Source: a bacterium (GTDB lineage Bacteria; Patescibacteriota; Minisyncoccia; Phycocordibacterales; Zambryskibacteraceae). From it: a DNA stretch of 36,347 nucleotides. Below are positions 1 to 36,347 of this stretch, one piece after another; the first letter of the stretch is position 1, and each line of letters starts with the position of its first letter. The translations under genes and the position numbers were made by a program. Under the pieces are notes generated by a model. It was given only the letters and a program-made list of their open reading frames with translations. It ran no database searches and was not told the DNA's origin. The stretch is from NCBI GenBank assembly GCA_030650605.1, contig JAUSDP010000101.1, forward strand, positions 1-36,347, in the 5' to 3' direction.

Positions 1-1
1 T

Positions 2-295
2 ATGCAAAATTCTCTTCCACACCTTCCACAACAAACTGCGACAGAATACTCTCGCAGTTTGCCTGAATCATTCTTCGCACCCGACAGCAATATGCTGCAT
101 CCAGATACAAGGGAACGCTCCCCAAATCTGATTTCAATTAAGCACGTAATAAAACGCTGCGGTTTGTGTCGCTCCACCATCTACTGGATGATAAAACAAG
201 GTGATTTCCCGAAGCCATATTCCATCGGTGCACGCGCCGTTCGTTTTTCTGATTTAGAGATCGACGAATGGATAAACAAACGCCTAGGTAAGTAA
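2..295 (+). CDS. AlpA-family phage/island transcriptional regulator
   Basis: A 97-residue protein whose second half (about residues 42-95) is an AlpA/MerR-like winged helix-turn-helix. It has the order LISIKHV, then RSTIYWMIKQGDFPKP, then VRFSDLEIDEWI, which is the usual AlpA layout of recognition helix, wing and closing tryptophan helix. AlpA proteins activate excision or integrase genes of P4-like and cryptic prophage elements. Here the gene lies just upstream of a satellite-type primase on the same strand, a common pairing in integrative islands. The first 40 residues are poorly conserved in look, and AlpA proteins are often only about 70 residues long, so an internal start at Met31 is possible. 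The ATG is at base 2, so the true start may also lie outside the window. Confident about the family; the target promoter is unknown. Confidence 0.85.
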   Translation: MQNSLPHLPQQTATEYSRSLPESFFAPDSNMLHPDTRERSPNLISIKHVIKRCGLCRSTIYWMIKQGDFPKPYSIGARAVRFSDLEIDEWINKRLGK

Positions 296-426
296 TAGCT
301 GAACTAAGCAATTACATCGCAGATGTGACGCACAGTATCCATAGTAGAACTGTAAATAGTCATTGCGCGATGCATGAGCAACGCCATTCGCAATCAATCT
401 ATTAATCACGCCGCTCCCCGAGTAAT

Positions 427-520
427 GGAGAAGGTGGAACCGAAAAACGGACACTATCATTTTATATGTGTTTATTCTTTTTTAATTGAAAAATTAGAAG
501 AATACGGTTCCATCTCTTCC
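427..520. other. Iteron-like inverted repeat around an AT-rich tract: candidate replication origin or operator
   Basis: Between the AlpA-type gene and the primase, bases 427-442 (ending GTGGAACCG) and 505-520 (starting CGGTTCCA) form an interrupted inverted repeat, 13 of 16 positions complementary. They flank about 62 bases that are strongly AT-rich. The same TGGAAC core recurs in the dyad just after the primase gene. Elements with D5/P4-type primase-helicases carry cis-acting repeats that their primase binds to start replication, so this is a reasonable origin candidate. It could equally be an operator for the primase promoter. The distance to the primase ATG is about 30 bases. Confidence 0.35.
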
Positions 521-551
521 ACTTATGGGGGAATAGCATAAGGAATTCAAC

Positions 552-2786
552 ATGTCTTCAAAACACAATATTCAGCACACGCATCAGTTTAAGAAGTTTT
601 TTCATACTAATCAAAAAGCTTACTATCAAACGATAAATAAAAAGGGACGGACAATACGTAATTCGGAAAAAATCTATGGGTACTTAGACAAACGCAATAA
701 AGCGAGGTTAATTGAAGCGAATAAAGAAGGACTTGAAATCGCTATGATGATCAATCGCGGTGATGGTAAAGGTCGAAGCTTAGGAAATGTAACTGAAATA
801 GTTGCTGTATTCGCTGACCTCGATGGTGGCACGAAGACTCTTAAAGAACTACTTCTGCTCGACATTAAACCTCATCTAATAGTTGAAACTTCGCCAGGAA
901 ATTTCCATGTGTACTGGCTTGTAAGTGGCTGTGCTATTGAGAGGTTTAAACCAGTTCAGCAAGCAATAGCCAAGGAACTAGGCTCTGATCCTGCTGTTTG
1001 CGATGCGAGCCGAGTTATGCGTATGCCTGGCACATATAATTGGAAGCGCGATAAACCATTTTTAGCAAAAATAGTACATTTGCAAAAGGATGCAGAATCT
1101 ATTCCAATTAATACATTTATCAAAAAAATGGGTTTAGATGTCAGCGTAAAAAGCGATGAGGTATCTGAAGTTGATGAGGTTCATCGGCAACCCAATACTA
1201 AACCGGCAAACAAAAAACCACCGTTAGAAGTTGAGATTTCCCGTGCGCTTAATGGCATCTCAGCTGATGATCGTTGGCTTTGGCTTCAATTCGGAATGGC
1301 AATACATAGTTTTGATCAGACGGAAAGAGGATATCGCTTGTGGACAGATTGGTCTCGTACCTCTTCTAAATTTGATGAAAAGGAGCAGAAAAGGACTTGG
1401 GATGCTTTTAGTGTAAGCGGCGGTATAAATATCGGCACTCTTTTTCATCTTGCGAATAAGGAAAAAAATGGCGATAAAAATGCCTATGACGAAACTTCTA
1501 TCACCCAATTGATGGTAGCAACCTATAAACATATATTGCAATATGAACGGAATAGCCGTACGTGGTTTTACTTTAACGGTGTAGTTTGGAAAGCAGACTC
1601 TCAAGCACCTTTAAGAATGGTTCGGCAATTTATTGAGAACTTGAGTCGTGGCGAGAAAAATTCTGTTCCTGATTCATTAAGGCGCTTTCGTACTGCGTCC
1701 GGTTTTCGATCCATCGTTAGCAATGCTGAACTTTCAGATGATATTTATATTTTGCCAAATAAATTTGATCAAAACCCTAATTTATTGGCGGTAAAAAATG
1801 GCGTAGTTGATCTAGTGAGCGGCGAATTTCGTGAAGCGAAAGCGGATGATTTTTTACGTAGACAAGCCAATGTGGAATTCCAGAAAGAGGCAACATGTCC
1901 CGAATGGGTAAATTTCATAAAAGCAGTGACTAAGGGGGACCTTGAGCTTTGTAAATATATTCGCAGAGCATTGGGCTATACATTGTTTGGTCACGCGAAA
2001 GAACAAGTTTTCTTCTTAATAATCGGATCAGGCGGAAACGGGAAAGGCGTGCTAATGAGGACAGTGCAACAAATGCTCGGAGATTACGCTCAGAATGTCG
2101 CACCAAACCTCTTAACAAGCGCATACAGCGGTAACGCCAATAGTCCGTCGCCAGCACTGGCAACGTTGTATGGAGCGCGTATGGTTATTTGTACCGAGTT
2201 ACCAACAGGGAAGAAAATAGATGACGCATTTGTTAAGCAATATGCGGGTGGTGATAACATCACAGCACGAGCAACTTATGGGGAAATGTTTTCATTCAAG
2301 CCTGAAGGTAAGCTTTGGGCATCTGCCAACGACGTGCCTGATATCTCCGCAACAGACAATGCTATGTGGCGTAGATTAGAGCCGCTGCCATTTGACGCAC
2401 AATTTCAAGGTGATGAACAAGATGAAAATCTTGAAAACAAACTAGCCGATGAATATTCTGGCATCCTGAATTGGATCATCAAAGGAGCGCAGGAATATGC
2501 AAAAAATGGCCTTGGTACCTGCCCAAAAGTAGATGCACTTAAAGACCGAATGCGCAAAGATGCTGACACGATAGCTACTTGGATTTCCGAATGCTGTGCA
2601 AGTGATGCCGACGCCAAGACTCAATCATCAATTGCATATAAGAACTATAGGGACTTCATCAAACTGACAAAATGCAAGCCTTTAAGTCAGGCTCGTTTTA
2701 AATCTGGCTTAGTCGACAAAGGCTTTCATCACAAAAAAACAAGCAGCAGCAATTACTTTACGGGCTTTAGTCTTCAACAACCGTAA
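552..2786 (+). CDS. Phage/plasmid-type primase-helicase (RepB-like primase, PriCT_2, D5/SF3 helicase)
   Basis: A 744-residue replication protein. Residues about 60-170 look like a RepB-type primase domain, with FADLDGG (acidic pair D89, D91), SPGNFHVYW and RVMRMPGTYNWK. Residues about 225-300 match PriCT_2 in style. The C-terminal half is a D5_N/superfamily-3 helicase: Walker A GSGGNGKG (492-499), Walker B with E549 in ARMVICTEL, sensor KLWASANDVP (587-596), and arginine finger in MWRRL (605-609). Such proteins prime and unwind the origin of P4-like satellites and integrative islands. The start is supported by AAGGA seven bases before the ATG. The gene follows an AlpA-type regulator on the same strand and is flanked by TGGAAC dyads that may be its binding sites. 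All key residues are present, so it is probably functional, at about the usual length. Confidence 0.92.
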   Translation: MSSKHNIQHTHQFKKFFHTNQKAYYQTINKKGRTIRNSEKIYGYLDKRNKARLIEANKEGLEIAMMINRGDGKGRSLGNVTEIVAVFADLDGGTKTLKELLLLDIKPHLIVETSPGNFHVYWLVSGCAIERFKPVQQAIAKELGSDPAVCDASRVMRMPGTYNWKRDKPFLAKIVHLQKDAESIPINTFIKKMGLDVSVKSDEVSEVDEVHRQPNTKPANKKPPLEVEISRALNGISADDRWLWLQFGMAIHSFDQTERGYRLWTDWSRTSSKFDEKEQKRTWDAFSVSGGINIGTLFHLANKEKNGDKNAYDETSITQLMVATYKHILQYERNSRTWFYFNGVVWKADSQAPLRMVRQFIENLSRGEKNSVPDSLRRFRTASGFRSIVSNAELSDDIYILPNKFDQNPNLLAVKNGVVDLVSGEFREAKADDFLRRQANVEFQKEATCPEWVNFIKAVTKGDLELCKYIRRALGYTLFGHAKEQVFFLIIGSGGNGKGVLMRTVQQMLGDYAQNVAPNLLTSAYSGNANSPSPALATLYGARMVICTELPTGKKIDDAFVKQYAGGDNITARATYGEMFSFKPEGKLWASANDVPDISATDNAMWRRLEPLPFDAQFQGDEQDENLENKLADEYSGILNWIIKGAQEYAKNGLGTCPKVDALKDRMRKDADTIATWISECCASDADAKTQSSIAYKNYRDFIKLTKCKPLSQARFKSGLVDKGFHHKKTSSSNYFTGFSLQQP

Positions 2787-2808
2787 TTTAAGGATAGTGT
2801 CACAGCCT

Positions 2809-2844
2809 CCATTAGTTCCACTTTGCCGCCAGTGGAACTGATGG
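2809..2844. repeat. 14-bp inverted repeat downstream of primase with TGGAAC core
   Basis: Arms CCATTAGTTCCACT (2809-2822) and AGTGGAACTGATGG (2831-2844) pair at 13 of 14 positions around an 8-base loop. A further TGGAACC follows at 2842-2848. No T-run follows on either strand, so it is not a textbook intrinsic terminator. The shared TGGAAC core with the 427-520 repeat suggests a protein-binding site, perhaps for the primase-helicase; that is inference. Confidence 0.45.
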
Positions 2845-2936
2845 AACCTATAACAAAAGGAGTGTTTCGTTTTTACACTGGAAGTGGCATCCAAATCAAC
2901 AAATGCAATGCCAGCTAAGTTAATTAAATTCTTGAG

Positions 2937-3224
2937 TTATATGCGTTCAATCCGAAACTTAGGGCGATGATCACCCATAAGAACCCTCAAATCTTTGATA
3001 CTAACGGCGCTAACTTCGTGCATGCCAATTAATAACGAAGCACCAATAGGCAAACGACGGTGACGAATTTTGCTGATGACAGGTGGCGCAACTTCCAATA
3101 TTCTTGAGAGTGCTGCGTCATTTTTTATGTGGAGCAGTTTAATAATCGCATCCAAAAGTGTATCTGGGTCATAGTTCACTTCTTCAGTTTCAAGATCCAA
3201 TAAGTTTGACATTGTAGACTTCAT
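2937..3224 (-). CDS. Small helix-turn-helix (Cro-like) protein, function unknown
   Basis: A 95-residue protein on the strand opposite to the primase. Residues about 25-85 have the pattern of a Cro/XRE-like helix-turn-helix: DAALSRILEVAPPVISKIRH (helix 2, turn, helix 3), followed by RRLPIGASLLIGMHEV, which resembles the post-HTH helices of that family. I recognise this as a type of small conserved protein seen in accessory DNA of betaproteobacteria, but cannot name it. It probably binds DNA. Met5 is an alternative start; neither has a strong ribosome binding site. A 27-bp dyad (3316-3342) lies about 92 bases upstream of its start and may be its operator. It ends 150 bases from the primase stop and converges with it. 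Confidence 0.65.
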   Translation of the reverse strand: MKSTMSNLLDLETEEVNYDPDTLLDAIIKLLHIKNDAALSRILEVAPPVISKIRHRRLPIGASLLIGMHEVSAVSIKDLRVLMGDHRPKFRIERI

Positions 3225-3649
3225 TGTTGATCATAATGCCTATATGGTAACTCAGCTGTCATATTTCAATATCAAATGCCTGGTTCTGTCAGGTTATAGT
3301 CGATTTTAACGCCGTCTTACGATAGCCAATAATTATCGCAAGAAAAAATTACCATCGCGTCTTCCCATTCATTGGAATTGAAAATACTTTATCTATTTTC
3401 ACAACAGGAGCGTCATCAAGCAATTGACCTGATCCTTTTCCAATTGAGTGGCATTTACACAGAATTTCTTACAAACTCTTTATATTAGGTCTTTTTGAGT
3501 AATTCGCGGGACAGAATATTGGTGATAACTAAAACTCATTTCAGGACATCCGAAATTGGCTGGGCTATCATCAGTTACCACCTTTGATAAACGGCACTTT
3601 GTCATCTATTACCGCATACACACTAGCGAAAAAGTTAGCTGATACGATT
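3225..3649. other. Intergenic region, 425 bp, holding a 27-bp dyad
   Basis: No convincing gene. It lies between the start of the small HTH gene and the end of the 529-residue gene, so it should hold the promoter of the former and the end of the long minus-strand transcript. The clear structure is the dyad at 3316-3342. A weaker pair, GGTGATAACT near 3521 and AGTTACCACC near 3573, is complementary at 9 of 10 positions across about 43 bases and may be chance. I see no strong intrinsic terminator for the upstream operon. Confidence 0.5.
3316..3342. repeat. 27-bp dyad, copy 1 (CTTACGATA-N9-TATCGCAAG)
   Basis: Left arm CTTACGATA (3316-3324), 9-base AT-rich spacer, right arm TATCGCAAG (3334-3342); the arms are inverted with one mismatch. 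The identical pair of arms with the identical 9-base spacing and orientation occurs at 23227-23253, where a third half-site follows. The spacers differ, so conservation is confined to the arms, as expected for a protein-binding or recombinase site. The two copies bracket the minus-strand defence block. Confidence 0.6.
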
Positions 3650-5239
3650 CTATTTATTTTTTCGCAACGTTATGGTATTTGAAGACTTTTTTACTGTCGC
3701 CGTTAAAATTGGTTTAGTTGTGATTGCCGATTTTTGCAAAAAAGAAAACTCATTCACCTCGTTAAATACCTGCTCGTTTTGCACTCCATTTAACAATACT
3801 ATATTTCCTCGATTTAATATCTGTTTCGATACTAGTCGCTTAGCTGCTTCCAAGTGTCCGGGGAGCGATGAAAAAAATCCAATTGGTACAGTAACTGGAT
3901 GATGCGCTATATGAAAATGGAACAGCGCGCACATAAACTTATCTTCGAACAGAAACAATTCAAAATTCCCTCCCATAATTGAATCAGTAGTTGCGAATAG
4001 TTTTGGAAATATATCTTTATAAGTACCTGCTGCTCTATTTTTATCACCGTTATCTCCTCGCTCAATTTGAAGAAGAGTCCTCACACCGCCAACTTTCAAA
4101 CTCACTTCGCCATCATCTTTCGGCGCAATTATCCTGTTTATGATTTGCAGTAACTCATTGGCGGCAGGCGACCTAGACCATAACCGTGACTGAGGTGCGA
4201 GCCACAATGCTGATTTTGCTTTTTGATGACTTTCTATTGAATCAATCTTCCCTTCTTTCATATCGCTATCGCCTTCGCCATTACTGGTTGGAAGATCTGA
4301 AGTAGTCCACGTTGTAAGCCATTCAACCAAAATATCTCTATTTTTCTTCAAGTGCAAAGCGCCCAACAATGGAATGACTTTACTATTGGAATAGCTATTG
4401 ACTTTTGTTAGGTGAACATCTTGCACATATTTCCGTAGATCAAATTCATCTTTGGCAATATAACCTTTCAGTAATTCATCGTCGAACATCGCTATAAAAT
4501 TCTCAAAGAAATCATTATCACGTTGATCGTGGCTTACCATAGCATCAGAAATTGCTTCAGCCATTTCCAATCGCCCGCCAAAACTCTCATCACTAATTTC
4601 CCTTTGAATACTAGTATGTCCGTCAAAATTCAATTGAAAAATGCAAGGTAATGGTATGCTAAATAACTCACCCGCATCTACGTCGCTGATCTTGTAAATT
4701 TCAGCTCGATCTTTCTTAGAAATTTGACGAAAATTCGTTTGAAACGAACGTTCGGCACATTGAATTGACCTGGAAAGTTTTTCGGTATCTTTTGAAGTCA
4801 GTTCTATCATTGAGCGAATTCTTCGTAATCGTGAAGGGCGTTCGGCAGGACTAAAACTTATAAGATCAAATACGACCGATCCGGTCCATTCTTGGATTCT
4901 AAAAAATCTTGGTAAATCATCTGAGCTATCCTGGAAACGAGCTTTCGAATATGGAGTCAGCTCTAACTGATCTTCATGCCATTGAATCAAGCGTTCATCC
5001 AAAAGCGCCTTAACTACAGCAGCCGTTTCTTTCTCAGAGTATCCAAAATAATTTTGCAATTGAACCGGACTGACTAACCCACACACATGAGTGATCCGCA
5101 AGGCAAATTCGGTGACAACAGGCAATGCTTCCTCGGCGCTGATGGAACACGAAATATCAAAACTTTGTGCGGGTATCGCAAAGGTGATTTCATCAATGGC
5201 CAGAAATGCATTCAGTTGTTGCTCTTCTTTAGTGATCAT
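3650..5239 (-). CDS. Winged-helix protein of unknown function, partner of the NERD-kinase-helicase
   Basis: A 529-residue protein I do not recognise. Residues about 44-102 read as a winged helix: SPVQLQNYFGYSEKETAAVV (helix-turn-helix) followed by ALLDERLIQWHEDQLELTPY (wing). The rest is mixed alpha/beta without an evident catalytic motif, signal peptide or membrane segment, so it is probably cytosolic. Its ATG overlaps the stop of the upstream NERD-kinase-helicase gene by 4 bases (ATGA), which implies translational coupling and a joint function. It may be a DNA sensor, a substrate of the kinase, or an accessory factor for the helicase; these are inferences. It is the last gene of the minus-strand defence block. 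Confidence 0.8.
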   Translation of the reverse strand: MITKEEQQLNAFLAIDEITFAIPAQSFDISCSISAEEALPVVTEFALRITHVCGLVSPVQLQNYFGYSEKETAAVVKALLDERLIQWHEDQLELTPYSKARFQDSSDDLPRFFRIQEWTGSVVFDLISFSPAERPSRLRRIRSMIELTSKDTEKLSRSIQCAERSFQTNFRQISKKDRAEIYKISDVDAGELFSIPLPCIFQLNFDGHTSIQREISDESFGGRLEMAEAISDAMVSHDQRDNDFFENFIAMFDDELLKGYIAKDEFDLRKYVQDVHLTKVNSYSNSKVIPLLGALHLKKNRDILVEWLTTWTTSDLPTSNGEGDSDMKEGKIDSIESHQKAKSALWLAPQSRLWSRSPAANELLQIINRIIAPKDDGEVSLKVGGVRTLLQIERGDNGDKNRAAGTYKDIFPKLFATTDSIMGGNFELFLFEDKFMCALFHFHIAHHPVTVPIGFFSSLPGHLEAAKRLVSKQILNRGNIVLLNGVQNEQVFNEVNEFSFLQKSAITTKPILTATVKKSSNTITLRKNK

Positions 5240-8200
5240 GCAACTCTCCTAACAACACCAGACGCATTCACAATATCGAAATTCAAACCATCTCTGTTCA
5301 ACTCAATATGCGCTAAAATCGTTCCCATTGGTGAGTCCCGATTTTTCTCACGCCACATCTTTGCCGCACCAACAATAATCAACCGATCCATTGCACGCGA
5401 AATCGCCACGTTTGCTCGTTCGGGGCTACTTACAAAACCTTGATCGAATTGAGGATTATTTCGCGTAGCTGATACGATAATAATTCTATTTTCCTTTCCT
5501 TGGTAACTATCAACTGTATCAATTTTAATCAAGTGACGAAACCCAGTGGCCCAATCCTGCTCGCTCATTAGTTTTAGAAGTAACCGTTTCTGATCTGCAT
5601 ACATACAAATCACACCGATTGGTTTTTCATCCTCGGTACTGTCCTCGACAAGCGCCCTGATAAACGATGTAGTCGCACATATAGAGCGTAGTAAATCCAG
5701 AATTTCACGCGCTTCGAATTGATTATCTATATGTATGCGATCACGCTTTTTCTCGAAAGATTCACGGCCAGCATCGGATGTATCAACCCAAGTAACGATT
5801 GACTTCGCTCGTTCAGGCAATTCGGAAAACCAAGATTTTGAGTTGCCACGTCCTGGCTCCAATGGAATAGGATAAAAGCATTTCGATACTAGCTCGCCAA
5901 TTGGCGGGGACATGCGGTATTGTGTTCGCAGTGTTGCCCCAACTTGATGGCCGTAGCTTGATTCAAATGCGCGTTCAAAATCACTTCGAATTAGGACAGA
6001 TCGATCATCCCAGGCCAAATCAGAAACAATTTTATGAACTAATGGTTGCGTATAAAGTGGGGGTAATTGACGATGATCTCCTACAAGAAGAACTCTTCGT
6101 CCAGACTGCACTGCAACAGCTAACTCGCCGGGCGTTGCACGTGCTGCCTCATCAACGATAACCCAATCATAACGATTACTAGAAACGCCGAATTGAGAGC
6201 GCCCCAAACCTACACAAGTTCCACATACAAGCGAACGGGTTTTTGCCAAAAATTCTTCAAAATTCCCGCGCAAAACGCCTAATCGATCAATCCATTCTTG
6301 CGCCATTGCTATAACTTTGTCGAGCCGAGCAACTGCATCAAACGATCGAACTGAGTGATCTTTCATTATTCGGTCACGGAGTCGCTGTACCACGTCAGCT
6401 GGTGACATCCGTTCCGAGAATTCAAATTTCTCGCTCGCCAATCTGTGAAACCGTTCAGTGCGCTGTCCTAATTTTGCAGCCAAAGCTTTGTATTCCTTTG
6501 ATGTCAAATCAAAATCAATCTGTTTAATACTAAGACGGTCAATTTCACGAAACATACGACCTAGATAAAAATCAAGATCAAACCAATCATCTACAAATTC
6601 GTTCGACAAGCCTAAATTACGGCTCAGCGACCCAACTCGTTCACGCATCTCGGAGCGGAACATATCTCGATATGATCGAAGGATCGAAGATGAGTGATAA
6701 GGCCGAAGCTGTTCCGATACCATTCCTTCCGCACCAAAACGGACAACATCCAATGGAAGTTCCGTATGCCGACAAAGCTCAATGACTTTCTCAGCCGCAT
6801 TATTCACTGCTTCATGTGATTGACTCGCAAGTAAAATACTCTTGGCACCTTGCGACAATGCATAATGAATAAACGAAGCAATAAATGATGTTTTTCCTGT
6901 ACCAGGAGGCCCCTGCAAGAGACTCACTGGGCCATTAGACCAAAGACGTTGGAATGCAAGACGCTGTTGCGAATTCAAGGAAAATGTCTTTTTCCCGTCT
7001 TCATCAAAACGACTATATACATCGAGTGCTTCATCAGTAGGCGGCAATTCAAGTTCCGTAGGTGCCGGACAACGAAGTGGGTCAAAATAATCAATTAAAT
7101 CAGGAATTACTGATTCACGATTAAGTATCCGATTCACGGCGAGATAGCGTCTTCGAAAAGACGAAAGATCTTGTTGGCTGCGTAGTTTAATCTTGTCGCC
7201 GAGTCCCAATGCAATCCGAATAATGGGATTATCAAGTACAAGGATTGCGCTAGTCGTCTCTCTGATATCAACTTCACCAACGCGAACAAGTTCGCCATTA
7301 ATTTCTTGAAGAGCTTCAACTTTAGCATCCGAATCATAATCAAGAGCACTACCTTCATTAGTATAAGGAATTCTAATCTTTCCCCGCCTACCAAATTCAC
7401 GATCAACTACGCCCACAATTTCCACTTCGGGTAATGTGGCCTCTTCCGCATCCAAAATTGATTTCCAAATGGACTCGGTCGCAGGAGCTGGTCGTGTCAC
7501 AGCAGGGTCGAAGGGCGGCTCATCCGGCTCTTGCTCCTCTTCTAAAATTAATATTTTCATTCGAACTAGCGAGATTGCATCTCGAATCGCTTGAATATCG
7601 CGCAATGCTTCAATGAGTCCATCAACGTTATCCGCACCAGCGGGCGTCAATTCAATGTCTGAATAAAAACTCGCTACCGATTTATTCGCGGCGTGGACAA
7701 ACTGGCTATGCTGAAGTTCTTGAATACCAAGACGCACAAACTCCAACTCATCTGGTTTTAAATTAATGAGCAATCGTTTTCGTACGCCTGAAACAGAAAT
7801 AACAATGCAAGGTTCTCTTCGGTTACCTTTTGTGTCTTCCGCATAGACTCCAATATGAAATGCGCCATTGTCGGGCATCAATTTAGATTTTGAAGAAAAC
7901 CTCGCCACCTGCACCATAATCGAATTTATTGATGCATTTTTCGGCGGCGTGAGAACTACTACTATCGCATCTTCGATGCGATCAAGTGCATATACTTTCA
8001 ATTCGTAATTCATACATAAGTGTATTTCTCTACGAATTTCAATAGGATCATACACACCCCAATCTACTACTCTATCAAGGATCTGACTACACATCTTGGC
8101 AACAGCAAAACAGTCACGTTGATCAATTGGCGTCGACTCTTGATTTACTGGTACATATGCGGGGCTATGGGGAGCACTCCCATCTCCTGGCAAAATATCA

Positions 8201-10116
8201 ATTGCGTCAATAAATCGAATGTCTTTATTTTCAAACATGACATTTTCAGGGTGCAGGTCGCCATGTTGAAAACCCAATCCATGTAAGTGTGTAGTCGCTT
8301 TTATCAGTTTCTGACAATATGTAAGTGCATCTATCGCTGATACCTCGCCCCCAGTAATGCTGGAAAGAGAAATGCCATCAATCCATCGTTGCACAAGAAA
8401 TGCACCAGCATCCGAAAGTCCAAAGTCAACAATCTCAGGAAGCGAGCTACAGCGCTGACTTTTTATTAATCGCGATTTCTCCAAAAAATTTTGAAGTTCA
8501 TGCGTCTCTTCTGGTCGCTTTGGATCTGGTTTTTTTCCATACCAGACTTTTACTGATATTGCCATTCCGCCAATGTTAGATTTATATACGTGGCTATGAC
8601 CTTGTTTAATATTCTCTTGGATCGGGTAGACAACCATCGGAATAACATCAGTTCTAAATGCTTCAAATGACCTCATGTCTAGTATGAGAACCGGATGAGG
8701 TAAAAATTGAATCCCGTTAAATGAATTCAACATTTCTCGGGCGTTCGAAAAACGGTCAGAAGGAATTAACTCTAGCGACCTCGACAACCACACGTTCAAG
8801 TTTCCTTCATAAGGATCGGTCGTAGGTATATTCCAAACATACAAACCACTTTCTTGTTTTGGCGGCGTCAAATACAGAAGGTGATGGGCAACAATTCCAA
8901 GTAAATAAACATCCCTGCGGAATGGATCACTTGCCTCACCAGCACCAATCTCAGAGTCTTCTGGGAGAATGGCTTTACCGGCTCGGAGTCTGTCACGCAG
9001 CCCTCCAACGGTTCCAGATTCTGGAAAATACGCGGTAATGAATCCAGACAAAGAAACTTTTGTAGGTTGTTCCAGCCAAATACTATGATCACTTACATCT
9101 CTGTGAGCAACGCCGATATCATGTAAATCTGCAACGTGTGAGATTAATACTTTTACTAATGCCGTGCGTTCTTGTATAGACAATTCTGGGCCAAAACGAT
9201 TCACAAAATCGCTCAAGCGAACTTGCCTTGACGGAAGTCGATACAACTCGCAAAAATCTGCATCAATATCATCGCGAGTTGGGTGAGACAAAGGCTGCAA
9301 CACCACGTTATCTAACTCTTCATTCTGCTCGTGAATAAATCCCAGAACCTGATGCTCTCTTAGCGCAATTCGCGCTCTCTCATCCACTGTATCCGCTTGT
9401 CCAGCAAGCGCGGCAAAATCCCATCGTCGTAACAATGCCTCATGACGTTGATCATCTTTCTTTATAGACTTATATTCCTTATAGAGCCCATCTGGATGTG
9501 AAAAAGTAGTATCACCAATAATTTGGAAATTATTGAATGAGAATCCAGCTGGTTTAAAGTCTTTTCCACGAAAAAACTGTGTAAAAATCTGTATTTGCTG
9601 GTTTGGCTTTCCACCTTTGGTATCACCAAATATCTGACGATAAGTTGTCGGTTTCGCTATCCGCAAAAATTGATCCAACGATAAAATATAAGCCTTTTCA
9701 TCTGCTGAAATTTCGGAGTAATCAGCCGATCCACACATAACAATGCGATAGTCGATCCATACAGACTTGGCAGGTGATGGTAAACGAGCTTGTATTTTTG
9801 ATGATAAAATTTTCCACTTATCCGCCATGACAAGAACTGGAGACCTGCCCATGTCATTACCATCCTTTAACCAATGATCCTGCATAGGCTCTATTTTTCC
9901 TCGCCACTTTTTAAGTTCGATGATCAAAAGCCTGTCATGAGTTAACAGCACGAGATCAATTTCACGATCTCGGTACGTTGTATCCATCATCATAAATCCA
10001 GCATATCCCTGCCAAGACTGACTAAATTCAGTAGCGTTAAAAGTAAGGCGCATTTTTTCAATGGCCTCTTTCTCGGATGGATGGATGCCGTCGCTACTGA
10101 TGTAATCTATCTTCAT
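5236..10116 (-). CDS. NERD nuclease-like + pseudokinase + kinase + SF1 (Dna2/UvrD-like) helicase fusion
   Basis: A 1626-residue multidomain protein, probably cytosolic and anti-phage. Domains in order: NERD nuclease-related domain (about 1-130) with D54 in REIDLVL and E67/K69 in IIELKKW; a first kinase-like lobe (about 210-465) with AHRDVSDHS but serine in place of the metal-binding Asn and LSGF in place of DFG, so likely a pseudokinase; a second kinase (about 505-685) with ISVKVW, HGDLHPENV and RFIDAID, which keeps catalytic residues; a linker; then a superfamily-1B helicase (about 1045-1600) with GPPGTGKT (1069-1076), VDEAARA (1321-1327), GDHRQLPP (1346-1353), QYRM (1399-1402), SYQGKE (1537-1542) and RANVAISRA. 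A NERD domain plus a kinase recalls PglW of BREX type 2, but no other BREX gene is present. The gene overlaps the 529-residue gene by 4 bases. Confidence 0.88.
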   Translation of the reverse strand: MKIDYISSDGIHPSEKEAIEKMRLTFNATEFSQSWQGYAGFMMMDTTYRDREIDLVLLTHDRLLIIELKKWRGKIEPMQDHWLKDGNDMGRSPVLVMADKWKILSSKIQARLPSPAKSVWIDYRIVMCGSADYSEISADEKAYILSLDQFLRIAKPTTYRQIFGDTKGGKPNQQIQIFTQFFRGKDFKPAGFSFNNFQIIGDTTFSHPDGLYKEYKSIKKDDQRHEALLRRWDFAALAGQADTVDERARIALREHQVLGFIHEQNEELDNVVLQPLSHPTRDDIDADFCELYRLPSRQVRLSDFVNRFGPELSIQERTALVKVLISHVADLHDIGVAHRDVSDHSIWLEQPTKVSLSGFITAYFPESGTVGGLRDRLRAGKAILPEDSEIGAGEASDPFRRDVYLLGIVAHHLLYLTPPKQESGLYVWNIPTTDPYEGNLNVWLSRSLELIPSDRFSNAREMLNSFNGIQFLPHPVLILDMRSFEAFRTDVIPMVVYPIQENIKQGHSHVYKSNIGGMAISVKVWYGKKPDPKRPEETHELQNFLEKSRLIKSQRCSSLPEIVDFGLSDAGAFLVQRWIDGISLSSITGGEVSAIDALTYCQKLIKATTHLHGLGFQHGDLHPENVMFENKDIRFIDAIDILPGDGSAPHSPAYVPVNQESTPIDQRDCFAVAKMCSQILDRVVDWGVYDPIEIRREIHLCMNYELKVYALDRIEDAIVVVLTPPKNASINSIMVQVARFSSKSKLMPDNGAFHIGVYAEDTKGNRREPCIVISVSGVRKRLLINLKPDELEFVRLGIQELQHSQFVHAANKSVASFYSDIELTPAGADNVDGLIEALRDIQAIRDAISLVRMKILILEEEQEPDEPPFDPAVTRPAPATESIWKSILDAEEATLPEVEIVGVVDREFGRRGKIRIPYTNEGSALDYDSDAKVEALQEINGELVRVGEVDIRETTSAILVLDNPIIRIALGLGDKIKLRSQQDLSSFRRRYLAVNRILNRESVIPDLIDYFDPLRCPAPTELELPPTDEALDVYSRFDEDGKKTFSLNSQQRLAFQRLWSNGPVSLLQGPPGTGKTSFIASFIHYALSQGAKSILLASQSHEAVNNAAEKVIELCRHTELPLDVVRFGAEGMVSEQLRPYHSSSILRSYRDMFRSEMRERVGSLSRNLGLSNEFVDDWFDLDFYLGRMFREIDRLSIKQIDFDLTSKEYKALAAKLGQRTERFHRLASEKFEFSERMSPADVVQRLRDRIMKDHSVRSFDAVARLDKVIAMAQEWIDRLGVLRGNFEEFLAKTRSLVCGTCVGLGRSQFGVSSNRYDWVIVDEAARATPGELAVAVQSGRRVLLVGDHRQLPPLYTQPLVHKIVSDLAWDDRSVLIRSDFERAFESSYGHQVGATLRTQYRMSPPIGELVSKCFYPIPLEPGRGNSKSWFSELPERAKSIVTWVDTSDAGRESFEKKRDRIHIDNQFEAREILDLLRSICATTSFIRALVEDSTEDEKPIGVICMYADQKRLLLKLMSEQDWATGFRHLIKIDTVDSYQGKENRIIIVSATRNNPQFDQGFVSSPERANVAISRAMDRLIIVGAAKMWREKNRDSPMGTILAHIELNRDGLNFDIVNASGVVRRVA

Positions 10117-10279
10117 TTCTTTTCGTCTTTTGATGATGCAACAAGTTGAGATGTTCTTCTAGGCCGTTTAGTTTTTCGACCTCAGTATTTACCAAATTTC
10201 AGTGCGTTTCCATTTGTAGAGCGTGTTCAAGAACAAGTTCTACTTAAAATACTGACAAAATTCCTGTGAGATAAAACAG

Positions 10280-10504
10280 TTACCACTTTGTATCTAGTGC
10301 AATTGCTGTCGCTTTTACGTCAACATCTGAAGACGAATGCTGTATAAAAAACTCCTTCGCCTTCACAGGCTTAATAACGATCTCGCCATTATCGCGTAGC
10401 GTAATGTAGAGATAGTCACCAGAAGTGAGTCCTGTACGTTCAGCGATATATTGAGGAAGCCGAACGCCTAAACTGTTACCCCATTTTGATAGTTTGCTTG
10501 GCAT
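10280..10504 (-). CDS. AbrB/MazE-like antitoxin-type DNA-binding protein (no toxin next to it)
   Basis: A 74-residue protein with a swapped-hairpin AbrB fold signature: KLSKWGNSLGVRLPQYIAE, then GDYLYITLRDNGEIVIKPVK. This is typical of MazE/SpoVT/AbrB antitoxins, which bind their own promoter as dimers through the N-terminal part and block a MazF or PIN toxin through the tail. I chose the ATG at 10504 rather than an upstream in-frame start because AAAGGA lies ten bases before it and the MPSKLSKWGNS beginning is canonical. No MazF, PIN or other toxin-sized frame adjoins it: the gaps on both sides (163 and 149 bases) are empty. It may be an orphan antitoxin, a solitary regulator of the defence block, or the remnant of a pair. 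Confidence 0.85.
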   Translation of the reverse strand: MPSKLSKWGNSLGVRLPQYIAERTGLTSGDYLYITLRDNGEIVIKPVKAKEFFIQHSSSDVDVKATAIALDTKW

Positions 10505-10653
10505 GATAGATAGATCCTTTCGGTTATATACAATGGCTATCAAATTGCAATAGGGCTTGAATATTGGCGCTACCTATTCATTTTCCGTCGATTTATCACC
10601 CAATTCAAATATCATCATTTTTTCGACATCACTGAATCAAAGTAATGGAGACC

Positions 10654-13416
10654 TCATAGCCCAAAACGATCACAAAGCGCCTTCAAGGTTATATTTGAAA
10701 GAACTGCATCGTGAGGAATAAGGATATATCGCCACGGCTTACCGCCGTGTATCTGTGAATACTCACTAGCGTTCTTGCACCAGGTAACGGCAGCATCTGC
10801 TTTTGCCTTTACGTCTGCAACGTTCATATCCTTGGCGGCCTTAGTCTCAATAATGAAATTATGGTCTGCCGTTGCTGCAACAAAGTCAGGTAAATATTCA
10901 GGTTGATTTGCACCAGATCGGTAGTAGATAGTGAATTGCCCCGCTACTGGCCGAAACCAAAGACGAGCATCACGCTCTAAGATCGTTGCCAAGACGCGCT
11001 CGGTATCTGAATGAAATTTCTGCACTGGGTATGCGCACTTGGCGAAGCCACCGTACACATATTGAGCAATCTTACTTTTCTCCAGTGGTGCTTGATGCAA
11101 TGGTAGTAGCGCGCCTTCGGCAGTAAATGCGCAGGGCTTCAGAGGGGTAAATCCTTGGCTGACCACGACCGCAGATTCAGACATATCCTCAAAATAATGT
11201 TGCGCCATTTGAAGGTGAATATTCTCTGAGATATTTTTCCCATAATTACTCAGAATATTGTGCAGTTCATCATCCGTCTTCAAATAGCTTTTGAAGTGAT
11301 CAACAGCTTGCCCAGATAATTCATAGATGAGGTCGGCATGTTCGTCATAGGAGACATCATCGTAATTGATCAATTCTCGCACTAGATAATCTTCCAGTCT
11401 TTCTTCCAGCACAGTCGAAGATTCGCCGTAGAAAATCTGCTTGCCAGTTTTCAAACCTTGGCCGACTAAGGCCATATCTTGCGGCTGAAAATTCATCTTA
11501 GCTACATCAAGCTGAAACCCCTTATAACCACTCTTCACAGGGCCTTTTGGCACCACTGTGATGCGGGGAATATCTATCGTGTGTGCTAGGAATACATCGA
11601 CCGTCCGTTTGACTATCTCGCTGATTGGTGAGGGTTCTGATCCTGCCTCGACGTTGATAAAGTCGACCTGTTTTGGCAACAGTCGCTCTTGTACGCGCTG
11701 GGCAATTTGTTGCTGTATCAATGGTTGATTTAATGCGGCACTGTTTGGCACTAGAGACAAACCATCGTTTTTCTCACGACTAATCTCAGCAATCACATCT
11801 ACCGTATATTGGGCAATCTTTTGCTCTGCTGCTGTACGCATCGCCACAATAGGCGCGGATTCACCATATTGACTTGTGCTTGGTTGCCCGTTGCTTGAGC
11901 CACCCGACACTTGTGGCGTACCAGCCGTGTAGGTTCCAAGTATCACATTCGCCATAGGCTGCACCGCAATACTCGTCAACGTGCTGCTGCCCGTGGGGTC
12001 GCTTGATAGCTCTAGTCTTTGCATGCGAATAGGTGAATCACCCCGCCCAGCTTCGTCGATGACTTCTTGAAATTTATCGTGGGCGATGATGTTTAAACGA
12101 TCAACCACATCAACGCCAGTCTTACGACCATAAGGCAACCGTAAGCCGCGCCCGATAGATTGTTCAATCAAGGTACGCGCATTGGCTGCACGTAACGGAA
12201 CTATCGTATAGAGGTTAGTGACATCCCAGCCTTCTTTGAGCATGTTGACGTGGATAACGATTTCAGTTGGTTCGTCATAGCTTTCTACCGCTAGCAAACT
12301 TCTGATCATTTCCTCTTCTTCAGCACCAGAACGGCTGCTATCAACTTGAATGACCTTGCCTTTATAGCGTCCGCTAAAAAAACTATCCGATTCAATATTG
12401 GCCTTTAATGCGCCAGCATGCGTGGTATCGCGGGCGATTACCAAGATAAAAGGCTTGACCAATTTTTCGCCCGTTTGCTGCGCATACGTCAGCAAGTGGA
12501 CTTTAGTCTCCTCATGTACACGCACGCCATCTTGTAGCTTGATAATTTCCAATGCAGCAGCGCTGTGCGCCGCAGGGTCAAAGTTCTGTTGCGTGACCAC
12601 AGCAGGTTCTTTGACAAAGCCATCCTCGATTGCTCGCGCCAGTGGGTAGTCCATCACCACATTCTTAAATGGCACAGGCGCTTTAGCACCTTCAGTGAAT
12701 GGTGTCGCAGTTAGTTCAAGGCCAAGCAAAGGACGTAATTCATTCAACGCACGGATACCAGCGCCAGCACGGTAACGATGCGACTCATCCATAATCAGTA
12801 CCAAATCATCTAAACTTGCCAGGTATTCAAAGTAACTCTGTCCCAAATATTCAGTTAAGCGTTTGATCTTTGGCGATTTTCCACCGCGTACCTCTGAGTT
12901 AATTTTGGAGATGTTAAAAATATTAATTTCAATCGGAGAATCGGTAGCCTGTGCAACCAAATCGCGGTAATTGTCGTAAGTATCACCCGTGATCACCTGT
13001 GGCAAGTTCGATGCAAACTCAGCTATGCCCTTGAACACATACTTAGGTGAATTCGGCGAAAAATCTCGTATCAATTTGTCGTAAATCGTCAAGTTAGGTG
13101 CAAGTACAAAGAAATGTTTGAAGCCATAAGCTGCATGCAAATAACTAATGAATGCCCCCATTAGCCGAGTCTTACCAACACCTGTTGCCAATGCAAAGCA
13201 CAATGACGGGAACTCACGTTCAAAATCAGTCAATGTTGGAAACTGCCCTTGCAGCGACTCCTGCATGGATTTCAATTCTTCAGGTGAACGTGCTTTTGCA
13301 TCCCTTAAGGCAGGTATTTCACTCACAGCCCAATGCAAACGACGCAAACTTTCTGCTTGTGGTTCGCGCAAAGAAAGGCGGCCAGTAACCGACCGGACAA
13401 CTTGATCAAGACTCAT
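10654..13416 (-). CDS. res: Type III restriction enzyme, Res subunit (SF2 helicase-nuclease)
   Basis: A 920-residue restriction subunit. It has an SF2 translocase with Walker A ATGVGKT (77-83), DESH (210-213), TATPF (236-240) and a motif VI-like QSIGRGLRLPYG near 415-427. It ends in a PD-(D/E)xK nuclease at about 841-859: YLPDFVAAT with D844 and IIETK with E857 and K859. Res acts only in complex with the Mod methyltransferase, using ATP to track along DNA and cutting when two unmodified sites are engaged. The matching mod gene lies upstream in the same direction, but a rhuM gene and a 111-base gap with a strong hairpin intervene. Length and motifs are complete, so it is probably active. The start has only a weak ribosome binding site, which hints that its expression is kept low or controlled separately. 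Confidence 0.93.
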   Translation of the reverse strand: MSLDQVVRSVTGRLSLREPQAESLRRLHWAVSEIPALRDAKARSPEELKSMQESLQGQFPTLTDFEREFPSLCFALATGVGKTRLMGAFISYLHAAYGFKHFFVLAPNLTIYDKLIRDFSPNSPKYVFKGIAEFASNLPQVITGDTYDNYRDLVAQATDSPIEINIFNISKINSEVRGGKSPKIKRLTEYLGQSYFEYLASLDDLVLIMDESHRYRAGAGIRALNELRPLLGLELTATPFTEGAKAPVPFKNVVMDYPLARAIEDGFVKEPAVVTQQNFDPAAHSAAALEIIKLQDGVRVHEETKVHLLTYAQQTGEKLVKPFILVIARDTTHAGALKANIESDSFFSGRYKGKVIQVDSSRSGAEEEEMIRSLLAVESYDEPTEIVIHVNMLKEGWDVTNLYTIVPLRAANARTLIEQSIGRGLRLPYGRKTGVDVVDRLNIIAHDKFQEVIDEAGRGDSPIRMQRLELSSDPTGSSTLTSIAVQPMANVILGTYTAGTPQVSGGSSNGQPSTSQYGESAPIVAMRTAAEQKIAQYTVDVIAEISREKNDGLSLVPNSAALNQPLIQQQIAQRVQERLLPKQVDFINVEAGSEPSPISEIVKRTVDVFLAHTIDIPRITVVPKGPVKSGYKGFQLDVAKMNFQPQDMALVGQGLKTGKQIFYGESSTVLEERLEDYLVRELINYDDVSYDEHADLIYELSGQAVDHFKSYLKTDDELHNILSNYGKNISENIHLQMAQHYFEDMSESAVVVSQGFTPLKPCAFTAEGALLPLHQAPLEKSKIAQYVYGGFAKCAYPVQKFHSDTERVLATILERDARLWFRPVAGQFTIYYRSGANQPEYLPDFVAATADHNFIIETKAAKDMNVADVKAKADAAVTWCKNASEYSQIHGGKPWRYILIPHDAVLSNITLKALCDRFGL

Positions 13417-13453
13417 CGTTTTTGTTCCTAGTTTTTTGCATGCTAGTTATTAG

Positions 13454-13482
13454 TAATTCGTCAGACAGTATCTGACGAATTA
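13454..13482. promoter_or_regulatory. Perfect 12-bp inverted repeat between rhuM and res
   Basis: Arms TAATTCGTCAGA (13454-13465) and TCTGACGAATTA (13471-13482) are perfectly complementary around the 5-base loop CAGTA. It lies 38 bases upstream of the res start in the otherwise geneless 111-base gap after rhuM. On the minus strand no T-run follows, so it is not a canonical terminator. It could be an operator for an internal res promoter, or an intercistronic RNA hairpin that lowers or protects the res message. Confidence 0.6.
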
Positions 13483-13527
13483 AGGCATCAACTCCGCCTA
13501 CATCGTCACAAACAAGATTCACCCTAT

Positions 13528-14610
13528 TCATTGGCTGTCTTCTTTCTTTGTTTTCTTCTTATCCGTTGCCAGCTTGTTTGGCGTGCGATTTTTCGCCAAC
13601 ACCTTCACAGGTATTTGGATAGCCGCATCAAAATCACGCTCGACTAGATTTGGCGTGGCAAGCTGACGGGTACGGTACTGCTCAAATTCGGCCTCCGCCT
13701 TAGTCTGTGCGAGTTCGGCTGCAACCTTGCCAGCATGGGTCAAAACCTCACGCTCAGTCATCCGCAAGAAGTCATTTAGCCTCGTCATCCAATCCGCCAT
13801 CGTCATCACCTTGCGTGCCTGTGCTTGCAATTCGGCTATTTCGATGTAGGCATTGACGATACGGTTCAGTGTTCCAAGCTCTTCTTCATTCAAATAATTT
13901 TTCGCAACACTCACATCTGCTTTGCGAATTGCCCCGCCTTTATATGCACTCGCCCATGTCGTTAACCCCATATTGGGAGAATCAGCATCGGCACGCAGCG
14001 AAATTAATTCGGCAGCAGTATGGCCGTGCGCAGCCCAATGCATTTTATTTTGCACGGTTGCAAAGAATCGCTGGGCTGAATCTGTGGAAGCATCGTAATC
14101 AATGCTGGTTGCATAAATATCGAGTACTTTTTTCCAGAAGAGTTTTTCAGAAGTGCGAATATCGCGAATGCGCGCCAACAACTCTTCAAAGTAAGCGTCA
14201 TCCTTGCCGCTCTTAAAACGTTCATCATCTAACACAAAGCCTTTAACTAGGTAAGACTTCAGCGTGTCTGTAGCCCATCGCCGGAATTGCGCGCCTCGGT
14301 GAGAACGCACTCGATAGCCAATCGCCAACACCATGTCAAGATTATAATGTTTTAGGCTACGGTTTACTTGCCTGCCGCTCTCGTGGCGAACTTGTAAGTA
14401 CGGCTTACAAGTTGCCTCTTCTAACAATTCACCATCAGCGTAGATAGCGCGGATGTGCTGCGTCATATTCTGCGGCGTACTTTGGTAAAGATCAGACAAT
14501 TGTTGCTGTGTCAGCCACAAGCCATTATCTGAAAATCGCACCTGAATACGTGTTGTGGCATCTTCCGTCTGGTACAGCAGAAATTCTCCGATTGTTTGCG
14601 GATCACTCAT
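13528..14610 (-). CDS. rhuM: RhuM-family protein
   Basis: A 360-residue member of the RhuM (virulence RhuM) family. The N-terminal section has GLWLTQQQLSDLYQSTPQNM and HYNLDMVLAIGYRVRSHRG, then QFRRWATDTLKSYLVKGF, which is the family core. RhuM was named from a Salmonella pathogenicity island gene; its biochemical activity is not established. Family members are frequently embedded in restriction-modification loci and near Fic/Doc-type genes, as here. The ATG overlaps the mod stop by 4 bases, so it is translationally coupled to mod. It is followed by 111 bases without a gene before res. The C-terminal tail is lysine-rich (KKKTKKED). It may be an accessory factor of the type III enzyme or an independent cargo gene; the context cannot decide. 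Confidence 0.88.
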   Translation of the reverse strand: MSDPQTIGEFLLYQTEDATTRIQVRFSDNGLWLTQQQLSDLYQSTPQNMTQHIRAIYADGELLEEATCKPYLQVRHESGRQVNRSLKHYNLDMVLAIGYRVRSHRGAQFRRWATDTLKSYLVKGFVLDDERFKSGKDDAYFEELLARIRDIRTSEKLFWKKVLDIYATSIDYDASTDSAQRFFATVQNKMHWAAHGHTAAELISLRADADSPNMGLTTWASAYKGGAIRKADVSVAKNYLNEEELGTLNRIVNAYIEIAELQAQARKVMTMADWMTRLNDFLRMTEREVLTHAGKVAAELAQTKAEAEFEQYRTRQLATPNLVERDFDAAIQIPVKVLAKNRTPNKLATDKKKTKKEDSQ

Positions 14611-16280
14611 GCATCACCCCCGTCAAATAAGCCACCTTGTCCAACAGCATCTACAGACTTCTTACGTGCTGATTTTGGTGCGGCAACTTCTACAGGCATC
14701 TCTGGTGCTTGCGGTAAATTTTCTACATTCAAGCTGTAATCGTCATGGCTCCACTCGCAACGTTGCAAGACCATTTTTGGAATCTTCTTGACCGTCAAAT
14801 TCGGATAACGGTTGGCATCGCCACGGAAGGCAGAACAGCAAACTAACAAACTGCGTTGCTCGCCCACTTCATCACTCAATGCCTGCAATTGCTCAGGTGT
14901 CAGGCTTTGCGTGGTCACATAAATAAAGTCGGTTTCAGTACTGGTGCCGTGCTGCCAATAATGCGCATCGCTTGGGAGATAGGTGAATCCTTCCAGCTTA
15001 CAGATAGCCGCCGCCAGCATCTCGGCGTTGTATTCCTTGTTGATGACCCATTGACCCCAGCGATCTTGCTGCAACAGGCTAGGAGCCAGTTTATAGTAGC
15101 GAAAACCACCACCGCCCTGCCAATCAACAGTTTGACTGACGCCGCCTTGATCTTCGCCATTGATGACTTTTTGCAGACGCGGAATAATATGCGTATGGCA
15201 GTGTTCACCTAATTCGATCATGATCCAGCGGCGTCCCATTTTGTGGGCGACTGCACCAGTGGTGCCTGAACCGGCGAAGGAGTCAAGAATCAAGTCGCCA
15301 GGATTGGAGGCGATGTGAATGATACGATGTAACAGGCGCTCTGGCTTTGGCGTATCAAACACATTATTTTTACCGAACAACACATGCATTTCTTTTTTCG
15401 CTTCATCGGTGTGACCTGCTTCTTCGTGTGGCCACCATGTATTTGGAACTATGGCGGCTGCATCTTTCAAATACGATTTAAATGACGGGGCACCATCGCC
15501 AGATTTACCAAAGTACGCAAGGCCAGCTGTGGCTATTTCCAACCATTGATCTTCCGTTCTTGACCAACATCGCCCTTCGGGAGGCATACGAATTTTTCCC
15601 GTTGGTGTTGTAATTGGATAGGTGAGGTTCGGTCTCAAATTCGGAGCATCCCAAGGGATCGCGCGCCACGGGCCATTCGCATCATTGTCTGTATTTTTGT
15701 ATTGTCCCGCTTGTTCATCAGTACGCGATAAGCGGTTTCTAATTTTTTTCCACTTTTCGGGACTCGATGCATATACCAGAATTGAGTTGTGCGACAACGA
15801 AAGACTGGCATCGTTTGAGCGAGAGTATCGATTTTGCCAAACTACATTTGCTACAAAACTGCCTCGCCCAAAAACCTCATCACACAACACTTTTAAGTAA
15901 TGACATTCATTGTCATCAATAGTTATCCAGAGTGAACCATCTTCAGAGAGCAGACGTCGAATAATTTCCAGACGATCCCGTATTAGAGACAGCCAAATTG
16001 AATGTTCAACACCATCGTCATAATGCGTAAATGCGCTGCCCGTATTGTATGGAGGATCGATAAATACGCACTTCACTTTACCTGTAAATTCCTGCTCCAA
16101 AGCCTTCAACGCCAGCAGATTATCGCCAAAGATAAGCTGATTATCGAAGATGTCGTCCTCCGACACACGATGCTTGGCGTGATGACTCTTTTCTGGATCA
16201 CCCAGCAATATACGTGGCTCCAGCTTCGGACGTACATCTTTGCCTATCCAAGTCAGTTCTAGTTTTTGCTTTTTGCTCAT
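14607..16280 (-). CDS. mod: Type III DNA adenine methyltransferase, Mod subunit
   Basis: A 557-residue N6-adenine methyltransferase. The catalytic DPPY motif (FIDPPYNTG, D75-Y78) comes first and the AdoMet-binding motif (DSFAGSGTTG, 333-342) later, the beta-class order seen in type III Mod proteins. The region between them (about 150-300) should hold target recognition. Mod recognises an asymmetric site and methylates one strand; with Res it forms the restriction complex. The C-terminus (about 365-557) is a variable extension. The ATG overlaps the kwaB stop by 4 bases and its stop overlaps the rhuM start by 4 bases, so it sits in the middle of a coupled kwaA-kwaB-mod-rhuM message. I see no simple-sequence tract of the kind that causes phase variation in other mod genes. 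Confidence 0.93.
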   Translation of the reverse strand: MSKKQKLELTWIGKDVRPKLEPRILLGDPEKSHHAKHRVSEDDIFDNQLIFGDNLLALKALEQEFTGKVKCVFIDPPYNTGSAFTHYDDGVEHSIWLSLIRDRLEIIRRLLSEDGSLWITIDDNECHYLKVLCDEVFGRGSFVANVVWQNRYSRSNDASLSLSHNSILVYASSPEKWKKIRNRLSRTDEQAGQYKNTDNDANGPWRAIPWDAPNLRPNLTYPITTPTGKIRMPPEGRCWSRTEDQWLEIATAGLAYFGKSGDGAPSFKSYLKDAAAIVPNTWWPHEEAGHTDEAKKEMHVLFGKNNVFDTPKPERLLHRIIHIASNPGDLILDSFAGSGTTGAVAHKMGRRWIMIELGEHCHTHIIPRLQKVINGEDQGGVSQTVDWQGGGGFRYYKLAPSLLQQDRWGQWVINKEYNAEMLAAAICKLEGFTYLPSDAHYWQHGTSTETDFIYVTTQSLTPEQLQALSDEVGEQRSLLVCCSAFRGDANRYPNLTVKKIPKMVLQRCEWSHDDYSLNVENLPQAPEMPVEVAAPKSARKKSVDAVGQGGLFDGGDA

Positions 16281-17230
16281 GCCGCAATACTCTTCCCGCC
16301 CACGAGAGCTTTCGCCGCAGAGTCAAATAATTCACTGTTGATTGGCGAACGCAATCTATCATTGTTCAAAAGTTTCAGAAGCAATTCAACAGTGTCTTCC
16401 TCGACCACAATCTTGCCATTTTCAATCTTTAGCTCCCATCCTTCATCACTACTGACTTGCATCATCTGTTGAAGATATTCTGGATTTTTGTAGTAAGCAG
16501 ATTTACGTATAGATGCAAGCTTACGAAGATGGTGCAGGTTTTCACCGACGAAGGTGCGTATGAGTTCCACATTATCTATAAAACTCAAGCTCTCAAATTC
16601 AATCAGGACTTCTGCGCCATTTGTTTTCATACCCTCCCTGAAATTCATGGAGCTTTCAAATTCGCGCTTATTTGCGATTAAAATTTGTCCTTCGTGAACA
16701 AAGAAGTCAAAGCGTGGATCAATCAGAAATACCTCTTTATCTTCAGCATCGATTAGCTTGTGATTGCGAAAGAAAATCGCTTTTTGTGTTATTGCTTTTT
16801 TAGGCTGCGTTAATGCATTAATTTTCCTCCATGCATATAATCGTTCATTATTATTTTCAAATAGAACCACGTATGCCCATGAGTTAAGCAACTGGTCGTA
16901 TTCAGTAGCAAGCGGGTTATCAAATCCCTCATTCACAGCCTTTTCGACTTTTGGGAAATCGGTCGCATCAGCAGAAATAGTAAACAACGTATCGTCGCCA
17001 TCCGCGTTATTAAAGTCATACTCAGTTAGATGGAAATCTTTACTCTGTAACTGCTGCTGCAAATACCCTTTGAATCGTTTCAGCAACTTCGCATCTATGT
17101 CCACTCGCAACACTGAATAATTCGCATCCTTTTGAGCGATTTTTCTTTTTACTAGCCAGAAGCTTGCCGTCCACTGGTTAAAGTCAAGTGCTTTAATTTT
17201 TTTGAGCTGCTTAATATTTTTATTCGTCAT
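16277..17230 (-). CDS. kwaB: Kiwa anti-phage protein KwaB (DUF4868)
   Basis: A 317-residue soluble protein that I recognise as KwaB, the DUF4868 partner of the Kiwa defence system. The support is the length (close to the roughly 315 residues of the E. coli protein), the pattern LLNSWAYVVLFENNNERLYAW and KINALTQPKK typical of DUF4868, and the adjacent four-helix membrane protein of KwaA type. KwaB acts with KwaA at the membrane in defence against phage. I start it at the ATG at 17230, not the preceding TTG, because AAGGA lies eight bases before the ATG. It overlaps kwaA by 11 bases and mod by 4. That physical coupling to a type III methyltransferase is unusual and argues for joint expression. 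Confidence 0.88.
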   Translation of the reverse strand: MTNKNIKQLKKIKALDFNQWTASFWLVKRKIAQKDANYSVLRVDIDAKLLKRFKGYLQQQLQSKDFHLTEYDFNNADGDDTLFTISADATDFPKVEKAVNEGFDNPLATEYDQLLNSWAYVVLFENNNERLYAWRKINALTQPKKAITQKAIFFRNHKLIDAEDKEVFLIDPRFDFFVHEGQILIANKREFESSMNFREGMKTNGAEVLIEFESLSFIDNVELIRTFVGENLHHLRKLASIRKSAYYKNPEYLQQMMQVSSDEGWELKIENGKIVVEEDTVELLLKLLNNDRLRSPINSELFDSAAKALVGGKSIAA

Positions 17231-17813
17231 CAAATTTTTCCTTAGGTTTCAATTCGTCCGGTGTCGCCGCAATGTACAAATAATGCGAAAGCCTTTCAAC
17301 TCGATATGAGGTGCCGATAGCGAGTGGTGTACGCGTGACCACCATAGCCTGAATTTCTTTGTCTCCGCGCTTAAATGTACAGTCAATCAACATGTATCCA
17401 GCCAGTGCCAATATAGGATTAACGAATACAGTTTGAGTGCGATAAGCCATGACAAAAAGAATCGAAAGGAAAATCATCAGGCTAATAATTGTTTGCCAAT
17501 CGCCAAGATCCACACGCAAAAAAGACAGCATGTAAGGGATCGTATAACCAAACATGTCTCCCGACTTATTTGATGCCTTAGTAACCGTAACCGGAAGTCC
17601 ACTTTTAATCTCTTTAACAGAGCGAAGGATCGCAATACTGCTAAACACTGCCACGACGAGTAGGATGCCACTTAACCATGGATTACGTGGTAGCCAAGCA
17701 AGATGCGTGGGATCGTAATCCTTGACGATTAAAATAATAAGCAACGGTGAGTACGCACTGAAAAATAGAAGCAACGATGCCCATGGCCGCAACCTCAACG
17801 AAGGATCATTCAT
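17220..17813 (-). CDS. kwaA: Kiwa anti-phage membrane protein KwaA
   Basis: A 197-residue integral membrane protein with four predicted helices at about residues 12-31, 44-63, 108-127 and 130-149, and a soluble C-terminal tail (about 150-197). Size and topology match KwaA, the membrane component of the Kiwa system, and the next gene is a clear KwaB. KwaA is thought to sense phage activity at the membrane and recruit KwaB. The start is supported by AAGGA six to seven bases before the ATG. About 115 bases separate it from the DUF4411 gene upstream, enough for its own promoter, although I could not identify a convincing one. It is probably the first gene of the kwaA-kwaB-mod-rhuM unit. Confidence 0.87.
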   Translation of the reverse strand: MNDPSLRLRPWASLLLFFSAYSPLLIILIVKDYDPTHLAWLPRNPWLSGILLVVAVFSSIAILRSVKEIKSGLPVTVTKASNKSGDMFGYTIPYMLSFLRVDLGDWQTIISLMIFLSILFVMAYRTQTVFVNPILALAGYMLIDCTFKRGDKEIQAMVVTRTPLAIGTSYRVERLSHYLYIAATPDELKPKEKFDDE

Positions 17814-17928
17814 TTCAATTCCTTAAGGGTTATATTGACGATTTTCATCATTCTTTATTCCCCAAATTATGTTGGTCTAACTATGGAGGCCCGTCTTTAT
17901 CCATCCCCAATCGTCCGAGTTTCTCTCA

Positions 17929-18399
17929 TCAGAACGTCCATTTTTGCTGCTGCATGAACACTTCAAGATCGACACAAGGAATATTGAAATGCTCGCAAAC
18001 GTTGGGTATCTTTGCAGAATTCGGCTTCGACTGCTCTTCAGTAACAACAGTACCTTGATTTATTTTTGCACAGGCAATCACGAATGGATCAGCAACAGGT
18101 GTTCCTTTCAATCTTTGCGTTTCTCCGATGAGTGCCCGAAAATGTTTAACCTGAAATATTTGCGCGACAAATAGAAGTTCCGCAGAACTAGGTGTGGTAA
18201 ATATTTGTTTGCGGTGACTCAACCAATCATTAGTATGCTGGTCTGAATTTCCACCTTCTAATTCATGCCAAACTTCGCGCGTGGAAATAAGCGTTTGATC
18301 TATTACCAGTTGATCTAAACCAGCCCAAACTGATTTGAATACGCCAGGATAAAAATGCTTTAATCGACTAAATGAACTTGTATCGAATACATAAATCAT
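17929..18399 (-). CDS. DUF4411 PIN-like protein, probable toxin-type RNase
   Basis: A 156-residue protein of the DUF4411 (PIN-like) group. Candidate metal ligands are D6 in YVFDTSSF, a glutamate in VWHELEGG (E46 or E48) and D104 in GTPVADPFVIACA; the spacing fits a PIN-domain ribonuclease. The start overlaps the stop of the XRE-ImmA/IrrE gene by 4 bases. DUF4411 proteins are commonly found in exactly this order behind an XRE-ImmA/IrrE gene, and such pairs behave like toxin-antitoxin modules in which the PIN protein is the likely toxin and the upstream protein the regulator or antitoxin. That role is inferred from family and context, not seen directly. Its presence between the helicase and Kiwa genes could stabilise the defence block. 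Confidence 0.85.
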   Translation of the reverse strand: MIYVFDTSSFSRLKHFYPGVFKSVWAGLDQLVIDQTLISTREVWHELEGGNSDQHTNDWLSHRKQIFTTPSSAELLFVAQIFQVKHFRALIGETQRLKGTPVADPFVIACAKINQGTVVTEEQSKPNSAKIPNVCEHFNIPCVDLEVFMQQQKWTF

Positions 18400-19568
18400 G
18401 CACTGGCTCCTTGAAGGATGCGTTGTTCTAATCCCGAAAAATTCTTTACTTTGATTCCGAGAAAATCCGCAGCCTGCTCAACGCTCAGTTTGCGTCGATA
18501 ATGTTGCCCGACAACCTCCTGTGCAAAACGAGTACTCAAATATACATTTTGTGATGCATACCAATCACCGCCACCGCCAGATTTCTTCTGACCATTCCAG
18601 TATTTAGTTTTTTGTTCATAAAAAGTTGAGCTAACCCGTTTTTGATCAAGAAATCGTCTTAATATCGCTTCTCGACTTACTCCATACCGATTTGCTAATT
18701 TGACGAAATAGTCGTCATCGACCAATTCAAGATTCTTGGGATAGTTTTGAGTTTGTTGTTGAAAATCGCTTGAAGGGATCAAAATTTCAGCCGCAATGGC
18801 GTTGCAGAAAATTTCAATTGCTTTCTCCCTGCTGGGTAATCGATCGATATACATTGCATCAAATTTACTCAAACCATTCATATCCAGTAATAAGTGGGCA
18901 AGTTCATGTAACAAACTAAAAATTTGTCTTGTCTTGGTCGTGCTGTTATTCAGATAAATGATCGGCAAGTCGTCATGTGCGAGGCAAAACCCAGAAATAT
19001 CTTTTTGCTTGAAAGAATTTTTAAATACAAAAATACCTGCTGCTTCAATCGCCTGCCGCCAAACTTTCAAAGCCACATCTTCATTCGACCAAGAAATTTG
19101 TGTATCTATACTTATGCCAAGAAAATCTCGAACCTTTTGCGCTTGTTCAGCCAAGGATTGATCAGGCGATAACTGCAACTCTCTTGAGATCAGTTTTGCG
19201 GCTGGATTCCGCCCAGAAAAAAGCTCGGCCAGCGAAATCTGGAAAGCATGCGCACGCCGAATGTGTAAATGCGTATCCGGCGACAATGTCTGTAGATCGG
19301 CGTCAGGAAGAGTTCTAAATTCCTTTCTTGGTGCCAATTCTTCTGGAGGCTCCGGCAAAAAGAAAACAGCTAGTGGTCGCTTGTATAACGTATAGGCCAA
19401 CTTTTCCAATTGTGCATAAGTGGGGGCTTCTGTACCCGCCTCCCATGCTTCAATATCCGACAATGGTCGTTTCAAATTCAATGCCACGTCATCAATAGAC
19501 AAGCCGATACTTTCCCTAGCCCACTGCATAACACTTGGCTGTATCCCGACTACAGGTTCACGCTTCAT
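18396..19568 (-). CDS. XRE-ImmA/IrrE metallopeptidase, antitoxin/regulator of the PIN pair
   Basis: A 390-residue two-domain protein. Residues about 8-70 form an XRE-type helix-turn-helix (WARESIGLSIDDVALNLKR, then IEAWEAGTEAPTYAQLEKLA). Residues about 165-300 form an ImmA/IrrE (DUF955) zinc peptidase with HELAH (221-225) and a downstream EIFCNAIAAEILIP whose E252 is the probable third ligand. ImmA-type proteases cleave a repressor to switch on mobile-element or stress genes. Fused to its own HTH, this one likely represses its own promoter. I start it at the ATG at 19568 because AAGGA lies six to seven bases upstream; the earlier TTG has no such support. A perfect 11-bp inverted repeat sits 22-51 bases upstream, suitable for autoregulation. 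It is coupled by a 4-base overlap to the PIN-like gene. Confidence 0.9.
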   Translation of the reverse strand: MKREPVVGIQPSVMQWARESIGLSIDDVALNLKRPLSDIEAWEAGTEAPTYAQLEKLAYTLYKRPLAVFFLPEPPEELAPRKEFRTLPDADLQTLSPDTHLHIRRAHAFQISLAELFSGRNPAAKLISRELQLSPDQSLAEQAQKVRDFLGISIDTQISWSNEDVALKVWRQAIEAAGIFVFKNSFKQKDISGFCLAHDDLPIIYLNNSTTKTRQIFSLLHELAHLLLDMNGLSKFDAMYIDRLPSREKAIEIFCNAIAAEILIPSSDFQQQTQNYPKNLELVDDDYFVKLANRYGVSREAILRRFLDQKRVSSTFYEQKTKYWNGQKKSGGGGDWYASQNVYLSTRFAQEVVGQHYRRKLSVEQAADFLGIKVKNFSGLEQRILQGASA

Positions 19569-19589
19569 TTCATTTCCTTCCAATTCTTC

Positions 19590-19619
19590 AAATGAGATTC
19601 GAAGTTCAGAATCTCATTT
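19590..19619. promoter_or_regulatory. 11-bp perfect inverted repeat, likely operator of the XRE-ImmA/PIN pair
   Basis: Arms AAATGAGATTC (19590-19600) and GAATCTCATTT (19609-19619) are perfectly complementary around 8 bases. The site ends 22 bases before the ATG of the XRE-ImmA/IrrE gene, where a promoter is expected. Autorepression by the XRE domain is the simplest reading. The binding protein is inferred from proximity only. Confidence 0.65.
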
Positions 19620-19791
19620 TTTATGATATTTTTCTAGGATCAACCAATCGCTCTAATATGACTTCCCGCACGAACCAATGTCACTAATTCGGGGAATTAA
19701 GCTGCTCCCACATACTCAAAAACAATACTGTATCTTTGTTTTCAACTTCGATCATTTTAATTATGGCGAATTTGCCACAAGATCGCTTCCG

Positions 19792-22707
19792 CTAGCGCAA
19801 CTCCCAAGCGCAACTAAATAAGGTTTGCTGTGTAATATTCTGACCAAGTTGTCGCTCAAGTTCTTCAATGAGTAAGTCACGCTTCGCCTGTATCTCATCC
19901 TGCCTCAGAAACAATTCTCGGCGTTTTTTATCTCGCAAGCCTTCCAAGTTTCTTTGCCCTTTCTGAGCATTTAACTTGTCTGCCAAGCTGGCTGCACTTT
20001 TACTTAATGTGCGCGCTTCTTTGATTTGTCGGTCTAACTCTTTAATCTCGCGCTCTAGGCCGATCTTTAGATCATCTGCCCACGCATCGAGCTTTTCGGT
20101 TTCTTGTTCAAAGAAGCTCAAGTTGCGGGTTTCAAGCTTAGTGACAATACTTAATTTTTGCGCGTCAATCTCTAATTGTAAGCTTGCTAAAGCCGCTTGA
20201 TTATCTGTTGTCGCTTCTGCGTAGCCTGGTATGCCTAACAAGCGTTCCGTAATGTCTGCGTCTAGGACGTTGCCATCGCTGTCTATCGCGGCGGCTAACA
20301 AGTGGTCTTCTGACGTGCCTAAGGATTGAATTTGCAGTTTTTGGACGATCAATGTGCCGGACTTACCACGCAGACTTTCGATGACAGATACCTTGGAGCC
20401 AAACGATGCGTAATCCAGAACTAACTTACTGTGTGGAAGGGCTTGCTGTTGCGCGTGTGCGATCAGGGCTTGCGCCAGTGGTTGCGCCATGCGGTAGATG
20501 TGTGCATCTTCGCTGCGTCGCGGCAATTCATAACGTCCCAAGGCTATCAGCTCTTTGGCGGACTCGGGCAAACATGCTGGCAGGATCTTGAGTGTAAATC
20601 CGGTATCGTCCTCATCAAACTCTGCATGCTCACACAAAGCACCACGAGTGAAGCGCATCAACAATCGTTCTAGCTTACCCAACGAGGCACGTGCGTCTTG
20701 GTTACGTAAGCGCAGCCGCTCTTGTACATCGACATCAAAATTTTCAAGTAAGGATTTACGTGCATTGAGCATGGCATCACTTATCTCACCCGCCAGATCA
20801 AGTTGAAGCTGTTGAAAGGCTTCATGGATGGCTTCTGGGTGGCGGCACGTTTGATAAATCTCCGCAATGCGTCGTTCAAAATCAACGCCAGATTCGACCG
20901 CCCCAAGCACTTCATCGCTGGCACCGAATACACCATCAAACAGCTGAAATTTCAGCGCTAGCAGCTCATATACGCGCTTGTCTGCATCGTTATCACGATT
21001 GAGAAAGTTGACGACCACCACATCATGCTTTTGGCCGTAACGATGGCAACGCCCGATGCGTTGTTCTATACGTTGTGGATTCCATGGCAGATCGTAATTA
21101 ATGACCATTGAGCAGAATTGAAGGTTGATACCTTCTGCACCCGCTTCGGTAGCGATCATGATGGAACCTTGATCACGAAAATATTCAACTAGTGCCGCCC
21201 GTGTATCAGCTGAACGTGAACCAGTAATACGATCTGACCCTGCATGGCGCGCAATCCAGTCAGCATAGATACGGCGCGAGCCTGTATCGTTGTTCGTGCC
21301 ATTAAACAGAACAACGCCAGGTGTGCCTTCGCCAAATTCAGGTGTATTTGCAAGTAGATTCAGCAGATAGTCTTGCGTCCGCCTCGATTCAGTAAAGATG
21401 ATGGCCTTCTTGGCTGCACCCAGTTCATCCAACTTTTTAAACGCGATCTTTAGGGCTTGCAGTAATGCTTTCCCTTTTGCGTTCTCTGTAATAGACACCG
21501 CTAAGACGCGAAACGATTCTAGTTCAGCTATCTCTGATTTAATGGCGATCAATTCAGCTTGCGTTTTTACCTTAACATTTTCTTTTTCTAAGCTTTCGAT
21601 TTCTTCAGTCAATTCGCCAAGCGTCTCAAAATCTTGATCTAACTCTTCTGTCAGATCGACACTGGCAGCTTTTTCATCCAGCGTTTGGCTTAACCGCTTA
21701 ATCAGAGTTTCTAAGGCTCCTGCAATAGCGAAGGTCGACGAAGCAAGTAGCTTGCGCAGAACCAATGTAATCAATTGACGCTGACTATTGGGCAGTGCAA
21801 AGAGTGATTCCCTTTGCAGGTAATCTGAAACGTAATTGTAAAGGTTTGTCTCGTCCGTGCTTGGCACAAACTCCTGCAACAGCGGAATACGTCGCGTATA
21901 TTTTACATATGCTTCTACTTGACGGCGTAAGGTGCGCTTGCAGATTGGCGCGATACGATTCTTCAGTGCCTCGAAACTCGCCGCATCTTTGAGTTGTCCG
22001 AATTGACTCTTAAAACTATCCAGATCACCGAAAACACGCTCATCCACAAAACTGATTAAGCCATAAAGCTCTAACAGCGAGTTTTGTAATGGCGTTGCCG
22101 TAAGCAAAACCTTTTGAGGCACGGCCAGCGCATCACGCAAAATACGCGCCGTTTTGTTTTCTGATTTGTAGACATTGCGTAATCTATGGGCTTCGTCGAT
22201 GACAACCAAATCCCAAGGCACTGACTCAACTTCTTTAGCCTTGCCACTGGCGAATTGGTAGGAACAGATTAATATCGACGCCGCATCAAATGGATTTTTT
22301 GCGCCATCTTTGATTGCTTGGCGGTAGGACTTAGCCTCGATGATACTGGCGGAAATTCCAAACTTATCGGCTAATTCTTGATGCCATTGTTTGCGCAGGT
22401 TGGCTGGCGCAATAATCAGAATACGTCGCTTTCGCTCCGCCCAACGCTGCGCAATCAATAAGCCTGCTTCAATGGTTTTACCCAAGCCAACCTCATCGGC
22501 AAGGATGACTCCTTTTGAAAGCGGGTTACTTGTCGCAAACAAGGCAGCGTCAATTTGATGCGGATTAAGATCAACTTGGGCATCCAGCAAGGCACCAGCC
22601 ATCCTATCCATAGAATCGGAAGCGGCACGGCGTGTAAGCTGGTGCGCGAAATAAGCGAGTTGGTGCGGACTATAGGAAGTAGTAAATAAATCGCGGTCGT
22701 TGGCCAT
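19792..22707 (-). CDS. SNF2/RapA-like helicase (DEAD/DEAH superfamily 2)
   Basis: A 971-residue SF2 ATPase of the SNF2/HepA-RapA type. Key motifs are DEVGLGKT (71-78, Walker A), VVIDEAHRLRN with DEAH at 171-174, TATPLQN for motif III, and QRIGRCHRYGQ for motif VI. The C-terminal third (about 700-971) contains long charged helices with coiled-coil character (residues about 855-955). Such helicases occur beside type III-like restriction loci, DISARM (DrmD) and other defence clusters, where they translocate on or remodel double-stranded DNA. No DrmA, DrmB or DrmC is present, so I do not call DISARM. It starts two bases after an excisionase-like HTH gene and forms a unit with it. A 208-base gap then separates it from the XRE-ImmA gene. 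It may be a part of the type III system separated from it by cargo genes. Confidence 0.9.
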   Translation of the reverse strand: MANDRDLFTTSYSPHQLAYFAHQLTRRAASDSMDRMAGALLDAQVDLNPHQIDAALFATSNPLSKGVILADEVGLGKTIEAGLLIAQRWAERKRRILIIAPANLRKQWHQELADKFGISASIIEAKSYRQAIKDGAKNPFDAASILICSYQFASGKAKEVESVPWDLVVIDEAHRLRNVYKSENKTARILRDALAVPQKVLLTATPLQNSLLELYGLISFVDERVFGDLDSFKSQFGQLKDAASFEALKNRIAPICKRTLRRQVEAYVKYTRRIPLLQEFVPSTDETNLYNYVSDYLQRESLFALPNSQRQLITLVLRKLLASSTFAIAGALETLIKRLSQTLDEKAASVDLTEELDQDFETLGELTEEIESLEKENVKVKTQAELIAIKSEIAELESFRVLAVSITENAKGKALLQALKIAFKKLDELGAAKKAIIFTESRRTQDYLLNLLANTPEFGEGTPGVVLFNGTNNDTGSRRIYADWIARHAGSDRITGSRSADTRAALVEYFRDQGSIMIATEAGAEGINLQFCSMVINYDLPWNPQRIEQRIGRCHRYGQKHDVVVVNFLNRDNDADKRVYELLALKFQLFDGVFGASDEVLGAVESGVDFERRIAEIYQTCRHPEAIHEAFQQLQLDLAGEISDAMLNARKSLLENFDVDVQERLRLRNQDARASLGKLERLLMRFTRGALCEHAEFDEDDTGFTLKILPACLPESAKELIALGRYELPRRSEDAHIYRMAQPLAQALIAHAQQQALPHSKLVLDYASFGSKVSVIESLRGKSGTLIVQKLQIQSLGTSEDHLLAAAIDSDGNVLDADITERLLGIPGYAEATTDNQAALASLQLEIDAQKLSIVTKLETRNLSFFEQETEKLDAWADDLKIGLEREIKELDRQIKEARTLSKSAASLADKLNAQKGQRNLEGLRDKKRRELFLRQDEIQAKRDLLIEELERQLGQNITQQTLFSCAWELR

Positions 22708-22709
22708 CT

Positions 22710-22922
22710 TTAATCCTCGCCTTCGATCTTACTTTCATCGGCGGCACCGGATTTAATCCAGTCATCTACATCAGAACGTTGAAACTTCCAAAAACGGCCA
22801 ACACGATGAGCAGGCATGTTTTTTTTAGCAATCCATGCATACACGGTGTCTTTGCTGATACCGAGGTATTCAGCGATCTCTTCAACTGACAACCAGCGAT
22901 CCGACATCGACAAATTTTCCAT
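22710..22922 (-). CDS. Excisionase-family helix-turn-helix protein
   Basis: A 70-residue DNA-binding protein of the excisionase/MerR-like family. It has LSVEEIAEYLGISKDTVYAW as helix-turn-helix and VGRFWKFQRSDVDDWI as wing and closing helix. It is the first gene of the minus-strand block and lies two bases before the SNF2-type helicase. Short HTH proteins of this sort often precede helicase or methyltransferase genes in restriction loci, where they may set transcription or recognise the target, and others help recombinases excise mobile elements. An internal ATG at codon 6 with GGAA nine bases before it is an alternative start. The long region upstream with repeated half-sites is a possible target. 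Confidence 0.85.
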   Translation of the reverse strand: MENLSMSDRWLSVEEIAEYLGISKDTVYAWIAKKNMPAHRVGRFWKFQRSDVDDWIKSGAADESKIEGED

Positions 22923-23226
22923 TTGAAATTAAGTTTTTACCAATATGCAAGAATTACATACTATTCAGCCATAGTACAGCCTTTAAACATGATTAAGCAT
23001 GAATAAGGAAGATTTAACTAACTCAGGTATGGTTTCATTAAGTTGCAAAATACAATTTAAGTATGTCCTGATGTATTGGTATCGCAATGATCAATATTTT
23101 TGTTATTAACCCGCTATCAACTACAATTGGCAAGATACGACAATTCACGCAAATATCTAAATTGAAATTTAGACTTGTTTTAATGGATGTTGCTACAAAT
23201 TCATCGGAGGGCGAGCAATATACTCT

Positions 23227-23269
23227 CTTACGATAAAAATACAGTATCGCAAGTAGGCATTATCGTAAG
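23227..23269. repeat. 27-bp dyad, copy 2, plus a third half-site
   Basis: CTTACGATA (23227-23235), nine bases, TATCGCAAG (23245-23253), seven bases, TATCGTAAG (23261-23269). The first two arms have exactly the same sequence, spacing and orientation as the dyad at 3316-3342. The third arm is the exact reverse complement of the first. The copies face the same way and lie about 19.9 kb apart, on either side of the minus-strand defence block. Possible roles are recombinase core sites or shared operators. Confidence 0.6.
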
Positions 23270-23514
23270 TTGACACACTGCGTACCACGCAAATTTTAGG
23301 GACATATGTTGGATGTCAAACTATGTGAAATTTATATCCATAGTAACTTTGATTCCCCACCCAAATACGACACTGTCAGGAAAGCTGTTTCAGAATATTT
23401 AGTGAACCTGCTTCGCTCATTTTTTACGATCATGCCGACTGTCCCTGGCAGACTGGACTCGGTCGGTCACGGCTCGATAATTTGTTGTTTTAACCGTCAC
23501 CATAATTGGCAGGT

Positions 23515-23544
23515 AAAAACAGAGCGAAACTGCATTTTTCTCTG
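23515..23544 (-). terminator. Probable intrinsic terminator of the DUF3883 gene
   Basis: Read on the minus strand, CAGAG (23544-23540) pairs with CTCTG (23524-23520), with a further AAA/TTT pairing inside, and is followed directly by TTTTT (23519-23515). It begins 19 bases after the stop codon of the gene at 23563-24600. The stem is short, so strength is uncertain. Confidence 0.45.
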
Positions 23545-23562
23545 GTCGAGTTGATTATGTTG

Positions 23563-24600
23563 TTAGTTCAGTTTGTATGTGAATGAAATGGGAGTAAGTC
23601 TGTTATCCATTACATGCCATGGATCAATGATAGAAACAACACCACTCCTTTTCTTTACTGTCTTTTTGTTCATAACTATTGAGTGAACTATGAATAAAGC
23701 CATTCTGTCGCCCTGTGTTTGACTTAGCTCGACTTCATTCTTCGTCAAGATAATGGTGTCTCCGGTGGTTTGAGTTCCTTTGACTTCGATAAAGCGCGAT
23801 AATCCATTTTTTGTGATACGTAAATCGTAAGGACGATTAGCGGAGACATCTTCTACATCATATTTTTTATTAAAATAATACTGCTTGCAGATGTCCATTG
23901 CATGGGCTTCAATAAGCAGCCGAGTCTCGACATCGCTCTGAAATCCTTGCCCGCCAGAGGAATGTACAGCAGTCAACATATCTTCCTGAATTTCATCTTC
24001 TCTGGATGAAATTTTAGCGCCGTCGTAGTCGTTGACGTATTCAATAAGCTTTGTTAACCATGCGTTATTGGGGATTGTTAAGTCCTTCGCTCGACCTTTG
24101 TCATCAAGAGCATAAAATGCATTTGCCTGGCCTGGATTACCTTTTTTCTCTCCTTTCATGTCGTGCCCTACTGGAAATTTTCGCTTGCTTATTGGGAGCA
24201 AGACGCAATTCTCCACCCGAGCTTTAATGTTGTAGTTGCAGTTCTCTCTGAACGGCAGGTCGTTTGGCGACTGGATAGACTTGAAAACGGTCGCATTTTT
24301 GTACCAGCCGATAACTACCTGCCCCCTATCTATTGGGTTGGTTGCGAACCATATGACTAATACGTCGTCGATTTTATCGTCGATGAATCCCTGCTCAATA
24401 CGCTTGAGGTTTATTTCGTACGGCGGTTTCATGTGGGGCTGGAAATAGCCGTACAAAATTCCACTGATGTTGAGGAAGTTGTAGGCCTCGTGACCTACTT
24501 CTTCAGTGTTGTATGAACCACCACCTATAGGTTTTTCGTCCCCTGGCTTTGGACCTTGATAGAACTTCATGAACCCGACTCTGGCCAATAGAATTTTCAT
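23563..24600 (-). CDS. EVE-like + DUF3883 nuclease candidate, possible modification-dependent restriction protein
   Basis: A 345-residue protein. The C-terminal part (about 222-335) is DUF3883-like, with the PD-(D/E)xK signature PYDLRIT (D259) and SRFIEVKGTQ (E272, K274) and the helix ETRLLIEAHAMDIC before it. The N-terminal part (about 1-170) has features that suggest an EVE/PUA-like reader: LLARVGFMKFYQG at the start, LVIWFATNP and VVIGWYKNATVF. EVE domains bind modified bases, and reader-nuclease fusions act as type IV-like restriction enzymes against phages with modified DNA; this assignment of the N-terminus is my inference. It is a single gene with a possible operator upstream and its own terminator, on the same strand as the defence block. 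DUF3883 is confident; the reader domain is moderate. Confidence 0.8.
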   Translation of the reverse strand: MKILLARVGFMKFYQGPKPGDEKPIGGGSYNTEEVGHEAYNFLNISGILYGYFQPHMKPPYEINLKRIEQGFIDDKIDDVLVIWFATNPIDRGQVVIGWYKNATVFKSIQSPNDLPFRENCNYNIKARVENCVLLPISKRKFPVGHDMKGEKKGNPGQANAFYALDDKGRAKDLTIPNNAWLTKLIEYVNDYDGAKISSREDEIQEDMLTAVHSSGGQGFQSDVETRLLIEAHAMDICKQYYFNKKYDVEDVSANRPYDLRITKNGLSRFIEVKGTQTTGDTIILTKNEVELSQTQGDRMALFIVHSIVMNKKTVKKRSGVVSIIDPWHVMDNRLTPISFTYKLN

Positions 24601-24675
24601 TGTGTGGTGGTCTCTCTGGAAAAACTAATGCAAAAATGACCGGCGCAAAGCGTCAGTGTCGATTGGTAAGTCAAA

Positions 24676-24694
24676 ACAATTGCTAGCCAATTGT
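24676..24694. promoter_or_regulatory. Palindromic site upstream of the DUF3883 gene
   Basis: ACAATTG (24676-24682) and CAATTGT (24688-24694) are perfectly inverted around CTAGC. The site lies 76-94 bases before the ATG of the DUF3883 gene, in a 253-base gap. It could be an operator. A palindrome of this length may also arise by chance in AT-rich DNA. Confidence 0.35.
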
Positions 24695-24853
24695 CGAATG
24701 AAAGATCGTATTTCTTATAGAGTAGGAGAGCAACTGGAATTCATTTTTTGTTGGAGTTTGTTTTTTTACTAAGTCACCCCAGCTTCACTTTCTGTGTCAC
24801 CCGACAGCTTGTTTCCGTGCAACTCAATTTATTTGCTTCGTATTTTTTTAAAT

Positions 24854-25768
24854 TTACGCCTTCGCCCATCCGATGTCTCTAATAACAAATCCTAACGCGT
24901 GAACAGCTAACTCTGCATCACTTTCTGAAACTGTACGCAGCTCCATTCTAGCTGCCTCATTATCTTTTCCTCGTGGATGAAGTCGGTTTATTATTTCAAG
25001 AGCTGAACAGAGTGCTACTTTAGGTTTTTCACAGAACTGTTTATTGACTTCTTTGATCAACGCGCCTAAATCCTTTTCTGTTGGTTTTTCAATTTCCATT
25101 TCATATTGCATCCATCTTGAAATAAGAACGGTAGCCGCATTACGGCATTGATCTACAACAGAGGTCGGTAGTTCTTTGTATGCGGCATCAAGAACACGTG
25201 CTATCGCAGATGTGATGCTCGCTAAGCTTTCAGGCTGAATTTTATTGACGTCTAGCTCCGGAAGAATTCCGAACGCCGATTCTGCACGTAACGTAACCAG
25301 AATATCTAGACCAATAGTGCGTTCCGTTTGAACAATGCGCCACATTGAAAATGCTCCTACTACGCCAATAGCAAGCTTTAATCCTTCACCTTTATTCGGT
25401 TTGTTTAATAGCTCAGTGCATTCAATAAAAATGCTTAAACTCTTTTGAACTTTTCCATTTGGTTGAAGTGACTGAATATCTGAACGGAGAGCGGGATGAA
25501 CCTCGACGTTAGTATACTCATGGCCTTGGTTTCCGAATTTTTGAAATAACCGTCCTCTTCGTATCCGACTGACTGGATCAAAAAAATCTTCTCTGAACAC
25601 CCAGGTAAACGGCTCTCTTTCAAAATCGTGAGGTATTTTTTGAAAATCTATTGGCGTTTCTATCAACGTTACTTGAGAAAATACAGGTGTCGGCCAAACA
25701 GGGTAACTTGGATCACCACGTCCTTCATAGATGAGCCCATTTTGTCGATCAATGCCTAGACGTGACAT
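24854..25768 (-). CDS. Protein of unknown function, 304 residues
   Basis: I do not recognise this gene. The protein has no signal peptide, no evident catalytic motif and at most a weakly hydrophobic stretch near residues 130-150 (LKLAIGVVGAFSMWRIV), so it is probably cytosolic or membrane-associated. The N-terminal half is beta-rich with aromatic residues (EPFTWVFREDFFDPVSRIRR); the C-terminal half is helical and acidic (about 190-300). The frame is long, starts with ATG, and has no competing frame of similar quality, which supports it as real. It is monocistronic, 253 bases upstream of the DUF3883 gene in the same direction, and divergent from the sigma-like gene. Position beside the defence block makes a defence or island-specific role possible, but nothing in the sequence shows one. 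Confidence 0.7.
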   Translation of the reverse strand: MSRLGIDRQNGLIYEGRGDPSYPVWPTPVFSQVTLIETPIDFQKIPHDFEREPFTWVFREDFFDPVSRIRRGRLFQKFGNQGHEYTNVEVHPALRSDIQSLQPNGKVQKSLSIFIECTELLNKPNKGEGLKLAIGVVGAFSMWRIVQTERTIGLDILVTLRAESAFGILPELDVNKIQPESLASITSAIARVLDAAYKELPTSVVDQCRNAATVLISRWMQYEMEIEKPTEKDLGALIKEVNKQFCEKPKVALCSALEIINRLHPRGKDNEAARMELRTVSESDAELAVHALGFVIRDIGWAKA

Positions 25769-26033
25769 ATATCCCTTAATTAAAAATCAGAATGAAATCG
25801 CAAATTGCAGGTCTTGATTTTCTCATAGCTATATGTTTTTCGGAAAAAATATACCTCGCTAAACGCGATTAAAGTATGCATCTAGATCGCTGAGGTGATT
25901 CAGTCCTAAATTCTTTGCCAGAGCCGTTTAAGAAAATTCAACTCATGGATGATATTTGACGATTCTTAATATTATTTAACAAGCGTGAACAATACCGTTA
26001 AACTTAGCGCCAATTAAATTTCATTTGGCGGAT

Positions 26034-26678
26034 ATGCATTCCCTTTTTGAGACATTTTTAAAGAAGATGTTAAGTAACTTTCGGCGAATTTCGAGAGCAA
26101 CAAAGAACGAAATGTCAGTAGAAGATTTACAAAGTGAGTCTTGGTTAATTGCGGATGAGCTGAGTAAAAAACGTGGATCAGGTATCGATTTCTCTGATCC
26201 CAACGATGCTAGTCTTATTATGCGTGCCGTCAATTATAGAAATGTAAAACGGGGCGACTGGCACATGCGCAGATCAGTTCGTCTAGACCAAAATGATTCA
26301 GACGACGATCATTCTATTTCCTGGTCTAATTTAATTCCAGCGCGGGACTCATCTGATCCATTGATTTCGATATTGGAACGAGAATCTGGCTTAGATGCTG
26401 AGAACATACTTCGATCTAGCTATTCACAAGCGACTGCATACGTATCGCTCTTCTCGACATTTGATTTCGATAGAGAAGAAATTTGTAAGCACTTGGTAGT
26501 GTCAAATGACACTCTTCTGTCGCGCTTAAGAAATGCTGCAAGTATAGTGCGAAGGCAACCGTCATTATTTGACCGTGTTGAGCGCATCGCTGAGAATTTC
26601 ATGGCGCTACAAGGTATACATTACCCAACAAAAATTACCAATGCCCAGTCATCGAATCAATATGCGTGGAATTTTTAA
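26034..26678 (+). CDS. Sigma-70-like (ECF-type) small protein, tentative
   Basis: A 214-residue protein with two stretches that recall a sigma factor. Residues about 28-44, SVEDLQSESWLIADELS, resemble region 2, where ECF sigma factors have DLxQExxLxA. Residues about 141-172, FDFDREEICKHLVVSNDTLL followed by SRLRNAASIV, resemble the region 4 helix-turn-helix. A region between them is acidic (DQNDSDDDHS). It may be a divergent sigma factor or a related DNA-binding protein acting on the island; this is inference from pattern only. I start it at ATG 26034; a TTG nine bases upstream is also in frame. An imperfect repeat CGCCAA/TTTGGCG overlaps the start region (26010-26030). It is the only plus-strand gene between 2786 and 30701 and converges on the envelope operon. 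Confidence 0.6.
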   Translation: MHSLFETFLKKMLSNFRRISRATKNEMSVEDLQSESWLIADELSKKRGSGIDFSDPNDASLIMRAVNYRNVKRGDWHMRRSVRLDQNDSDDDHSISWSNLIPARDSSDPLISILERESGLDAENILRSSYSQATAYVSLFSTFDFDREEICKHLVVSNDTLLSRLRNAASIVRRQPSLFDRVERIAENFMALQGIHYPTKITNAQSSNQYAWNF

Positions 26679-26720
26679 ATGACGCTGATCTAGAAAAATA
26701 TCAGATTTCTTTATGGCGTA

Positions 26721-27971
26721 TTAATTTCCTGTCGCGGGTAAGAGCACTGTGCTTTTTCTCTTATATTTTTTACGGTATCCAACAATCGCGAAAAATAATG
26801 TTATTCCAATGACGGATAACATTGATGCGACTGGATTGACTAAATTCGTGATGAAGATGGACATGCTGGCGATAAATCCAAAGCATGCGCCGATGAACAT
26901 TCCGATCAACCGCAACCACAATGCAGGTCTTTGTTTGCCGTCGGGCGATTTTATTTTTATCGGCAATTGCGGCGAAACCATTTTGTCGACAATTTCTATA
27001 CTTGGTTTCTCCATAAGTTGTGTCGGTTCGGGAGCCATCACTTCGACAACATTGACTTGTACCGGACGAACTTCTGCGGGACGGATTGAGATTTCCTCTT
27101 CAATTTTCTCGGTGCTCTTATTTTTCAACTCTCTTTGTTTCGTCGCCAGTTCCTTTTTTCTATCTGCTAAGAACTTGGCGCTATCCTTGCAATGTTTATC
27201 AAAAATATTCCCAATTTCTGAGATTTGCGCAAACACCTCTGAGAATGCGATGGCCTCCAATTTGGTCAGTCGTTTTCCATTAGCCAAGTTGGATTCGATT
27301 GATTTTTTTGCAAACCAACGCGTGATAAAAAATCCTAACGCCGCGCATACAGACGCGACGAACATAGCACCCCAAAGATTGGGTAAAAAGGAAGGTGCAC
27401 TAATGAAGGCGTTACTATTTAATTTTTCTGATAGGTTTACTACGAATTGTGGTTTGAAAATAACGATAGCGATCAACACTCCAAAATACGCATACATGGC
27501 GACTGAAAATCCACGTTGCCAACTTTCGACAAGAACATGATGATCATAACGAGACGATACGAATTGTTTATTCACTGAGATAGCAATACTGCCGTGAATG
27601 CGATCATTATCGGTACGACTGGTTTGTGCATTCAGGCGTTTTCCTAGTTCGCTGCGCTCATCATATTGACGATCTTTGCGCTTGGATAATTGCGCGCCTT
27701 CTGTTTCAATCTGACTAGCAAGAGTAGCCGCACTTGCACATTGTTTTTCTGCAATGGCGATCAGCCTATTTTCTTCACGCGTTTGTACAAAATCGTCTTT
27801 TGATTGCGGCGTTGGCAATTTTTGCGACAAGCCTTTGTAATATGCCCAGTATCCAATCAATACAAAACTCGAAACAATCGTCAACAGAACAATAACGGAT
27901 GCCAGTACAAATAAAAATATTAGCAATAATCCGGCACCTAATTCACCTTTGCTCTTTGATTTACGAGCCAT
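26721..27971 (-). CDS. Multi-pass inner-membrane protein with coiled-coil segments, unknown function
   Basis: A 416-residue membrane protein that I do not recognise. Hydrophobic segments lie at about residues 12-45 (long, one or two helices), 155-173, 197-218, 352-374 and 379-398. Between them are two charged helical stretches at about 60-120 and 225-295 (for example KKELATKQRELKNKSTEKIE) with coiled-coil character. The C-terminus is basic (RKKYKRKS). It is the last gene of a minus-strand set of four and overlaps the preceding 164-residue membrane gene by 11 bases. With that gene and two exported proteins it probably forms a cell-envelope complex. A plus-strand frame in the same region is only a shadow. 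No function can be assigned. Confidence 0.75.
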   Translation of the reverse strand: MARKSKSKGELGAGLLLIFLFVLASVIVLLTIVSSFVLIGYWAYYKGLSQKLPTPQSKDDFVQTREENRLIAIAEKQCASAATLASQIETEGAQLSKRKDRQYDERSELGKRLNAQTSRTDNDRIHGSIAISVNKQFVSSRYDHHVLVESWQRGFSVAMYAYFGVLIAIVIFKPQFVVNLSEKLNSNAFISAPSFLPNLWGAMFVASVCAALGFFITRWFAKKSIESNLANGKRLTKLEAIAFSEVFAQISEIGNIFDKHCKDSAKFLADRKKELATKQRELKNKSTEKIEEEISIRPAEVRPVQVNVVEVMAPEPTQLMEKPSIEIVDKMVSPQLPIKIKSPDGKQRPALWLRLIGMFIGACFGFIASMSIFITNLVNPVASMLSVIGITLFFAIVGYRKKYKRKSTVLLPATGN

Positions 27972-28455
27972 TAGTCAGGCTCCTTCTGGTTCCATTAAGT
28001 ACATTTTTTGGAACCCACATGCCGGTTTTGTCGCGCACTAGTTTATAAAGCAAAGGGGTGATCAGCAACAATACCGCGACCGCAGAGGCTTTCGATTTCG
28101 CTCGGCCAACCTGAGTGTTGCCAGACGGCGAAATTAAATCCCAGAAGTAACCAATGAAGAGTATCGACAACGCCAGCTTAGTCACCAAAGCCAATGGAAA
28201 TTTCCACAGACTACAATTATCTTGCCACGTTCTAAACGTGATCCATAGGAGCAAGCAGATGGACGCGATTGCCGCCGGAATGACTATCCAGGAAATCAGC
28301 GAAATCATTCCAAAGAATAGTGGCACGACTGCAAAGAATATGATCGCGATGTCATCGTAGTTACGATAGACAGTAATCTTCTTTTGAATCCCAAATACGG
28401 AACCGAGTGCGATTGCAACCAAAGCTAACGCGAGTAACAATTCATTGATGGACAT
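27961..28455 (-). CDS. Multi-pass inner-membrane protein, unknown function
   Basis: A 164-residue, strongly hydrophobic protein with about five membrane segments at residues 4-22, 36-54, 56-73, 86-106 and 121-139, and short loops. I see no catalytic or binding motif and do not recognise a family. It begins two bases after the stop of the preceding exported-protein gene, and its end overlaps the next membrane-protein gene by 11 bases, so all three are translated together. The tight coupling suggests that the two membrane proteins assemble with each other. Confidence 0.72.
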   Translation of the reverse strand: MSINELLLALALVAIALGSVFGIQKKITVYRNYDDIAIIFFAVVPLFFGMISLISWIVIPAAIASICLLLWITFRTWQDNCSLWKFPLALVTKLALSILFIGYFWDLISPSGNTQVGRAKSKASAVAVLLLITPLLYKLVRDKTGMWVPKNVLNGTRRSLTNGS

Positions 28456-28457
28456 TG

Positions 28458-29015
28458 TTATTCACCCTTCACACTTGAGTTTGTTTTCTCAACGTCGCCC
28501 TTTGCACCTTCGCCATCTGGCCACGCTCGAAAGAACGCAAGTTTAAGTTTTGTTGATCCTGACTCGTTGGTATTGGTAAAGGCCGGCCAGTCAATGCGCA
28601 ATTCATCTTCAAGATCACTGAGCTTAAATTTCTCATTGCAGTTGCCAACGTCTAGTTTCTTCACTTGATCATTCTTACGTTCAGCACTAAGCGAAGTCCA
28701 CGCTATGCGGTAAGCGTTTGCACAAGATACGCCAGCGTCATAGCGATACAGAACGATGGCGACACCGCTCTTGCCAGTCAGCGTTTTAACAATACGCAAA
28801 GAGTAATCTTCGTCGACTTTGATTTTTCCCCACATGAGCTTGTCAGCTTTTCCGTCTACGCCTTTGATAATTTGTGGCGTTGCTGCTTTAGTCTGTGCAA
28901 ATGAAATGGTTGGATTGGCGATGGTGACAGCCAGAGTTAACGCTGAAATCATTAGCTTGATGGATTGATTCAATACAGGTTTCGGTGATAATGGGAGGGT
29001 CAGATTAATTTTCAT
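28458..29015 (-). CDS. Exported periplasmic protein, unknown function
   Basis: A 185-residue protein with a clear signal peptide: basic start, hydrophobic core IKLMISALTLAVTIA and probable signal peptidase I cleavage after A40 (TISFA, then QTKA). The mature part has two cysteines (SCANAY and GNCNEKF) that could form a disulphide in the periplasm, and is otherwise a small beta-rich domain (KIKVDEDYSLRIVKTL). No family recognised. A hairpin with a T-run lies between this gene and the upstream exported-protein gene, so it may be transcribed at a lower level than that gene. It is tightly linked to the two membrane-protein genes downstream. Confidence 0.73.
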   Translation of the reverse strand: MKINLTLPLSPKPVLNQSIKLMISALTLAVTIANPTISFAQTKAATPQIIKGVDGKADKLMWGKIKVDEDYSLRIVKTLTGKSGVAIVLYRYDAGVSCANAYRIAWTSLSAERKNDQVKKLDVGNCNEKFKLSDLEDELRIDWPAFTNTNESGSTKLKLAFFRAWPDGEGAKGDVEKTNSSVKGE

Positions 29016-29033
29016 AAATGTCCGATCAATTCA

Positions 29034-29067
29034 AAAAGAATGGATGGCCTGCACGCTGCCATCCATT
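29034..29067 (-). terminator. Intrinsic terminator or attenuator inside the envelope operon
   Basis: On the minus strand, AATGGATGGC (29067-29058) and GCCATCCATT (29048-29039) form a perfect 10-bp stem around a 9-base loop and are followed by CTTTTT (29038-29033). It lies in the 68-base gap between the 483-residue gene and the 185-residue gene. It may end most transcripts after the first gene and let a fraction read through. Confidence 0.7.
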
Positions 29068-29083
29068 GTTGGTTCAGTTGACA

Positions 29084-30535
29084 TTAGTCAACGGACAGAC
29101 TCTCTTTTTTCTTACATGCTGCATTTGATGAAGGATTGAAATTTCTTTCATTCGCATTTAGGTAGTAAGTGACCCGATTTCCATACTTCATAACCGATAC
29201 TGATCCACCCCAAGGTGCTTTAAATTCGTCGTTAAAACCACGAATGAATGGATGCTTTTCTTGAAGGTTTTTTGCCAACGCTTTAACCGAATCTGCATCA
29301 TTCAGCTCATACATTTTGGCGATTTTATAAATCCGAATCTTTCCATCGCTGGCATTACGTGTTGTGACGATTGTTCGCGTATTTAAAACAGAAAATTCAT
29401 TTGTCTTTTCGCCTTGCGTGCAAAGCACAACATTCTTCTCGGCTAAAAGTTTCATCATGTCTACAGAAACTCTCTCACTCTCATCTAGTTCACAATATCT
29501 GGTAGCCTCGGTTGCATTCATCTGTTTGCGCATGGTTACAATACAGTTTTGTCTATGTGCATTTACTTCCTGTTTGGCAAACATGTGAGCCCCTGACGTA
29601 TCTAGTGGCTGTCCAATTTTAAATTTCCAATTTAAATTTCTATGCTGAGCGATTTCACTGTCCAAACAAATTCCGTCTACACAATTGGTAACACGAGATT
29701 CAGCGCCATTGCTCGATGCTGCCTTTCCCTCTATATTTTTACTGGCAAATGAGTCTTCACGGTGCTTCTGTTCATCCTCTAACTTAACGGCGGCTAATTG
29801 CTTTTGGTAGTTGGACTTTCTATTGCTACGCTCAGTTTCTACCCATTGCAGCGTTGCTTTCTGATACTCGCTTAAGAATTTCGGAAATGCCTGCTTATAG
29901 GAATGCGCACGATATACTCCAGATATTTTTGTATCGCACCAGCCACCAGCACGTTGAAATTCGGCAATCTCATTGGAAAGATCACTCGATCTGTCATCGG
30001 TATCAGGCCTGACAAAATCTGGCGCTTGCTGGCTCAAAGTTTTAGTATTTGCGGATGTGACTCGTGACATCAGTGCTAAAACAGATGCCTTAAATGAGGC
30101 ATAACAGACCGAATCGTTAGGTAGTGGAGCCACGCCATATTCGTTGCGTAAGATGTTAATAACTGAGTGAGTAATATCATCTAGTAATACGTCATTTGTC
30201 CCGCTTTCCCCTAAGCTAATGAAAGCTCCTTTTCTAGCTGCGTCCAAAAATGCTGAAGAGTTGGAATAAGTGGCGACCGGATCTGGAATCGCTTTGTTTT
30301 GTGGCATTGCACCTGCTGTGAGATTGCCAGTGTCTTGATTATTGTTGACTGGTTGCTGTGTTGCTTGCGTTGGCTCTTTCTTTTTCACGGTGTCAACAGC
30401 GGTCTTGAAAAGTTGACTGCCAAAATTGCTTTGTGCAAGACTTTCCGAAGAAATGACGAGCGAGAAAATACTGCTCAGTGCCAGCGTGATAATCTTTAAT
30501 TGAGCTTGATGTGAATGGGTAGCCGCGAATTTCAT
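29084..30535 (-). CDS. Exported periplasmic protein with several cysteines, unknown function
   Basis: A 483-residue protein, first of the envelope gene set. It has a signal peptide with core LKIITLALSSIFSLVIS and probable cleavage after A34 (ESLA, then QSNF). The mature part contains seven or more cysteines, some in short-spaced groups such as NCVDGIC, consistent with disulphides in the periplasm. A helical central region (about 195-250) is highly charged. I recognise no domain. I start it at the ATG at 30535 because AAGGA lies five bases before it; an earlier in-frame TTG at 30556 lacks support. A near-perfect 27-bp palindrome lies 66-92 bases upstream, shared with the divergent XRE gene, which probably controls it. 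Confidence 0.73.
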   Translation of the reverse strand: MKFAATHSHQAQLKIITLALSSIFSLVISSESLAQSNFGSQLFKTAVDTVKKKEPTQATQQPVNNNQDTGNLTAGAMPQNKAIPDPVATYSNSSAFLDAARKGAFISLGESGTNDVLLDDITHSVINILRNEYGVAPLPNDSVCYASFKASVLALMSRVTSANTKTLSQQAPDFVRPDTDDRSSDLSNEIAEFQRAGGWCDTKISGVYRAHSYKQAFPKFLSEYQKATLQWVETERSNRKSNYQKQLAAVKLEDEQKHREDSFASKNIEGKAASSNGAESRVTNCVDGICLDSEIAQHRNLNWKFKIGQPLDTSGAHMFAKQEVNAHRQNCIVTMRKQMNATEATRYCELDESERVSVDMMKLLAEKNVVLCTQGEKTNEFSVLNTRTIVTTRNASDGKIRIYKIAKMYELNDADSVKALAKNLQEKHPFIRGFNDEFKAPWGGSVSVMKYGNRVTYYLNANERNFNPSSNAACKKKESLSVD

Positions 30536-30600
30536 AGATTCCTTAATATTCTTCAAGAGTAATTTCTAGTCTGGACAAATGTGTCCAAACCAAAGGGCCA

Positions 30601-30627
30601 CATATATTTCAATATTTGAAACATATG
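30601..30627. promoter_or_regulatory. Near-perfect palindromic operator between the envelope operon and the XRE gene
   Basis: CATATATTTCAA (30601-30612), TAT, TTGAAACATATG (30616-30627): 11 of 12 arm positions are complementary. It sits between the divergent 483-residue gene and the XRE regulator gene, about 74 bases before the latter. The likely ligand is that XRE protein. Confidence 0.6.
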
Positions 30628-30700
30628 CAGTGTAGACACTTCATTTAATGTTGTATACATTCCGTCGTCATTCATACCGCAAAAAGGCACCATATGATCC

Positions 30701-31138
30701 ATGCCATCCGCCATTTCCCCCACACGATCCAATGCCAAGTCCAGGCTCAAACCAGCGAAGACTGACACTGTTGCCGTCGCTGTTTCTGGTACTGAAGCCA
30801 AAGCGCCAGACATCACCAAGCGCACCAGCAATGCAGTCTCTGTCGCATTAGGTAAATCATTGAAGGCATTCAGAATTGCCAGAGACCTGTCGCAAGAACA
30901 GTTGGCAGGAGAAGCAGAGTTGGATCGCACTTATATCAGCCTGGCGGAACGTGGCTTAACCAATCCAACCATCTTGACGCTGTCCACGATTTGCTTTTGT
31001 CTGAAGATTTCTCTGTCAGAATTGTTGGAACCAGTCAAAGAGAATCTCAAGCCAAGTTGGGCAGACCCTGATGCAGTAAGACGCAGACAGAATCAAGCCT
31101 CACCTGACCGGATAGAGAAACGCACTCGGCTTAGATAA
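30701..31138 (+). CDS. XRE-family transcriptional regulator
   Basis: A 145-residue regulator. Residues about 50-110 are a Cro/C1-type helix-turn-helix: LKAFRIARDLSQEQLAGEAE, DRTYISLAERGLTNPTILTL, then CFCLKISLSELL. The first 45 residues are a low-complexity, probably disordered extension, and the C-terminus is basic. Such proteins repress or activate neighbouring mobile-element genes as dimers. The ATG at 30701 has AAAGG about 13 bases upstream, farther than ideal, and no better in-frame start is visible. It is divergent from the envelope operon, with a near-palindrome in between, and converges on the tyrosine recombinase gene 67 bases away. Either unit could be its target. A long minus-strand frame over this gene is a shadow. 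Confidence 0.85.
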   Translation: MPSAISPTRSNAKSRLKPAKTDTVAVAVSGTEAKAPDITKRTSNAVSVALGKSLKAFRIARDLSQEQLAGEAELDRTYISLAERGLTNPTILTLSTICFCLKISLSELLEPVKENLKPSWADPDAVRRRQNQASPDRIEKRTRLR

Positions 31139-31205
31139 GCTGATCAGTTCCAATTAGTTCGATGGTGACTTTCTTGCTGGTGGGAGGTATGAAGCGACGA
31201 TCAGC

Positions 31206-32225
31206 TCAGAAGATGCGACTGACGACATTACTGTCGAACAGCCCCACGTTTCGAATATAGCGTCCCACCATTTGCTCCGATTTATGCCCGGTCTGACGTT
31301 GAATCTGCCAGATAGGTGCACCGGCTTTTGCGGCACTAGTGACTAATCCTGCACGCAAGCTATGCGCAGAATAACCATCGACCTCCATGCCTTTCGCTTG
31401 CATACGTGCTTGCAAAATCCAAGTAATACCAGCACCACATAAACCACCGCCGATATTGTCGTAACGGTCGATTTTTCTAAAAAGAGCTGAAGATCCATCG
31501 AAATTATCACTTTGATTGTTATAGTCACTTAAACAAGCTATCCAGTCTCTCAAAGCACGTATCGCGCAGACAGTAGTTTGAGTGTTTGGCAGCGCAATCT
31601 CACGTCCAACGCTGTTTTGGTCGGTTTTGGCACTACGCAGATGAATGATAGCTCCACGTGGCACGAAAATCACGTCTTTTATAGTCAAACTAGCAAGTTC
31701 CGAACGTCTGAAACCACCATAAAAGCCAACCAATAAAAGCGCACGGTCGCGGCAATTTCTCAATGCTGAGTATTCTGTTACCGGCTTTATTAGTTTGCGC
31801 ATCAAGGCAGGTGTCAATGGTTTTGCCTGTTTCTGCGCGCAGCCATGGGCACGCCGGATACCACGCAATGTTGCCTTGACCAATTGTGATTGTGTCGGCG
31901 ATGGCAATCCTCGTGCCGCATGTTCCCTGGCAAGTGCCGCCAAGTGTCGGGACAATGAACTCACTTTGAGTGTCTTGGCACATTCCGCTAAATACCTGGC
32001 CACTGTTTGCGGTGTCGCTGGAATCGTGCCGCCCCAGTGTTTGTAATGCGCCATATCTGAGGCATACGCTCTTATAGTATTGGCAGACAATCCGCCCTCA
32101 ACATAAGCTGCCACGGTCGCCAATTCTTGCGCCAATTTTGCACGACGTAGTTTTGCCGATTGTGTCTTGGTGCTGGCAGTCTTTCTGTTCTTTTGTAAAG
32201 ATTGTTGAAAGGGAGAAGGTTTCAT
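31206..32225 (-). CDS. Tyrosine recombinase/integrase
   Basis: A 339-residue site-specific recombinase. A SAM-like core-binding domain (about 35-125, with SANTIRAYASDMAHYKHW) precedes the catalytic domain, which holds the full set: R173 in GGFRRSEL, K200 in SAKTDQ, H288 and R291 in HSLRAGL, H314 in TGHKS and the nucleophile Y323 in GRYIRN. It makes and reseals phosphotyrosine links to integrate, excise or invert DNA. I start it at ATG 32225, which overlaps the stop of the C39-like peptidase gene by 4 bases and has GGAA eight bases upstream; an earlier GTG lies inside the peptidase gene. The coupling to a peptidase, rather than to an excisionase, is unusual. I see no tRNA-type attachment site beside it. 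Confidence 0.92.
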   Translation of the reverse strand: MKPSPFQQSLQKNRKTASTKTQSAKLRRAKLAQELATVAAYVEGGLSANTIRAYASDMAHYKHWGGTIPATPQTVARYLAECAKTLKVSSLSRHLAALAREHAARGLPSPTQSQLVKATLRGIRRAHGCAQKQAKPLTPALMRKLIKPVTEYSALRNCRDRALLLVGFYGGFRRSELASLTIKDVIFVPRGAIIHLRSAKTDQNSVGREIALPNTQTTVCAIRALRDWIACLSDYNNQSDNFDGSSALFRKIDRYDNIGGGLCGAGITWILQARMQAKGMEVDGYSAHSLRAGLVTSAAKAGAPIWQIQRQTGHKSEQMVGRYIRNVGLFDSNVVSRIF

Positions 32226-33004
32226 GACAGCTTCCACTCAGCACGTTCCATCGAGGCATACACAGCAATCGCTGAAGTCAATCTCACCGTCTCCACGGCC
32301 ATTACGCAACTGTCGTAGTCCACTCCTGCATGCTTTAGTGGATGCAGAACTAAACGACCATTAAAACCACAGTAAGCGATTTCATCTACGCCAGGATCAA
32401 GTACCAGCAGCGCATCTGTTTTAAATCCAGTGCGCGTATCACCAGTTTGCGTGCCATCGACACCGACCACGAGTACAAAATGGGCATCACCGGATTTGGG
32501 ATAACTGAACGCGACGATCACAATGGTGCCAGCCGTCAGATGCTTCTGCGTAAATTCGGCTACTCCCTTATTGCCAGCACGCTTGATTCTGACTCGGAGT
32601 CCAACATCGAGTGCCAGAAGAATGTCACAGAGTTGCCGCGTTTCCATTCCACTGAAATAGTAATCTTGCGCCAAGCCCCACAGCTTTTTAGCGATACCGG
32701 AACGTGCTGTCGTCATCTTCTGTAATTGACGTGGATTCGCAATTCCCAGTACCGCGAGCGCCATGGCAATGGTGTGAATGCCGCAAGCGCCATCGACATC
32801 GCTTTGCCTGAAATGCAGGCGAATAGGTTTGCCAGTGCTCCGCTTTATCCCATTGAATTTGACTGCACTTGGCATGACGCCTAAATACGGACCTGGCACG
32901 ATATTGTGGTGCAGGCGCTGGACATGCCATTGCCGTTTCGCGCTAAGACTTGTTAGCTTATTGGCGGTGCTAATGTCGCTTGCTTTGTTGATGACTTTGT
33001 TCAT
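32222..33004 (-). CDS. C39/papain-like cysteine peptidase domain protein
   Basis: A 260-residue protein with the arrangement of a C39-type papain-like peptidase: oxyanion Q67 and nucleophile C74 in RQSDVDGACGIHTIAMAL, H175 in GDAHFVLVVGVD and D203 in LLVLDPG. Stand-alone C39-like proteins cleave peptides or act as ubiquitin-like deconjugation or maturation enzymes; C39 domains are otherwise known from bacteriocin exporters, but no transporter domain is present here. There is no signal peptide, so it should act in the cytosol. I start it at ATG 33004 with AAGGG eight bases upstream; the earlier GTG is less likely. It is translationally coupled to the tyrosine recombinase and lies downstream of a AAA+ ATPase. 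Its substrate is unknown; the recombinase or one of the small partner proteins are candidates. Confidence 0.7.
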   Translation of the reverse strand: MNKVINKASDISTANKLTSLSAKRQWHVQRLHHNIVPGPYLGVMPSAVKFNGIKRSTGKPIRLHFRQSDVDGACGIHTIAMALAVLGIANPRQLQKMTTARSGIAKKLWGLAQDYYFSGMETRQLCDILLALDVGLRVRIKRAGNKGVAEFTQKHLTAGTIVIVAFSYPKSGDAHFVLVVGVDGTQTGDTRTGFKTDALLVLDPGVDEIAYCGFNGRLVLHPLKHAGVDYDSCVMAVETVRLTSAIAVYASMERAEWKLS

Positions 33005-33043
33005 GGTTTTACCCTTTAGTTGATGCGTCACAAAACGTCAGGC

Positions 33044-33073
33044 GTGTAGATTCATGTAAATATGAATCTACAC
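33044..33073. promoter_or_regulatory. Perfect 12-bp inverted repeat upstream of the peptidase-recombinase pair
   Basis: GTGTAGATTCAT (33044-33055) and ATGAATCTACAC (33062-33073) are perfectly complementary around 6 bases. The site is 40-69 bases before the ATG of the C39-like gene, in a 159-base gap within the module. No T-run follows directly on the minus strand, so an operator for an internal promoter or a recombinase binding site is more likely than a terminator. Confidence 0.65.
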
Positions 33074-33163
33074 TTTTGACCTGATTAAAAGTGACTTGGT
33101 GAGTGAGGTAGTAACTGACTAGATTTGAGGCCGTGATTTGAAACCTGACAGCCAAATGCGGTG

Positions 33164-33619
33164 CTACTTACGAGACTGTTTAACTACTTTGCTTGCCTTA
33201 GCCATGTTGCCGCTACAGCGTTGAGGATCACGACTAAGTAAGAGTCGGTTTGCGGTTGCCTCTATGTGATGACTGATGGCACTCAAATCACCTAGTTCGG
33301 CAAATAACCAACCGATGGCTTCTACCGTAGCAGGACCACACTGTTCACCATCAAGTGCATCGGGCGCAGCCAAGGCAAGGCAAGAACCGATGGCAGAAGT
33401 GCCTAAATACAGCGTCCTTTGTAAGGTGTTGGCGCACTGTGCAATATTCACCAGCGTCGTGTCATCCGCATTATTTAGTGCGGCACAGTCAGGCAAATCA
33501 TGTGTCGCTTGTGACGCCTTTTCTGGCGGATTTGGACTGCCTGAACATGCCGCCAATAACTGAGTAAACAAGCTATACATAGGACGTGTCTGAACTTCAG
33601 AATGGGCTGAATTGTTCAT
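33164..33619 (-). CDS. Small protein of unknown function in the recombinase module
   Basis: A 151-residue protein, mainly helical, with a proline/serine-rich linker near residues 26-40 and a basic C-terminus (KASKVVKQSRK). The segment TVEAIGWLFAELGDLSAI is the most structured-looking part. I do not recognise a family. LLAAC near residue 25 resembles a lipobox, but the hydrophobic core before it is short, so export is doubtful. The start has GGAG about nine bases upstream and lies two bases after the stop of the 140-residue gene, so the two are co-translated. It belongs to the AAA+/peptidase/recombinase module. Confidence 0.65.
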   Translation of the reverse strand: MNNSAHSEVQTRPMYSLFTQLLAACSGSPNPPEKASQATHDLPDCAALNNADDTTLVNIAQCANTLQRTLYLGTSAIGSCLALAAPDALDGEQCGPATVEAIGWLFAELGDLSAISHHIEATANRLLLSRDPQRCSGNMAKASKVVKQSRK

Positions 33620-33621
33620 GG

Positions 33622-34044
33622 CTAATATTCTCCAGGTAATAACAAGGTCGTGACGCTATGGTCATATTCCGTGATGATCCACAGCGACTCTTTCTGTGCG
33701 CCGAGTACGTAGGCAGATAACAGACGGGAGTGATTCATTAAGGCTTCGTCGTTACTCAGCGCATCGTCGGCACAGACATCGCCCCAGTCTCCGCATTGGT
33801 GTCTGGTGACTAGCAAGCTGGCATTGACAGCACTACGGTCGAGTAAATCCAGTGCGCCGGAAGTTGCCACAACTTGGCCGAGAGAAAATAGCGGTGGCTT
33901 GATCACGCGCCGTATGGCGAGCATTACTAGGCTGGCGATGGTCGGTGCATTGGCCGCTTGTAGTGTCTCTGCGCTTTGATCTGATTGTGGATCTTCTTTT
34001 GCTTCCCTATTGTTATCTTGATCTGGTGTCATTGAGGTAGTCAT
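33622..34044 (-). CDS. Small conserved plasmid/ICE-type protein, unknown function
   Basis: A 140-residue protein. After a disordered acidic N-terminus (about 1-35), the core has LGQVVATSGALDLLDR, TRHQCGDWGDVCADDA and SLWIITEYDHSVTTLLLPGEY. I recognise this pattern from small proteins of plasmids and integrative elements that are sometimes mislabelled as type I restriction subunits; their real role is not known to me. The last part (ITEYDHSVTTLLLPGEY) is the family hallmark as I remember it. The start has AAGGA seven bases upstream. It precedes the 151-residue gene by two bases and follows the AAA+ gene after a 187-base gap that contains no gene. Its presence supports a mobile-element origin for the module. 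Confidence 0.7.
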   Translation of the reverse strand: MTTSMTPDQDNNREAKEDPQSDQSAETLQAANAPTIASLVMLAIRRVIKPPLFSLGQVVATSGALDLLDRSAVNASLLVTRHQCGDWGDVCADDALSNDEALMNHSRLLSAYVLGAQKESLWIITEYDHSVTTLLLPGEY

Positions 34045-34231
34045 GATGTGTCCTTGTGAAAGTAAAAGGCGAACGCTGTCCTCCGAGAAATCGGATACCG
34101 AACGCGCAAGGAAATACGCTCGCCAGATGGTGGTGAAAGTTGGAGTAAAGTGGATTGCTTGCTACGGAGGTATTGCTGACGAACTGCTATGACGGTACTG
34201 CGAAGGTATTACTGGTGCTGCGGATGCTTAC

Positions 34232-36334
34232 TTAATTACTCAACTCAGCTTGACGGTTGTTGTGTCTGACTTTTAGGCCACTGAGTAAGTATCTTGGATC
34301 AACTGTTTGGCTAGGTATGTCTTGCGAGAGTGTAGCTGCTTCACTGATGTCTGCTGTGTCACTTAATCCCATCGCTCGGTCTCGGCATAGCTTCAACGCT
34401 GCTATGTAATCGCCGGGAAATAGTTTTACCTTTTCTAATGCGGTTTTGACTAAGGGGCGTTGCTGCATTAGTGTGACTGAACACAGTTCTTCAAACAACT
34501 GCTGATTCTGATCATTGCTCAAGTTGGTTAAAGCGAGTTGGCAACCAAATAGTGTCAGTGTGCTGGCATCCAATATTGCTGAATCACTGACTGTGGCAAT
34601 CACCATACCCTCAAAATCGCTGATGCACTTGCGCAGCACTTTCATGAAACTTTTGGCTATCTGGCGACCATTCGTGCGTTCGATATTGGCCGCGACCAAG
34701 TCCAGGTCTTCCATTACCAACACTGCCTCATGGTTGGTGGCGTCATAGAACACCAGTTGGATATTATTTTCTATATCGCTGGTGATCCAACCTCTTACGT
34801 CAGTCAAGGTGCATGGCATCAACGGCGCATTGAAATGTTGTGCCAATTGTGCTGCTGCCGTACTCTTGCCTGAGCCGCTTGGGCCTGTGATCATGATGGC
34901 GCTTGCTGGTGCGGACTCGCATGCCAAGAGATTCGTTAGCTTGACGCGATCGTTCCTCTGCATGCTCAAGTTTTGCCAATCGAACGGCAGGCTGAACGCA
35001 TTAAATACGGCGGACGATCCATCGGCATAGCGCGTGAACTGGCGGCGACTAGCTTCAAACAGAGACGCGTTTTCTCTTAACCAGATACCGGCGCACTGGT
35101 CTGCCGTTTTCTCATTGTTATCTGGCAAACTGATTAACGTTCGCTCTAGTTTATCTATGTGATACGGCAATAGCTTGGGCAAAGCCGCTATGGTCTTTTT
35201 CAAGGTCTCGGACAAACCATATTGTGCCAATCGCTGTTCCACCATGATGTGCCTTGTTGCGGTCGGTAGTTCTATCATACGTAACACCAGATCGAAGCGA
35301 CGACGGTAAGCAGGATCAATCTGTCCAACGCGGTTGCATATCCAGATGGTCGGTACTCGATTCGATTCCAATAAGCGGTTCATCCATGCCTTGCTATAGT
35401 CGATGGAGCCGGTTTGACTATGCATAAAAAACTCATGAACGAAGACATCCTCACATTCATCAAACAACATCATGGCTTGACCGTGATTCACTAGCATGAG
35501 TTGTGCAGTGGTGTAGGCGCTCAATCGTTGGTCGCCGCTCATGGTTGTTCCCGTACTTGCTTGTTCTGCGCCTACCGCATACAGTTGATAGCCCAGTTCT
35601 TTGGCAATCACTCTAGCGAGTTCTGTCTTGCCGGAACCTGGTGCGCCATACAGTAAGATATTGACTCCATTGGTTCCATTGACTACCGCTGATTGGACTG
35701 AGCGCATGATCATTTCTGTTTCGACACCAAGATGCCTGAAATCCATGGCCGTCAATTTAGATAACTCTGCTGGTGTGGCAAAGTGTTGAAGCATGGCGTC
35801 TTCACTGGCATGCGGTGCGCACAGTGTCTCTGTTAACAGCACATCAGATTGAATCATATTTTGCACACACGTGACTCTGTGGTGATGGCTGATGAAGCCT
35901 AGTCTTGCCAGTATGGATTTGACGTCCAGTGCCTGTCTGACGTTTTCCACATCAAGTTCTAATATGATCGCCAATTTACGGTAGGCATCGGTTAAGCCGT
36001 TTGTCGGGATTTCAGCGAGTACGTAACGGAAGCTTGGGTATTCAAACTGGCACAGGATGAAGATAACTAGTTGCTGCTCTGTTTCGGTTAGTTGCAATCG
36101 GTAGGACAGCCAGGTTAAGTTTTGCCAAAGTGTGCCTGATGGTACTGGCTCTGCGATGTTGATTTCTTCTATGTGCTCGGCCATTTGTTTGCGGATTGTC
36201 GCATAAGTGACCGTTGGTGATTTGGCTGGCAGCTCTTTTAATTCAAAGAAATTCGTCAGCCATTCTGGTGCTGCTGTGCTTCCGGTGGAAACTGAACCGA
36301 TTAGCCGATTTAGATTTAATCCTATGCGTTGCAT
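34232..36334 (-). CDS. Tandem AAA+ ATPase, possibly truncated by the window edge
   Basis: A protein of at least 700 residues with two AAA+ modules. The first has Walker A GAPGSGKT (230-237), Walker B MMLFDECED (288-296) and an arginine-finger segment YRRRFD (343-348). The second has GPSGSGKST (484-492) and VLVMEDLD (538-545) and lacks an obvious arginine finger. The N-terminal 200 residues are helical and look like a winged-helix or adaptor domain (LTETEQQLVIFILCQFEYPS). The frame stays open upstream of the ATG to the window edge and no ribosome binding site precedes that ATG, so the true start may lie beyond base 36347. Such ATPases remodel or unfold protein partners; which one is unknown. 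It leads the minus-strand module that ends in the C39-like peptidase and tyrosine recombinase. Confidence 0.83.
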   Translation of the reverse strand: MQRIGLNLNRLIGSVSTGSTAAPEWLTNFFELKELPAKSPTVTYATIRKQMAEHIEEINIAEPVPSGTLWQNLTWLSYRLQLTETEQQLVIFILCQFEYPSFRYVLAEIPTNGLTDAYRKLAIILELDVENVRQALDVKSILARLGFISHHHRVTCVQNMIQSDVLLTETLCAPHASEDAMLQHFATPAELSKLTAMDFRHLGVETEMIMRSVQSAVVNGTNGVNILLYGAPGSGKTELARVIAKELGYQLYAVGAEQASTGTTMSGDQRLSAYTTAQLMLVNHGQAMMLFDECEDVFVHEFFMHSQTGSIDYSKAWMNRLLESNRVPTIWICNRVGQIDPAYRRRFDLVLRMIELPTATRHIMVEQRLAQYGLSETLKKTIAALPKLLPYHIDKLERTLISLPDNNEKTADQCAGIWLRENASLFEASRRQFTRYADGSSAVFNAFSLPFDWQNLSMQRNDRVKLTNLLACESAPASAIMITGPSGSGKSTAAAQLAQHFNAPLMPCTLTDVRGWITSDIENNIQLVFYDATNHEAVLVMEDLDLVAANIERTNGRQIAKSFMKVLRKCISDFEGMVIATVSDSAILDASTLTLFGCQLALTNLSNDQNQQLFEELCSVTLMQQRPLVKTALEKVKLFPGDYIAALKLCRDRAMGLSDTADISEAATLSQDIPSQTVDPRYLLSGLKVRHNNRQAELSN

Positions 36335-36347
36335 CCAAAGTGCAATG

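Follow-up and report, generated by a model that had tools for sequence, protein, structure and literature searches.

Mokosh type I was described by Millman et al. (2022), as cited in PMC10952713, PMC11672841 and PMC11291487. The system joins MkoA, which carries a COG1112-type SF1B helicase and a Ser/Thr kinase, to MkoB in the adjoining gene, and NERD is already among the domains listed for it in PMC10952713. Reviews assign its nuclease to the second gene, as a PLD protein (PMC11672841, PMC10952713); no biochemical test of Mokosh type I proteins was found in the literature searched. Mokosh type II (MkoC) is a single gene with a COG1112/Upf1-type helicase and a C-terminal PLD domain, with neither NERD nor kinases described.

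The N-terminal order NERD, pseudokinase, kinase is reported for PglW of BREX type 2 and for some DndF, and the module is found also in MAD6; NERD has been proposed as an abortive effector (PMC12839542). Phage resistance and autophosphorylation both depend on the kinase Lys of PglW, a protein that seems to be toxic to E. coli (PMC4365076). The C terminus of PglW is made up of wHTH modules and an inactive STAND domain, and its partners are BrxC, PglX and PglZ. Hachiman (HamAB) is a two-gene nuclease-helicase complex (PMC12278908). Here, we assign two coupled genes in a 36,347-nucleotide stretch (the whole of the DNA analyzed, hereafter the window, which is exactly contig C66 of assembly G000) to the Mokosh type I anti-phage system, an assignment by profile and residue comparison that is almost certainly correct.

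Identification of the gene pair

MkoA matched PADLOC profile PDLC03921 with 1680.9 bits, far above chance (residues 1-1619 on profile positions 1-1601 of 1607), and MkoB matched PDLC03923 with 377.5 bits (residues 9-474 on positions 5-437 of 454). Kinase and helicase residues are intact in MkoA, and gene order, coupling and the presence of NERD are those of type I (Table 1). The original prediction had described two open reading frames (1626 and 529 aa) with a 4-base overlap as a candidate defense system. Both frames and the overlap are present and the two-gene defense cassette holds up; the status of a new candidate does not, since the profile check proposed with the prediction returned PADLOC names for both proteins, and PADLOC and the literature alike call the pair Mokosh type I. 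A name in a defense catalog was among the outcomes that the prediction itself had listed as refuting it. The full-length MkoA and MkoB matches rule out a new system: this is an ordinary, already catalogued Mokosh type I, and a false candidate can be struck from the list of new systems.

The prediction had also noted a likeness to PglW without BREX partners, and this was borne out. The N terminus of MkoA matches PglW models, but these reach no further than residue 422 or about 630, with a score of 67.9 where the cutoff is 990, and MkoA ends in a Upf1-like helicase instead of the PglW modules. No BREX core partner (BrxC, PglX, PglZ, BrxD or BrxHI) was detected in a PADLOC scan of 20 window proteins, where the sole BrxH-like match is a DrmD-like helicase that scores far better as DrmD; the sole partner of MkoA is MkoB. 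With no partners in the window and the C-terminal half of PglW missing, BREX type 2 was ruled out. The MkoC profile (PDLC03924) is shared through the helicase, where its match to MkoA is best, but it reaches 99.8 bits against 1680.9 for MkoA, and helicase and MkoB lie here in two genes, not in one chain with a C-terminal PLD domain. The likeness to Hachiman, in which helicase and nuclease are split otherwise between the proteins, serves as a working analogy and not as a claim of homology.

Table 1. Positions and strands of the Mokosh type I genes, their domains and neighboring genes in the window
Feature	Position	Strand	Remarks
mkoA	5236..10116	-	1626 aa; NERD - pseudokinase - kinase - Upf1-like SF1B helicase; PADLOC, Pfam, 15-sequence alignment
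NERD (PD-(D/E)XK-like) nuclease domain	9727..10083	-	Residues about 12-130; E15, D54, E67, K69; PF08378
Pseudokinase lobe	8707..9519	-	Residues about 200-470; HRD 338-340 kept, DFG Asp replaced by S357; PglW/MAD6 models
Kinase lobe 2	8047..8604	-	Residues about 505-690; K523, H618-G-D620, N625, D637; PF00069
SF1B Upf1/NAM7-like helicase	5350..6978	-	Residues 1047-1589; GPPGTGKT 1069-1076, DEAA 1322-1325; AAA_11/AAA_12
ATGA overlap, mkoA stop/mkoB start	5236..5239	-	Sequence ...gcATGAtcact; translational coupling
mkoB	3650..5239	-	529 aa; PADLOC PDLC03923; downstream of mkoA in relatives
MkoB winged helix-turn-helix	4895..5143	-	Residues about 33-115; MarR-family structural matches
MkoB C-terminal domain	3800..4387	-	Residues about 285-480; without HKD; conserved E427, H441, P452, G454
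P4-type primase	552-2786	+	
Type III R-M Res	10654-13416	-	
RhuM-like	13528-14610	-	
Type III R-M Mod	14607-16280	-	
KwaB (Kiwa)	16277-17233	-	
KwaA (Kiwa)	17220-17813	-	One minus-strand series with KwaB, Mod, RhuM-like and Res
HTH-M78 peptidase + DUF4411 pair	17929-19583		
DrmD-like helicase	19792-22707		
NOV_C protein	23563-24600		
Tyrosine integrase	31206-32237		

Distribution and genomic surroundings

MkoB lies directly after MkoA in each of the 17 relatives examined in which the 3' end of mkoA is present, the co-occurrence that the prediction had proposed to check. Sixteen of these are intact, apart from a single split of mkoA in L012 and in L109; in L016 the pair has decayed, mkoA having lost its middle and mkoB being broken. 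Outside this set, L014 and L017 keep truncated remnants of mkoA and no mkoB, and L015 stops at a contig edge. The identical 4-base overlap recurs in nine relatives (L010, L011, L012, L018, L020, L022, L023, L107 and L111).

Full-length relatives at 54 to 69 percent identity come from Paraburkholderia, Pseudomonas, Enterobacter and an acidobacterial MAG, each with MkoB next to it, and an Acidovorax plasmid carries a relative at 66 percent followed by an MkoB-sized gene that aligns with MkoB. The same holds directly downstream of plasmid relatives at roughly 28 to 36 percent (E. coli, P. aeruginosa, P. mandelii, Vibrio, Moraxella, Acinetobacter, Rhizobium, Pseudorhizobium, Pantoea and Polaromonas). 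In the plasmid collection, 62 records contain at least 80 percent of MkoA in one place, and 45 contain that share of MkoB. Viral contigs held no MkoB relatives; of 369 genomes sampled from the class, the one on which the sample was centered was the sole hit; and 192 genomes of the window's phylum gave, outside the window's own genome, only weak wHTH-sized matches.

The window is a defense island in which Kiwa and type III restriction-modification genes neighbor the pair, and defense genes lie near relatives too, a setting that the prediction had proposed to check. That the pair instead serves plasmid or island maintenance or gene regulation would suit the many relatives on plasmids; membership of a named defense family and the defense neighbors here and elsewhere make such a role very improbable. 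Direct repeats of at least 22 bases (possible att sites) were absent, an Rfam search returned nothing, and promoter and terminator scans gave no more than shuffled sequences do.

Domains and conserved residues of MkoA

The NERD, two kinase lobes and SF1B helicase named in the original prediction were all recovered with Pfam, PglW and MAD6 models and solved kinases. NERD (PF08378, E=1.2e-8, residues 31-127), kinase lobe 2 (Pkinase PF00069, E=2.1e-7, residues 537-637) and the helicase (AAA_11/AAA_12, E~1e-37, residues 1047-1585) matched Pfam families, and the closest solved structures of the helicase are NAM7/UPF1 (E=1.9e-49). The first kinase lobe is covered by a PglW model (residues 12-422, E=4e-19), by a MAD6 model (32-468, E=1.6e-30) and by solved kinases. 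A structure model of residues 1-1045 was too poor for use (mean pLDDT, 42.8).

Residues were compared across 15 aligned MkoA sequences. E15, D54 and K69 of NERD are invariant in all 15, with Glu or Asp at position 67; the same is true of K523, H618, D620, N625 and D637 in kinase lobe 2 and of K1075, T1076, D1322, E1323, Q1350, R1401 and R1574 in the helicase. In lobe 1, D340 is kept and the DFG Asp is Ser (S357) in 15/15. By its residue content, lobe 1 is a pseudokinase, in agreement with the prediction, while kinase lobe 2, NERD and helicase look catalytically competent. Because the residues of these three are kept throughout and the lobe 1 DFG Asp is lost throughout, the pattern of active and inactive domains is under selection.

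The invariant kinase 2 residues would also suit a system with the kinase as effector: once the helicase had sensed infection, kinase 2 would become active and would phosphorylate host or phage proteins, or MkoB (acting on transcription through its winged helix), and halt growth, with NERD just binding nucleic acid. The MarR-like winged helix of MkoB and the autophosphorylation of PglW (PMC4365076) are in keeping with this, but the catalytic residues of NERD, needless in a mere binding domain, are equally invariant, and we consider a kinase effector unlikely.

MkoB and the missing HKD motif

No Pfam family matched MkoB, and confidence in its structure model is low overall (mean pLDDT, 49.6). 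Residues 33-115 of this low-confidence model superpose on MarR-family proteins (Z about 11, rmsd about 2 Å over about 70 residues), which agrees with the winged helix foreseen in the prediction; all the superposition matches listed are winged-helix proteins over these residues and bear on that domain, not on the C-terminal one. Foldseek gave weak matches (E 0.016-0.06) to the TrmB sugar-binding domain, FAM83 (BJ-TSA-9), NucT and phospholipase D, which may stem from the C-terminal region of the model (residues about 285-480). These four families have the PLD fold in common, and two of them, the TrmB sugar-binding domain and FAM83, lack nuclease activity.

A regular-expression search for HKD (H-x-K-x4-D) found it in the C-terminal domain of none of 17 MkoB sequences (that of the window and 16 relatives); stray H-x-K...D strings lie outside this domain, in single sequences. 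Pfam PLD families did not match MkoB with E allowed up to 5, hhalign of its profile against 30 HKD segments gave a probability below 1 percent, and nothing among solved structures matched the MkoB profile. The motif, Pfam and hhalign searches, all negative, speak against an HKD/PLD nuclease in MkoB, and the weak Foldseek likeness speaks for one. The absence of the motif from the sequences is solid, and a PLD origin of the domain is offered as a suggestion only. Since all 17 MkoB of the PDLC03923 branch are alike, the missing HKD is, by sequence, shared by the whole branch and not peculiar to the present locus; the label "PLD nuclease" fails for this branch at motif level.

MkoB might still be a divergent PLD nuclease that uses other residues, with the MkoA helicase delivering its substrate and NERD and the kinases regulatory. 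H441 and E427 are strongly conserved, the C-terminal half of the other MkoB profile matches PLD enzymes, and the weak fold likeness points the same way, but the lack of HKD in all 17 domains, the failed Pfam and profile searches and the non-nuclease nature of two of the closest folds make this reading improbable, even with PLD given for type I in reviews (PMC10952713, PMC11672841).

That other profile, PDLC03922 (610 positions), has its N-terminal part in common with the PDLC03923 branch, and its C-terminal half matches HKD/PLD enzymes. A 581-aa protein of this kind (L097) is paired with a 1260-aa MkoA whose N terminus shows no NERD signature by eye. Because of these two observations, we tentatively consider a split of Mokosh type I into two branches with a swapped weapon, possible if somewhat doubtful: in one, a PLD-bearing MkoB would accompany an MkoA without NERD; in the other, a dead PLD/TrmB-like MkoB would act as nucleic-acid adaptor beside a NERD nuclease under a pseudokinase-kinase switch.

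Proposed mechanism

In the PDLC03923 branch, NERD is the likelier nuclease because MkoB is without the PLD catalytic motif. We infer a complex, an order of activation, a substrate (RNA or DNA) and an outcome as follows. MkoA and MkoB would be produced together and associate; MkoB, through its winged helix, and MkoA, through its Upf1-like helicase, would bind abnormal phage nucleic acid, and translocation by the helicase would release an autoinhibited pseudokinase-kinase pair. (Auto)phosphorylation by kinase 2 would then license the N-terminal NERD nuclease, which would cut nucleic acid and stop the phage or the infected cell. By analogy with PglW, the helicase would be sensor and motor, MkoB a nucleic-acid adaptor, kinase 2 a switch and NERD the effector. 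The prediction had likewise suggested that the kinase could gate the nuclease-helicase; such gating would have a precedent in the PglW kinase residue on which phage resistance depends (PMC4365076). Taken as a whole, identity as Mokosh type I plus this mechanism has a probability of roughly 60%.

The PADLOC matches, pair adjacency, the residue pattern, the missing HKD, the PglW and DndF precedents and the defense-island context weigh for this explanation as a whole. On the other side are the PLD second gene of the reviews, the low confidence of the MkoA and MkoB models and the NERD activity of PglW, still uncharacterized in PMC4365076. NERD E67/K69, kinase K523/D620, S357, helicase K1075 and MkoB H441/E427 are the conserved residues with which to ask which part of Mokosh type I kills.

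Origin of the contig

The assembly (1.14 Mb) exceeds its congeners (0.4-0.6 Mb). The tetranucleotide profile of the window correlates with that of contig C84 of the same bin (r=0.90) and with some small contigs (0.77-0.83), against 0.37-0.39 for C10, C40 and C75 and 0.48-0.50 for four congeners. The best matches found are proteobacterial, and other genomes of the 192 in the phylum hold no real MkoB. The contig probably comes from a mobile element of a proteobacterium and was wrongly binned with a reduced genome, which is likely and not proven. C84 is plasmid-like, with ParB and a UmuC-DUF4113 polymerase. It also encodes a 1626-aa and a 512-aa protein, considered as a Mokosh paralog and rejected: the larger resembles PDC-S37, a helicase-REase, and the smaller has no relationship to MkoB.

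Mokosh genes on Polaromonas sp. JS666 plasmid 1 (locus L021) lie between pglX and pglZ, within a BREX type 1 locus. An operon shared by loci L094 and L093 is Mokosh-like in a split arrangement, with a separate kinase (510 aa), an MkoA-like helicase (1116 aa), a 706-aa protein bearing the N-terminal part of MkoB, and a PDC-M26A-like protein (655 aa). The NERD part was annotated as its own gene, ahead of the kinase-helicase gene, on a Pantoea piersonii plasmid (L109), through either a natural split or a frameshift.

Composition and size suggest mis-binning of the window contig (C66) and of C84, from the same bin: both look like proteobacterial elements placed in the assembly of a reduced genome. 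C84 encodes a second large helicase (1626 aa; locus L042), whose gene overlaps an unplaced gene of 512 aa; this pair was rejected as Mokosh, the helicase being PDC-S37-like with an MTES_1575 REase domain.

Within the window, the minus-strand genes for KwaA, KwaB, the type III Mod protein, and a RhuM-like protein overlap consecutively by 4 to 14 bases, with the Res gene 111 bases beyond, and form a composite operon. The SNF2 helicase matched DrmD at 691 bits (PADLOC cut-off, 950) and precedes a NOV_C protein; scans of the window found no further DISARM genes. The DUF4411 gene overlaps that of the HTH/M78-peptidase protein, and the two look like a toxin-antitoxin pair.

Coordinates of the compared loci and window features
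Location	Positions	Feature
L021	2122-8536	mkoA-mkoB
L094	3152-12117	Split operon
L093		Split operon
L109	4001-8953	NERD, kinase-helicase
C84, L042	3790-10172	Helicase pair
C66	1-36347	Window
Window	10654-17813	Kiwa, type III R-M, RhuM
Window	17929-19583	HTH/M78 peptidase, DUF4411
Window	19792-24600	DrmD-like SNF2 helicase, then NOV_C
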